Assembly (NCBI GenBank): GCA_904066235.2
Contig: CAJFCV020000001.1
Span: forward strand, 14,627,291 to 14,691,290
Direction of reading: 5' to 3'
DNA length: 64,000 nt
Origin: Bursaphelenchus xylophilus
Taxonomy: Eukaryota; Nematoda; Chromadorea; Rhabditida; Aphelenchoididae
In this document: positions 1-64,000 of the stretch, one piece after another
Layout of the letters: each line of letters begins with the position of its first letter
Numbering within the stretch: the stretch's first letter is position 1
Notes under the pieces: generated by a model
Databases searched by the model: none
What the model was told of the DNA's origin: nothing
Seen by the model: only the letters and a program-made list of their open reading frames with translations
Program-made: the position numbers and the translations under genes

Positions 1-2389
1 GTCCGTCAGGAGGCGGATGTAGAGATCGTCGGCGTTGAAGAACCATTTGTGCAGGTCCTTGATGGCCACGAAGATGCACAGGATCATGTCGTGGCGCAGG
101 AACTCCACGCGCAACAGGCTCAGCCACTGCGCCAGCTGGTGGCGTCCGATGGTTTCGCGGAAGCTGGAAAAATCCAAAAATTACAGTAACCCGTTATGAA
201 TTCTGCAGCTCAAAGTTGTAAAAATTAATTAACATGCTTTTATCTGCATTCCACAATATCAACTTGACCAATTTTCTGTAAAATTCCAGAGTTATCAGCA
301 ATTATATTACTCTAGACACCCAACTATAAAAATCGAAAAATTACAGTAACCCGTTATGAATTCTGCTGCTCAAAGGTGCTAAAATTAATCAACATTCCTT
401 TATTTGTATTCTACAACATCAATTTGATTAAGTTTCTGCAAAATTCCAGAGTTATCGGCAATTATATTACTCTAGACACCCTAAATATAAAAATCTCAAA
501 ATTACAGTAACGCATCAAAAATTCCGCAGCTCAAAGCTTCTAAAATTAATTAACACGCTTTTATCTACACTCTACAACATCAATTTGATTAAATTTGTGT
601 AAAATTCCAGAGTTATCGGCAATTATATTACTCTAGACACCCAACTATAAAAATCGAAAAATTGCAGTAACCCATCACGAATTCTGCTGCTCAAAGGTGC
701 TAAAATTAATCAACATTCTTTTATTTGTATTCTACAAAATCAATTTGCATTAATTTCTGCAAAAAATGAGTTATCGGCAATTATATTACTCTAGACACCC
801 TAAATATAAAAATCTCAAAATTACAGTAACCCACAAACATTTTTTCAATAAAAATCATTAAAAAACACCGATCATGCCTCTCTTTACATTATTAGCCATC
901 AACTTCCGCAATCTTTCCAAAATTTCCCGAGATATCAGCAATTATATTGTCTTAGGTATCAAGTACAATATCACTGCAAAAAAATCAAAATTTCAATTCA
1001 ATTCCTTTCTTACCACAAATTTCAGAGTCTATTATACCTTTATGATTATAAAATTCCCGTCTATCCACCTATTTTCGCCAACCCTGACACTTTTTATCTT
1101 CTCCATGCCTTCAACCCAAAAAACTTACAACAAAACCCTGGCGGCAGTGTGATAAAAGGTTTGCAAAGCGACCCTCGACCTTCTAAAGGCCACATCTCCA
1201 GTTTCGGTTGGGTCTTCCATGACTCGAATGGCGGCTTCGATGAGGCCCACCGAAAAATGGCAGAGACTTTGGGGATGGAGACGTTGAAAGAAGTCGACGA
1301 CCCTGGTATCATTGGAAACGAAGGACCGGAAGCAGGTCAGGGCCCTCAACGGGACCTGACACAGGTCCTCGGCGCACACAATGGGGATGAAAAGGTCGAG
1401 GTCCATCAGGAAAACTTGGTTTTGCAGCTTCGGGACCACGATTTTCCCGCCATTATCGCCCGAATAGATGTACGTTTCGTTCATGTTGAGGACGTGCGGT
1501 GGGAATACGTTCTTTTCCACATATTGGAGCATCGACATGCGCCAGCCCGACCGCTCTTCGCTGCTGCGGATCAGGTTTTGGCTGGTCTGCGGGTTGCAGG
1601 ATTGGCACCAGGACCGGCCGTTGCTCACCCACTGTTTGATCTGGTTCTTGTTCGTCGACGGAGCGGGATGCCCGCACGCCATCAGGGTTGGGGGAAGACG
1701 ATGGGAGCGCAGGGAGCCGAGCCCAAGACTTGAACATCTGAAATCTCATGGATAACATGAAAAAAAGGCCTCGTTCTGGTCAAAAATGACGTTCAAAACC
1801 AGAGCCATGGCTTTCAAACAACATTTATTCCATTTTCTTCCATTTCCCATCAAAACTTCCTTCAACTTTACCTAAAATTTCAACAAAAAAACAAAAAATT
1901 ATATTACCCTACCTGAGATTATATTGGATGGCTTCATCTTCCACTTCCTCCTCTTCATCGTCCTTATCCGACACCTCGACTATTCCGTGTTCGGAGGGAG
2001 ATCGCTCGGGGCTTCCGTTTTGGCCGATGCATGCCTCCAGCCAGGAGCTTGCACTAGACGGAGGAGGGCTAGTGCTGCGTGTGGAGCCGTCGGCGCTGTT
2101 TTCTGCGTTTCCAGAGACCTCTGAAATTTCATTCGCCGTTATAATCCAGCCTTTCCGAACTTCTTACATTCAAAAACGGCGTTTTTAGACGCAAAAATAT
2201 ATTGTTTTAGGTGCTCTCTCGACAAAATTTTAATTTTTTGCTTATTTTTCTCAAAATTATGCAACACTACTCCCCCCAAGGAGAGAATAGACCTTGTTCT
2301 TCATGTTGGACCTAAATTTCAACAAGAAAAAATCAAAATTCGAGCTCACCGTTGTTATCCATAGAGGCCTGCCCATTATCCTGCGACAT
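1..2389 (-). CDS. Unrecognised multi-exon protein, N-terminal part (runs off left edge)
   Basis: Four exons join in phase: 2350-2389, 1913-2120, 1129-1737 and 163 to beyond 1, giving 340 codons with no stop. The start is the ATG at 2389 (MSQDNGQ...), placed just after an acceptor-like TTTTCAG, so the message may be trans-spliced. An upstream ATG at that site reads straight into TGA. Residues 14-80 are Ser/Pro/acid-rich and probably disordered. About residue 100 a Cys/His cluster (ACGHPAPS ... WCQSCN) could bind zinc. The rest is helical and Leu-rich, resembling armadillo/HEAT-type repeats (for example VPLRALTCFRSFVSNDTR). I do not recognise the family. Exon structure is well supported by consistent phases (1, 2, 2); function is unknown. 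Intron 3 (164-1128) is a tandem repeat array. Confidence 0.7.
181..860. repeat. Tandem array, about 160-bp unit, inside an intron
   Basis: The phrase TTACAGTAAC (or a one-base variant) recurs at 181, 341, 502, 662 and 821, a period of 159-161 bp, for a little over four units. Each unit carries one ATTATATTACTCTAGACACC block, a member of a motif family dispersed through the window. Unit divergence is modest. The array makes up most of intron 3 of the unrecognised minus-strand gene. Confidence 0.9.
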
Positions 2390-2651
2390 CACATAGGCTG
2401 AAAATCAAAGCTCAATTATCGCTTCATACAACCCGATCCACATAATGTACGTAATCTCGCGCAAATTAGCCAAAAATATCCGCAAAAATGAAAGGAAACA
2501 GCGGAAATTATCAAACCCCCCAATAAAATATTGACATTGTGTCGAACAAGTGGACATTTCGCCGGGTAAACAAGAAAAAATGAATAAAACTTTATACATG
2601 AGTGTTTGAAAATACAATATTAGAAGTTTTAGTACTCGTAGGTGGTTCTAG
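2390..2651. other. Short spacer between SCAPER 3' end and the next minus-strand gene
   Basis: About 260 bp separate the SCAPER stop from the start of the downstream minus-strand gene. No feature is evident beyond a short unsupported reading frame. The closeness and shared strand would allow co-transcription as a nematode operon, but no diagnostic element is visible. Confidence 0.3.
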
Positions 2652-5600
2652 TTATCCGCTAAAAAAGGTTAACATCGGTTCGAGCTGCTCCGGTGCCAGA
2701 AATCGCAGGTTTTCCACGCCGTCCAGGAGGGGTTTCTTGATCAGGCGCTGAAACATGAAAATTATAGTGATTCCAATGCCCAAATCGCTCATTTTTTACA
2801 TGAAACTATCAAAATCTCCGAAATTTTCGAATTTTTTTCGAAATTTTCCAAAATTCCAGAAAATCCGTCATCCCGATAGCTGAAACAACATTCAAATCAA
2901 ACCAACCGTTGTGAATTTTTTCACACCTTGTAAGAAAAGCCTGTGAATCAAAAATCTTCAAATTTTATTTTGTATATCGTAAAATTAAATGTGTCATGAT
3001 GACGGATTTTATGGAATCTTTTAAAAATCTCTGTCATCATAACTCAAAAACATTTTACTGTTTGTCAAATACCATTACAGCTCAAATCAAACGCAAATTC
3101 ATAAAATCAACACATTTTCCCGCCTCTCAACTTTTCTGATATTATACAGGGTGGGCCACTCGAAACGGGTAAGTTTTTTCTTTGGATTTCTCCGCGGAGA
3201 CTCCGCCGATTTTCCCGAAATTTAGATTTTTCTGCAGCTGAGACCCGCCATTTTTAACCGGTTGAATTTCAAAAAAATATATTTTGAATTGACCTTTCTA
3301 TGCCTTCCCAAAGTTTCGAAGAATTATTTTCGGGCCGAAACCGCTAAAACTTGGAAAATTTTTGGAATGATTTCGAAAACTTGGTCATTTTTTCGAGTTT
3401 TTGGGTGAAATTTTCTAAGTTTTACCTCAGGTAACCATAAAATATTGTCGTAAAAACAATTTTATTTAACGACCTGATTATTAATATTTCTATCTGAGTC
3501 TGAAATGCCCATTTCCTCTCGCAGCACAAACTTGTAGGAGCTTTGAGAGTCATGAGAGTCGTGAACAGCTCGAATTGCAGATCGTGAACATCGTCTATCT
3601 TTAATCGGGCTGGGCTCCAAGCTTCAATGACTTGGAGCTGGGGCTCGTTGCCAATTGTGTGGACTTTTGCAATCTTTTTGAAATCTTTTTTTTTGAATGT
3701 TCGTGCCCTAATGGTAATACAAACAACCCTCTTGTGGCTTTCAACTTGCTTTAAACAAGTTTAAGGCGAGCACTAGCAACTTTTTACTCCGCGATTTCCC
3801 CCAAAAAAAGCCAAAAATTTTCCAAGTCCGAGAAAGTCAATTGAAAATCATTTCAAAAATTTTCAAAGTTTTAGCGGTTTCGGCTCGAAAATAATTCCTC
3901 AAAACTTTGGGAAGGCATAGAAAGGTCAATTCAAAATATATTTTTTTCAAATTCAACCGGTTAAAAATGGCGGGTCTCAGCTACAGAAAAATCTAAATTT
4001 CGGGAAAATCGGCGGAGTCTCCGCGGAGAAATCCAAAGAAAAAACTTACCCGTTTCGAGTGGCCCACCCTGTACTAGACATCTGATCCCGAAAATCGTTT
4101 ACCTTTAAGAACGCCGTAAACCAGGAGACATCCACATCATTCCGGATGAGTCTGAGGGCTTTGGGGTTGTGGTGAGTGACTAGCAAAAGGCTGACGAGGA
4201 TCGAGTACCGTAGTTCCGGCGGTTGAAAGATCTTACTGTAGAGGTGGGCCAGCTCCTTCGCGACGCTCTTCTCCCAGCCCAGCAGACAAAATACGCGGAA
4301 ATGGGGCTGGAGTGAGGTCAGCGCGGCCAGTCCGAAGCCGATTGCACGCAGCGCCGGGGTTGAGATCTCTTGGCCGGAGGGCAAATTCCACAAAAGGGTG
4401 CGGAAAATGAAGGCCATTTTGATGGCGGCCTTTGGGTTTGCGGTCAGTTCGTGGTGGATTTGGGTTTCCAGCAGGTTTTTGGACCAGAACGTGTTCCAAA
4501 AGTCCACCACCATCAAAAGACCTTGTTTTAGGGGATCTGGGATTTCGGAGATGCCTTTATCGTTCAAATGGACCACTTGTTCATACGTTGACGATATTAG
4601 ACCATTCATTACGTTAGCCATGTTCGCTTGGGGGCTAAAATACAACAAATTTATAGTTGAAAATCTCAAAATTAAAATTTTTTAAAAATCTCAAAAATCA
4701 TCAAAAATAACATACTAAAATAAAGTAAAACTCAGCTAAAACAATTTATTACACCCATACTAACCTAGTACGACCTTATTTCCTCAATTTTTCACCTTTT
4801 CCGACATCCAGAACACAATGCCAAAATTGGCGGGAATTCAAATTTTTGAAACCCAAAACTCAATACACCAAAAGCGAATGTCACAAACTATATTTTACAG
4901 CCATATTAGCCATAAACAACCCTCCGAAACTCTTTTTTCTATCAAAAATCCAAAAAATTACATTCCACTACCTACTTTTGATTGCATTGCAGCAAAAACT
5001 GAAAGAATCTTGCGGCCAACTTCACGGGGATGACTTTTACTCCATTAATCTCCACTTCCTCTCTCGGATCGTTGAAACATTTGCAGATTACCGCGGAAAT
5101 ATTGCACTTGACGGCCAATTCATTGAAAAGTTGAATTCTTTCGAACAATCCAAAATCTTTTTTCATATTCTTCAGTAGGACGCCCCAGAAGGAGTCCAAA
5201 AAGTTCAATAACCATAACGTGGGCTCGGGGAGGTTGTTTGAGAGGATTTGCAGGACATGGATAACATCAGCGGTGCAAATGAATTCGAGTTTCTGCTGCT
5301 CGGTGTAATACAATGCCGTCAGGAGATTAGCCAGCTTGCAGATGATCCTAAACCGCTTGTTTTTCGAGAGAAGATAGGGTTAAAAATAGCAAAAATTGCA
5401 ATTTCCGTAAAAAAAATTTTTGGTCTCAGGACGAAAACCTGAAAATTTTTTGGGCAAAAATCGTAAAAAGGCAGTCTATATGTCACATGGCACATAATGG
5501 AATCATGTTTTTATTTAATTTCAAAAATTTTCAAAATCAATTTTGGGTACCACCACGAAAACTTGAATTGACGTTTTTTGCCAAAAAATGATTACAATTT

Positions 5601-8600
5601 TCTTCCTTGCTCTCTCAGCAATGATAATCAGCATAAAAAATCCCTTTTATTCAATTTCCAACATTTCCAAAATCAATTTTGGGTCCCATCACGAAAACTT
5701 GAATTGTCGTTTTTTGCCCCAAAATGATTACAATTTTCTTCCTTGCTGTCCCAGAAGTCATAATCAACAAAAAAAACCATCCCTTTTATTCAATTTCAAA
5801 AATTTTCAAAATCAATTTTGGGTCCCACCACGAAAACTTGAATTGTCATTTTTTGCCCCAAAATGATTAGAATTTTCTCCCTTGCTCTCTCAGCAATCAT
5901 AATCAACATAAAAACAATCCTTTTTATCACAAAATCAGCCTTACTTGTCAATTTTCATCAGCCTTCCACTGTTCAGCGCCGAAATCTTTCCCAGTGTCGC
6001 CGAGAGGGCTGATTTCAGCTCTGGAGCCAGTTTATTCTTCTCTGCTTCCTTTCGCTTTCTGAACGCTCGTTTCCATTCATTTATTTCGTTGTCCAGACTC
6101 GAAATATTCTCCATTTCACTCAAAATCCCCGCCGAGATCTCTTGAAATTGAGAAATCAGCTTCGAATTGCTGGCTTTCACCGATTCCAGCGGCTTCGACG
6201 TGGACATCAGCTTCTCCAAGACCTGTGAGACATCTGAGGTCGAATTTGAGGCGGGTTCATCCTCGATATTGCATTCAAAAATGCATTGTTCCACTTCATT
6301 TTGAAGGATATTGTAGTCAAAGTCGAATGGGTCCAAATTTCGGGCCCGACAATGGTCGGTGGACATGAAATGGGCGAGGATATCGAGACTGGTCGACATC
6401 TGAAAGTCATAAAACCTCAAAATTCGACGAACTTTTTCAATTTTTCGCCTAAAAAAAAATTTTTTGAAAGTCCAAAAACCAAAAAAAAATTTTTGCGGAT
6501 ACTGTAATTTTTAGTTACTACAAACAAGCACAAGCCTCCTAGCTTCAATATAAGCCGATAAACATTGGCTTCACTACATATTTCACTAATGTAAACTGAC
6601 TTTTTACCAAGTCCTTCCTCTAAATTCGTAATTTTTAAAAACATTTAGCCAAAAAATATCCCTACAAACTTGTAACAAATTCCAAATCAAATAAACTCAC
6701 CACTAATCCCTTTCCACATTCGCATCTCCATTTAGTACCACTAATTTTATCGGATGGGATGTCATCTTCTTTGGCGCCGAATGTAAAAGCTGACGAACAA
6801 GGTCGCTTCTGCTCTTCTGGAAACGGCTGGAGCAGCTTATTTTTCCTATTCATCTTCTTTTCAGCCTTTGATTTCTCCTTGGGCTTCTTTTCCGGCTAAA
6901 ACTTATATTATACTTGATATCACAAAAAAAATTTTCTGATGTATTAGATGAAACTGTCTTCAAATTACAGTTAAGGAGAGTGGAATTCATTTTTAAGGGA
7001 GTTATTTTTCTAATTTTGTCAGAAAAAGCAAATTCCGAAGCATAAAAACCTAAAAAATTTCAAAATTTCAAATCCATGTAAAAAGTTGAAAATTGGATGT
7101 AAATCCACAATTTTTTATTTCAATATCTTCTTTATCAATCCATCTGTGCACTAGAGTGAGATATCCTGCCCTTCTTGAATCATAAAATACAAAAATTTCA
7201 CTTTCAATTTTTGCAAAAACTGATGTCTAAAACAAGGTCCCAAATCTGTCTCACATACACAAATACCCAAAAACCAATACATACATCGCAACTTCATTCA
7301 TATTAACCTATTTTAAAACTCACTTCAACACCTTGAAGTTCGTTCTTCGCCGCCTTTTCGGCATTTCTTTTCCCATCCATAAGGCTTTGGACCCTATATT
7401 CCCGGTTCAATTCCTTCATCTGCAATCCATATTTTGCATTCTCTGCCTCCAGGGAATTAATAAAATTGACTTCGAGAACACGTTGATCCACATCCTTGGC
7501 CTGTTTCACGACCAGATCAATGTTTTTCTGGCGATTTTCGGCGGCCTTCTCCATCTTTTTCTGCAGATGAATCCGTTTTTTCTCGATCAATTCCATGCGT
7601 TTTCTGTTGATCTCTTCCACCTAAACTTCGAATATGCAATAATGATCAAAGGACTTACTCGAAAATGCAATTCGCGGAGTCTTTCGGCTTTGCGTTCGCG
7701 CAGATGGGCTCTCATTTCTTCGGCCTTTTGTTGGCGTTCAAGGATAACATCGACGTCATATTTCCTGAAACTCAAGGGGATTATTGCCAAATCAAAACTC
7801 TGAATGTCTTTCTAAGCCCTTATGTAATCTTCTGAGCGCCAAAAATATTAGTTTAGATTAAAAAATTTGCTATATTACACATGAGTTCAGTTGGTTAAAA
7901 ATTTTGATGAAACAGATGTTATAGGTCAAAATTCATAAAAAATTTTGTTACAACACATTCTACAACGCCTAAATACTAATTTTCGTCCAAATCATATAGC
8001 AACTCTACCAAAAATTTCGATTTTTTCAAAAATTTTGATTTTGTTATATTATCCATGGCAAATTTGCTCCTCAGATAATTTCCAGACGCTCTACAAAGCA
8101 GCTCAAGGCTCTAAAACCTTTCTGAGTCCCTCTTATACCCCTTTCAATTCCAAAACTTCTTTATTTTCCCCAAATTTCCTGGCAACTCACTTTTTTCTCA
8201 CCGGCGACAGTAACCGTTGATGTAATCTTGCCGTATCTCCGGGTTGTGGAAACTTTACTTCCTGATTTTTGACTTCAGGCTCATTGTTGATGTCCCACCT
8301 ATCCACGACCGCCTTCCATCGGCTTCCTTGGCTTCTTTCGAGATCGCTGAAATCCAAAATAATATTCTCATGGATCTGTTCGTCGATCGACGCGCTCTCT
8401 TCGTCCTCGATTTCTTTTTGCAGACTAGCTTCCTCATGAGCCAGGGACTCTTCCTCTTCAGTCAGGGCCTTCCATTCATCGTCATTGTTCAAATCCAGGA
8501 TTCCTTGGGGCTCGGATTTCGAATAATATCCCACTTGGGTCTTCAATGAGCACGAATCCGAGGTGTTTCGGTCTTCTTCATGAATTGATTCCAAGTTCGA

Positions 8601-10086
8601 CTCCATATTCTGCATATTGGTTGCATTTCCAAGAACGGGCATGCTCTTTCTCCGCAAAATAATATCTTTTTGCTTCCTTCTTTTGACCGTCAATTTTTCG
8701 GTAAGTAATTTCTTGTGTTGTTGCCAAAGCAATTGTCGAGAATAGGCGATTTTGGCCATACTGGACTTGGTTTGAGGGATGTCCATCGCACTTTTTGGCT
8801 GCGAAATTCGACCGCCATTATACTTGAGGGCTTCGTTTTCCTTGTTGTTTTTGGAGTAAAGAGGCGGGTATTTCTGCAAAAAAATCACTCAGAATACTTT
8901 ATTCCATTGAGGGGAAAATTTTTCAAATTTCACTAAAAAATTATATTACACTAGACACTCCCAATAAAAAAAGTCCCAAAAGATCATTTCGAATTGACAA
9001 AACACCTTTAGTTTTTAACCCAATTTTAAGCTCCTAGCCTCTCTGAACCTCAATAACATTCCATATTTTACTTACACTTGCTGGATTTCCATTAACATCC
9101 TCTCCATTTCCATTCGTCTTGACATCTCTAAACACCAATAAAATCAAAAAAACTTCAACATACTTTGATTTGCGATTTGGAACACCTTTCACTTCCCATG
9201 CCAACGCTTGTGGACGACTGAAATTATATTACACTTGATATAAATATAAAAAAATGGTTATGAAATGATGATGATGCAGGGATGTAAACCGCTTACTTCT
9301 CCAGATTCTCCCATTCTGCTTCCACTTTGATGGTTGAAATGAGTGCTTCAAAGTCTCTGACAGCATTGGTCAGGTACATCAGGGCTTCCTAAAGTAATAT
9401 CCATGTAAAATCAAATCTATTTGTTATTCCAATATATCGTAGTAGGTCGCACATGGCATAAACTTGTTATTTCTAGCCATTTTTCCCTTATCAAAACAAA
9501 AATTTTCCACTAAATCCATCTGATATTATACTTGATCCAGTATAATATAAAGCCGTCAATTTTATCCAACTTCCGTTCGTTTTAATCCATTATGAAGCTA
9601 ACTAATGGTCAGAGATTAAATTAATTTAGCACTCACGTAGTAAAGCTGCAAAAGTAAACAAGATTTCGAAAAGCGAAAAAAGAACCTCAAGGCCTATTGA
9701 AATGTCGGAATAACATGCAAAATTACTGTAAAGCATAAGGTTTACAGCACAATTTCTTGTCTATAATTAGTTTGTAGTTTGAATAGATTCAAAAAAACCT
9801 ATTATCCAAGTTTTTTTCGGACAAAAAAATCGTCATGAACAATATCAGCAACAAATGATAAAACAAGTCCACCCTCAACTCCATTTGAATTCAATTCCCA
9901 CCTAAACCAAATGCAATCAACCAAAAAGCATACCTGACATCCCAACACATTCCTTCTGGCCGCACAAATCTCATGCATCGAGTCGGTGGTATTCTTGAGC
10001 AACTGAATGTGTTCAGCCCATTGTCTGGCCTCATCCTGCTTCAAACCCACGTTGATTCCCATTCTTGGTGAGGTTTTACCCTCCAT
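2652..10086 (-). CDS. scaper: SCAPER homologue (S-phase cyclin A-associated protein in the ER)
   Basis: Twelve exons join in phase to 1,028 aa: 9934-10086, 9297-9388, 9164-9217, 9076-9127, 8191-8873, 7659-7764, 7324-7620, 6701-6895, 5945-6399, 4976-5347, 4103-4634 and 2652-2747. Family evidence: an N-terminal SCAPER_N-like segment (EALMYLTNAVRDFEALIS, then RPQALAWEVK), an acidic EEE-rich stretch with LTEEEESLAHEEASL, the LLSPVRKK junction, a charged coiled coil at about residues 345-480 containing VNFINSLEAENAK, a zinc-finger-like segment near residue 540 and an armadillo-like C-terminal half. Human SCAPER is longer (about 1,400 aa); the difference lies mainly in the N-terminus and coiled coil. 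The protein is known as an ER-associated cyclin A/CDK2 partner that affects cell-cycle progression and cilia. The start at 10086 is the first ATG in this frame after an in-frame TAA and follows a CTTTCAG acceptor. Confident on family. Confidence 0.85.
3147..4071. mobile_element. Non-autonomous TA-flanked TIR transposon in SCAPER intron 11
   Basis: The ends are perfect inverted repeats starting CAGGGTGGGCCACTCGAAAC and flanked by TA on both sides (3145-3146 and 4072-4073), as for Tc1/mariner insertions. The arms stay paired for roughly 300 bp (through the CCGCGGAGACTCCGCC block and AACCGGTTGAATTTC). The interior of about 300 bp has no long ORF, so the element must have moved with a transposase from elsewhere. 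It ends 31 bp inside the intron from the SCAPER exon 11 donor. Confidence 0.9.
5541..5860. repeat. Tandem array, about 137-bp unit, in SCAPER intron 9
   Basis: Three units begin TTTTGGGTNCCACCACGAAA at 5541, 5677 and 5816 (periods 136 and 139). The conserved core is the reverse complement of GTTTTCGTGGTGGGACCC, a motif that also seeds arrays in two polybromo introns, while the rest of the unit is unrelated to those. Confidence 0.85.
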
Positions 10087-10251
10087 CCATTACACCGGGA
10101 CCAATCTGAAAGCAATTCCGGCGTTTCTGGCACAAATTATATTACACATGGCACGGATGGGAAAACCCGAAGAATTGATGGGAATTTGGACAGGAACTTG
10201 TTGAAAACTGTCAAAACCAGGAAGATTGGGGTTTTTACTACATAATCCACA

Positions 10252-10500
10252 TTAAAGTAATTGAAAAAGCTGTGGTTTTACGTGTTCAAAAACCTTATCC
10301 ATCAAGCTGATAAGTGCCCAATATAATTTGCTCTCAAAACCATGAATTTCCAACAATTTTCGACCGGAAACCCCTGTTACAACAAATATCAATCCATATT
10401 CTTCGTATTTCTCTCCGCACACAATGGTAAAATCATGTGAATTGTGCAGAAATGTCCGTTCTTCTTCACTTTCCACGCCTCCAAATCTAGTTTTTCGCAA
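10252..10500 (-). CDS. Uncertain short reading frame upstream of SCAPER
   Basis: About 80 codons are open on the minus strand, ending in a stop at 10252, with protein-like composition (SEEERTFLHNSHDFTIVCGEKYEEYG, quoted in part). There is no ATG at its 5' end: the frame opens after a TAG. A possible acceptor (CCTAG or TTGCAG) lies upstream, so it could be a last exon of a small unidentified gene, but no first exon was found and no family is recognised. It could equally be chance coding in the spacer between SCAPER and rpl-24. Confidence 0.2.
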   Translation of the reverse strand: MRKTRFGGVESEEERTFLHNSHDFTIVCGEKYEEYGLIFVVTGVSGRKLLEIHGFESKLYWALISLMDKVFEHVKPQLFQLL

Positions 10501-10972
10501 ATTTCCCTAGGATTCTTCGAATTCCCCGAAGATCTACTGCAATATCGACACGATGCGAGTGCGAAAATGTTCAAAAATTTGGGAGAGAATGTCCACTAGG
10601 TGACCTTTCAACATTTTTGCGCCTTTTTTATATTTTTTTCGGCACGAGATTTTGTTTTTTGCTACTCGCTGCGTCCCACCACGATTTCCCTGATGAGCTG
10701 CGTGTTAGCCGCCAATACACGGTGCGCTCTTGTTTCTACGGTACTGCCGTTGGAGATTTTTTCGATTTTCTTTTTTGCATTTTTCCTCGAGGATTTTACA
10801 AGGTTTTACTGGAGTAAATTGTTGTTGTACAGTAACTTTATGTGTTCGTAAAATTTATATTGTTTTAGCGTTCGATGTGAAGTTTTGTCTTTGTCGAGTT
10901 TTTCGCGGTATTTTCTCGGATTTCTGAAAACTTTGAGTGGAGAAATTATTGAAATCGCTTGCAGGGACCACC
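10501..10972. promoter_or_regulatory. Region upstream of rpl-24, probable promoter and 5' UTR
   Basis: No convincing gene is present. The stretch is T-rich, with TTGCAG just before the rpl-24 start (10959-10964) that may serve as a trans-splice or 5' UTR acceptor. It also includes TATATTGTTTTAG (about 10858), a copy of the dispersed TATATT... motif family. Confidence 0.4.
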
Positions 10973-12340
10973 ATGAAGTTGGAAACCTGCTTTTACTCTG
11001 GTTACAAGATCCATCCCGGACACGGAAAGCGTCTTGTGCGCTCTGATGGAAAGGTAAATTTTGGTGTTTTGATTGATCTTTTTGGCGCTTAGGCTTGGAA
11101 CACACTACATTGAAGGTGTCCTTGCACTGTTTTACATGTTTTCAAGTGTTTTCGGGCCAGTTCTTGCCGATATTATCCATGAATAATATACTTCTGGAAA
11201 GTAACGGGAAGATCTTCAAATTTGTTGAAAAAGTGTAAAATATGATTGGAAGCCGTCTTCAAGACGTTGTAGAGCTAAAAGAGCCAGTTTATAAGCCCAT
11301 CTGAATGTATTATTGGTCTAATGAACTTAATATTCTTTCAGATCAACATCTACATCAGCAAGAAGGCCGAGCGATCGACCGGCATGAAGAGAAACCCCCG
11401 TGACATCCCATGGACCGTGCTCTACCGCAGAAAGCACAAGAAGGTAAACTTTGTTGCTTTTTTTGTTTTTGAGAAGTTTAGAGTTGAATTTGATGGAGAT
11501 TAGGGTTTGGAAGTACAAAATAGGGACTTATAATCATTTCTGGAAATCCAGAAGGCTTTTTTGTCTGCTTTGATTTTTGCATTGAGTGTTGGCAGCATAT
11601 TAGAGCCAGTGTTGGTGTAATTTAGCCAATATAGGTGTCGAATGTCTGCGAAATTGAAGTGGGTCTACGATCTCGGCCTTCATTATATGTGTTGTTCGTT
11701 TTAAAGCCCCAGACATTCATTTTAGACGTTATCAATGTATATTTTTATATCATCCTTGACTTTATTCTAATTTTTGGCGTTTTTCAGGGTCTACACGCTG
11801 ATGACAACACCACCAAGAAGCGCGTCAAGAGAACCGTCCAGGTCGCTAACCGCGCCATCGGTGATCTGTCGATCGAAGCCATCTTGGCAAAGAGAAACCA
11901 GAAACCCGAATTCAGACAGGCTCAGCGTGAACAAGCCGTGAAGGCAGCCAAGGAAGCCGCTAAGGCCCAGAAGAGCAAAAAGGAAAAGACAAAACAAGTA
12001 AGTTTTTGTAGAACTTGATCTTTTCGGGGTTTAGATAAAATTTTGGACGAAAATTGAAACTTTGGCAGCATATTAGAGCCTGAATTGGCAAATTAAAGTC
12101 AATTAAGGTGTCGAATGTCTGCAAAATAATTTTGGGTTGACGATCCCGGCCTTCATGTTGTGTGTTGTCCGTTTTAAATACCTGGACAGTTAAATTTGCA
12201 AATTAAGTCTAATTTAATGTGTAGTACAATATATAATGTTGTCCGTTTTGCAGGAGAAGGCCAAGGCCCCAGCTGCTCAGAAGCCTAAAGCCGCCAAGAC
12301 CGTGAAAGCGCAGGCCCCTCGTGTCGGTGGAAAGCGTTAA
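10973..12340 (+). CDS. rpl-24: 60S ribosomal protein L24 (eL24)
   Basis: Four exons (10973-11053, 11342-11443, 11788-11997, 12254-12340), all in phase 0, give 159 aa, the usual eL24 length. The start [20 protein letters not shown] is the conserved eL24 N-terminus, although the Cys pair typical of archaeal/zinc forms is reduced to one Cys. [27 protein letters not shown] and the C-terminal APRVGGKR are hallmark blocks. The product is a structural protein of the large subunit contacting the small subunit. The ATG lies in an ACCACCATGAAG context right after a TTGCAG acceptor. Introns 2 and 3 each carry a related 129-nt snoRNA-like segment. A poly(A) signal follows at 12370. Very confident. Confidence 0.97.
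11590..11718 (+). ncRNA. Candidate H/ACA snoRNA in rpl-24 intron 2
   Basis: This segment and one in intron 3 align over about 129 nt (GGCAGCATATTAGAGCC, GTGTCGAATGTCTGC, CGGCCTTCAT, CGTTTTAAA) while the flanking intron does not. The 5' half can fold with GCAGCATATT opposite GAATGTCTGC, an A-rich hinge follows, and an ACA lies three bases from the shared 3' edge (11713-11715). That fits the H/ACA layout and the habit of snoRNAs to sit in ribosomal-protein introns. The hinge does not match ANANNA exactly, so this is inference. Confidence 0.5.
12063..12191 (+). ncRNA. Candidate H/ACA snoRNA paralogue in rpl-24 intron 3
   Basis: This is the second copy of the 129-nt segment. It has the same start (GGCAGCATATTAGAGCC), the same hairpin arm GTGTCGAATGTCTGC, and here a hinge AAAATA that does match ANANNA. 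The second arm opens GGGT and closes ACCT, and an ACA box lies at 12186-12188, three bases before the end. Conservation limited to this block in two neighbouring introns argues for a functional RNA. Confidence 0.55.
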
Positions 12341-12369
12341 GTTGTTTCTGATAAACTTGTTTTCGACAA

Positions 12370-12375
12370 AATAAA
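12370..12375 (+). promoter_or_regulatory. Poly(A) signal of rpl-24
   Basis: AATAAA lies 30 bp after the rpl-24 stop and is followed by a T-rich stretch. Confidence 0.7.
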
Positions 12376-12513
12376 TTTATTGTTTTGTCATGATTTTTGT
12401 TGATTATTAAACTCCTGAAATGTATTCGAAATGGTGTCGATGATCACTCAAAAATACTGAAATCTCACAAAGTATTGCTGTGAAATCCTTGTAGATCCTG
12501 GATTATCAGCCGA

Positions 12514-14176
12514 ATGCTCCAGAATTATGTGATTCTACTGCTGTTTTTCCTCTTTTTTATGTACCAAAAGAACGCCTTTCATCGAATTCCATTGACTAGT
12601 TTTACGGAATCCGAATTGAAAAAGTTGGATGTGAAAGAGCGAGGGAAATCGATTGAAATTTGGCCGAGTTTTCAATTCCGAGACGACGCCAATGGATTGG
12701 ATGTGATAAAATCCAGAAGACAGTTGTATTATGTTGCATCAGGTAAAAAAATAATCCAAAATTTCGGAAATTACAAAAAATTTTTTTTTTATTTTTTCGT
12801 ATTTTAGAGCTGAATTCCTCGTTATCATGGCGTTGGTGGGGCTCGTTTCTCCACACGATCTCGTTGCCCAAAATCGGGGCCTACGTTTCGCAGGAGCTGG
12901 GTTTTGAGGGCTTCGTGAAGGAGCTTTTCCGCCATTCGGATGTGGAATTGTTGGTGGGGAAATTCGAGAATTACCATCAATTCCTGGGCCTCTACTTCTA
13001 CATTCTGACCTGTATTTTCGCGCTGCTGAACCTGCATTTGATCGATAATAAGCTGTTTTTGATTCCCTGTACGCGTTTGGTGATCTGCATCTACGGCGTG
13101 GGCGACAAGATCCCGTTCGACCCGCAAATCCCCGGACTTTTGCAGGAGAACGCGTTTTTTGTGGTCTGGTCCATATTTGTGGGCACTTTGCAATGCGCAT
13201 TGGACATTTGGGATGCGATTTTTAGGGTGAGAAAAGGGTTTTTTGGCTATTTTTGGCATCATTTTTAAAATTTTGCCCTAAGTTTTGACATGTTTTGTGA
13301 TTTTAGTGGTCTCAACGTCAAGAGAATCAAATTTACCGGTCGATTCTGAATATCGGATATACGGTGTTCATGACTGCCTCGATTTTACATATAATTGCGC
13401 TGTTATCATACGTGGTTTTGCCCAAATCCCATCAATTACACCCAACATATCTGCTGATGCTGACGGCTGATGTAAGTTTTGTCAATATTAGGCAAAAATA
13501 TCAGAGATTGATGGGTAAAACAAGGTTATTAGGTGAGGAAAATGGCTTATGACTCTTTATTTGGCCAAAAATATCAAAATTTTGTAGTGAAAAGCATCAA
13601 AAAAAGGAATTGCATTGGCCGGGAATCGAACCCGGGTCGCCCGCGTGGCAGGCGAGCATTCTACCACTGAACCACCAATGCACGGCCTCGATCTCTCGGA
13701 ATTTGAAAGACTTTTCGCGGGAAATGATAGTTTTGGGAGTAAAAAAGCGATTTTGAAGTGAAAAAAATAAAATAAAAAATGTAAAATACGTTGTCTTGAA
13801 TTTTTTGAGTTTGATTTCAAAGATTTTTTCAAAAAATTTGAAATTTTTCAAAAAAAAAAATCCTAAAATACGAGAAAAAAATCTTGTCGTATTTTACCCA
13901 GAAATTCAAAAAATCTCTTTTCAGTCCCTCCGCATCATCATGTTGTATATTCAGCACAGTTGTCGCGTCTACAGCGAACAAAATCCGACTTTTGCGCTTC
14001 CGCAGTGGGCTCCGAAACTTGGCTTAATTTGCGCAAATTTCTTCGAAATTATTTTTATTTCCACTGCAATTCAACATGGAATGTTCGTGAGGGACAGACT
14101 CTTTGCCATAACGTTGGTCCCCTACAACGTGGAGAATATTAAGCGGTTTTTCGCTTTGATTTGGGATATTGTATAA
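12514..14176 (+). CDS. Unrecognised multi-pass membrane protein
   Basis: Exons 12514-12742, 12808-13226, 13307-13471 and 13925-14176 join in phase (1, 0, 0) to 354 aa. The N-terminus (MLQNYVILLLFFLFFMY) is a signal anchor. A hydrophilic stretch with WRWWGSFLHT follows, and then several hydrophobic segments: near residues 165-185 (FLGLYFYILTCIFALLNL), 220-240 (FFVVWSIFVGTLQCAL), 255-280 (IGYTVFMTASILHIIALLSYVVL) and 310-330 (LGLICANFFEIIFISTA). Between the last ones lies LRIIMLYIQHSCRVYSEQNP. I do not recognise the family. The start follows a TTATCAG acceptor by four bases, consistent with trans-splicing, and the gene begins only about 170 bp after rpl-24 on the same strand, so operon linkage is possible. 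Intron 3 hosts an antisense tRNA gene. Confidence 0.7.
13611..13681 (-). tRNA. tRNA-Gly(GCC)
   Basis: This is a 71-nt cloverleaf on the minus strand. The acceptor stem GCATTGG pairs with CCAATGC, followed by discriminator A. The D arm is GTTCAGTGGTAGAAT (A box), the anticodon loop CTGCCAC has a GCC anticodon, and the T arm contains GGTTCGATTCC (B box). It lies antisense within intron 3 of the membrane-protein gene, and the promoters are internal. All arms are intact, so it should be functional. Confidence 0.97.
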
Positions 14177-14553
14177 TTTATTCATCTGTTTTTTGATAAA
14201 AAGTGATATTCCGAGGGATGTGGGTGTCGGATTTGGATGAAATTTGGCCAGGATGGTGCTCATAGGTGTTGTTTCAATGGCTATAAAAATCAGGTCATCA
14301 TTTGCAAGGAGAGCTGAGATATCGAAACTTTTTTAAAAATTTTTTATTTAAAAAATTTTTGTGGAAAAACGGCTGGGATTTTTTTGAAATTTTGCTTGGC
14401 TATTCTATATGATCCACACAATAATTCCTGAAAATTTTGACTGTGTTCTTGCAGAGACCGCCGAGATATTTCACAATTTTTACGGCATAGAGACTATAGA
14501 AAACGAGGAGACGGGCGGAAAAAACCTTTTTGGCCGTATTTTTTTGAATTTTG
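14177..14553. other. Spacer with a diverged copy of the 'gagatatt...gaggagac' module
   Basis: No gene is visible. The stretch 14450-14530 (CCGAGATATTTC... ACGAGGAGACGGGCGG) resembles the core of the 314-bp tandem repeat at 35.8-36.7 kb (CCGAGATATTCAAC ... GAGGAGACGGTCAGAG), so the two are relics of one repeat family. Confidence 0.5.
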
Positions 14554-14558
14554 CGCTA

Positions 14559-15933
14559 CACGGCATTCTGTACTTTTGGGACACAACCGGTCTCCATGAT
14601 TTTTTTCTATTTTTTCAAAGTAGACCTCCTTCTTTAATACATTGCTCGCTAGCCGTTGAAGCTAGAGACTTGAAAATTGGCATGGGTATAGAGTAAATGT
14701 TCCGCTTCCAGAATATATAAATATTGTAATGAACCCCGCGCTGTAAGCTCCACAATAAGATGCGAAAATATTTCATTCTTAAAACTTCTTGCACCTAAAA
14801 GGTCATTATGCAAGATCGAAATGACAAATTTTAAAATGCTGATGTGTGCAGAATTTTTTTTCTATCAGATACTTAAATTTCGTGGAGTTGTATACGAAAA
14901 TGGCTGTGCTACGTACGAAAAACTGAGTTTCATAGTGTGTTTTTTTGAAATTTTTGGAATATCTCTGCCCTCAGGGCACAGATAAATGAAGTTCCGACTC
15001 ACGTTTGTTGCCGATGATGACATATGTAGCCTTGCCAAATTACAATGTTATATCTTCAAAATCAAGGGAGCTATTCGCTTTTCAACTTTTTTCTCACTGA
15101 TGTACAACAACGATGTCAAGAATGTCCAACTATGGATTGTAGAGCTCGAAGAGCTCTACAAATTACCCGCTTACATCTTCTTCGTATCTTTAAAATTACG
15201 GCCGCCAGGGCGGCCGGAAATTTCGGTCGATTTTTGGTGCACCGTGCGAAAAAATCGCCCTCAGGGCAACAAGCGGAACTGAGCAAATTGATCATACGGG
15301 TGCTATTGGGAACAAAATAGACTACCATAGTGCCAAGTTTCAAGTCGCTACCTTCACTATCCCCCCACAAAGATGGGCTGAAGCCCATTTTCGATAAAAA
15401 AAAGTTGAAAAGCGAATAGCTCCCGTGATTTTGGAGATATAACATTGTAATTTGGCAAGGCTACATATGTCATCATCGGCAACAAACGTGAGTCGGAACT
15501 TCATTTATCTGTGCCCTGAGGGCAGAGATATTCCAAAAATTTCAAAAAAACACACTATGAAACTCAGTTTTTCGTACGTAGCACAGCCATTTTCGTATAC
15601 AACTCCACGAAATTTAAGTATCTGATAGAGAAAAAAAATTCTGCACACATCAGCATTTTAAAATTTGTCATTTCGATCTTGCATAACGACCTTTTAGGTG
15701 CAAGAAGTTTTAAGAATGAAATATTTTCGCATCTTATTGTGGAGCTTACAGCGCGGGGTTCATTACAATATTTATATATTCTGGAAGCGGAACATTTACT
15801 CTATACCCATGCCAATTTTCAAGTCTCTAGCTTCAACGGCTAGCGAGCAATGTATTAAAGAAGGAGGTCTACTTTGAAAAAATAGAAAAAAATCATGGAG
15901 ACCGGTTGTGTCCCAAAAGTACAGAATGCCGTG
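14559..15933. mobile_element. 1.38-kb long-TIR element with 5-bp target duplication
   Basis: The ends CACGGCATTCTGTACTTTTG and its complement are flanked by direct CGCTA copies (14554-14558, 15934-15938). The inverted arms run about 535 bp each (14559-15095 and 15399-15933) with near-perfect pairing, around a roughly 300-bp core that holds a smaller palindrome (TAGAGCTCGAAGAGCTCTA). No transposase ORF is present. CAC termini plus a 5-bp duplication recall Transib-type elements, but that assignment is inference. Transcription through it would give a very long hairpin. Confidence 0.85.
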
Positions 15934-15938
15934 CGCTA

Positions 15939-16434
15939 GAAAAATTGATTTTTCGTGAGAAAAAATTGTACTCTGCACTCTTATTTTTCAAATTCAAAAT
16001 TGCAACAAATTAAAAAAAATTTTTTTCTGAAAATTTCGGAAATTCCTAAAATCGGCAAGCTAAAAATCTCACAAAAAGCTTGGGAAAATCATCGGCTAAA
16101 ATTTTTACGCAGTTTTATAAAAAATTTCAATTTTTTTTTTTTTTTCAAATTTTTACGTCCCCCGCGATTTCGATTTTTTCATTTTGATTATGATAATGTA
16201 CGTGCAACTGATTGAAGATGATACAAAGTGCGGCCGGAAATTGTCTAAACAACCCCCTAAAATACGTCATCCCACGGGTTTTCGGGCGTAACCGGCTTGT
16301 AATTTGTTTATCAGTTCAAGAGCGTAATTAATTGCAAGTAAAATTACATTGAAATCGATGTTTTGCAAGAAATCTACGGGTTTCTCTTTTGAAGATACCG
16401 TAGAAAAAGGTCTTTGATCAGAAGATGAGTTTTT
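15939..16434. other. AT-rich spacer, no gene seen
   Basis: Homopolymeric A/T-rich DNA with a short reading frame of low-complexity Lys/Phe composition. CTAAAATACG near 16257 is another recurring short word. Nothing else is supported. Confidence 0.4.
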
Positions 16435-16995
16435 GCACTGTGCGGTCAAAACAATCTTTTGCACTGTGCGGTGAGAAACGAGTAATTTTTGCACAGTGCA
16501 ATGGGAACAAATTATCGCACTGTGCAAAAAATCAAAAGCACAAATTAACTGCACTGTGCGAGATTTTTTGGAAAAATAAAATTGCACAGTGCAGACTTTT
16601 TTATGATTTTTTTGCACCGTGCGAAAAAGAAAAAATCAATTTTCGCACTGTGCAAAACTACTAAAAAATTCGCACTGTGCAAAAAAACAAAAGATCAGAA
16701 TGCACCGTGCAAAATCCGCGACAAAAGTCTCAGCCAAACCCCGCGAATTTTGGCACTGTGCGCCATCGCGGGGAACTCTTTTCTTTTTTTTTGCACTGTG
16801 CATCACTTTTGTCTTTTTTCTTGCACCGTGCACTACTTCACTTTTTTTTCTCTTTCCGCACTGTGCACATTCCAGATTTTTTTTGTTTTTTTTTGCACTG
16901 TGCACATCCCAGATTTTTTTGTTTTTTTGCACTGTGCACACCATGTTTTTGACTTTTTTTTCCGTGCATCCCACTTTTTTCTTTCTTTTGCACTG

Positions 16996-17205
16996 TACTA
17001 TACTAGTCGCGGAAAAAAGTCGGGGGATTTTTCTGCGACCCTGCACTGTGCATGAACCCGAAAAGTGCATTTGCACAGTGCAATTTTGTTGATTTTGCCT
17101 TATTGTCGCGCGCGATTCCCGTGTTTCGCAGCGACAAATCAACTTTTCGGAGCGCGACGGCCGCGAGAAATTCCCAGGACTTTTTTCCGCGACTAGTACT
17201 ATACA
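16996..17205. mobile_element. Small inverted-repeat element (MITE-like)
   Basis: TACTAGTCGCGGAAAAAAGTC near 17001 is mirrored by GACTTTTTTCCGCGACTAGTA ending near 17199. The interior of about 160 bp contains two GCACNGTGC motifs and GC-rich sequence (GTCGCGCGCGATTC). No ORF is supported. Confidence 0.6.
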
Positions 17206-17217
17206 CACCCCACTTTT

Positions 17218-17725
17218 ATCAGTCTGTCGGGAAAATAACGGCGGACCGTCGCAGCAAAATGTCTCGCCTCGCCGCTATCGCGCACCAAATCCCAAGCCGC
17301 GGCTTGCGGTCGCAAAGCGATGATGAGCGACTCCGAGGCGCGACGATCCGCCGTTTTTTTCCCGACAGACCGATACTAGTCCTTCCGGAAAGTCGCCGGA
17401 CTGAAATCAGCGACACGCACTCCGCGAAAACGAAAGTTCACTTTGCACTGTGCAATTTCGTGCCTTTTGCACAGTGCAATAGGCTTTTTTCGGCTGTCGC
17501 TCGCACCCTGACTTTTTTCGCACAGTGCATGTCGCCGATTTCCGTCCGGCGACTTTCCGGAAGGACTAGTATCAGTCTGTCGGAAAAATAACGGCGGATC
17601 GTCGCATCAAAATGTCTCGCCTCGCCGCTGTCGCGCACCAAATCCCAAGCCGCGGCTTGCAGTCGCAAAGCGATGATGGGCGATTCCAAGGCGCGACGAT
17701 CCGCCGTTTTTTTCCCGACAGACCG
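17218..17725. mobile_element. Composite of small palindromic elements
   Basis: Two near-identical 155-bp units (about 17218-17374 and 17571-17725) start CAGTCTGTCGGGAAAATAAC and end with its complement, enclosing CGCCTCGCCGCT...CCGCGGCTTG. Between them lies a third inverted repeat, ACTAGTCCTTCCGGAAAGTC at 17375 mirrored near 17570, which itself holds GCACNGTGC motifs. The layout looks like insertion of one MITE family next to or within another. Confidence 0.7.
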
Positions 17726-18557
17726 ATATCTTTTTTGCACAGTGCATCCCGCTTTTTTTGTCGCTCCTTTGCACTGTGCATACCCCCACTTTCATCTTTT
17801 TTCCGCACCGTGCACCTGACTTCTGTCGTTTTTTCGCACAGTGCATCCCAATTCCGTCTTTTTTCCGCACCGTGCATCCCACTTTTTTATCTTTCTTCGC
17901 ACTGTGCACACCATGTTTTTGTATTCTTTTTTTCGCACCGTGCATCCCACTTTTTTGTCTTTTTTTTGCACTGTGCACACCCCACTTTCATCTTTTTTCC
18001 GCACCGTGCACCTGACTTCTTGCGTTTTTTCGCACAGTGCATCCCACTTTAGCGACAAAAGTCTCGGCCAAACCCCGCGTTGTTTGGCACCGTGCGCCAT
18101 CGCGGGGAACTCTTTTCTCTTTTCTCTTTTCGCACTGTGCACACCCCAATTCCGTCTTTTTTTGCACCGTGCATCCCACTTTTTTCTTTCTTTTGCACTG
18201 TGCACACACCCCACTTTCATCTTTTTCCGCACTGTGCGCCCCACTTTTCTCTTTTTCCTAATTTCGCACAGTGCAGTTTTTGAAATCTTGCTCATCTTGA
18301 TGTAACCTTCCAAACTCCTACTTTCAAAACATTTTTTATCTAAAGAGCATGCAAAAATGACGTCAGCGGAAGTTTGACTGTACCGTAGACTTCTAGTTTT
18401 GCTCAAAAACAGGATTAATTTCGGGAAAAAAGGGAGTGTGTGGTCGAGTCTATGTAAGGGAGTGCCAAACAGACAAGTTGTTATTTCTTACTTCTTTGTC
18501 CGCAACTTGTGATAATGACTCATGAAATTTGAGCTGAACCTGACCTTGTTTGATGAA

Positions 18558-19145
18558 CAAAATGTCTAGTGCAATATAATTTTTGAAGATTTTTTGTTGA
18601 AAAATGAGATTTTTAAGTTGAAAAAGGATATGGAAATGTGATTTTTAGCAAATTTGCGGTTCAAAAATGACATTATTCTTCAAAATTCACCTTATTTTAA
18701 TGTCAGGATGTCTAGTGTAATATAATTTTTTGCAATTTTTTGAGGAAAAGTTGAATGGAAGAGATAGAAAATGCTGCTAAAATACGATTTATGACCTGCG
18801 ATTGTTACAAAAAATTTTTTTTTACAATAAATTTAAAAAAATATCATGATGACATATAAAAAATTTTTGATCTTAAACATCTTACAAGACATTAGGAACA
18901 AAAATAGGTCATAAATCGTATTTTAGAAGCGTTTTCTTTTTTTTTTCATTCAATTTTTAATCAAAAAATTGCAAAATTTTATATTACACTAGACATCTTG
19001 ACCCTAAAATAAGGCGAATTTTGAAGAATAATGTCATTTTTGAACCGCAAATTTGCTAAAAATCTCATTTTCATATCGTTTTCAATTTGAAAATCTCATT
19101 TTTCAAAAAAAAATCTTCAAAAATTATATTGCACTAGACATTTTG
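18558..19145. mobile_element. 588-bp inverted-repeat element built on the GTCTAGTGYAATATAA motif
   Basis: Arms of about 240 bp (18558-18804 and 18907-19145) mirror each other, starting CAAAATGTCTAGTGCAATAT. Each arm contains the GTCTAGTGYAATATAA word twice, about 145 bp apart (18563 and 18708 on the left). The centre holds TCATGATGACA. No target duplication or ORF is clear. Outer motif copies sit at the very ends. Confidence 0.75.
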
Positions 19146-19584
19146 CTCATTTTTTGATATAAATTTGGCTTTTTAATGTCAAAATCATTGATTTTCTGAA
19201 GCTTTTTACACTTTAACAACAAGAAAATACAATTTTTAAATATTTTTTATTGAAATCTTTTTAAATCTGATGGATTTATCACATTTTCCACGCGTACAAA
19301 CAAATAGATTACAAACAACGGCGGGGCTAAAATACGGGGTTTTCGTCGGAGAGAGAGCGAAATAGAGAGGAAAGAGCTCGGCTGAGATCGGGAAAGGACT
19401 AACAAAACATATATTGTACTACCCAACAACTACAACAATTCGGCTCTACAGGCGCGCAGATTGGTCAAACGGAGGGAATGTGGAACAAGCAGAGATCGCG
19501 AGGAGGATGAAGGCCGAGAATTTGAACCCGTCACCTTTTTTCCCGAATGTCCGGAGGGCTTTTTTGAAGCTTTTGAAAATGATT
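19146..19584. other. Spacer with a moderately GC-rich patch, no gene seen
   Basis: The patch at about 19320-19400 (CTAAAATACGGGG, GAGAGAGAGCGAAATAGAG) and a TATATTGTACTACC motif copy at 19411 are the only notable items. No reading frame is supported. Confidence 0.35.
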
Positions 19585-21375
19585 GCACGGTGCAGAAAAA
19601 GTTTGAGAATGCACCGTGCAGTCAAACATCGAAATTGCACTGTGCGAAAAATCGATTCAGTTTGCGACGACAAAACGCACTGTGCAATGAAAAATATTTG
19701 TCGTTGCACTGTGCAGTGGGAATTTAATTTTTAGAATGCACTGTGCGACAAATTTTGGGGCGCGACAATTGCACTGTGCGGTTGAAAAGTCGAAAATTGA
19801 AATTGCACTGTGCAAAAAAAATTACAAAATTGCACAGTGCGGATTTTTCAAAAGAAGGCAAAATTCTCGCTGCACTGTGCAGTGGGAATTTAATTTTCAA
19901 AATGCACTGTGCGATTGAAAAATCGAAAATTGAAATTGCACTGTGCACTGCAGGATGAGCCAAGTCTTTCTCCTTGGATGGTCAACTCTTCCTCTCAAAA
20001 TTCTTTTTTGTCAAGATTAATATAAATTTCTTTATGTTTTAATCTCCATACATCGACAGGACAATAACTCTAAAAGTAAGTTAAATTAACCCTCTTTCTA
20101 AATATGCAATGATTTTTTGCATTACATAAGTTTATCCTTGCACATTTAGCCATTGTTGCAGGTATACAAATTTAGCTGAATGCTGTTCGTTCTTGCGATT
20201 CCATGAACGAAATTTGAAAGTCTTCCCCACAAAAGAACCGGCGTCGAGCCTTCTTCGTGCCAGAATTGTTTCAGCATGAAAGGACTTACAATTTTTTTGT
20301 TGATTCGATTTTAGATATTACACTAGGTACTTTCGTAAGTTTAAGGCGAGATTAGGTCACATTTTACGTCATATATGGTCTAAATGGACAATAAAACTTT
20401 CTTTTAACATTCTTAACGTCGTAACAGTGATTTCCCCCCTTTTATTGTCGTTTTTGATTTTTTTTCAGATTTTAGGTATGGAACAACTTTGATGTATCCG
20501 CGGCCATAGATGTGTATTAGTACTTCGCAAACCATATTTCAAAGGTCCCTAGTCGATCTAAAACATGTTTAGAACAGTATGCGAGGTATTTGAGAATTTT
20601 TTGGATCCACGTTATACTTGATCACTTAGATCCTAAAACATCTTAAACCCGGGTTTGCAAGAATATTTATGTTGGGGACGGTTTAGTAATGGCTCACCTT
20701 TGTAGATTCCCGGGTTTAAACTTCAAAAACGTTAGATTTTGCCTGCAATTTGATAAAAGTACCTAGTGTAATATCGAAAATCGAATCAACAAAAAAAGTG
20801 TAAGTCCTTTCATGCTGAAACAATTCTGGCACGAAGAAGGCTCGACGCCGGTTCTTTTGTGGGGAAGACTTTCAAATTTCGTTCATGGAATCGCAAGAAC
20901 GAACAGCATTCAGCTAAATTTATATACTTACTACAATGTCTAAATATGCAAGGATAAACTTACGTAATGCAAAAAATTGTTGCAGAGTGAGAAAGAGGGA
21001 TAATTTGACTTACTTGTGGGGTTATTGTCCTGTCGAAACATGCAGATTAAAACATAAAGAAGTTTATATTAATCTTGACAAAAACAAAATTTTGGGGGGA
21101 AGAGTTGACCACCCAAGGGGAAAGACTTGGCTCATCCTGCAGTGCTGTGCGAAAAGTGAAGTCGCGGAAATTGCACTGTGCGGGCGAAAAAGTTTTCAAA
21201 TTTGGTTGCACAGTGCGAAAAAATTATAAAATTGCACAGTGCGGATTTTTCAAAAAATTTTTTGCACAGTGCGAAAATAAAAAAAATGCACGGTGCAAAA
21301 AAAATTATAAAATTGCACAGTGCGGATTTTTCAAAAATTTTTTGCACAGTGCGAAATTAAAAAAATGCACTGTGC
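19585..21375. repeat. GCACNGTGC cluster 2, split by a transposon
   Basis: The motif recurs from 19585 to 19946 and again from 21145 to 21375, with the 1.2-kb TIR element 19946-21144 inserted between. The insertion broke one motif copy: the left flank ends GCACTGTG and the right flank resumes CTGTGC, so the pre-insertion site was TTGCACTGTGCGAAAA. The motif cluster is therefore older than the element. Confidence 0.9.
19946..21144. mobile_element. 1.2-kb long-TIR element inserted into a GCACTGTGC site
   Basis: The termini CACTGCAGGATGAGCC and their complement are flanked by direct CTGTG copies (19941-19945 and 21145-21149). The arms are about 390 bp (19946-20336 and 20759-21144), with near-identical blocks such as AGAACCGGCGTCGAGCC. 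The interior holds no transposase. The arms include TCTTTCTCCTTGGATGGTCA, related to the dispersed GACTTGACC hairpins, and a TATTACACTAGGTAC motif at the inner end. CAC ends and a 5-bp duplication match the element at 14559, though the sequences differ. Confidence 0.88.
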
Positions 21376-21489
21376 AAAAAACTTTAAGATAAAAAAAATC
21401 TCCGGACATTCGGAAGTGTCAAAAAAAAAGACTAGAGCATGATAAATTAGCACCAAAAATCGGTCCAAAATTTGGGCACAAGTCGTATT

Positions 21490-21837
21490 TTAGCTGCGGC
21501 GCTCGGCGAGGATGTTCTCCACGATATCCGTCAGCGTCTCATGTTGTAATCGCCGTTGGTTTCGTCGCTGCGATCGCAATTTCAGCAGTTTCCGACTCTC
21601 TTTTTCCGCTCCCAGAGTCTGCAGAAGCTTTTCGAGGGCGCGCGTCGGCACATGCGCCAGTTGTTCGTCCTCGGAGAGAAGCGGCGCCGATCGTCGAACG
21701 GTCGCCGTACAACATCGAGTGCATTGGAGGGCCGTACTGTACTTTATGCAACGCATTCCGCACCCGCAGTCGGCCTGGATTCGGAGGAAAAGCGTGAAAA
21801 GTAGCATCGAAACTAGTGTTCTTGTGTGGGGACCCAT
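21490..21837 (-). CDS. Small secreted Cys-rich peptide precursor (candidate neuropeptide)
   Basis: A single exon of 115 aa starts right after an AATTTCAG acceptor, so it is either trans-spliced or a last exon. Residues 1-22 form a signal peptide (hydrophobic SMLLFTLFLRIQA). The predicted mature region then has six cysteines in the order C-x-C-x3-C-x8-C-x2-CC (DCGCGMRC ... QCTRCC), followed by a dibasic RR and a charged helical tail with further basic sites (RRNQRR, ERRS). A six-Cys peptide ending in CC just before a dibasic cleavage site recalls trissin-like neuropeptides, but the spacing is not identical and no family can be asserted. It is the only plausible gene in the repeat-rich desert, flanked by motif clusters on both sides. 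Confidence 0.55.
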   Translation of the reverse strand: MGPHTRTLVSMLLFTLFLRIQADCGCGMRCIKYSTALQCTRCCTATVRRSAPLLSEDEQLAHVPTRALEKLLQTLGAEKESRKLLKLRSQRRNQRRLQHETLTDIVENILAERRS

Positions 21838-21940
21838 CTGAAATTGGGAAAATTACTATTTTAGATGTGATAAATATTTTTTCGAATCGAAAAAACGGCA
21901 ATTTTCCCGATAAAACGTCATTTTTATCACTTTTTTCACT

Positions 21941-22588
21941 GCACGGTGCGAAAAAAAGAAAAATTTGAAAGTGCACAGTGCAAAAAAAGAAGAAGAAAAA
22001 CGGACTGCACGGTGCAACGAGGCTTCAAAATGCACTGTGCGAAAATTTTGAAGAAAAAAGGGAACGCACAGTGCGCGAAAAACAAAAGGGAATTTTTGTC
22101 TGCACAGTGCAAAAAGCGCGACAAAATTTTTTCGAAACGATTGCACAGTGCAGAACAAAGCTTTCGCACTGTGCAAAATAAAACGTTTGCACTGTGCACA
22201 GTGCGTGAAAAACAAAAGGGAATTTTTGTCTGCACAGTGCAAAAAGCGCGACAAATGTTTTCGAAACGATTGCACTGTGCAAAAGAAAAACTTTGCGCTG
22301 TGCACAGTGCGCGAAAAACAAAATGAACTTTTGTCTGCACAGTGCAAAAAGCGCGACAAATGTTTTCGAAACAATTGCACTGTGCAAAATAAAACGTTTG
22401 CACTGTGCAAAATTAAACGTTTGCACAGTGCAGTCAAAAAATTGTTTTGCACTGTGCCAAAAATCTGTCGCTGCCGCACAGTGCAGTGCATAAATCTTTG
22501 CACAGTGCAGTCAAAAATTTGCACTGTGCAAAACAAAACTCTTGCACAGTGCAGTCAAAACTTGTTTTGGGAAAAAACTGCACTGTGC
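21941..22588. repeat. GCACNGTGC cluster 3
   Basis: About two dozen copies are present, in part as a local triplication of GAAAAACAAAAGGG...GCGCGACAAA near 22075, 22205 and 22312. Fused overlapping copies also occur: GCACTGTGCACAGTGC at about 22190 is a perfect 16-bp palindrome made of two motifs. Confidence 0.9.
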
Positions 22589-24480
22589 GGCGCTTCAAAA
22601 ATTAGGGAAAAGTCGCGAAAATACTGTAAATAAATACTGTAAAATATAAAAATATAAGTTTTGAGAATCCACCGGTCAATAATTAAGCACAAAAAAGTCG
22701 GAAAGCACAAGAAATAAGTGGGAAATTACAAATTAAAATTCAGACCCCATCGCAGCGAGTGATCGTGAAAGAACAAAGAACAGCCCCAGGAATGGTCGGA
22801 GGTTCCCCCAAAAAGTGATTCGTCGCCTCCACGCCCAACCCGCCCACCGTTTCGTTGATTGCACTGTGCGGTTCCGAAACCGCGCTGCACTTTACGCCGC
22901 CGGGGACAAAGCGTACGCATTCCGGGGGGATTTCGAAATCGGGACGGGATGGGAATTTCTTGGAAATTTGGGGAATTCGCCCGCAGGCGATTGTGGGGCG
23001 ACGGGGGGCCCGGCGTGAGACGGAAAACGTGAAAAACACGTGGGAAAGGCATTGGAAATGAAGGTGCCTTGATGGAAACTGATTTTTAGGAAGTTGGGAT
23101 ACTGTAACAACAATTTTTTGGAGAAAAAAAATAAATTTTTTGAAAAAAAAAATATTTTTTTTTTCCTATTTTACCTCAAAAATGACCAAAATACCTCACA
23201 AAATTATCGGAAAATACTCTGAAAATTTTTTACCTACCGTAACTACCCCGGAATCACCGAAAAAATCAAGAAATTTCGCTGAAAAGACAAATCTGCCCCG
23301 AGGCGAATTTCACAAAAGTCACTGAATTGTTGTCGTCTACACGGACCCCAATGCAATTTACAATAGAAAACCGGTTCCCCGTCCCTTCGCCTCTCCGATT
23401 TCCGAACATTTCGCGAACTACGGTAATCATCGTATAAAATGTCCCTCCTTCTGTAAGCCCCCCTTCATGGGCGTGCGCCACGGAAAAACAGCTGATAAAT
23501 GCGTGAAGGCCGTTTGTGGAGGGGGATGAAAAAGCGATCCCTTCACTGTTTTGAATTTGGGAGGAGGGTTGAAGGAAACTTTTATACTGTACTTGTACTT
23601 TCGGCCTTTTTTACAATGTTTACAGGGAAAGAAAACAAACGACGACCTTCGAAAGGCGGTGGAAGAAAGTGTAACGTTCGGGATAATGTTGTCGGAACAC
23701 AAATCTGGGAACAAAACAGATGAATTTAGGGATAAAAACGTTTTTGTGACCTGATATCTGAAGGATAATATCAGAAAAAATGGGTGTCCAAAAAAGTTTT
23801 AAAAACGATCTATGACCTTTAGAGTCTCTATTCTTTGTTCCATTCAACTTTTTTTGCAAACGGCAAAATCAGCATGGGAGAAACAGTTGACCCAAAAGTG
23901 TCAAGTGTTTCTCTCATTGCGAAAAACGACTGGTAACTGTCGGAAAAATAAAAAATTGGTTGTCTGAGTTTGCAGAACGCCATAAAAAGCCAGTTAACTT
24001 TTTTTAAGTTCAAAATTTTATATTATACTTGACCTTCTGATATATCATAGACAAAAAATAAGCCATTTAACCGGCAGAACACTTCACAATAGCCGAAAAT
24101 ACAATAACAATGCATTATAAAATTCATAGACAGCACAATACCTCCAAAAAATTCTCCATTTACATCAAAAACCTGGCCAAGAATTACAAAAAACATCCGA
24201 AAAGCTTTCATAAACAAGTCTCCCCGTCTCCTATCGGATTCGCAGAACCCTCTCGCGTTGCCCGTGATGTTTTGAACCTGCAAAAAAGGTCGACACACGA
24301 AGAACGAACGTGTTACGTACACATATCAAACCACATATTTTGGCGGCCTAAAGAGCACTTAATGAGCGACGTCACAAAATATGCATCACTCCACCGAAAA
24401 TGTAGGCCAATGACTCCAACGGTGTGCTGCTATTTTGGGAGGAACGATGTGGACCCGAGAAATTATAAAGGGAATTGATT
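22589..24480. other. Spacer without a supported gene
   Basis: It contains a GC-richer patch (22740-23060) with one isolated GCACTGTGCGG at 22861 and overlapping frames on both strands, none with convincing coding character. A GACTTGACC-family hairpin lies at about 23878-23920 (GAGAAACAGTTGACCC ... GTCAAGTGTTTCTCTC). A TATATTATACTTGACC motif is at about 24018. Confidence 0.4.
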
Positions 24481-25210
24481 GCACAGTGCAAAAAAATAAT
24501 GGTTGCTCGCACAGTGCAAAAAGAAGAAAGGAAAGAAATTCTGCACGGTGCAAAGAGAAAATAAAATTTGCACAGTGCAAGAGAATAAGTTTGTCGCTGA
24601 AAATGCACGGTGCAAATAAAAAACAAATTTTGCACGGTGCAAAAAGAAAGAAAAAACTTTGCACAGTGCAAGAGAATGAGGTTGTCGCTAAAAATGCACA
24701 GTGCAAAAAAAATAAAGTTCCATTGCACAGTGCGGTAAAAAAATGTTTTCATTCAGTTGCACGGTGCAAAAGAATGAGATTGTCGCCGGGATTGCACTGT
24801 GCAAAAGTCTAACTTTGAACTGCACTGTGCAACAAAAGTAAAGTTCCATTGCACAGTGCGGTAAAAATTCGTGTTCGATCAATTGCACGGTGGAAAAGAA
24901 TAAATTTGTCGCTGGGATTGCACTGTGCAAAGTCTAACTTTGAACTGCACTGTGCAAGAAAAATAAAGTTCCATTGCACAGTGCGGTTAAAACTTGTTTT
25001 CGTTCAATTGCACTGTGCAAAAAATGGAATTTGTCGCCGGGATTGCACTGTGCGATCAAATTTTTTTTTCATCCGACTGCACTGTGCAAAAAGTTAAAAA
25101 TTATCGGATGCACAGTGCGGCGAAAGGGGAAAACTTTTTTTTGCACAGTGCAACCCCAAAAAAGTTCCATTGCACAGTGCAAGATGAAAAAATTTCCCCC
25201 CGCACTGTGC
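24481..25210. repeat. GCACNGTGC cluster 4
   Basis: Dense motif copies are present, many with the flank GCACAGTGCGGT followed by AAAA. The spacer phrase TTTGTCGCTGGGATTGCACT repeats several times, and a block from about 24590 is duplicated at 28079-28400 in cluster 6. Confidence 0.9.
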
Positions 25211-25676
25211 AAAAATTGCTTCCGAAATAGAAAGGGTCGTAAACAAGTGCAAGATAAGAAAGGGCCGTAAAATTAAGTGAGATCGATGAAATTATGACCA
25301 TAAAATTCGCGGAAATGATCTTTGGTATCAGGCATGCAACAGTAGACTCAAATTTGTAGGGGAAACATCTCTTACTGTGAGAATTTTACTTCGCGATATG
25401 AGAAATAGTCAATAACATCAAACAAAAAATAGTTTTAGGTGCCACTCAGTGAAATTCTCATCAAAAACGATCACGAATTTCCCGTTACAAACAGTCATAT
25501 GGAAACTGATAATATTTTTTAAAACGTGACATTGAAAGTGTCCATTCGACTAAACTACAGGTGGAACAGGCGCGAAAGTTGTGTAAAACGACTGTTTGGG
25601 ATGTATAGTGTGAGCAGTGATGTTTGGATTTTGTTTACTTTGCAGAAATTGGAAGATTGGAAAAGTTTTGAATTTT

Positions 25677-26656
25677 GCACTGTGCAGTGGAAAAATGGAT
25701 AATTTTTTACTATTGGGAAACTGAATTTTGTCGCGAAATTGACAATAATAGAGAGCATAAGCTCTGAAAAACTTATACATTACAAAAAAATTTTGAAAAA
25801 GTCCGCACAGTGCGGTGATTTTTTCAGTTTTGAATTTTGCACTGTGCAGTGGGAAAATTGGTCGTTTTTTACTATATAGAAGCTAAATTATGTTGCGAAA
25901 TTGACATAAATGTAGATCAACAGGTCTGAAAAAATTGCACATTACAAAAAAAATTTAAAAAAGTCCGCACAGTGCGGTGATTTTTTTCAGTTTTAGATTT
26001 TGCACTGTGCAATGGAAAAATTGGTCATTTTTGACAAGTTAAAAACCAAATTTCACAGTGAAATTGACATCAATGGAGAGTATAAGCTCTGAAAAACTGG
26101 CACATTACAAAAAAATTTTAAAAAAGTCCGCACAGTGCGGTGATTTTTGCGTTTTTGAATTTTGCACTGTGCAGTGGGAAGATTGGTTATTTTTGACAAG
26201 TTAAAAACCAAATTTCACAGTGAAATTAACGTCAGGGTAGAGTATAAGCTCTGAAAGATTGCACATTACAAAAAAAATTTTGAAAAAGTCCGCACAGTGC
26301 GGTGATTTTTTCAGTTTTGAATTTTGCACTGTGCAGTTGAAAAATTGGTCGTTTTTGACAATTTAAAAACTAAATTATGTTGTGAAATTAAGATCAATGT
26401 AGAGTATTGGGTCTGAAAAACTTGCACATTACAAAAAAATGTTGAAAAAGTCCGCAAAGTGAGTTGATTTTTCCAGTTTTAGATTTTGCACTGTGCAGTT
26501 GAAAAAACTTGTCAGTTATTGAAAGTAGAAACAATAAATGAATTGAAATTAGATTCAGGAGGACTCTAAGGACGGTCTCAAACTGCACAGTAAAAAAATA
26601 TATCTAAAACTTTCGCACAGTGCGGAAAATTTAAGGATTCAGAAACTGCACTGTGC
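25677..26656. repeat. GCACNGTGC cluster 5: 162-bp tandem array
   Basis: GTCCGCACAGTGCGGTGATT recurs at 25801, 25963, 26126 and 26288, and in decayed form (GTCCGCAAAGTGAG) at 26450, a period of 162-163 bp. Each unit has two motif copies about 35 bp apart, GCACAGTGCGG and GCACTGTGCAGT, then about 115 bp without a motif. This is the only cluster where motif pairs are evenly phased. Confidence 0.92.
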
Positions 26657-27832
26657 AGTCAAAAAAGTTTAAAAAATATAGAATTCTAGGCCTAAAAAAT
26701 AATTTCAATACGCTTAAAACTGATTAAATTTGTCATGATGACATAATTTTTGAAAAATTTTAAAATTTTCATTTTGAAATTTTTTTTCAAAATGAAAATT
26801 TTGACTCAAAACGTTAAAAATTTAAAAATTTAGGCTCCCTAAACAGAATTACGCAATAAATTAGGGGACAAATCGATAAAATGAAACAAAAATTTCGAGC
26901 GAACAAAAAGCCCTCCGGGCGAAACGTAGAAGACAAAGAATAAGATTGTTTTATCAGCGGGTAATATGACATGCCCGGAGGCTGGGCGCTCCCACTTTCT
27001 CGTAATGATGTAACAAGACTTCAGTTTCGGGATTTTTAAGAGGCTTTTACCTTGTTTTCGGAAATAATTTCCATGTGAAATTGTTTTTGAGTTTGTTATT
27101 GAAAGATTTGTGGGTTTGACCTGTTTTGATCGTACGGTAATAAAGGATAGGTGAGATAGGAGCCTCTGGACATGATCTATGAGACAAAAAATGTCTTGGA
27201 AAAATCAAAAAATCCAATTTTTGAAAAAAAAATTTTTGAAAAAAAATTAGATAAAACTTGTCAAAAATTTAGATCACAATTTTTTATGACTTATTTGAGA
27301 TTTTTAGTCATCATTTTGCAAAAAAAATTAAGATTTTTAAGTCGAAAATTGAAAAAATTTTAAATTTTTTCCATTTTTTCGAATCCGGAAATTTGGCATT
27401 CTGTTTCAAGTATAGAAAAAACTATTTTTTTCCATGAAAAATTCAGGGAGAAACAGCCAAAAAATTGCCAAACCAAACACAACAACACAATTATTTTTGA
27501 AAATTTTCTACAGACAAAAACACCCTCCCCTCCCCTATTATATGTTCTCATTATATACCAGTTCTTGGCATCATATTTTTAATTCACCAGTAAGTTTGAG
27601 AAATAAAAATTTCATGACGAATAATCCAGATTTCTCTCCGATTTTCTCTCCGGAAGTCGGGAGAACACAAGAACAAAGCTATTTAGATATTACACATATT
27701 GCGTACAGGTGTTCTGAATATATTTTTTTCATAATACCAAAAGTTTAGTTTTCAGAAAAAAAAACTTTTAAATTTTAGTACAAAAACTGTTGTTTTTGGA
27801 GGTAAAAAATAGCAAAAAATGAAAAAAAATCT
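26657..27832. other. AT-rich spacer, no gene seen
   Basis: It holds a TGTCATGATGACA palindrome at about 26731, a short GC patch (26905-26995, CCCGGAGGCTGGGCGC) and long A/T runs. Short frames here are low complexity. Confidence 0.4.
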
Positions 27833-28574
27833 GCACAGTGCAACGCCAAAATTAAAAAAAATTTCGCACTGTGCGATCAAAAATTTAGAAAAATCTGCAC
27901 GGTGCGGTCCAAAAAATTCGCACAGTGCAATTTGAAAATTTTTTTTGCACCGTGCAGACATTTATTGTTTTTTCTTTCTGCACTGTGCACACTAAAATTT
28001 CACATTTCCCTTTCGCACAGTGCAGAACGATATAGATAAATGGTCGCACTGTGCAATAAGGAACGGCGCACAGTGCAAGAGAATAAGCTTGTCGCAGAAA
28101 ATGCACGGTGCAAATAAAAAACAAATTTTGCACGGTGCAAGAGAATGAGGTTGTCGCTAGAAATGCACAGTGCAAGGAAAGAAAAAACTGCACAGTGCGG
28201 TCAAAATTTGTTTTCGATCAATTGCACAGTGCAAAAGAATAAATTTGTCGCCGGGATTGCACTGTGCAAAAGAATAAATTTGAACTGCACTGTGCAAAGA
28301 ATTAAAATTCCATTGCACAGTGCGGTCAAAATTTGTTTTCGATTTATTGCACAGTGCAAAAGAATAAATTTGTTGCTGGGATTGCACTGTGCAAAAAAAA
28401 AATAAAATTAAAAATGCACCGTGCGACAAAACATTGCGCACGGTGCAGTCAAAAAATTGCACTGTGCAAAATTTTTTTTTTTTAGTTTTTCGCACAGTGC
28501 AAGAAAAATCGCGCACAGTGCAGTCAAAAAATATTTGCACTGTGCAAAAAAAATTTATTTTTTTCGCACAGTGC
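27833..28574. repeat. GCACNGTGC cluster 6
   Basis: Dense motif copies in A/T-rich spacer. Bases 28079-28400 match cluster 4 (24590 onward) in spacer as well as motif, so the two clusters share a duplicated segment. Confidence 0.9.
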
Positions 28575-29009
28575 AGTCAAAAAAAAATCAAAAATTCTAC
28601 CGTATTCCCCCGCCTTTACCACTGCTCTAAACTCGAGAGAAAGTAAACGTAATCTCGAATTAAAATGACGTCGTCCCCCTTCTTCCTCGTGTACAATATC
28701 GCCCTAGAAGAAAAAGTTATTTTTCCCCGCGATTTGCTATTTTAATATGGCCCAATTAAGCGAGGCGCGCCGGAAAAGCTGTGTCGCAAGTGGAAGGCGA
28801 AGACAAAAACAAGTTTTTATAACGTATTTATACTCGCGAATATTTATACAGTGGATTAAGAGGGCGAGGAAAAAGTTTGAGTCATCTTTTTTTTGGATGA
28901 CAAATGACCTGATACAGTAAGAATGTTGCGCAATGGAGGTGTTGGAATGTTTTCATCAAATTTCGTAACGCCCATTCAACGAGGAAAAATTTTTGAAATT
29001 TTTTCTGCT
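28575..29009. other. Spacer between clusters 6 and 7
   Basis: No gene is seen. A GAGGCGCGCCGG block lies near 28765; otherwise it is AT-rich. Confidence 0.35.
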
Positions 29010-29541
29010 GCACGGTGCAATTTTTGATTTTGTTTTGATTGCACTGTGCAAAATTTCGATTCATGTCGCATAATCAAAAAAATTCGACTGCACTGTGCAG
29101 GAAGCTTCTTCTGGTCCTTATTTTAACGCACTGTGCACATAAAAAAATCAAATTCAAATTGCACGGTGCAAAAATATTTTTCCGACTGCACTGTGCAATA
29201 TTTTATGTTGATTGCACTGTGCAAATGTTGTGGCTTTTTCTGCACAGTGCAAAATTCCGATGTCGCACGATCAAAAAATTTCTACTGCACAGTGCAAAAC
29301 CAGGTTTTCTCGTCGCACTGTGCAAATTTTTGTCTCTTCCTGCCGCACTGTGCAAAATGAAAAACAATCAAATTCATGTCGCACGGTGCAAAAAATGTTT
29401 TCCGACTGCACTGTGCAATTCTTTATTTTGATTGCACTGTGCGGAATTTCTTTTTTGTCGCACTTCTGCCATCCGCACCGTGCGAAATCATTTTTTCATT
29501 TGCACAGTGCGAAAAATGTAAAAACTATAATTGCACGGTGC
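29010..29541. repeat. GCACNGTGC cluster 7
   Basis: About twenty copies at 20-35 bp spacing. The central base is more often C or G here than in cluster 5. The reading frames across it are motif artefacts. Confidence 0.9.
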
Positions 29542-32147
29542 GGTTCAGAAATAATCATTCCCGCAGGCGTTGTAAGACGCGGGGGAGGATGATGTGTGTT
29601 TTTTCGGGTTGAGTCATGACGAAATTTATGACAATTTTTTTTTGATTACTAATATTACAATTTGCTTACACTGAGTCAAATACATATAAGCCTATAAAAG
29701 TCGAAAAAAGTACTGTAGATCAAAAATGAAATCAACAAAAAGTCTGCAAATAAACTTAAAATACCGAAAAATATCGTTACAAAACAAATTACGCCAAAAA
29801 ATTCGAAAAATGTCATATTATCCATAAAAAAAAAACAAAAAACCGCTTCCGCCACCGCGAATTTGGCATTTCCCGACCAGAAATGACCTTATCCAGGAGC
29901 CGTCCATTCTCTTCGCAAGCGAAAGTCGTATCGGATATCAAACACTATCGGAATTGTCATCGAACCCGAGAAACCCTCAAATTTCAACATTTCCTCAATT
30001 TTTGTTTACTTATAAACGGCTTGCAGTCTGCGGAATGATGAGAAGATGATTTTAGGTTGTGTTGTCGCGATTCGTCGCGACGAAAAGAGTTCCGAATCCC
30101 CGTTTGAACTACAAAATACAAAGTTTGCGGGAAAGGGAATTATTATGACGTCATTTTGCGATGAAATTGGGAAATTTGGTGATAACGGTTAAGAAGTCCG
30201 AGCACAAGGTTCGATTTACGCATTTTTAGAGCCTTCTTTGACCACTTTTTGGGGTAAAAGTGAAGTGTCAGGTTTTCGTGTCGGGACACAAAGTATATTG
30301 AAATTAGAGTAAAAAAAACTAAAACAGATTAAGGAATGGCAGTTTTGGGCGCAAAGTCCTCCTACACATGTTTACGACCCATTTCCGGGTCGATTTCAGC
30401 GAAAAATTGGTTCTCAAATTGTCGTGGTGGGACCAAAAATTAAGCCTAGAAATATTAAAATTCTTCAATGAAACTGTAACAATTTGCGTTATAAAGCCCA
30501 TAATTGTAAGTTTAAAACTATTTTTGACAATTTTTAAGAACTCCAAGTTTTCGTGGTGGGACCCAAAATTTTCAACAAATAAAATCATTGAAACTAAAAA
30601 CTAGTATTATAGAGCTAAATTTGAGAAAAAATAACACAAAATCATCTCAGAACAGTGACAAAAAAATTGCTGTTCAATTGAAAAATGAAACGCTAATTAT
30701 TTAATTGTGGGTGCGGCTTATGACGTCATCACGAAACTACTGTAAGAAACGTGTAATCAAATTCCACGGGGATTGATCACACCGAGACACCCCCGGTGAC
30801 CATTCCGACACGTTGATTACACCCAAATTTTAGGCGATAAAAACTAATGGATGGGTTCCGGGAAAACCCATTAAATTAAGTGTAAAAACTCCTGGGGGCA
30901 TAAGTTACAAAATCGCAAAATATTTTTTACAGAGAGCTCAACACATACGCAATCTTTTTAAGTAATTTTGATTTGGCTATTTCAAGTTCTTAAAGGTGTC
31001 ATCATGACGGGATTTTTGGAATTTTGTTAATAACAGGTTATTTTGAGTATGCAAGATATGAAAATTTCTTCAGAATTGCATGAGAAAGTAGAAAAAAGAA
31101 TGGTTAAATAAAATAGTTGTATATCATAGATCTAAAAGTTGTCATGATGACGGATTTTTTGGAATTTTTGGAGGTAACCCGTGATAATTAGGTAGAAAAT
31201 ATTTTTTGCAAGTCCAGAATTACACACAAAACAGAACTGTGAAACAAAATGATCATAAATGTCAGAAATTAAAGGTGTCATGATGACGGATTTTCTGGAA
31301 ATTTTTGAAACTTTGAATTCGGCTTAAACCCGGATATCTGCCAATTTTATACGAGTAGAATATCAAAAAAAAACAACAAATACCAGCCGGAAATTTCCAC
31401 CCCCAGCCCAAATGCCCTCAGGCATTTCGGACTTTCCCAGCTCCAATTACCGTAATCCATCCGCGACACCAACACAACAAAACCATCGGATTCGACCCGC
31501 CGAACTCACTAATCCCTACATTGCGTCATCGAGTCGTTCTAACGAGGTTAAGCGTCGAACTGACGTGGCCTGCGGCAATCTTTCCCGTTTCTTGCGAACC
31601 CCCCTCGAAACTATAGGCCAAATGACGTCATCGGGTCGGGAGTGGATCGCCGACTCCTTTGGAGGTTGTGCAAACACTACTTGTATACATTTTGTAAACA
31701 GTAATCGGTCAATTCGGAGTGAGTTTTTTCCGCACGGTGCGATCAAAAATTTTTTTGAAAAGACTGTTTTAAGAGTACGGTGGATTTGGGAGGGGGCGAG
31801 AAACTTCATGAAATGAACTCTAGAACACACGACACACCATTTGTTAGTCTATTAGTCATCCTTTTGCAAACAATTTACGAAATCTACAGTAATCGAAAAA
31901 ACGGTTTTTGAAGGGAAAAACGGGGAAATCTTGTGTGTAGAAGAAGACTCAAATTTATGAAGATGGAATATTCAACACTTCTTTATGATTGTCAGTGCAT
32001 TTTTTATTGAAATTTGGGGAAATTTTGAGTTTGCAAGTTTTCGTGGTGGGACCCAAAAATTGAAGAAAATGAAAAAATCTTGATTTCAATAAATCTTTAG
32101 GAGTAAAAATCAAGAGAAAATAAAATTTAGTTGATTTGTATACTAAC
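29542..32147. other. 2.6-kb spacer with three TGTCATGATGACGG repeats, no gene
   Basis: GTCATSATGACGGRATTTT units occur at 30998, 31141 and 31277 (spacing 143 and 136). Two GTGGTGGGACC motifs lie at about 30422 and 30552 and another near 32040. A GC-richer stretch at 31388-31740 has an open frame of about 130 codons with no recognisable domain and a lone GCACGGTGC at 31732. No gene is supported. Confidence 0.45.
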
Positions 32148-33718
32148 TGCACCGTGCAAAACAAATTTTTTTTATTGCACTGTGCAAAAATTCTGAAAAA
32201 AAAATAAAAAAAAAGTTATCCGATTTCAATGAAACTTCAAAAAAAATGTAGACGACAATTTTTTATTTCCCCCACAAAAACTTCAAGTCGCATTATACAG
32301 AAATATCCGCGTTATAAAGAATTGAAATTCAAAAAATTCCATTTCCGGGTCGAAAAATAAAAATCATTAAAAATCAAAAATTTCAAGCATTTTTTTCGCT
32401 CAAAAAACTTTCTATTTCCGGAGGAAATTTTTCACATTCCATTCTCCCCTCTCCTCCATATTACTATATTGCACTTGATCACACCTTCAAAGAGCCCAAA
32501 CCTCGCGAGGAATTCGTTCCCCGCTTCGGATTAGCGGCTGATTAGACCCTGAAGGAAAGAAAGCAAACCAATTTACCCAGAATTTTTTTTTATTTTTATC
32601 TCAAAGACAAACTGCGCAAGCCCTGCGGGCTTTCACTGTGATTAAATAAAAAAAACATTACAAATCGAGTAATTTTTGTCGGGAACCAGACAAAAAGTAA
32701 AGTAAAGTGTTGTTTTTTGATGTCGAAAATGGTCAGAAAATGATCGCACAGTGCAAAAAAATGATTTTGAACTGCACAGTGCAGTAAAAATAAATGTGCA
32801 CAGTGCGAAAAAAAATATTTTTTAAACTGCACAGTGCAAGAAAAAAATATTTTGCACGGTGCGAGAAACAGTTTTTGAACTGCACTGTGCAAACAAAACA
32901 ATTTTTTGCACAGTGCGGAGGAAACACTTTTCAACTGCACTGTGCAAACAAAAGAAATTTTTTGCACAGTGCATCGAAAAAATTTTGCACCGTGCGAAAA
33001 AATGATTTTGAACCGCACAGTGCAGTAAAAATAAATGTGCACAGTGCGAAAAAAAACATTTTTGGGCCGCACTGTGCAACCAGAAATGTTTTTGCACAGT
33101 GCGAAAAAAATTATTTTGAACTGCACTGCGCAAACAAAAAAAATTTTTGCACAGTGCGGAGGAAACACTTTTCAACTGCACTGTGCAAACCAAAGAAATT
33201 TTTTGCACAGTGCATCGAAAAAATTTTGCACCGTGCGAAAAAATGATTTTGAACCGCACAGTGCAGTAAAAATAAATGTGCACAGTGCGAAAAAAAACAT
33301 TTTTGGGCCGCACTGTGCAACCAGAAATGTTTTTGCACAGTGCGAAAAAAATTATTTTGAACTGCACTGCGCAAACAAAAAAAATTTTTGCACAGTGCGG
33401 AGGAAACACTTTTCAACTGCACTGTGCAAACCAAAGAAATTTTTTGCACAGTGCATCGAAAAAATTTTGCACCGTGCGAAAAAAATAATTTTTAGGCCGC
33501 ACTGTGCAGTAAAAATAAATGTGCACTGTGCATTGAAAAAATTTATTGCACAGTGCGGAGAAAAAATTTGGAACTGCACTGTGCAAATAAAAAATTTTTT
33601 TTGCACAGTGCGAAAATAATGAATGCAAACCCCACTGTGCATTGAAAAAATCTATTGCACAGTGCGGAAAAAAATTTGAACTGCACTGTGCAGTAGAAAA
33701 AATAAATTTGCACAGTGC
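32148..33718. repeat. GCACNGTGC cluster 8 with a 241-bp tandem triplication
   Basis: Two copies lie at 32148-32187, then a dense run from 32746 to 33718. Within it a 241-bp unit is repeated about three times (frames starting at 32794, 33035 and 33276), with the last two nearly identical. Each unit carries some nine or ten motifs. One motif in two of the units has mutated to GCACTGCGC, showing the decay was copied by the duplication. Confidence 0.9.
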
Positions 33719-34121
33719 GAAAAAAATTATTTTGGGCCGCAGTAAAGAAAAATTTTTGCACGGAAAAATTGATTTTATAGCGCTTTTCGTACTATCGCGC
33801 CCTAATTAACCAAAAAACGAACTTTAATTGCGAAATTGCCGGAGGGCATTTTCTTGGAAATCTCCTTTCCGGGGGTCAATTGGCCAAAAAACGAAAGGAT
33901 TCGGGTTTCGTATAAACGCAAACATTAGATTTGACAGGAAAAAAGGAGCTCTTGACGCTCGGAATGTATTATTTTATATTATACTAGGGAATACATTAAA
34001 AAATGGGAGAAAAAAGGAGAGTAGGAGGGTAAAAATAGATCAGGAAAGGTCAAGAATGAGGCTTCTACCCTTTTTTGGAGTTTGCAAAAAATTCTGCAAA
34101 AAAAATTTTTTTCAAAATTCT
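33719..34121. other. Spacer between clusters 8 and 9
   Basis: No supported gene. A TATATTATACTAGG motif lies at about 33974. Short frames are low complexity. Confidence 0.35.
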
Positions 34122-35289
34122 GCACTGTGCAAATCAAAAAAAAATTTTTTTTGCACAGTGCAATTCGATTTTTTGAATTTTTTTTGAAAAATTCTAGGGC
34201 TAGGTCACATCTGCTCTCTTGTAAATTTAAAATTCCATGATTTCAATTAAAAATGAAGCCGGAAGGATGGAAAAAAAGAAAATAATCCGAGGGACTCAAG
34301 GAAAACGAAGCGATAAGAGAATACAGTACTGAATTGCTTTTAAAATTGTTATTTTTGGGTCTCACAAGCAAAAAAAAATGTGTTTACAAACTTTATTATC
34401 GATCGCACAGTGCGAAAAAAACATTTTATATTTATTTTCCTTTGCACAGTGCAAAAAAATAAAAATGATTTTTGCACCGTGCAACGGAAAATGATGTGAA
34501 TTTTAAAGTGAAGCAAGAAGTAAAATTATAAAATAAAGTTTTGTAGAGGCTCCTTGAACAGTTTAAACTTTGAAAAGATCAAGATCCGAGAGAATTTACT
34601 GCACAGTGCAGATAAATCCAAACCCCAAAATTTTGCACAGTGCAATGAATAAAAAGGCAATTTTTGATAAATTACAGTAAGACCGCAGTTCAATAGGGAC
34701 TGTAAATAAAATCTATACCTCTGAGAAGTACAACAGAACCAAAAAATCCAAAAAAATCACTGCACAGTGCAAAGAAATGAAGATTTTGAGGTTTGCACTG
34801 TGCGATGACAAAATTGGGCATTTTGTGTAATAAAAATAAGTTTCAAGAGTACGAAATTTAATTCAATTAGGATCTGTAGGAACTATGCAGACGAAAAATG
34901 TCACATTTTTTTACAATTTTTGCTGCACTGTGCAATTTTTGGACAATTTTTAATTTTGCACGGTGCGATGAAAAAAACTAGCAATTTTTGGGGGAAAAGC
35001 TTGGCCAAGGGGCGAAAATTTTTATCCGGTGAACATTTGGGTTGTTTAGAAGCAATACCACGCAAAATTTTTTTTTTTTTATTTTCTGCACTCTGCAATT
35101 TTTGGACAATTTTAAATTTTGCACAGTGCGGAAGAAAAAACTAGTAATTTTTGGAGGAGAAGCTTGGCCAAGGGGCGAAAATTTTTATCCAGTGAAAACT
35201 TAGGTTATTTAGAGGCAGATTGTGCAAAAAAATACTTTTTATTTTCCGCACTGTGCAACTTTCGGACAATTTTAAATTTTGCACAGTGC
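34122..35289. repeat. GCACNGTGC cluster 9 (sparse)
   Basis: Copies are less dense here. A segment of about 150-170 bp is duplicated (34920 and 35090 onward, AAGCTTGGCCAAGGGGCGAA in both). One copy has decayed to GCACTCTGC at about 35088. This marks the right edge of the clustered region. Confidence 0.85.
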
Positions 35290-35389
35290 AAAAAAAAAAA
35301 ATAAAAAAAATTGTTTTTAAAAGCCTAAAACCTGTTCCATGATTGTTTTTATTTACCTATTCCATTTATTAAACCGAAAACTTACTGTA

Positions 35390-35690
35390 AAATGACCAGC
35401 CAGACGGGTTTTTAAACCACAAATGTTTTTGAGAACACGTCGCGACAAAAAAGTTTTCGTTGAATTAAAGTGTAATTTTTGTGGGTTCCCCTCGATTGTT
35501 ATCAGCCCCGTTGACCAAACCGATTCGTTCTTTGTTCTTTCTCGGAAAACAAATTTCGAAAATTGGACTGTTCCACCGTATGTTTCAACCCAAAAAAACT
35601 TGATTGTTTCTCTCCGGAATTGCGATAAACATGTTGTGAGTTGAAGGTACATGTCTTTGTAAAACTTTTTGAACCCGTTGACCAAAGATT
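35390..35690 (-). pseudogene. Orphan exon-like reading frame
   Basis: About 100 minus-strand codons are open with protein-like composition (FFWVETYGGTVQFSKFVF, then LITIEGNPQKLHFNSTK) in DNA of higher complexity than its surroundings. The frame meets a good donor, ACAGTAAGTTTT, near 35387. No partner exon was found downstream in cluster 9 and no family is recognised. It could be an isolated exon or gene relic; confidence is low. Confidence 0.25.
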
Positions 35691-35860
35691 TCGGCCGAAA
35701 AATTTGAGATTTTCAAAAATTTTTCGATCAAGCTGTCATGGATAATATAATAATAGTCACTAGTCAATGGGAAACAGACAGATTGGTCTGAAATTTTGCA
35801 TAGGTACTTTAAATAAGCTGTAATTTAATTACGAAAAATTTCAGATCGTAATTTATAAGG

Positions 35861-36710
35861 ATTACCGAGATATTCAACAGTCTTTCGAGAGAGTATGGAA
35901 AATGAGGAGACGGTCAGAGAAACTCCGTTTTTTGCCTATATCTCCTCGAATATCGGTCGGAAAAAAATGATTTTTCGTAGGAATATTGTACTACCCACTA
36001 CAAACAAAATGTCAAATTTTTCATTTTGAAAATCGAAAAAAAAAATTCACAAAAAAATTTCAAAATTTATTCAAAAAAAACGCAAAATATATTACACTCG
36101 CTACAATCAAAATTAAAATATATCCGTAATAACCTGCAAATTAACTACGAAAAATTTTAAAACGCAATTTGCAAGAATTACCGAGATATTGAATAATCCT
36201 CCAAGAGAGTGCGGAAAATGAGGAGACGGTCAGAGAAAACCCGTTTTTCGCCTATATCTCCCCGAATACCGCTGGGAAAAAATTGATTTTTCATCAAAAT
36301 ATTGTGCTACCCATTACAAACAAAATACTAATTTTTCATTTTGAAAAAAAAAAAAAAAATTCAAAAAAAATTTCAAAATTTATTCAAAAAAACGCAAAAT
36401 ATATTACAATTGCTACAATCAAGGCTAAAATAAAGCCGTAATAACCTGCAAATTGACTACAAAAAATTTTGGATCCCAATTTGCAAGGATTACCGAGATA
36501 TTCAACAATCTTTCGAGAGAGTGCGGAAAATCAGGAGACGGTCAGAGAAAAACCGTTTTTCGCCTATATCTCCCCGAATACCGCTGGGAAAAATTTGATT
36601 TTTCCTAAGAATATTGTAGTAACCACTGCAAACAAAATCTCAATTTTTCATTTTGAAAATCAAAAAAAAATTCAAAAAATTTTCAAAATTTATTCAAAAA
36701 AACGCAAAAT
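35861..36710. repeat. 314-bp tandem repeat, about 2.7 units
   Basis: ATTACCGAGATATTCAAC-type starts occur at 35861, 36177 and 36489. Each unit continues GAGGAGACGGTCAGAGAAA and TCGCCTATATCTCC, ending in A-rich DNA with a TATATTACA word. A diverged single copy lies at 14.45-14.53 kb. Confidence 0.85.
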
Positions 36711-36713
36711 ATA

Positions 36714-38174
36714 AAGCGGGTGATAAAAGATTTTCTGAAAAATTTTTGAAATTTTTGTGTTTTTACTTTTTTTTTGAAAAAAAAGTAAATTTTCAGTTTA
36801 CTTTCCGGAAAATGCAAAAGAAAGTCAATTTTGTTTCTGGCTTTCCGACTTCAAGGTCGGGAGTAGGATCGGATCTTACTCCCCGCTCGGAGTCGCGGAA
36901 AGTCAGAGCTTGTTTTTACTTTCATCCTCTTTTTGGCCCCGCACTGCAGGTTGCAAGGTTGACGCCAAGTCTTTCCCTGATGTGTCACGTTTTTCTCTTC
37001 CGAAAAAATTATTTTTATGTTTGTGCGATGTTCTGAAGCTATGTTCTCCACGAAGATGGGCTAAAAAGTGATCAAGTAAGTTAGCATTAGCAAGAGGAGA
37101 TGTACGTTTTTCATTTGACACCAAAATTTTCCCTTTTATTTCAGATAAAGGTACAAAATTTTTCCAATTTGTAAAGCTTCATGACCATGGATAATGTAAG
37201 TGAGATTATCTCGTTTTTTGCTACGACGTCAAGATTCTAAGTCGGGAAACGTTTAGAGGTGACCCCACTCTCATGTATATTCCCCATGTATAAAACCCCA
37301 TAAATTTTGAGGAATAACGACGTAAAAGTTTCAAATACTATACTAACTTTCCAAAAAGTATGTTATACGAAAGTAAAACCTATGCAAACTATCTTCAAGT
37401 TATTGTTACAACGTTATTTGAGCCTTACTACGTTATTAACTCAGTTTAGAACGCCTTCGTGGCAAAAATCTGGCGGATCTGAGCGGATTTCGATATTGTA
37501 CATGACACCTAGAAATCAAAATTGGTGGCGTTTGATAGATAGAGTATATAACAAATACAGGATAACAAAAACAGGGTGTCCTCTAGAACTCGCCAGCCTA
37601 GAACTGTTAACTCCAATAACGGAACAAAAAACGCGATAAGCGCACTTACATTATCCATGGTCATGAAGCTTTACGAATTGGAAAAAATTTGTACCTTTCT
37701 CTGAAATAAAAGGAAAATTTTTGGTGTCAAATGAAAAAAGTACATCTCCTCTTGCTAATGCTAACTTACTTGATCACTTTTCCGCCCATCTTCGTGGAGA
37801 AAATAGATTCACAACTTCAAAAAAATCAAAACGTTTCTTCCGGGAGAGAGAAATTTGACACATCTGGAATTCCCGGGCGCAGCTCGCAAAAATAGTTTTG
37901 AAGAAAATAAATTGGCTTGCGGGTGAGTAAAAACGGCATCCTACTCACCAGCCAAAATAGGCGAGCCATTTTTGTTTCAACTTTCCGGATCGACCTTTTG
38001 GCGAGCCATTTTCGATCCAACTTTCCAAAAATTTGTCGTTCGGAGTAAGAATGTTTTTTGACTTTCCGAAATCGAAAATTTCCGGAAAATTTTCAAAATT
38101 TACTTTTCTTTTTAAAAAAAAGTAAAAACAGAAAAATTTCAAAAATTTTTCAGAAAATCTTTTATCTCCCGCTT
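36714..38174. mobile_element. 1.46-kb TIR element, copy 1
   Basis: The ends AAGCGGGNGATAAAAGATTT are inverted and flanked by TATA on both sides (the palindromic TATA could be target duplication or part of the TIR). About 60 bp of the ends pair well and the next arm section has diverged. An inner inverted pair holds CATGACCATGGATAATGTAA (about 37180 and 37640). No transposase ORF. It lies 55 bp downstream of the ARMC5-like stop codon, in inverted orientation to copy 2. Confidence 0.85.
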
Positions 38175-38229
38175 TATATATTACAATCGCTACAATCAAA
38201 ACTAAAATATATCCGTAATTGGCTCAAAA

Positions 38230-41200
38230 TTAAAAATCCCATGCGATCGCGGGGCGATTTGTATGCTGGACGTTCGAAACGAAGCTTTTTAACAAGTCGA
38301 GGAACAGTTGGATGGAGACAGAATTCGCGGCCAACGCTTTGAGAGCTTCGATTTGCTGGGAAGTTGTCGAAAATTTCAAAAAAACCAACGACAAAATGTC
38401 CCCAAATCGATCGCGATACAACCAAGAAGACAGGATTACGGGCAAAAAATCGAGAAAACTGGTGCCATCGATCAATTTTCGGGCGATTCCGTCCGTCCTG
38501 AGGATCTGTTCGGAGAGCTCGGTGCATAAATATTTGTCCGCCATCTGTAACGAGAGTTTTTAGACAAAATTTTGGGAGAAATCGGGAAAAAATTTAAGAA
38601 AAAAATTATACTACACATGAAAAAAAATGCTCAAAATTTATAAAAAATAGCTCAGAAATCCCTCTCGTAATCTGTGTTGAGCTCTAAAGAACATTTGAAA
38701 TTTCCTTGACATCTAAAAAGCTTAAATTGTATGGAAATTTTATATTATCCATCATGGATAATATAAAAAACCGCTCAAAATTTTAAACAAGTATGCCAAA
38801 TTCATAAAATACGGTCTAAAATGCCTCCTCAAACTCACAATACACCTCAGAAATCCTATGTACAAGAATTTCAATCGAAAATCATCAAATTTCTCATGGA
38901 TAACATAAAAATAACATCAAAAATCTAAATCTCCCAATTTTTTCTCTTCAAAAAAGTCCCCATTAATCTTTTCAAACCTCAAAACATCCATCCCACCTTT
39001 GCCCAGCCTCAAATCCCACATTTCTCTTCAAGAGAAACACTTGACCCAAAACCCCCAAAAATGGGTCAACTCTTCCCCTTGCCCGAAACTCACATGTAAA
39101 AGGCTGACACAGGTCTTAACATCGTCCACTTTGACGCAATCGGAGTCTCTACATCCAGAGAGATAATGGATAAACGTGATAAATTCTTTCTGATCATATT
39201 CTTCTTCATCCAAATCCACCTTGAAATTGATCGTTTCCGAGGCATTTTCAACGAAACTATGGTCGACCAGCCCCTGAAATAGATGAATTAGAGCCTAAAA
39301 TTCACTAATTTTAACCGATAACTACCAAAAACTTCCAAAAATCATCAAAACTTTACAAAATTACCTTATTTTAGGCACAAATTCCCCAAAACTCACCTGA
39401 AAATACCCCCTCGTGGTCTTCAAATACTCTTTCTTGACTTTTTTGAGAACTTCACCGCTGGAGCTTTCAAAAATAACTTGAGGTTCACCTTCTTCAGCTT
39501 CCAGTAGCTGACATTCTCCTTCATGTTCATGAGTTCCCTCCACTTTTCCAATGACCTTGCTGAGGTACCGCCTGGACACCAGAAGACCAAGAACAGCCAA
39601 TACGTCCTTTATCAACTCGTTTTCTTCGATATCTTTCTAAAAATACAAATTTTTTTGCTAATTGAATATTAGTTCTTCATGGATAATATAAAGCGGGAGA
39701 TAAAAGATTTTCTGAAAAATTTTTGAAATTTTTCTGTTTTTACTTTTTTTTTAAAAAAAAAGTAAATTTTGAAAAATTTCCGGAAATTTTCGATTTCGGA
39801 AAGTCAAAAAACATTCTTACTCCGAACGACAAATTTTTGGAAAGTTGGATCAAAAATGGCTCGCTAAAAGGTCGATCCGGAAAGTTGAAACAAAAATGGC
39901 TCGCCCATTTTGGCTGGTGAGTAGGATGCCGTTTTTACTCACCCGCAAGCCAATTTATTTTCTTCAAAACTATTTTTGCGAGCTGCGCCCGGGAATTCCA
40001 GATGTGTCAAATTTCTCTCTCCCGGAAGAAACGTTTTGATTTTTTTGAAGTTGTGAATCTATTTTCTCCACGAAGATGGGCGGAAAAGTGATCAAGTAAG
40101 TTAGCATTAGCAAGAGGAGATGTACTTTTTTCATTTGACACCAAAAATTTTCCTTTTATTTCAGAGAAAGGTACAAATTTTTTCCAATTCGTAAAGCTTC
40201 ATGACCATGGATAATGTAAGTGCGCTTATCGCGTTTTTGTTCCGTTATTGGAGTTAACAGTTCTAGGCTGGCGAGTTCTAGAGGACACCTCACTTCAGTT
40301 TTGTTATATACTCTATCTATCAAACGCCACCAATTTTGATTTCTAGGTGTCATGTGCAATATCGAAATGCGCTCAGATCCGCCGGATTTTTGCCACGAAG
40401 GCGTTCTAAACTGAGTTAATAACGTAGTAAGGCTCAAATAACGTTGTTACAATAACTTGAAGATAGTTTGCATAGGTTTTACCTTCGTATAACATACTTT
40501 TTGGAAAGTTAGTATAGTATTTGAAACTTTTACGTCGTTATTCCTCAAAATTTATGGGGTTTCATACATGGGGAATATACATGAGAGTGGGGTCTCCTCT
40601 AAACGTTTCCCGACTTAGAATCTTGACGACGTAGCAAAAACGAGATAATCTCACTTACATTATCCATGGTCATGAAGCTTTACAAATTGGAAAAATTTTG
40701 TACCTTTATCTGAAATAAAAGGGAAAATTTTGGTGTCAAATGAAAAACGTACATCCCCTCTTGCTAATGCTAACTTACTTGATCACTTTTTAGCCCATCT
40801 TCGTGGAGAACATAGCTTCAGAACATCGCACAAACATAAAAATAATTTTTTCGGAAGAGAAAAACTTGACACATCAGTGAAAGACTTGGCGTCAACCTTG
40901 CAACCTGCAGTGCGGGGCCAAAAAGAGGATGAAAGTAAAAACAAGCTCTGACTTTCCGCGACTCCGAGCGGGGAGTAAGATCCGATCCTACTCCCGACCT
41001 TGAAGTCGGAAAGCCAGAAACAAAATTGACTTTCTTTTGCATTTTCCGGAAAGTAAACTGAAAATTTACTTTTTTTTCAAAAAAAAAGTAAAAACAGAAA
41101 AATTTCAAAAATTTTTCAGAAAATCTTTTATCTCCCGCTTTATATAATGGAAAGTCGATAGAGTAAATAAATAAAAAAGGTATTGAAAGAGTGTCATAAG

Positions 41201-44200
41201 ATTTTTAAAACACATTTTTGATGGTGTTAGCCCTTCGAAGCGGCATATTTTGGCATTCAGTGGTCTCAAAAACACAATGCCAAATTTGGCGGGGATTCAA
41301 ATTTTAATTTTCCAAACTTTCCAAAATAGAACCACGGAGTCATATAGACTCTCAGTGGGTCGCCCACAAGCGTTTTCAAGTCTTTTTTTCATCTCTTTCA
41401 ACCTTCAAAACACAATGCCAAATTTGGCGGGGATTCAAATTTTAATTTTCCAAACTTTCCAAAATAGAACCACGGAGTCATATAGACTCTCAGTGGGTCG
41501 CCCACAAGCGTTTTCAAGTCTTTTTTTCATCTCTTTCAACCTTCAAAACACAATGCCAAATTTGGCGGGAATTCAAATTTTAATTTTCCAAACTTTCCAA
41601 AATAGAACCACGGAGTCATATAGACTCTCAGTGGGTCGCCCACAAGCGTTTTCAAGTCTTTTTTTCATCTCTTTCAACCTTCAAAACACAATGCCAAATT
41701 TGGCGGGAATTCAAATTTTAATTTTCCAAACTTTCCAAAATAGAACCACGGAGTCATATAGACTCTCAGTGGGTCGCCCACAAGCGTTTTCAAGTCTTTT
41801 TTTCATCTCTTTCAACCTTCAAAACACAATGCCAAATTTGGCGGGGATTCAAATTTTAATTTTCCAAACTTTCCAAAATAGAACCACGGAGTCATATAGA
41901 CTCTCAGTGGGTCGCCCACAAGCGTTTTCAAGTCTTTTTTTCATCTCTTTCAACCTTCAAAACACAATGCCAAATTTGGCGGGGATTCAAATTTTAATTT
42001 TCCAAACTTTCCAAAATAGAACCACGGAGTCATATAGACTCTCAGTGGGTCGCCCACAAGCGTTTTCAAGTCTTTTTTTCATCTCTTTCAACCTTCAAAA
42101 CACAATGCCAAATTTGGCGGGAATTCAAATTTTAATTTTCCAAACTTTCCAAAATAGAACCACGGAGTCATATAGACTCTCAGTGGGTCGCCCACAAGCG
42201 TTTTCAAGTCTTTTTTTCATCTCTTTCAACCTTCAAAACACAATGCCAAATTTGGCGGGAATTCAAATTTTAATTTTCCAAACTTTCCAAAATAGAACCA
42301 CGGAGTCATATAGACTCTCAGTGGGTCGCCCACAAGCGTTTTCAAGTCTTTTTTTCATCTCTTTCAACCTTCAAAAACACAATGCCAAATTTGGCGGGGA
42401 TTCAAATTTTAATTTTCCAAACTTTCCAAAATAGAACCACGGAGTCATATAGACTCTCAGTGGGTCGCCCACAAGCGTTTTCAAGTCTTTTTTTCATCTC
42501 TTTCAACCTTCAAAACACAATGCCAAATTTGGCGGGAATTCAAATTTTAATTTTCAAAAGACCCCAAAAGTCATAAGGAGTCCAGCAAGTGCGCAGAAAG
42601 TCTTTCCAAGTCTTTTTTCTTCTCTTGAAACCTCTAAAACACAATGCCAATCTTGGCGGAAATTCAAATTTTAATTTTCCAAACTTTGCAAAATGGAACC
42701 ATAGAGTAATACAGACTCTCAATGAGTCGCCCACAAAGTATTTCCAAAAATTTTTTCATCTCTTTCAACCTTCAAAACACAATGCCAAATTTGGCGGGAA
42801 TTCAAATTTTAATTTCCCAAACTTTCCAAAATAGAACTACAGGGTAATATCTACCGGCAAAAACTTGCCCACAAAGTATTTACGGGTCTTTTTTCATCCA
42901 TTGCAGCCTCCAAAACACAATGCCAAACTCGGCGGGAATTCAAATTTTAATTTTCCAAACTTTCCAAAATAGAACTACAGGGTAATATCGACTCTGAATG
43001 AGTCGCCCACAAGCTTTCTCAAGTCCTTTTTTCGTCCTGTCGCACCTCTAAAACACAATGCCAAATTTGGCGGGAATTCAAATCACAAAAATTTTCTACC
43101 GCATTTTCATGGCTTTTAGGAAATTTCCTGACCCCCAAATCATTTTTCACTCGGTATCTTACCTCCGTTTCATTTTCCAGACATTGTTTTAGGTACTCAA
43201 AAATCCCCTCCAAGGGTTTGACTCTTTCACTGAATCTGCTCCTCCTTTCGCTGCTTTTCAGCAAAAGCAATCCATTCAGCAGTCCGTAGAGGTGTGTTTT
43301 TTGTTCCATCGAACTGATTTGCATGTTCAGGACGCCCATTCCGAAGCTGGAGTCCACTTCGTTCACAAAGTCGTTCAGAATCTCGAACCCATAGCGCGAT
43401 TTCTCCGCGCATTCGCTGCAAATTCTCGCGAATCGAGTGGACAAGCAGGGTCGGCGGATCAGTTCGAAGACCAGCAAGTATGGGAAACGGATTTCCAACA
43501 AGTTTGCAATGTGAAGCCGGACTCGGGCGACGCATTTCAGCGTGTGGGCCAGCTTGTCGTTGATCGAGGGCGATTTCCCGAGGTATCGGATGAATCCCCT
43601 GAGGACATTCGGCTGAATTAGGCAGTCCAGTTGAGTGTCGTCGTGGGAAATGAAGCGGTACAGCCACATGCAGTCGTTGATTATCTGAAATCGACCAAAT
43701 TGTAGTGAGAGAAACAGTTGACTCAAAAATGGTCAAGTCTTTCCCTCCATTGAAAATGGGTCGGTTCTATGCGATAAAATCAAAATAGGTATTCAAGACA
43801 TCTCTATTAAAAAGAGACTACAGTTTTATTTATCAAAAAAGCGTAAAAATCAACGAGAGAAAGACTTGACACATGGGTCAAGTCTTTCCCTGATAAAGAA
43901 AAGCGGCTCCACCGCGGAAATAAAACGAAATAACTACTGAAACACCCTTCACCAAGAACTTTTTTAGATACCTATCGCATTGGATACCCTTCAAACAAAA
44001 GAGTTTCCCAAAAAAATCTGAAAATCCCAAAAATTACCGTAATTCTTTTGTCCTCCGGTTCCTTCGTCGATGGGCTTTCGTCGTTACTAGCATACCCAAA
44101 GTAGCTGGCCGGGCTTGGGCTATGATCCCTGCTGGACGATGGAGGCGATGAGAGGGGGCTTAACGATGACATTGACATTGGACTAGTCGGATATAACGGG

Positions 44201-46673
44201 GAATTGGCGGGGCTGTAATTCTGAGGCGGAGAGTAGGAACTGTTGCGATACGTTGAAGGGAGAGGTGGTTTTCTCTATAATGACAACATTAAAATTAAGA
44301 AATTTGGAGAAAGTGACATTTTATACGAAAAGTTTTTTCTTCGTATAAAATGTCACCAAAAATAAAAAAAAATGAAATTACATTTTTGCTAATCTTAGAA
44401 AAAGCCAATTGACTAATCGTTAGTTCACACTTTAAAAATTTTAAACAAGCGACATTTTATACGAAAAAAATTCTTCGTATAAAATGTCACCAAAAGTAAC
44501 AAAAATGCTATTACATTTTTGCCGCTCTTAGAAAGAGCCTATCGACTTGGTTCAAAATTTTATAAATTTTAAATAAGCGACATTTTATACGAAAAAAAAA
44601 TTCTTCGTATAAAATGTCGCCTTCACAAAACGTCCTCTAATTCGCATACTCACCGCACTGGTCTCATAAGGATACAATCGAGAGTCATATTCTCCTCTAA
44701 CCGCCGCCTCCAGCTGATCTTCAGCTTCACCCTCGATCTTATGTTCTACTACATTATCTTGAAGGACTTCTTCCATCAATTTCAGGCACAATTCCATGAG
44801 TTGACTCTTATGGCAGATCCATGAGAGTCCAGGCGAATGGTGGATGAAGTTCTTAAAGCTTGCGACAATTTCCGATTGCTCTTTGAGACTTTTTATTGAG
44901 GTCATTCGCTCCAAAATGAGGTCGATTCCGCCGCCGAGGCGGAGGGCCGAGCGGCCGTAAGGCTCCTAAAATCATATAAATGTCCTTTTTGTTCCAATAA
45001 TCTCAAAAAGCAGCAACTGCAAAGAGCTTAGCCCAGTTTTTCCGCTCAGAGGAAGACTTGACCCATTTTGACCATTTTGGGTCAAGTCTTTCTCTCAGTC
45101 GAAAAACGACTGTACGCCTCCGGAAAGCGAAAATAAATAATCAGAAAGGTCTTATAAAAACTTTCTACGACTTACCACAGTAAAACTGATCAAAAATGAG
45201 CATAAATACTTGTCCAGAACGCCTTTTTGAACCACTTCTTCAATGACCCGTTGGTTGAACATTTCTCGCATTTGAAACGAGTATTTCGCTAAAAACACAA
45301 TCAGAGACTTCCATCTTTTTAGCAAATCGTCCTTGTCCTCTTTGATTTCACTGTACAAAATGTTCATCAAGGCCTCGTTGCAGGTGCTAAAACAATAAAA
45401 AATAGATTATTACACTTTTTGGAAGAAAAACATCAATAAAGATTTCAAATTACAACTTTTTATGGCTATCCACACAGACTTAAAGACCAAAATCCCACCT
45501 CTGAGCCAGTTGTCGTCCAAAATCTCGAATATACGTCGATTTACTGAGCAATTCCATGGTCGAAAGTATATTTACATCATCGATTATATCACCCTGAGGT
45601 AGTTGTTTGATCCGTACACCCATATAGTATGCGCTATTTGACATTACGACATGCTATAAATAAATTTTTTTAGAAATTATATTAACCTCATGGATAATAT
45701 AATTCTGTGTCATATTGATGTCAAAAATAGCTTGAATTGGGGGAAATTTAAAACTTTGGTCGCTCGAGGCATAACAGTGATATCTAGAGGGTTATTAGAA
45801 AGCCTCACCTTCACACACGACCTGTGTCGGGACAATTGCTTGATCACCCGGATTGATGCCTCATAAATAATTTTTTCCGTATCATTCAACATATACGCGA
45901 TTTTGTCCAGCAACGACGAATGTAAAGTGACTAGAGAGCATGTCTCTCGGTAATCAGCCAGATTACTGAGGAGTCGAAGCAAGGACGCCTTCAGAATTGA
46001 GTCATTTCTGAAGCCTAGTGCTGATTCCAGAAGCCTCAGGGAATTTGATGAAAAATTGGTCCCATTCAACTTCCGCAGCTGAAATTTTTTTCTGATTAGA
46101 AAGAATAGAACTTATTTTACCTTATACATGATAAAAATTATGATTCCAAACAAAATTCTCCGAGAAATCGACAAATTTATATTACACTAGGTATCGGATA
46201 AAAATTTCTCACCTCAACTGCCGCAGTAACCGTAAAATGGCACAGGTTTGCAATCAAACTGATCAACTCTTTGCACATGACAGTACCAAGCGGACTGTCG
46301 TTCAACTTCCATCCTCCGGACATCAGAATATCCATCGCATTCAGAAGCACATGGTAACATGAGAGATTCTCTTGAAAGAACTCCAAAACTGCCGCTTTTG
46401 TCGAGCATTTCTGCAAGTTCGAGACGTAGAATTTATTCATCCACCATGTGACATCGATTATTTTTGGTCAAAGTAAATCGCAACAAAAATTTTCGCAAAA
46501 TCATATTATTTTAGGTAACAAATCGACAGAAAATGGAAAATCTTAGTAAAATGACCTCTTACTTTTTTCAATTTCGTAATAATTTGATGGAATTTGACCA
46601 CATTCTTCTCCTTGAGCACCTTTTTCGTCTCTTCCACAAGGACCTGTGCACTGGTCGAAGGCTTTGGTGGCAT
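38230..46673 (-). CDS. armc5: ARMC5-like armadillo/BTB protein
   Basis: Eleven exons join in phase to 916 aa: 46563-46673, 46213-46410, 45809-46078, 45499-45653, 45176-45386, 44654-44965, 44038-44274, 43163-43684, 39397-39636, 39094-39273 and 38230-38544. Residues about 38-420 are armadillo-type repeats (SLIANLCHFTVTAAVE, LLRLLSNLADYRETC). Exon 7 is a Pro/Ser-rich linker (SPPQNYSPANSPLYPTSP) and exon 8 a helical block. The C-terminal part has a BTB-like core (INFKVDLDEEEYDQKEFITF, then HYLSGCRDSD) followed by ADKYLCTELSEQIL, as in ARMC5. Overall order and length (human ARMC5 about 935 aa) agree. ARMC5 is known as a CUL3 adaptor acting on RNA polymerase II subunits. The identification rests on architecture, so an ARMC5-related protein is possible. 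Intron 8 (3.5 kb) contains a minisatellite and a transposon. Confidence 0.75.
39691..41140. mobile_element. 1.45-kb TIR element, copy 2 (inverted)
   Basis: Same family as copy 1 at 36714, in the opposite orientation and nearly identical through most of its length (blocks such as TAGCATTAGCAAGAGGAGAT). It sits in intron 8 of the ARMC5-like gene with TATA flanks. The primary transcript of that gene would include this copy, and read-through would include both, giving a potential long duplex. Confidence 0.85.
41273..43080. repeat. 138-bp minisatellite in ARMC5-like intron 8
   Basis: CACAATGCCAAATTTGGCGG starts units at 41273, 41411, 41549, 41687, 41825, 41963, 42101, 42239 and about 42378. These are nearly identical (a GGGGATT/GGGAATT variant marks subsets). 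Three to five diverged units follow to about 43080. Because 138 is a multiple of three, a 394-codon frame stays open across it on the plus strand, but this is not a gene. Each unit contains TTTGGCGGGAATTC, which resembles an E2F site. A single diverged copy lies at 4815-4840. Confidence 0.95.
43700..43895. repeat. Two GACTTGACC/GGTCAAGTC hairpins
   Basis: AGAGAAACAGTTGACTC ... GGTCAAGTCTTTCCCT (43707-43745) and GAGAGAAAGACTTGACACAT followed by GGGTCAAGTCTTTCCCTG (43856-43893) are near-perfect inverted repeats with small loops. The same hairpin occurs at about 23878, 39025, 45050 and 61220. Confidence 0.8.
44315..44621. repeat. Three hairpins GACATTTTATACGAA/TTCGTATAAAATGTC
   Basis: Perfect 15-bp inverted arms with 8-13 bp loops occur at 44315, 44451 and 44579 (spacing 136 and 128) in intron 6 of the ARMC5-like gene. 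The intervening DNA is also repeated, so this is a short tandem array whose unit carries a hairpin. Confidence 0.85.
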
Positions 46674-48403
46674 GTTGAATATACCCGTCTAGATCAACAT
46701 AAAAATCATCGCCAAATCGCACAAAAACACTGCAGACACCCAATTCCGTCGAGAATTTGCAATTTCACAAAAAGATTTTACAATTCCGAAACCTTAAACA
46801 GAATGCCAAGAATTTCGTGGCATTCCAATCTTTCGCGGCGGGACGCAAACCAGTTGTTATGAAGCGTTCCTTCCACGAGAAATTCCTAGTCAATGCGGGC
46901 TGGACGACCCGATTCTCCCACTGAGACCGTTTCGCGCGCCTGGATTCCCCAAAATATTGCTCAAAACGCTCGGCTAGCTGGCCTTCCCATGGGTTGCGGA
47001 ATTCAGCGAGATTTTTGAGGGAGTTCTTTTCGGTTTCGTTCGGCTTTTTATGGAGTGCAAATTTTTATAGAATAATGTTGCAGAGGGAGTTTTTTCGGCG
47101 GGTTTTTTTCCGTTTCCCTCGATTAATTGCAGTTTTTGGATATTATTTTTGATATTATACTAGATTATTTGATGCCAGGCTGGGATTATTGACGATTTTT
47201 GTCTGAGATCTCCAATTTATTGAAGACTTTGAAATTCTCTCATCTCCTAGGTTCATTTGCGGTCAAAATCTTGAGGATTAACTGTTTTTTACTCAAAATT
47301 TATTAGTTATTACCTAAAACCGGAAATTTTAAACTTTCGATTATTTATTTATTGTTTGCTCTATAACTTTATTGCTGATTGTGTTTTGCAGCTGTTTTCG
47401 TGGGTTTTATGTTTGTTTTTGCAGGCTATTCAACAGTTTTGGCGGGTAAACTTGCTAATCTGTCGAAACAGGGAGATCCTTTTTTAATTTGGGAATTTAT
47501 GCCGGAGGGCTTTGAATTTTTACCTTGGTTTATGGTGTTGTACGAAGCTTCTGGTCGGTAGATTCTATTCAGAGTTATTTGCAGTGATTTTAGTGATGTT
47601 TTCTACAAGAATTTTTCAATTTACCTTGTTTTAGGTATCAAAACTTTAAATTGTTCGAATCTTGAGAATTCGATTAAAATAAAAAGTTTTAATGGCAAAA
47701 GTGCATTGAGTGGGCTATATTAAACCTTTCTGCATCAACAGTTCAATGGAATTAATATTTTTTTGAAATTATATTACACTTGATATTAACCCTCAATTGC
47801 ACTGTGCGGCGCCGTTCAAACCAGCAAATTCCGAGCCAAAAGCAAGCCCAAGGCAATTGGTACCCGATTTTGGCGCTGCTCCGTCCATCCTCGTCCGGTT
47901 GTATGTCCAGCAGCCGAGCCCCAAAGCGCCTTCACGATCGGGTCGCGTTCTGTCGGAGAAGCGCGCGATTTCGCGTTCCGACCAGCCAGACCCCCCTTTT
48001 CATTCTCCCCCCTTGCTTTTGGGCGCCATTTTTCTGCGGGAAGCGCCTCAAGTATCGCTCAATAACATATATGGGATATTGGGCTGGAAAGGTGATCTCG
48101 GGTCTAAAACAATGTCGGACAAGTCGGTACTTTACTTTTTTTTGTCGTTTATGGGCGATTTGTGGTAGAAAAAACTTTTTACAAGTGTGGATTTATCGTT
48201 GTTTTGCAAAAGAAAAGAAATTTTTTTTATACCTAGTGCAATATAATTTTTGAAAAAATTGTGGTAAAAAAGTAATCTGAGACCTTTTTACTGACCTCTG
48301 CATCTCATTTTAATTATTTTTACAACTTTTTAACGCGAGTCTTGACTGTTTTTCGCGATTTTCCTAAAAAAATTTATATTAGTTTTAAAAAATTTTTACA
48401 GGT
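46674..48403. promoter_or_regulatory. Divergent intergenic region between ARMC5-like gene and polybromo
   Basis: This 1.7-kb region must hold both promoters. A GC-richer patch (46780-47000) adjoins the ARMC5-like start and another (47799-48070) precedes polybromo. The latter begins with a lone GCACTGTGCGGCGCCG at 47799 and contains TTTTGGCGC, resembling an E2F site. A short hydrophobic frame at 47379-47561 (FMFVFAGYSTVLAG) follows a TTTGCAG but has no supporting exon. Motif copies TATTATACTAG (47152) and ATTATATTACACTTGATAT (47767) are present. Confidence 0.45.
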
Positions 48404-51400
48404 ATGAGTACCAAAAGGCGAAAAACCGAAGATGGAGCCACTCCAGGTCGCAAACGAGCCCGAAAAGAGCCAGGAGTCGACCAAGTGAGTTTTTTTCAAC
48501 ATTTTTGTTTCGAATTTTAGGAGAGACGTTCGAAGAGAAGGGCTTTTTTTACTGTTGAAAGTTTTATTTCGCGGCTTTTTGGTGGAGAATTTAATTTCCA
48601 AACAAGTGGAATTTGTTTTGAATTGAAATTGTTGAAAGTTGGAGGAGAAACGCGACTTTTATTTCAAGAAATACCAGCTGGTATCTAAAACAATATAATT
48701 TTTTGTTGAAAAAAACTTTGAGAATTTTCATAATCCATGTTAATACGTCTCAGAGCTCTGCAGAGCTCGTAAAAATTCGTATAAACCTGCATTTGTAAGA
48801 GAATCTTTTTTCCAGAGCAGCCTTTGCCAGGCCCTCTTCAACGCCATAAAAGCGGCTCGCGATGAGTCAGGCGCCCTGATCTCGGAGACATTTATGCGTG
48901 CACCATCACGCCGCTCCGACCCCGAGTACCACAATGCAATCCAAAAGCCCATCGACATTGGACGAATCTCACAGAAATTGAATTCCGATGACTATGGGAC
49001 TTTTGAGGAAATCTGCGACGATTTTGAATTGCTGATCAAAAATTCGTTGAGCTATTATAAGGTGAGGGCTGGAAGAGAGGTAGAAAGGCTTGATTTAGCA
49101 TTTGAGAGGGGTGTCTTGTTGAGTTGAAGGATTAATTTTGATAAAATTGAGATTTTGGATATTACACTAGACAAATTTGACGTTTTTTAATCAAAAATGG
49201 CTTGTTTTTCGAGTTTTTTTGTTTGAAATGGATGAATAATACTATGAAGGTTCTTTTGAAGGTAGAATGAAGGAATTTTGGTTTTAAATTTGTGTTGTTT
49301 TTATATAATTTACCTTATTTTAGGCTGACTCTCAAGAACGAAAGCATGCCATCGCTCTGCAACGAGTTTTTCATGAAGAAAGAGATAAAATCTTATTCCC
49401 TGAAGAGGAAACAAACTCCAAAACAGCTAAAAAGTAAGTAAAAAAGTATTTTTTTGGCCTATATTTTACCTGATATTGTACTAGGTCAAAATTTTTTTTT
49501 TCAATTTTTAGTGAGCCCATCGAAGAATGGCGTCTCCAAGCTGTCGTCTGTGCTATCCTCGACTTAACGGATAAACAAGGAAGGCTATTATGCCCGCCAT
49601 TCCGAGTTCTGGCACCTCGCGACAAATTCCCCGAGTATTATGAAGCCGTCCAGAACCCAATTGACCTGCAAAAAATTGGCCAAAAAATTCGAAATGGCGA
49701 ATATGCGAGCTGGAAGGAATTCCAAGACGATCTCAGGCTGCTTTTCCGCAATGCAAAGACTTTTAACGAACCTGGGAGCGTCATTTACAAAGACGCCGTT
49801 CAGCTAAATCAGTTTGCAAATGCGAAGTGTAATGAACTCAAGGACAGTAAAAAAATGCCAGCGAAAGAGTAAGCCCTTTTAATTTTGTTTTTTTCGATGT
49901 TTAGAGACGATTGGATCAAGTTTTTCACAAATTTGGACCTAAAGTTATATTGGACTTGACAAATCTTTCAAGTTTTTGTTTCAGAGCAAACAAAAATAAA
50001 GAAACAATCGAAGAATTGCTCTCACAAAGCTACGAAGCTGATGAGGACACAATTTCCGAGGATTCGGACGATGAAAATCAGGAATCGGTCTCGGAGGAAA
50101 TGCGAAATTTGTATTGGAAGGTCCGAGACCACAAAAAGGATGGAAGAGAACTGTCGGAAAGCTTCATGGCCCTTCCAGAGAAAGTGTAAGTGATTTGGAA
50201 TGAAGTAGAGAGGAGGTAGGGTCGAAAAAATCAAAGATTTTTATGTATTTATATCAGTGTCATGGATAATATAAATTTTTGATTTTTTATCAAAATTTTT
50301 GGTTTGAAGGGTGTGAAATTGAGAAAATAAGCCATATTGAGGATTAAAAAATGGTTTGGTTATATGAAAACGAAGATTTTTGATATTAATTTATATTAAT
50401 TTACCTTGTTTTAGACACTACCCCGATTATTACGAGGAGATCACAGACCCGGTCTCGTTTTACCTGGTGAACAAACGAATGAAAACTGGCACCTATGAGA
50501 GCATTGGAGAGCTCGTGGAAGACATTCATAAAATCTTCTGCAATGCCATGACCTACAACGTCCCCCAATCTGATATTTATGAAGATGCCGCGGAATTGGA
50601 GACGTTCCTGATCAAAACGGTGAAGGAAATGGGAATTGAAGTGGATATCAAGGTAGGAGAGGGGATTTAGTGGGCTTTAAGATGGGTTTTACAGGGTTTT
50701 TTTGAAAAATTTTATATTACTTTAGACGATTTTTGATGATTTTTGGTAATTTTGGTAATTTTTTGGCTTTTTATTCATAGATTTGACTAAATTATGTAAT
50801 AGTAGAGCATCTGGAGTGTTTTAGAACTTAGTTTATTAAAAAAATGTAAAAATTTTTACCATGTGTAATATAATTTTCGCTCTGAAAATGCAAATTTCAG
50901 CCCTTCACGGATCCCCCAGAGGATGAAGAAGAAGAGGAGAGCCTTCCCGCGCCACCCACTCCCGTCAACCCACCCAAAAAAGGCCGAAAATCGAAGGTGG
51001 AGATGACCGGCAGCCCAAGCCCCGCCCCCTCCAGTCCAAGTGTGACCCGCCAATCCGCACATCGCCTCAGCATCACCTCCGATGACAACTCCAACCTCGA
51101 CCAGTCGTCCCCGGGCTCGCCGAAAAAGAAGCGTGGAATCCCGCCGAGCCGATTACCAACGGCAATCGAATCACGAAAATTGCTGATCCCAAAGCGATTG
51201 AAACGCGATCCGAATGGCCCGAAAATGAAACCGGGACGGAAATCGTTCAATGAACTCAGAGAAAGATACAAACAGAAGCTGATGGAGGTCGTGGAAGGCC
51301 TTCAAAGCATCACGGAAGGCGGCCGAAGAATCTGCAAGGAATTCCTCTTCCCACCGAGCCCAAAAGACTTCCCGGAGTACTATGAAGCCATCAAAAATCC

Positions 51401-54400
51401 CATCGATTTAACCCAGATCAAACACAGGATCCAGAATGGAGATGTGGGTCTTGAATTTTTGAAAAAATTAAAAAAAAAAAATTTTTTTGAAATTTTATTT
51501 TTTGAGTTAAATTTTGAAAAATAGTGAATGTAGAAAGAAAGTTTGTGAAATTTAAAGGCAGATTAAGGGGTTTTGATATAGGTTTTTATATAATTTTGGG
51601 GAAATTTTGACACCTTTTGACCTGGTATAATATAGCAAAAAAAATTTTTGAAATTGACGATTTTTTGGGGAGTTTGGGATTTTATAAGATGTGAAATGAC
51701 CTGAAAAATAATTTTAGGATAGTTAGGAGTGGTTTTGTTACGATTGAGTTGGGATTTTTATCAAAAATTTGAATTTCATACCTAGTGCAATATAAAAAAA
51801 TTTTTAAAATTAGTTGAATTTGAAGATTTTAATGAAGGAAAAGGTTGTCTATGAGATCTTGATTGATTTTTTGATGGGATTCAACGATTTTTTAATTGAA
51901 ATCGCAAAAATTTTACCGAATTTTTTACCTAAAACAATGTAATTTTTGGTGTTGTTAGATGGAAAGGTTTTGGAAATAGATTAAAAAATCTGAGTTATAT
52001 GGAATTTGGTTTCAGTACAAGGTGTCGGACGAATTTATGGACGACATCCGCCTCATGTGCCGAAACGCCCGCCATTTCAACGAACCAGGCTCCCAGATCT
52101 ACAAAGACGCCAATACCCTCGAGAAACAGGGCCTGCATTTGCTGGGAATCGTCACCAACAACACCTCTCTGCATTGCCCACCACCCAGCAAGTAAGATTT
52201 TACCGATTTTTGACATTTACGTTTTTTGTCCATAATGTTTTCAAAAATCCATAAATTTTGACGTTTTTTGTACATAATCGGTGATTTCAGAAAGCAACCG
52301 ACCTATTTCAACGGAGATCTGGATGAAGAGGTCCCATACGTGTATAAGCCAAGCCCTAAGATCAAAAAAGAACGGCCTCCGCCGACTCCGAGCCGCCTCA
52401 ACGGCCTCCAACATCACATGTTGTCCATCCTGGACGCAATTTCCAACTGCAGAGGCGATAATAATCGCCTGTTGTCGGACAAATTTATGCGACTACCCTC
52501 GAGGGCGGTAAGGAAATGAAATTTGGCGGATTTGACGGGAAATTGAAAATTCAGGTTTTCGTGGTGGGACCTAAAATTGAAATTTTTTGAAGGAAAAGTG
52601 GTGGAAAGGGTATTTTGGGAGGGTATATATGGAGTAGGTCTAAATTTAGGACTTTTTGTGGCGGTTTTGGTCAATGTGAGGTTTTCGTGGTGGGACCCAA
52701 AATTTGGTTTTTTTTTTGGAAATTCTTGATTGGAAGGCTTGCAATTGATGAGTTGAGAGTGCTGAGAAGTTTAGAATTGAGATTTTTGTGGGATGTATTG
52801 CGTATAAGGTTTTCGTGGTGGGACCCAAAAAATAGTTTTTTTTGTATTTTTTTGATTGGAAGGCTTGCAATTGACGAGAAAAGAGCGCTGAGAGGCTTAG
52901 AATTCTTAGAATTGAGATTTTTATGCGTTTTCTTACTTATGAGGTTTTCGTGGTGGGACCCAAAATTTGTTTTTTTTCGAAATTTTTTTTCCGATTTGAC
53001 TGTTTTCGTATTTTAGGAGTACCCCGAGTACTACGACATCATCAAAAAACCGATGGATTTGAGCAGAATCCGCCACAGAATCGTCTACAAGCCCTACGAT
53101 TCGCTGAGACTTTTCCTGAACGAACTGAACTTGGTCTTCGAAAATGCGTGCAAATTCAACGAACCGGACTCGGAAATTTATCGCGACGCCATCACTCTGC
53201 AAAAGGAACTCATGGAAATCAAAGCGGAACTTTTCGAGGAGTCCACGGTACCCTCGGTTCAAGTGCAAGTTAAGAGAATTTTAACCAACTTGCTGGTCTA
53301 TGTGAACACCTACGCCGAGAACGAGAGAGTATTGGCGGATTCATTTGCCGACGTCAAGGATTTGTTCGCGAAAAACGGCCTCGAAGTGGCGGAAATGCCA
53401 TTCACCTTCGACCAGCTGAAGATCAATGTGGACAAAGGAAGATACCGAAGACTGGACCGCTTCCAAGACGATTTGTTTGCGTTGTTCGCGAAGGTCAGAC
53501 AACTCACTTCACCCACCAGCCAGATTTTCGAAGACTCCATCAAGCTTCAGTTGGCTTTTATCAATAAAAGAGAGGAGTTGTGCAAGACGGTCCTCGTTTC
53601 CCCGGCCAGCACGTACAATGAGTCCATGCTGAACGACGAAGTGGACGAACAAAGGAAAGAACATAGACTGAAGTTGAAGGAGGAAAAGAAATTGGAGAAG
53701 GAAAAGGACGAAAATCAAGATTTGGAGGTAAAAATTTATATTGTAGTAGGGGTTGAGGGGAGCCTTGGAAAAATTGAAATTTCTGGGGGATTGTGGGAAT
53801 ATAGTAAGGTAAATTGATGTTTTCAGCAACAAGAAGGCTTGGAGAGTGTTGAAAAAGATGGAATCGAATACTCGATCGGCGATTATGTTTATGTCTCGTC
53901 CGAAAAAGAACAACGACACATTTTGAGAATTCAGAGCATAAAAAGGGTCCCAGAAGAGAATAATGAACTACTGATTAGTGGAATCTGGGTCTATAAGCCA
54001 GCACAGACCTTCCACTTGGCCACAAGGAAGTTTTATCCGAATGTAAGTGCAGATTTTTTTGGATTTTTTGGATATTGTAGTAGGTGGTCATGGAGAAGAT
54101 AAAAAATGGGAAAAGATCGGGTTATATTGAGGCAAAAGTGATAGTAATAGATTGTTTATGAGTTTTTAAGGAATGTAGAATAGATTGAGATCAATTTTAG
54201 GCCAAAATTTTGATTTTCAAGTTTTCGTGGTGGGACCAAAAATTTTTGAATTTTTGGGGAGAATGACCTGTCAATGGCTGTTAAAAAAATTTTTTGTTTG
54301 AAATCGTATTTTAGGAGGTGTTTTTGACCGAATTCCCCGGAAGTGTCACCGTCGACCGGCTGAAGGGAAAGTGCGCCGTGATGTTCGTTGACGACTACTG

Positions 54401-57400
54401 TACGTCGGAACCGAAAGGATTCGAATCCAAGGACATCTACGTGTGCGACCATCAATATTTGGGACGACGACTTCATTTCCGCCGACTTTCCACATGGCCG
54501 TATCCGGAAGATGCCGAGAAGTTGAAATTTGAAGCCAGACCGGAGGAAATCACGGTGGAGAAAACGGAAACCAGCGAGTTTGTGAATTCAGAGGTGAGGC
54601 TTTTGAGATTTAGGGGGTTTTGAGGCGTTTTGGGGAGTTTGAAAGTTTTCGTGGTGGGACCCAAAATTGGGTTTAAAATTTTTGAAATTGGGGGATATTT
54701 TTGATTGAAAAGTAAAATACGGAGTGTAGGAATGGGTTTGAAAAGATTTCGGGAATTTTGAGGCGTTTTGGAGAGTTTGAAAGTTTTCGTGGTGGGACCC
54801 AAAATTGGGTTGGATGATTTTGGAAATTGGAGTAGATTTTGATTGAAAAGTAAAATATAGAGTCTAGGAATGGTTTTGAAATGATTTCGGGGGAATTTTG
54901 AGGCGTTTTGGGGGGGGGGTTTGAAAGTTTTCGTGGTGGGACCTAAAAATGGGTTTAAAAATATTTGAAATTGGATTAGATTTTGATTGAATAGTAAAAT
55001 ACGGAGTATGGGAATGGGTTTAAAAAGATTTAAGGAATTTTGAGTTTTCGTGGTGGACACAAATCTCATTTAAAAAAAATTTTTTATTCGATTTTTTTAT
55101 TTTTAGGCTGCCAAATCAACAAACGACGAGCCCAGCGAAGACGAGGACGAAGAGGAAGAGGACGAGCGAATGCGTGGCCTTCCATACGTTCTGGATGTGC
55201 ACAGGGAAGAGGTGATCCTCAAAAGACATGTCGCAAAATCTCTGGACGAGGACGAAGAACCCCAAGAAGAAGGGGAAAAGGAAGAAAAGGAGGCCGAAAA
55301 GGAGCCCATCAAGACCGAAAAAGAACCCGAAAAGACCGAAAAAGAGCCCGAGACGGCTAGCGCCGATGACGTCATATACTACGAGCAGATTTACACCGCC
55401 GGAATGTACCTGCGACACGGCGACTTTGTCTTGGTTTTCAATCCAAAGAAGCCGTTTTGCGATGTGATGCGCATGGAAAAGATTTGGAAAACCCCGGATG
55501 GGGAACGATATTTCTCCGGATCGTGGTTTTGCCGACCCTGCGAGACCGTCCACGAACCCTCCATCAAGTTTTACAAAAAAGAAGTTATCATGGTCGAAGG
55601 CCGAGATCGCGTCGAATTGGTCGATTCGATTCAAGCCAAATGCACGGTGTTGACGATGAGGAATTGGCAGACCTGTAGGTGCAAAAATTGGAGGGATTTG
55701 GAAAAAAATTTTGAGAAATTTTTTGAGTAGTAAAATTATATTACTTTAGGGGAAAAAGGATTAAATTTTGGTGAATTTCAATGGAATTTGATGTAAAATA
55801 CGGTGTATACAGAATTACCAGCCTAATGAAGTTGTTTTAAAATACAAAATTTTTGATTTTTTATCGGAATTTTGAGATTTTTCAAAAAAAAAATTTTGTT
55901 TTTTTTTTGATTTTTATGTGAAAATTTTAGGATTTTATGATGCAGTGGTTAATTTTCAGGCATCTTCAGACTATTAAAATTGTTTTAAAAATACAAAATT
56001 TTTGATTTTTTATCGGAAATTTTGGGAATTTTCAAAAAATTTTTTTGCTTTTTTTTGATTTTTTTGAAAATTTGAGGATTTTATGATGCAATGGTTAATA
56101 TTCAGGCTTCTTCAGACTTTTAAAATTGTTTTAAAATACAATATTTTTGATTTTTTGTCGGAAATTTTGCTATTTTTCAAAAAAAATTTTTTGCTTTTTT
56201 TTTGATTTTTATGTGAAATTTGAGGATTTTATGAAGCAGTGATTTGTTCAGGCATCTTCAGACTATTAAAATTGTTTTACAATCCAAAATGTTTGATTTT
56301 TTATCGTAAATTTTTCGATTTTTCAAAAAAATATTTTTTGCATTTTTTGATTTTTTTATGCAATACCATGATGAGTAATATTTTCAGCCCGTCCGACGGA
56401 GATCCCAGAGTGCGATGTGTTCGTCTTGGACCACAAAGTCTCGGGCGACCCCAGGGATCAGGAGAATTACATGAAATACGCCTCTCACAAAGTTTTCCGC
56501 CGAATCAAGGTAAGAATTTGTAAAATACGGGGGTTTCCAATAGGCTTTTTTAGATTTTTGGAGAAAAAAAAATTGAAAAAAAAAAAATTTTTTGAGCTTT
56601 TGAAAAAAAAATTGAGCCATGGAAACGGCCAATTTTTGATTACATAAAACTACTTTCGAATGCAAAAACCCCTCTCAAGAGGGGACAGAAGTAATAAGCG
56701 TTCGACGAAAACACATGTTTTATTTTTTTGGGGACAAAAAAATGGAAAAAATTGATTTTTTGGAAAAAAAAAATTTTGAAATTGAAAAAATGACCAAAAA
56801 ATTGATGGTTAAGCACATTTTTGATATGCAAATTTACTTAAAAATGAGTTATTTTGTAAAATTTTGAAAAAAAAAAATTGTTTTTGCAACCCAATTTTGG
56901 GTCCCACCACGAAAATTGTTGGTTTTGGAGAAGTTTGTTTTCGCCACTCAGACGTTTGCACCGTACATTCTCACCCATTTCCCGTACGATATAAACCCGA
57001 TCCGACCTCATAAACCGTCAACAGAGGGCTTAAATTTCCGCGAAGCCGGAGAAATCGGAGAGAGTGGGGCGACGAACGGAGAGCACAGCCGGAAAAACGA
57101 AGCCTAGAGAGGAATGCAATCGGATATTATTTACTATTCCACCACCAACCCCCATTGAAATGCAGTGGAAACGGACCAATTTCACCGTTAATTGTCTGGA
57201 AACCCCTCAAAAGTCGGGGTGATCCCTCGAGAAGCGGTGTTTTCTCTGCCCACGAAAATCGCATCACGCTGTGATGTCTCGCACCGGCCGCAGAACCAAG
57301 AATCCCCCGCTTGCCGAAGCCCCACAGCCACCCAGAAATGAGTCGCTAACTGTCTGCCGTCTCTTCGAATTGAATGTTTTGTCGAAATCCTTCGGAAATT

Positions 57401-60400
57401 GATGTTAATCTGGAAGAAATGGGTCGGAACTGATCTCTCGACGTTTTGTTTTCATCTCTGCGGCTTCGTAATGACACAAGAAAGGTTCTGAGTCTTGCCG
57501 AGTCCTCTGGCTGTCTGTAAATGAAGATTGGACATGTATTTTGTCGACTTTTGCTGTCTGCTCCCGTGATCTCTCGCTCCGTCGCCAGCTGAACGAAGAG
57601 CTCCAGTCGTTGGTCGCTGCCCATGCTGCGGGACCTTTAACGCCTCCTTTGAGAGACTCTTTTGCTCCAAAACCCTCGATTTCTCTGTCGGTCTCTCGGA
57701 TTTGGTGAGTTAAAGTCGACTCTCTCGTCGCACTGTCCATAAAATCAGCGGAATCGGACTTCTCCCGCCTCTCTGGTCAAACTGCATTTGTTCGTCGGGC
57801 TCTCTCGTTGTTTCCCGCGGTATCTCAACAGCGGACTCTAGACATGGCTATAGCCGCCCCGCATCCATCGCCGCGTCTCTCTCGGCGCGCCATTAAAACG
57901 CGGTTAAAGCCGGGCGCGCCTCATGCTTAATGTCCCCCCCGAAACGAACCGCCACCGCCGCGAAACCCCTCGCGTCCCATTGCCGTCTTGTGCTGGTCGC
58001 CGTCTCGTATCAAAACAGCGTATTTTGTCGTTTCTCTGCTTGTCTAGAGCCCCGAAACAAGAGAGGCCAGCGGATTGCACTGTGCAGTCACCTCTCTCGT
58101 TGTGTCTCAAAGAAAAGCTCTTCTCGCACCCCGTTTTTGAATACCCTCTGTGGTCTAGCCGTCCAGTTGTCTCTCGTCGGTCTCGCGTCGTCTCGAATGG
58201 TCGTTTGGTGTCTTCGCAGAGCGTTGTCGCTCGATCTCGCAGCCAGCCGCCCAACCAGTCCAACTAGAAAAAACTCGGAATGCCCCTTGTGCTGGTGGTC
58301 GCCCCGTTCTCCTGTCTCTCGGCGGCGAGAAGAGAGCGGAGACTCGCCCCTTTCCCCCCTCCATCAAGCCTCGCTCGGTCCCTGCTGCCTGCCTCCCTTC
58401 CCGTTGTGCTGAGAGGAGGGGAGAGTTCGTGGGTTCGGTCGGTGCTTCTTCTTCTTCGCCTTCTTGTCGCCCCTGCCTGCCTGCCTTCCTTGCCCCCTTT
58501 TCTTCTTCTTCCTTCCTTTCCAGCTCTCCCCCCGTCCCTGCCCCACCAGCAGCGAACGGGATCCGTTCTTCGCCGCCGCCGCCCCGGCTCCGCCACGCCG
58601 AACCCAGTGGAGCCGTTCGCCCGAGCCAGCGGCTCCATCGGCCAGCGCGGAGCGCGCATTCCGAACCCGCTTTTCTCGCAGGGCGTCGAGCCCGCGGAAA
58701 CGACGGCGGAGACGCCGGGGACTCGACGCGAAACTCGCACGTGTTTTTGATGTATGGGCTTCGCGAAGGGAGTTTCGGATGTGACACGGCGTTTGGCTAG
58801 CGGGGTTTCGGCTGTCCGGCGGGCTCGTTTTAACAGCTAAAGCCTTGGCTTGGAATGGTTTGATGGTTTTATCCTGGATCTTTGAGTATTCATTGATTTT
58901 AGACCGGAGTTTGGCTCATAGCGCGTGCTATAGCCGAATATTGTTGGACTTGCGATGATTAGCCGGTTTTAGAGAGAATCTATTGATTGTTTTATGCATT
59001 TCGAGAAGTCCGGAGGAGTTTCAGCTCCAGAAACGACTCCGCCGCATCTTGAAAAACCCTCCTTCGCCCCTCGGATTCGCCCCAAAAGCGGCCGCTGCGA
59101 GACCTTTTTCCCCCCTCTCGAAGAACCATGTGCTGGCCGTGCGGAACGACCAAAACTTGTCTCTCTTCCTCCCCACACTGACGTGTCCCGTGGCCTCTTC
59201 GCAGCCTGTAAGCCACCTGAAGCCCCTCAAAAAGGGGTTTAGTTCTCCGCGGGAGCAATAAAATTACTCCGCGAAGTAGCCGAGCGCTGGCAGAGGAGTT
59301 GCTTGTCTTCAGCCACTTGCTTTACTTTTTTTACCCCCTTCTCCGCGAAGCCGGACCCAAAGCGGTAGGGGATCTCGCAGAGAAGGCCCGAAGCCAGCCA
59401 GAGAGCACAGCACATGGAGATTGAGGTAGAGAAACAGAGAGAAATATGGCTTTGACATTAAACTTGAGTTTTGTATAAAGGAAAATGGATAAATAGAGGA
59501 TTTTTAGGGTTTTTATCTGTAAAAGTTTTAATTATTCGCCTAAAATTGTTGGAAAATATTTTGAACTGTAGTCTCTGAACGGAACGAGTTGTTTTCGTAA
59601 CGAAAATCGGTCGGAACATTCACCATTTCGAACACATGGCGACCTTCTTTGTGATGTAAACAAGCGGTAAAAATATAACTCTGTGGAGATGATATCGCGT
59701 TTTGTGTACGCAAAATGACAGAGAATTTCTAATTTTCTGCAACAAACCGTCGGAAAATGCGTTGGAGATAAGGAACGGGCCAAAAATTATATTACACTTG
59801 ATATGTCAATTATAATATAATTTTTTGCCGATAAAACGCGCTCAAACCAAAAGGAATAGGTACGAGCACGCGGGTTATGACCCCTCCCGTCCACACATCA
59901 CGTCGCGAACGCCTCTTTGCTCTTCTCCTTCTCGCCCCTCAGGCTCCTTCCCCCCTCTTTTTTTTTGTTTTTGCCCCGCGTCCAGCCAAAACTCTCGGAA
60001 GCGGGGAGCCCCCGCTTTGGTCACTCGGCTCACCCCGCTGACCGAACCGAGTAACACGCTTGGGAGGAACGGTGAACGCCGTTCCGAGCTTTGGGAGGGA
60101 TTTTTTGGGACTTTAAAGCTAGAATAAGGCCGAAAATACCGAATTTTGAGGAAATTGGGGAGAAAAGGGAGTGGGAATGGCAAAAAATTAAAGGAAATGC
60201 CTCTAAGAAGTTGTGGATGCTATGTTGGGAGTTGGAAATTTTGATTTTTGAAGAGAATTCGAGATTTTTTTGTTTTTTGACTAAAGTAATATCCAAAAAA
60301 TGATTTTTTGAAATTTCAGCAATACCCATTGTCGGCCGCTGTACCGGATGACGAAGTTTTTTACTTCAAGAACCCAGTAACCATGGAACGAGTGAGTTTT

Positions 60401-63400
60401 GAAAAAAAAATTTTTCGAAAATTTTTGAGATTTTTTGAAATTTTTTTGAATTTTTTTTAAATTTTTGGCAGTTGAAAAAAATCGCGACTTGTTTCAACTG
60501 TATTGAATAGTCTTATAAGTCTTATAATGCGCGCAATTTGCAGGAACTCTCCTCGGAAGTCGCGAAAACCGACAACGCCCTGCCCATCGACCACCACGAC
60601 CTGGAGAATGAGGACCGGCATGTCACGGAGCAGCTGGAAAGCTCCCCCGTCCTCAAGGACATTGCCTGGCTCGCCAACCAACCCAAGCTGAACGCCAAAT
60701 CCAAGTCCGGCTACATCCTGTTTTCGGCCGAAATCCGCAAACGAATCATGAACGAGAACCCGGAATCGGGCTTCGGAGAAGTCAGCAAAATTGTCGGAGT
60801 GGAGTGGAAAAAACTCACTGACGAACAGAAACGACAATACGAGGAACGAGCCAACATCATCGCCGATGCACGCGCCAAAAACGACCTTTTAACACCGAAC
60901 AGCAAGGTCCTTCAGGTAGGATAATATAAATTTTGGAGGAAAGTTGGGGGAAAGTTGATTGAAATTGGGTTGAAATAGAAATATGAGAGTATTTGAGAGC
61001 CACTGCTATGAGTTTTTTCAGTTTTTTGAGGGTTTTGGACGTAGAGGAAGAGTTGGCAAATTTTGGGTCAAGTGTCCCCCTTGAAGGGGGACAATGAAGG
61101 AAAAATTCGGATTTTAGGGGGAATTTGGTAAAGTTGAGGTGGATATAAGGAATAGAAGTAGTTTAGAAGGCTGTAGAATCTTTTTGGACAAGTTCTGAGT
61201 TGATTTGGCAGGCAGGGTAACACTTGACCCAATGGGTCAAGTTTTCCTCTGGCGATAAAACGCTTAGAAATCAGCGAAATAAGGATAATTTTGGTGTGAA
61301 TTAGAGCGATAAGAAGAATTGAGGGTAGTTTTAAGGTGAACATATTTTTTCAGCTAATATTTGACCTTATCCATGATGATTTGACCAAGATTTTATTTCC
61401 CCAATTTCAGCCCGGTGAGATCCGCGTGAACGTGTGCAAATGGCACGGATGCGACTACCAGTTCGACCATCCGGACGGCCTCTTCGAACACATCCGCGTG
61501 AGCCACGCGTCGGCCGACGAAAACAAGGTCGTCATCGACGGCGAGGCGCATTACGCATGCCTCTGGATGACCTGCGTGAAGTACCGACAGACCGGAAAAC
61601 CCTTCCCATCCCTTCCCAGACTCCTCCGCCATATACGAGAGAAACATATGCCCGCTTCCGGCAAGGTTATCCAACCAAATCAGAGGGGAAAGTAAGTGCG
61701 GGTTTTTTTTGAAGATTTGGGAGGAAATTTTGGAGAAAATGGGTAAAATACGGCTGAGATTAATGGAATTTTTGATTCAGAAGGGAGTAGATTTTAGATG
61801 AAATTATTATTTTATTTTTTTGAAGGGAAAATTTTTGATTTTTTCGACGAAAAATGAGATTTTTGACATTTTTTTGGATTTTGAAGGAAAATTGGTAAAA
61901 TACGTTTTTTTATGGTGGTATGTTGGGTTGAAAGTTAATTTTATTGTGGTCAGTGGTGTTACGGTGATTTTTATTTTTAAAAAGTTTGATTTTTTTGACG
62001 AAAAATGGCGAAAATTTGAAATTTTTTAAAAAATTTTTGGGATTTTTAAAGATAAGGCTAAAATGAGAGTTTTTTGGCGAAATTTTTGTTTTTTTTTTGA
62101 TTAATGAGTAAGAATAAAGTGTAATAAAGCTAATGAACACAATTTCCAGACACTTCTTCCACTACATTCCGCAGTCGGAGCCCTCGAACAACTCCACCAA
62201 GGACCAGTCGCACGGCCTGTTCATCAACCAGCCGAACGGCGTGACCACGGCCACCGCCGTCGCCCACAAGACCGCCATCCCGCTGGACGGCCCCCCAACC
62301 ACGCCCTCCTCCTCGGTCCCCCCTTACGCCGCCACGCCCTCGACTTCGGCGGCCCCGCCCCACTCCCACCAAACCCAACAAACGCAACAAGTCTACGTCC
62401 AACAAACCACCCCCGCCACCACACAAGTCGTACAAGTCATCAACGGCTCCAGTTTGTCCATCAACGGCTCCTCCGTCGCCTACCTGAACAGCTCCACCCC
62501 GTATCAGGTGATCGTCAATCACCAGCCCCAAACCATCCAAGCCCAGCCCGGACAACAAATCGTCGTACAACATGCGGTCCCCTCATCAAGCCAACAACAT
62601 ATTGTTGTCCATGGAGCCCAACCCCAGCAACTCCAACCCGGCCAATATCAGATCCATCATGGCCAGGTTCAACAGCCCCAAACCTCCACTTATCAGAACA
62701 CCGTGGTAACGGCGGCACCAAAACCTGAGCCTTTGTTTGTCCCACCACCCAACTCGATAAAGGTCAAGAGGGTCCTACATTCGATGACCTATTATAAGTA
62801 AGTGATGTCTAGTGTAATATAAAAAAGTTGGGGAATAGAGCTGAAATTGAGAATAAAAATAAGGAAAGGCCTGTGAATTATGGAAAAAGAAAGAAAATCG
62901 GGAAATTTTTGGAAAAACTGGGATTTTTTGAGGTCGGGGTGTCTAGTGTAATATAAAAAAGTTGGGGAATAGAGCTGAAATTGAGAGAATAGAGGGGGAG
63001 TGGAATGTAAAATACGGATTCGAGAGATTTTCTCTTAAATTTCAGGGAAATATGGATTTTTTTAGGTTTAGGTGTCTAGTGTAATATAAAAAAGTTGGGG
63101 AATAGAGCTGAAATTGAGAATATAGAGGGAGAGGGGGATGTAAAATACGGATTCGAGAGATTTTCTCTTAAATTTCAGGGAAATATGGATTTTTTTAGGT
63201 TTAGGTGTCTAGTGTAATATAAAAAAGTTGGGGAAATGAACTGAAATTTAGAATAAAAATAAGAAAGGGCTGTGAATTATGGAAAAGAAAAAAATCGCGA
63301 AATTTTTGGAAAAACTGGGATTTTTTGAGCTTGGATTGCCTAGTGTAATATAGGCTCAAAAATAGTCAAGGCTCTGGTTAACTGAGTTGAAATTCGGGGA

Positions 63401-63745
63401 AAGCAGATAAAAAGGGATGTAAAATATGATTCTTGCACCTGTTTTGGATTTTTGAAAATTTGCTTGGATTTTTTGTCATCAGATCTCTAGTGTAATATAA
63501 GGTCAAACGTAGGCAAAGATAAGGCTAGATTGAGACGAAATTTGATTACTAGAAGTTTTATGAGGTGTAAAATGATTATCCAAAATATTTTTTTGATTTG
63601 AAACTAAGCAACAATTGTTTTCAGATACGTGGAATCGATGAATAAAGTAAGGGCAAACCGGGTAAATGGACATGAACGACCGCCGAAAATACGCTCGGAT
63701 CAACGGAAAGCATTCTTGGCGTTATTGGGAAGGGTAAGGAAGAGT

Positions 63746-63776
<31 letters not shown>

Positions 63777-63994
63777 GAGAAAAATAGGGGAAATTGCCTA
63801 AATTAATGTAATTTTTAATATTTTTTTTACTTTCCTTGAGTAAATTTTGGATAAAAATTAATTTTGGACAAGTTTAGGACGAGAACCAACGACTCCGAGA
63901 CGACGAAATGTCCCGCGCCATCCACCGACTCCGCAACGATCTCCTGGAAAGCGTCTCCAACATCCAAGCGGTGGAATACATGCTCGACCCATAA
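48404..63994 (+). CDS. pbrm-1: Polybromo (PBRM1/BAF180), PBAF chromatin-remodelling subunit
   Basis: Twenty exons join in phase to 1,887 aa: 48404-48484, 48816-49061, 49324-49433, 49512-49868, 49985-50185, 50415-50652, 50901-51443, 52016-52191, 52291-52507, 53017-53727, 53827-54042, 54315-54593, 55107-55674, 56388-56509, 60320-60391, 60544-60915, 61411-61691, 62150-62797, 63625-63733 and 63878-63994. Six bromodomains start near residues 28, 146, 285, 525, 680 and 805. BD2-BD5 keep the acetyl-lysine Asn (FNEPGS, YNVPQS, FNEPGS, FNEPDS). BD1 has YYK and BD6 has LTS at that site. BAH domains lie near 975-1110 and 1205-1340 and an HMG box (SGYILFSAEIRKRI) near 1431-1490. C2H2 fingers are at about 1512-1535 and 1554-1583. 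A Gln/Pro-rich tract and a C-terminal helix follow. The protein reads acetylated histones for SWI/SNF-PBAF. Complete and intact. Confidence 0.95.
52555..52965. repeat. Tandem array, 126-135 bp unit, in polybromo intron 9
   Basis: GTTTTCGTGGTGGGACCC starts units at 52555, 52681, 52809 and 52944. The rest of each unit (TTGGAAGGCTTGCAATTGA) is shared within this array but not with the arrays in intron 12 or in SCAPER that use the same core. Confidence 0.9.
54645..55065. repeat. Tandem array, 117-144 bp unit, in polybromo intron 12
   Basis: GTTTTCGTGGTGGGACCC starts at 54645, 54783, 54927 and (last copy GTTTTCGTGGTGGACAC) 55044. Units also share GATTGAAAAGTAAAATACGG and TTTTGAGGCGTTTTG. Confidence 0.9.
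55832..56375. repeat. Tandem array, 145-149 bp unit, in polybromo intron 13
   Basis: TTGTTTTAAAATACAAAATT-like starts occur at 55832, 55981, 56127 and 56272, and each unit carries ATTTTATGATGCAGTGGTTA and a TTCAGGCATCTTCAGAC phrase. The array fills most of the intron. Each TTTTCAGGC is a potential decoy acceptor. Confidence 0.9.
56980..59420. other. GC-rich, pyrimidine-rich island inside polybromo intron 14
   Basis: About 2.4 kb of the 3.8-kb intron is much richer in G+C than the rest of the window and carries runs of TCTCTCG and CTTCTTCTTC on the plus strand, GGCGCGCC palindromes (about 57885 and 57913) and one GCACTGTGC (58077). Many overlapping frames are open on both strands because stops are rare in such composition. 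None shows a domain, start context or splice structure I can support. It may be an internal promoter for a short polybromo isoform (BAH2 end, HMG box, zinc fingers), a nested non-coding gene, or inserted DNA. Confidence 0.5.
59821..60120. other. Second small GC-rich patch in polybromo intron 14
   Basis: It lies between two TATATTACACTTGATAT/ATTATAATATAA words and the next exon. Composition resembles the larger island (CCTCCCGTCCACACATCACG). No gene is supported. Confidence 0.35.
61215..61255. repeat. ACTTGACCCAATGGGTCAAGT hairpin in polybromo intron 16
   Basis: The 9-bp arms ACTTGACCC and GGGTCAAGT flank a loop of three bases. A second half-site with its own palindrome (GTCCCCCTTGAAGGGGGAC) lies at 61073. 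Both belong to the dispersed hairpin family. Confidence 0.75.
62807..63500. repeat. Tandem array, 131-146 bp unit, in polybromo intron 18
   Basis: GTCTAGTGTAATATAA (or a close variant) occurs at 62807, 62941, 63073, 63207, 63338 and about 63484. The first four units also share AAAAGTTGGGGAATAGAGCT. The motif is the reverse complement of the TTATATTACACTAGAC word found in many other introns. Confidence 0.92.
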
Positions 63995-64000
63995 CTCGTC

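Follow-up and report, generated by a model that had tools for sequence, protein, structure and literature searches.

Holocentric nematodes each carry an abundant short motif of their own, arranged partly as satellites and partly as isolated copies, according to the accessible text of the surveys by Subirana and Messeguer (PMC3634726, PMC4595182). The same text describes nematode satellites as rarer in chromosome centres and, in C. elegans, a family related to MINISAT1 (Cele_Fam_1_35) that has two palindromic 13-base regions and is found in the terminal regions of autosomes only. In Meloidogyne, CENP-B-box-like and 19-bp boxes are short conserved elements within satellites that are otherwise 32-74% identical, with units near 170 bp; the available portions of PMC3694981 and PMC9673304 report that protein binding and a link to transposase-type proteins have been proposed for these boxes. 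The m1m2 motif pairs of CERP2/CELE2 MITEs are bound by HIM-17, a host germline protein, as set out in the accessible part of PMC9757741.

Here, we describe a palindromic motif in a 64,000-nucleotide stretch of Bursaphelenchus xylophilus DNA (contig CAJFCV020000001.1, positions 14,627,291 to 14,691,290), referred to below as the window, and in the rest of the genome.

The motif and its arrays in the window

The palindrome GCACNGTGC has 213 exact copies in the window, where 0.27 are expected from a first-order Markov estimate. The interval 16435-35289 holds 210 of them, in line with the clustering that the original prediction described there, and the other three lie at 15239, 47799 and 58077. 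We note that the isolated copy at 15239 was missing from that prediction's list. The runner-up among the 256 palindromes of 4-N-4 form is AAAA-N-TTTT (140 copies versus 42 expected), an excess that is a simple A/T run. As predicted, the central base is mostly A or T (175 of 213 copies). The motif is preceded by a pyrimidine in 211 and followed by a purine in 212 of the 213 window copies, and the same holds across the 20 sources examined (481/487 and 479/487, respectively). The full motif is therefore YGCACNGTGCR, with the flanking bases part of it. The window contains the following features, none with an assigned strand:

16435..16937, irregular array, 16 copies of GCACNGTGC
16994..17205, short inverted-repeat element, arms 16994-17040 and 17159-17205, two motif copies inside
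17373..17571, 199-bp inverted-repeat transposon (MITE), three perfect motifs and one decayed site
17737..18274, irregular array, 16 copies
19585..19946, irregular array, 12 copies
21173..21375, irregular array, 8 copies
21941..22588, irregular array, 23 copies, holding a fused 16-bp palindrome at 22189-22204
24481..25210, irregular array, 23 copies
25664..26656, 162-bp satellite, two motif positions per unit
27833..28574, irregular array, 26 copies
29010..29541, irregular array, 17 copies
32746..33718, array, 34 copies, with a 241-bp repeat unit as its base
34405..35289, motif pairs, about every 160-163 bp from 34601 on, in units otherwise strongly diverged

Neighbouring copies less than 80 bp apart (n = 182) have a mean distance of 31 bp and a median of 30 bp. 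Helical phasing of the copies gave no clear signal (vector strength 0.09-0.12 at 10-11 bp, n = 182), and an AA/TT period of 10-10.5 bp was no stronger in seven arrays than in four control stretches. The fused palindrome listed above is the one anticipated near 22190. The impression that decayed copies are few also holds in the window, with 208 perfect sites against 7 one-mismatch sites in 8.6 kb of cluster DNA; the decayed forms include GCACTGCGC at 33123 and 33364, GCACTCTGC at 35088 and GCACGGTGG at 24885.

Comparison of the window spacers reveals that 95 of 180 have a relative above the 95% level of dinucleotide-shuffled spacers and 85 have none (a cruder mononucleotide test gave 125 of 180). 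About half of the spacers thus have a relative, and block duplication is common. The stretch 24570-24931, within the array at 24481..25210, is a diverged duplicate of 28068-28395. The proposal that the set is mostly not simple tandem copying stands for the 85 spacers and falls for the 95.

The original prediction also offered a hairpin-forming array. On this reading, selection would act, in DNA or RNA, on the pairing of neighbouring copies. The folding of four stretches is indeed stronger than that of dinucleotide shuffles (z -3.7 to -5.4), which is to be expected of any palindromic repeat. However, the complementarity of neighbours is no higher than in shuffled data, both for centres (99/285 versus 96.9 shuffled, sd 5.8) and for inner flanks (156/284 versus 160.5 shuffled, sd 6.9), and only 2 of 16 two-mismatch sites are palindromic, both of them TCACAGTGA in two tandem units. 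We give this option next to no credence.

Number and placement in the genome

The genome-wide count against a control, which the original prediction had called for, gives 41,616 copies of GCACNGTGC versus 178 for the reversed control, and 25,615 close pairs (21-49 bp apart) versus 0. Copies elsewhere are thus few, as predicted, within the window (three outside the interval), and numerous in the genome as a whole. One-mismatch sites number 18,654 versus 8,060 in the control, an excess by which roughly ten thousand sites look decayed. At L019, 14 perfect and 9 one-mismatch sites are found, and at L017, 45 and 11.

The genome comprises six large contigs and has TTAGGC-type telomere repeats. All six large chromosomes are represented among the sampled motif places, which lie mainly on the arms and often on both. 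The chromosome middle half holds 21 of 95 independent sampled places (p = 4e-8), or 35 of 120 with previously dropped rows added. Sampled places occur on both arms of C1, C2 and C5; by raw counts, C4 has a strong one-arm lean (11 left, 1 right), and C6 (2 left, 8 right) and C3 (4 left, 8 right) a weaker one. The even genome-wide density that was to speak against the original prediction is therefore not seen, the sample being arm-enriched. The idea of one major cluster per chromosome is not supported, given the number of close pairs and the occupation of both arms of three chromosomes. In being abundant, arm-enriched in the sample and partly tandem, the motif resembles nematode short-motif satellites. 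One array of 31 copies takes up the whole 1302 bp that separate two open frames, with intron-like borders. A protein search with a bromodomain frame matched 5 proteins, one of which is named polybromo-1 by its source.

Could such arrays be meiotic pairing centres, that is, chromosome-end arrays bound by ZIM/HIM-8-type zinc-finger proteins? The clustered, conserved short motif and the lean of the sample to one arm on C4, weaker on C6 and C3, would be in keeping with this. Yet a single motif is present across all six large contigs and on both arms of C1, C2 and C5, whereas the known motifs, as presented in the available part of PMC9071541, are 12-base sequences that show enrichment towards the pairing-centre end of each chromosome and are recognised by four related proteins. 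Since the sampled places are often on both arms, a one-end pairing centre is not supported, and the analogy drawn in the original prediction is not borne out in its simple form, the 25,615 close pairs also counting against it. We consider pairing centres very improbable.

A programmed-elimination signal (SFE) was rejected, as 41,616 is the wrong copy number; SFE is confined essentially to some tens of telomere-addition sites in the accessible text of PMC13370393.

Conservation of half-sites and the carriers of the motif

Conservation was assessed within groups of nearly identical repeat units, five sets in all (A, B, C, E and F), with changes counted over every column where any unit has the motif; pairwise counts within one array are not independent. 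Differences at the eight half-site bases number 15 in 652 comparisons, against 397 in 2464 for the spacers, so that half-sites show about seven times fewer changes than the spacers of the same duplicated units. The central base differs in 14 of 82 comparisons. Gap-free windows are unchanged in 24 of 28 cases for the motif and in 85 of 346 for the control, and no resampling out of 20,000 gave so low a value. An earlier, coarser count made on BLAST pairs (fixed bases 315/14,810, spacer 7,620/28,010, centre 808/1,837, flank 600/3,586) was set aside because many pairs join non-equivalent motif copies. The box is therefore conserved to a much higher degree than the remainder of the unit, as in boxes of the Meloidogyne type. 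Fixed half-sites amid drifting spacers fit recognition by a dimeric protein, and on this sequence pattern the sequence-specific binding platform of the original prediction appears to be supported.

Selection is not the sole reading of this pattern, as exchange between motif copies could contribute to it. If this were a neutral minisatellite, the cores would need no selection to stay alike, since duplication of blocks, recent spread or gene conversion would suffice. Duplicated blocks are indeed common (95/180 spacers with a relative), and four of the five sets show more change at the centre than in the spacer (14/62 versus 132/1068, summed over B, C, E and F), an outcome that exchange among copies differing at the centre could produce. 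Sufficient conversion, however, should nearly randomise the centre, which changes in 14 of 82 comparisons and in set A in none (0/20), although these numbers are small; the sevenfold deficit of half-site changes within the same units is a further point against neutrality. We therefore hold a neutral origin to be quite unlikely.

The motif has three unrelated carriers: irregular arrays, satellites with a pair every 160-163 bp, and small inverted-repeat transposons. The 199-bp MITE has TA at its borders, with the motif at mid-element and directly internal to one terminal repeat; 40 near-full-length copies were scored genome-wide, of 1414 first-look candidates. In 11 copies, which are the best matches to the window copy and hence biased to intact ones, the 24 fixed columns of the three consensus motifs are invariant, against 5.4% variation in other interior columns; one of the motifs has a highly variable centre. 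The same motif is also enclosed by several variants of the terminal repeats, in L016, L019 and L020.

These observations suggest another reading, in which the motif would be the site recognised by a transposase, or by a factor that a family of small inverted-repeat transposons requires, and the arrays would be their expanded remains. Both the TA-bordered element, with its 40 scored copies of 1414 candidates, and the enclosing terminal-repeat variants are consistent with it. Conversely, inverted repeats in the 250-bp flanks of the 16-34-copy arrays are not above those of randomly paired flanks (p 0.42-0.99), the 160-163 bp satellites are unlike such elements, and the MITE occurs in chromosome centres too, where sampled motif places are mostly absent. 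This reading is unlikely in our view. We also note that local duplication and one transposon family explain part of the copies; descent of all of them from a single tandem or transposon family, which was to tell against the original prediction, is not what we find. A common carrier for all arrays was rejected, inverted repeats being seen around the small elements only.

The satellites raise a centromeric role, in which the motif would act in a holocentromere or like a CENP-B box, a short box in divergent, nucleosome-length satellites that helps place centromeric chromatin. In four arrays (A, D, G and H), successive motif pairs are 160-163 bp apart, and alternate units in G and H look unrelated in alignment. 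Genome-wide, 14,429 pairs lie 149-169 bp apart versus 12,587 at 109-129 bp and 12,242 at 189-209 bp, but this excess is about 16% and is judged against neighbouring distance windows only. Boxes of this kind exist in Meloidogyne, in the portions available of PMC9673304 and PMC3694981, whereas the arm bias of our sample contrasts with the rather uniform centromere-like satellites of C. elegans in the accessible text of PMC4595182. We judge a centromeric role improbable.

A candidate dimer-binding site among known systems

We give roughly even credence to YGCACNGTGCR being the site of a protein that binds sequence-specifically as a dimer, its core present in 41,616 copies, much clustered and, in the sampled places, mainly on arms. 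A dimer is suggested because the motif is a dyad with a variable centre; one subunit would contact each half-site, and selection on binding of the protein that reads the palindrome would hold the half-sites. Each array would supply many binding sites simultaneously. Arrays may expand when blocks of about 55-240 bp are duplicated locally, and their seeds may spread via small inverted-repeat transposons bearing the same site. Less certain is that the arrays might mark the repeat-rich arms; by analogy, their most probable role there would be to nucleate or anchor repressive chromatin. Against this candidate site, the centre is not uniformly neutral across unit sets, selection would have to act on every one of 41,616 redundant sites, which is demanding, and roughly ten thousand sites look decayed genome-wide. 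A THAP-domain search gave no match here, nor in any of 14 control genomes, and is hence uninformative.

Nematode chromosome arms are repeat-rich, and we know of no DNA sequence by which a cell would recognise a stretch as arm. With its tens of thousands of copies, and with half-sites fixed amid drift, the motif is a candidate for such a signal; if a protein reads the arrays, arm chromatin, recombination or transposon control may depend on that protein. An address system like the CENP-B box, in which one transposase-derived dimeric protein would read 41,616 palindromes, whether they sit in transposons, in nucleosome-length satellites or in dense arrays, and thereby write arm identity in a worm with chromosome-wide centromeres, seems to us quite doubtful.

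A literature search of main texts for GCACNGTGC, TGCACTGTGCA, GCACWGTGC, TTGCACAGTGC, GCACTGTGCAA and TGCACAGTGCA gave no title on such arrays among the matches listed. Of the systems described, the ZIM/HIM-8 motifs are similar in being short and clustered on chromosomes; comparing by description, in the available part of PMC9071541 they comprise several motifs at one end per chromosome, whereas here one motif is on both arms of several chromosomes. The motifs of Subirana and Messeguer, as far as the accessible text goes, are likewise abundant, partly tandem and fewer in chromosome centres (here, in the sample), but differ from our arrays, in which the motif is held and the spacers differ. Their programs reject irregular repeats, and software of this kind would probably overlook many such arrays. 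No count in Table 2 of PMC3634726 reaches 41,616, the largest being 24,492 in B. malayi, from redundant contigs. Similarly to our motif, the m1m2 pairs lie inside MITE inverted repeats in thousands of copies, in the portion available of PMC9757741; ours is instead a single palindrome that also forms dense arrays. The Meloidogyne boxes, within the text accessible to us, share the short conserved box within divergent satellites and a similar unit length, whereas the motif described here has a different sequence, is a perfect dyad with a variable centre, and occurs in many copies in irregular 30-bp arrays, with an arm-biased sample, and also in MITEs.

Motif abundance, carriers and neighbouring genes

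The window contains 213 exact copies of the near-palindrome GCACNGTGC (0.27 expected), 210 of them within 16435-35289, in agreement with the original prediction of roughly two hundred copies or more in clusters. A pyrimidine precedes 211/213 copies and a purine follows 212/213 (481/487 and 479/487, respectively, over 20 sources); both flanking bases are part of the motif, whose full form is YGCACNGTGCR. The window lies at 14627291-14691290 of C1, in a 78.25 Mb assembly made up of six large contigs of 12.1-15.1 Mb plus two small ones near 15 kb; C1, C4 and C7 start with TTAGGC-type repeats. Genome-wide, counting the nine-base core without these flanks, we find 41,616 exact copies versus 178 for the pattern read backwards (reversed control), and 60,270 versus 8,238 with up to one mismatch, one-mismatch sites alone accounting for 18,654 versus 8,060. 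Motif pairs 21-49 bp apart number 25,615, with 0 in the control.

Three kinds of carrier are observed. The first consists of irregular arrays of 16-34 copies spaced about 30 bp; a search of their 250-bp flanks revealed no inverted repeats. The second consists of satellites in which motif pairs recur at intervals of 160-163 bp:

window 25664-26475, satellite
window 34601-35247, satellite
L017:2570-3210, satellite at a locus elsewhere in the genome
L017:9132-9619, second satellite at that locus

In the printed alignment, alternate units of both L017 satellites appear unrelated. Pairs 149-169 bp apart are in moderate excess genome-wide (14,429), as judged against neighbouring distance bins (12,587 at 109-129 bp; 12,242 at 189-209 bp) rather than shuffled sequence. 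Blocks are often duplicated: against dinucleotide-shuffled spacers, 95/180 real spacers find a relative in the window beyond the 95% level and 75/180 beyond the 99% level, and 125/180 do in a cruder mononucleotide test. The view that most copies are not simple tandem copies is half right.

The third carrier consists of small inverted-repeat elements (MITEs) enclosing the motif. The element at window 17373-17571 recurs in at least 40 near-full-length copies with an identity of 91% or above, these being the 40 scored among 1414 first-look candidates; they are spread over all six large contigs, chromosome centres included. Related ends surround the motif at three further loci (L016, L019, L020). 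A separate inverted-repeat element (window 15000-15490; arms about 93-100 bp) carries a single copy mid-element (15239). By eye, CCGAATGTCCGGAG forms a perfect 14-bp inverted repeat at 19543-19556 and 21400-21413. It encloses two arrays, 19585-19946 and 21173-21375; between these arrays lies a 337-bp inverted repeat (19997-20333 / 20756-21092), and the whole could be one larger element.

At locus L027, two open frames are separated by 1302 bp that a 31-copy array fills, bordered by GTAGTT and TTTTTTCAG. This stretch is likely an intron, a reading that falls short of proof because all Pfam matches of the downstream frame are sub-threshold. The array DNA had been called gene-poor; the window as a whole is no gene desert, since it holds a polybromo-type gene at about 53-61 kb. 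The bromodomain and HMG box of this gene pass the Pfam cut-off, its BAH domain scores below it, and the gene matches polybromo-1 in PDB. Also present are a 138-bp tandem repeat (41269-43083; 13 copies, 90% matches) containing a 394-aa open frame, and a stretch of GC 0.53-0.58 (57001-59000) against 0.39 window-wide. Between two arrays, an open frame (21493-21840, minus strand) begins directly after TTTCAG and encodes a small cysteine-containing, possibly secreted protein; a Pfam search gave no match. On contig C7, which starts with telomere repeats, L015:1135-2457 (plus strand) is a 441-aa open frame with Tc5-type transposase domains (Transp_Tc5_C, 1.5e-15; HTH_Tnp_Tc5, 5e-5; DDE_1, 0.003, below cut-off), and the genome thus has a CENP-B/Tc5-type DNA-binding domain.

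Half-site constraint in duplicated units

Within arrays, we compared the motif with its own surroundings in sets of duplicated units, taking as motif columns those with a perfect motif in any unit.

Changes in duplicated units (fixed half-site bases; spacer; centre)
A, 162 bp, 5 units: 8/160; 265/1396; 0/20
B, 241 bp, 3 units: 2/216; 32/427; 6/27
C, 24570-24931 vs 28068-28395: 1/88; 30/208; 2/11
E, 125 bp, 3 units: 2/96; 48/237; 4/12
F, 105-130 bp, 3 units: 2/92; 22/196; 2/12
More diverged, alignment leaning on the motif (fixed; spacer):
D: 3/96; 395/804
G: 0/96; 318/824
H: 4/72; 143/388
B plus fourth unit: 7/432; 169/835

Summed over A, B, C, E and F, changes affect 15/652 fixed bases (2.3%), 397/2464 spacer positions (16.1%) and 14/82 centres (17%). 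Gap-free windows are unchanged in 24/28 cases for the motif and 85/346 for the control, a value as low arising in 0 of 20,000 resamplings; within-array counts are not independent, and the effect size therefore weighs more than the p value. The centre is uneven, being unchanged in A and exceeding the spacer in B, C, E and F (14/62 vs 132/1068), where its rate is near that of G/C-rich spacer columns, the more variable ones. Similarly, among 11 MITE copies (best matches to window copy 17373-17571; 12 loci fetched, L039 excluded as another match was picked there), the fixed bases of three consensus motifs are invariant, while variation is 5.4% in the other interior and 2.4% at the ends; a fourth motif site is decayed.

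Half-sites that stay fixed while the centre varies are the pattern expected from a dimer that does not contact the middle base. Recent spread, proposed to explain the scarcity of decayed copies, fits poorly because spacers of the same duplicated units have diverged. Conversion between copies may keep half-sites alike; conversion alone should, however, leave the centre more variable than seen, although numbers are small. The arrays fold well, as any palindromic repeat would, but neighbouring copies have complementary centres at chance level (99/285 vs 96.9 in shuffles, sd 5.8), so that hairpin pairing of neighbours seems unselected. The reading preferred here is a candidate DNA-binding protein that likely recognises the motif sequence-specifically as a dimer, selection for binding keeping the half-sites.

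Chromosomal distribution

Positions were sampled by three flank-tagged patterns, which listed all 28, all 37 and 100 of 105 places, respectively. In the third, 25 of the 100 rows, on all six large contigs, were judged by eye to be one motif-carrying, probably protein-coding family (a segment reads ALCKFYGL) and left out; the 140 of 165 rows retained were merged into 95 places separated by 20 kb or more. The middle half of the chromosome holds 21/95 of these sampled places (p = 4e-8), or 35/120 with the family restored. A two-neighbouring-copies pattern gave 12 places, 10 independent, with 1 of these in the middle half. Nine 10-kb samples of C1 agree with this distribution (14, 8, 1, 0 and 0 copies at 1.5, 3, 4.5, 6 and 7.5 Mb; 1, 0, 0 and 32 at 9, 10.5, 12 and 13.5 Mb), and C1 holds 30/95 places versus 18.3 expected. 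Next to the window, 45 copies fall in the adjoining 10 kb on its left and none in those on its right. At contig starts, the initial 10 kb hold zero copies in each of the six large contigs and in C7, and 60 in C8.

By plain counts with the two-copy pattern included, sampled places favour one arm on C4 (11 left, 1 right), C6 (2 left, 8 right) and C3 (4 left, 8 right). Both arms are occupied on C1 (14 and 16), C2 (8 and 11) and C5 (7 and 8). This makes the suggested pairing centre less likely and leaves the clustered binding platform unaffected as a reading. By analogy, and less firmly than binding itself, the candidate protein would act in marking chromosome arms.

Relation to known motifs

The main text of the C. 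becei genome paper (PMC12132450) lacks the word "motif". The nearest known counterparts are the short, species-specific motifs of holocentric nematodes (PMC3634726, PMC4595182) and the conserved boxes in divergent Meloidogyne satellites (PMC3694981, PMC9673304). The link to MITEs resembles that of HIM-17 and the CERP2/CELE2 elements (PMC9757741).
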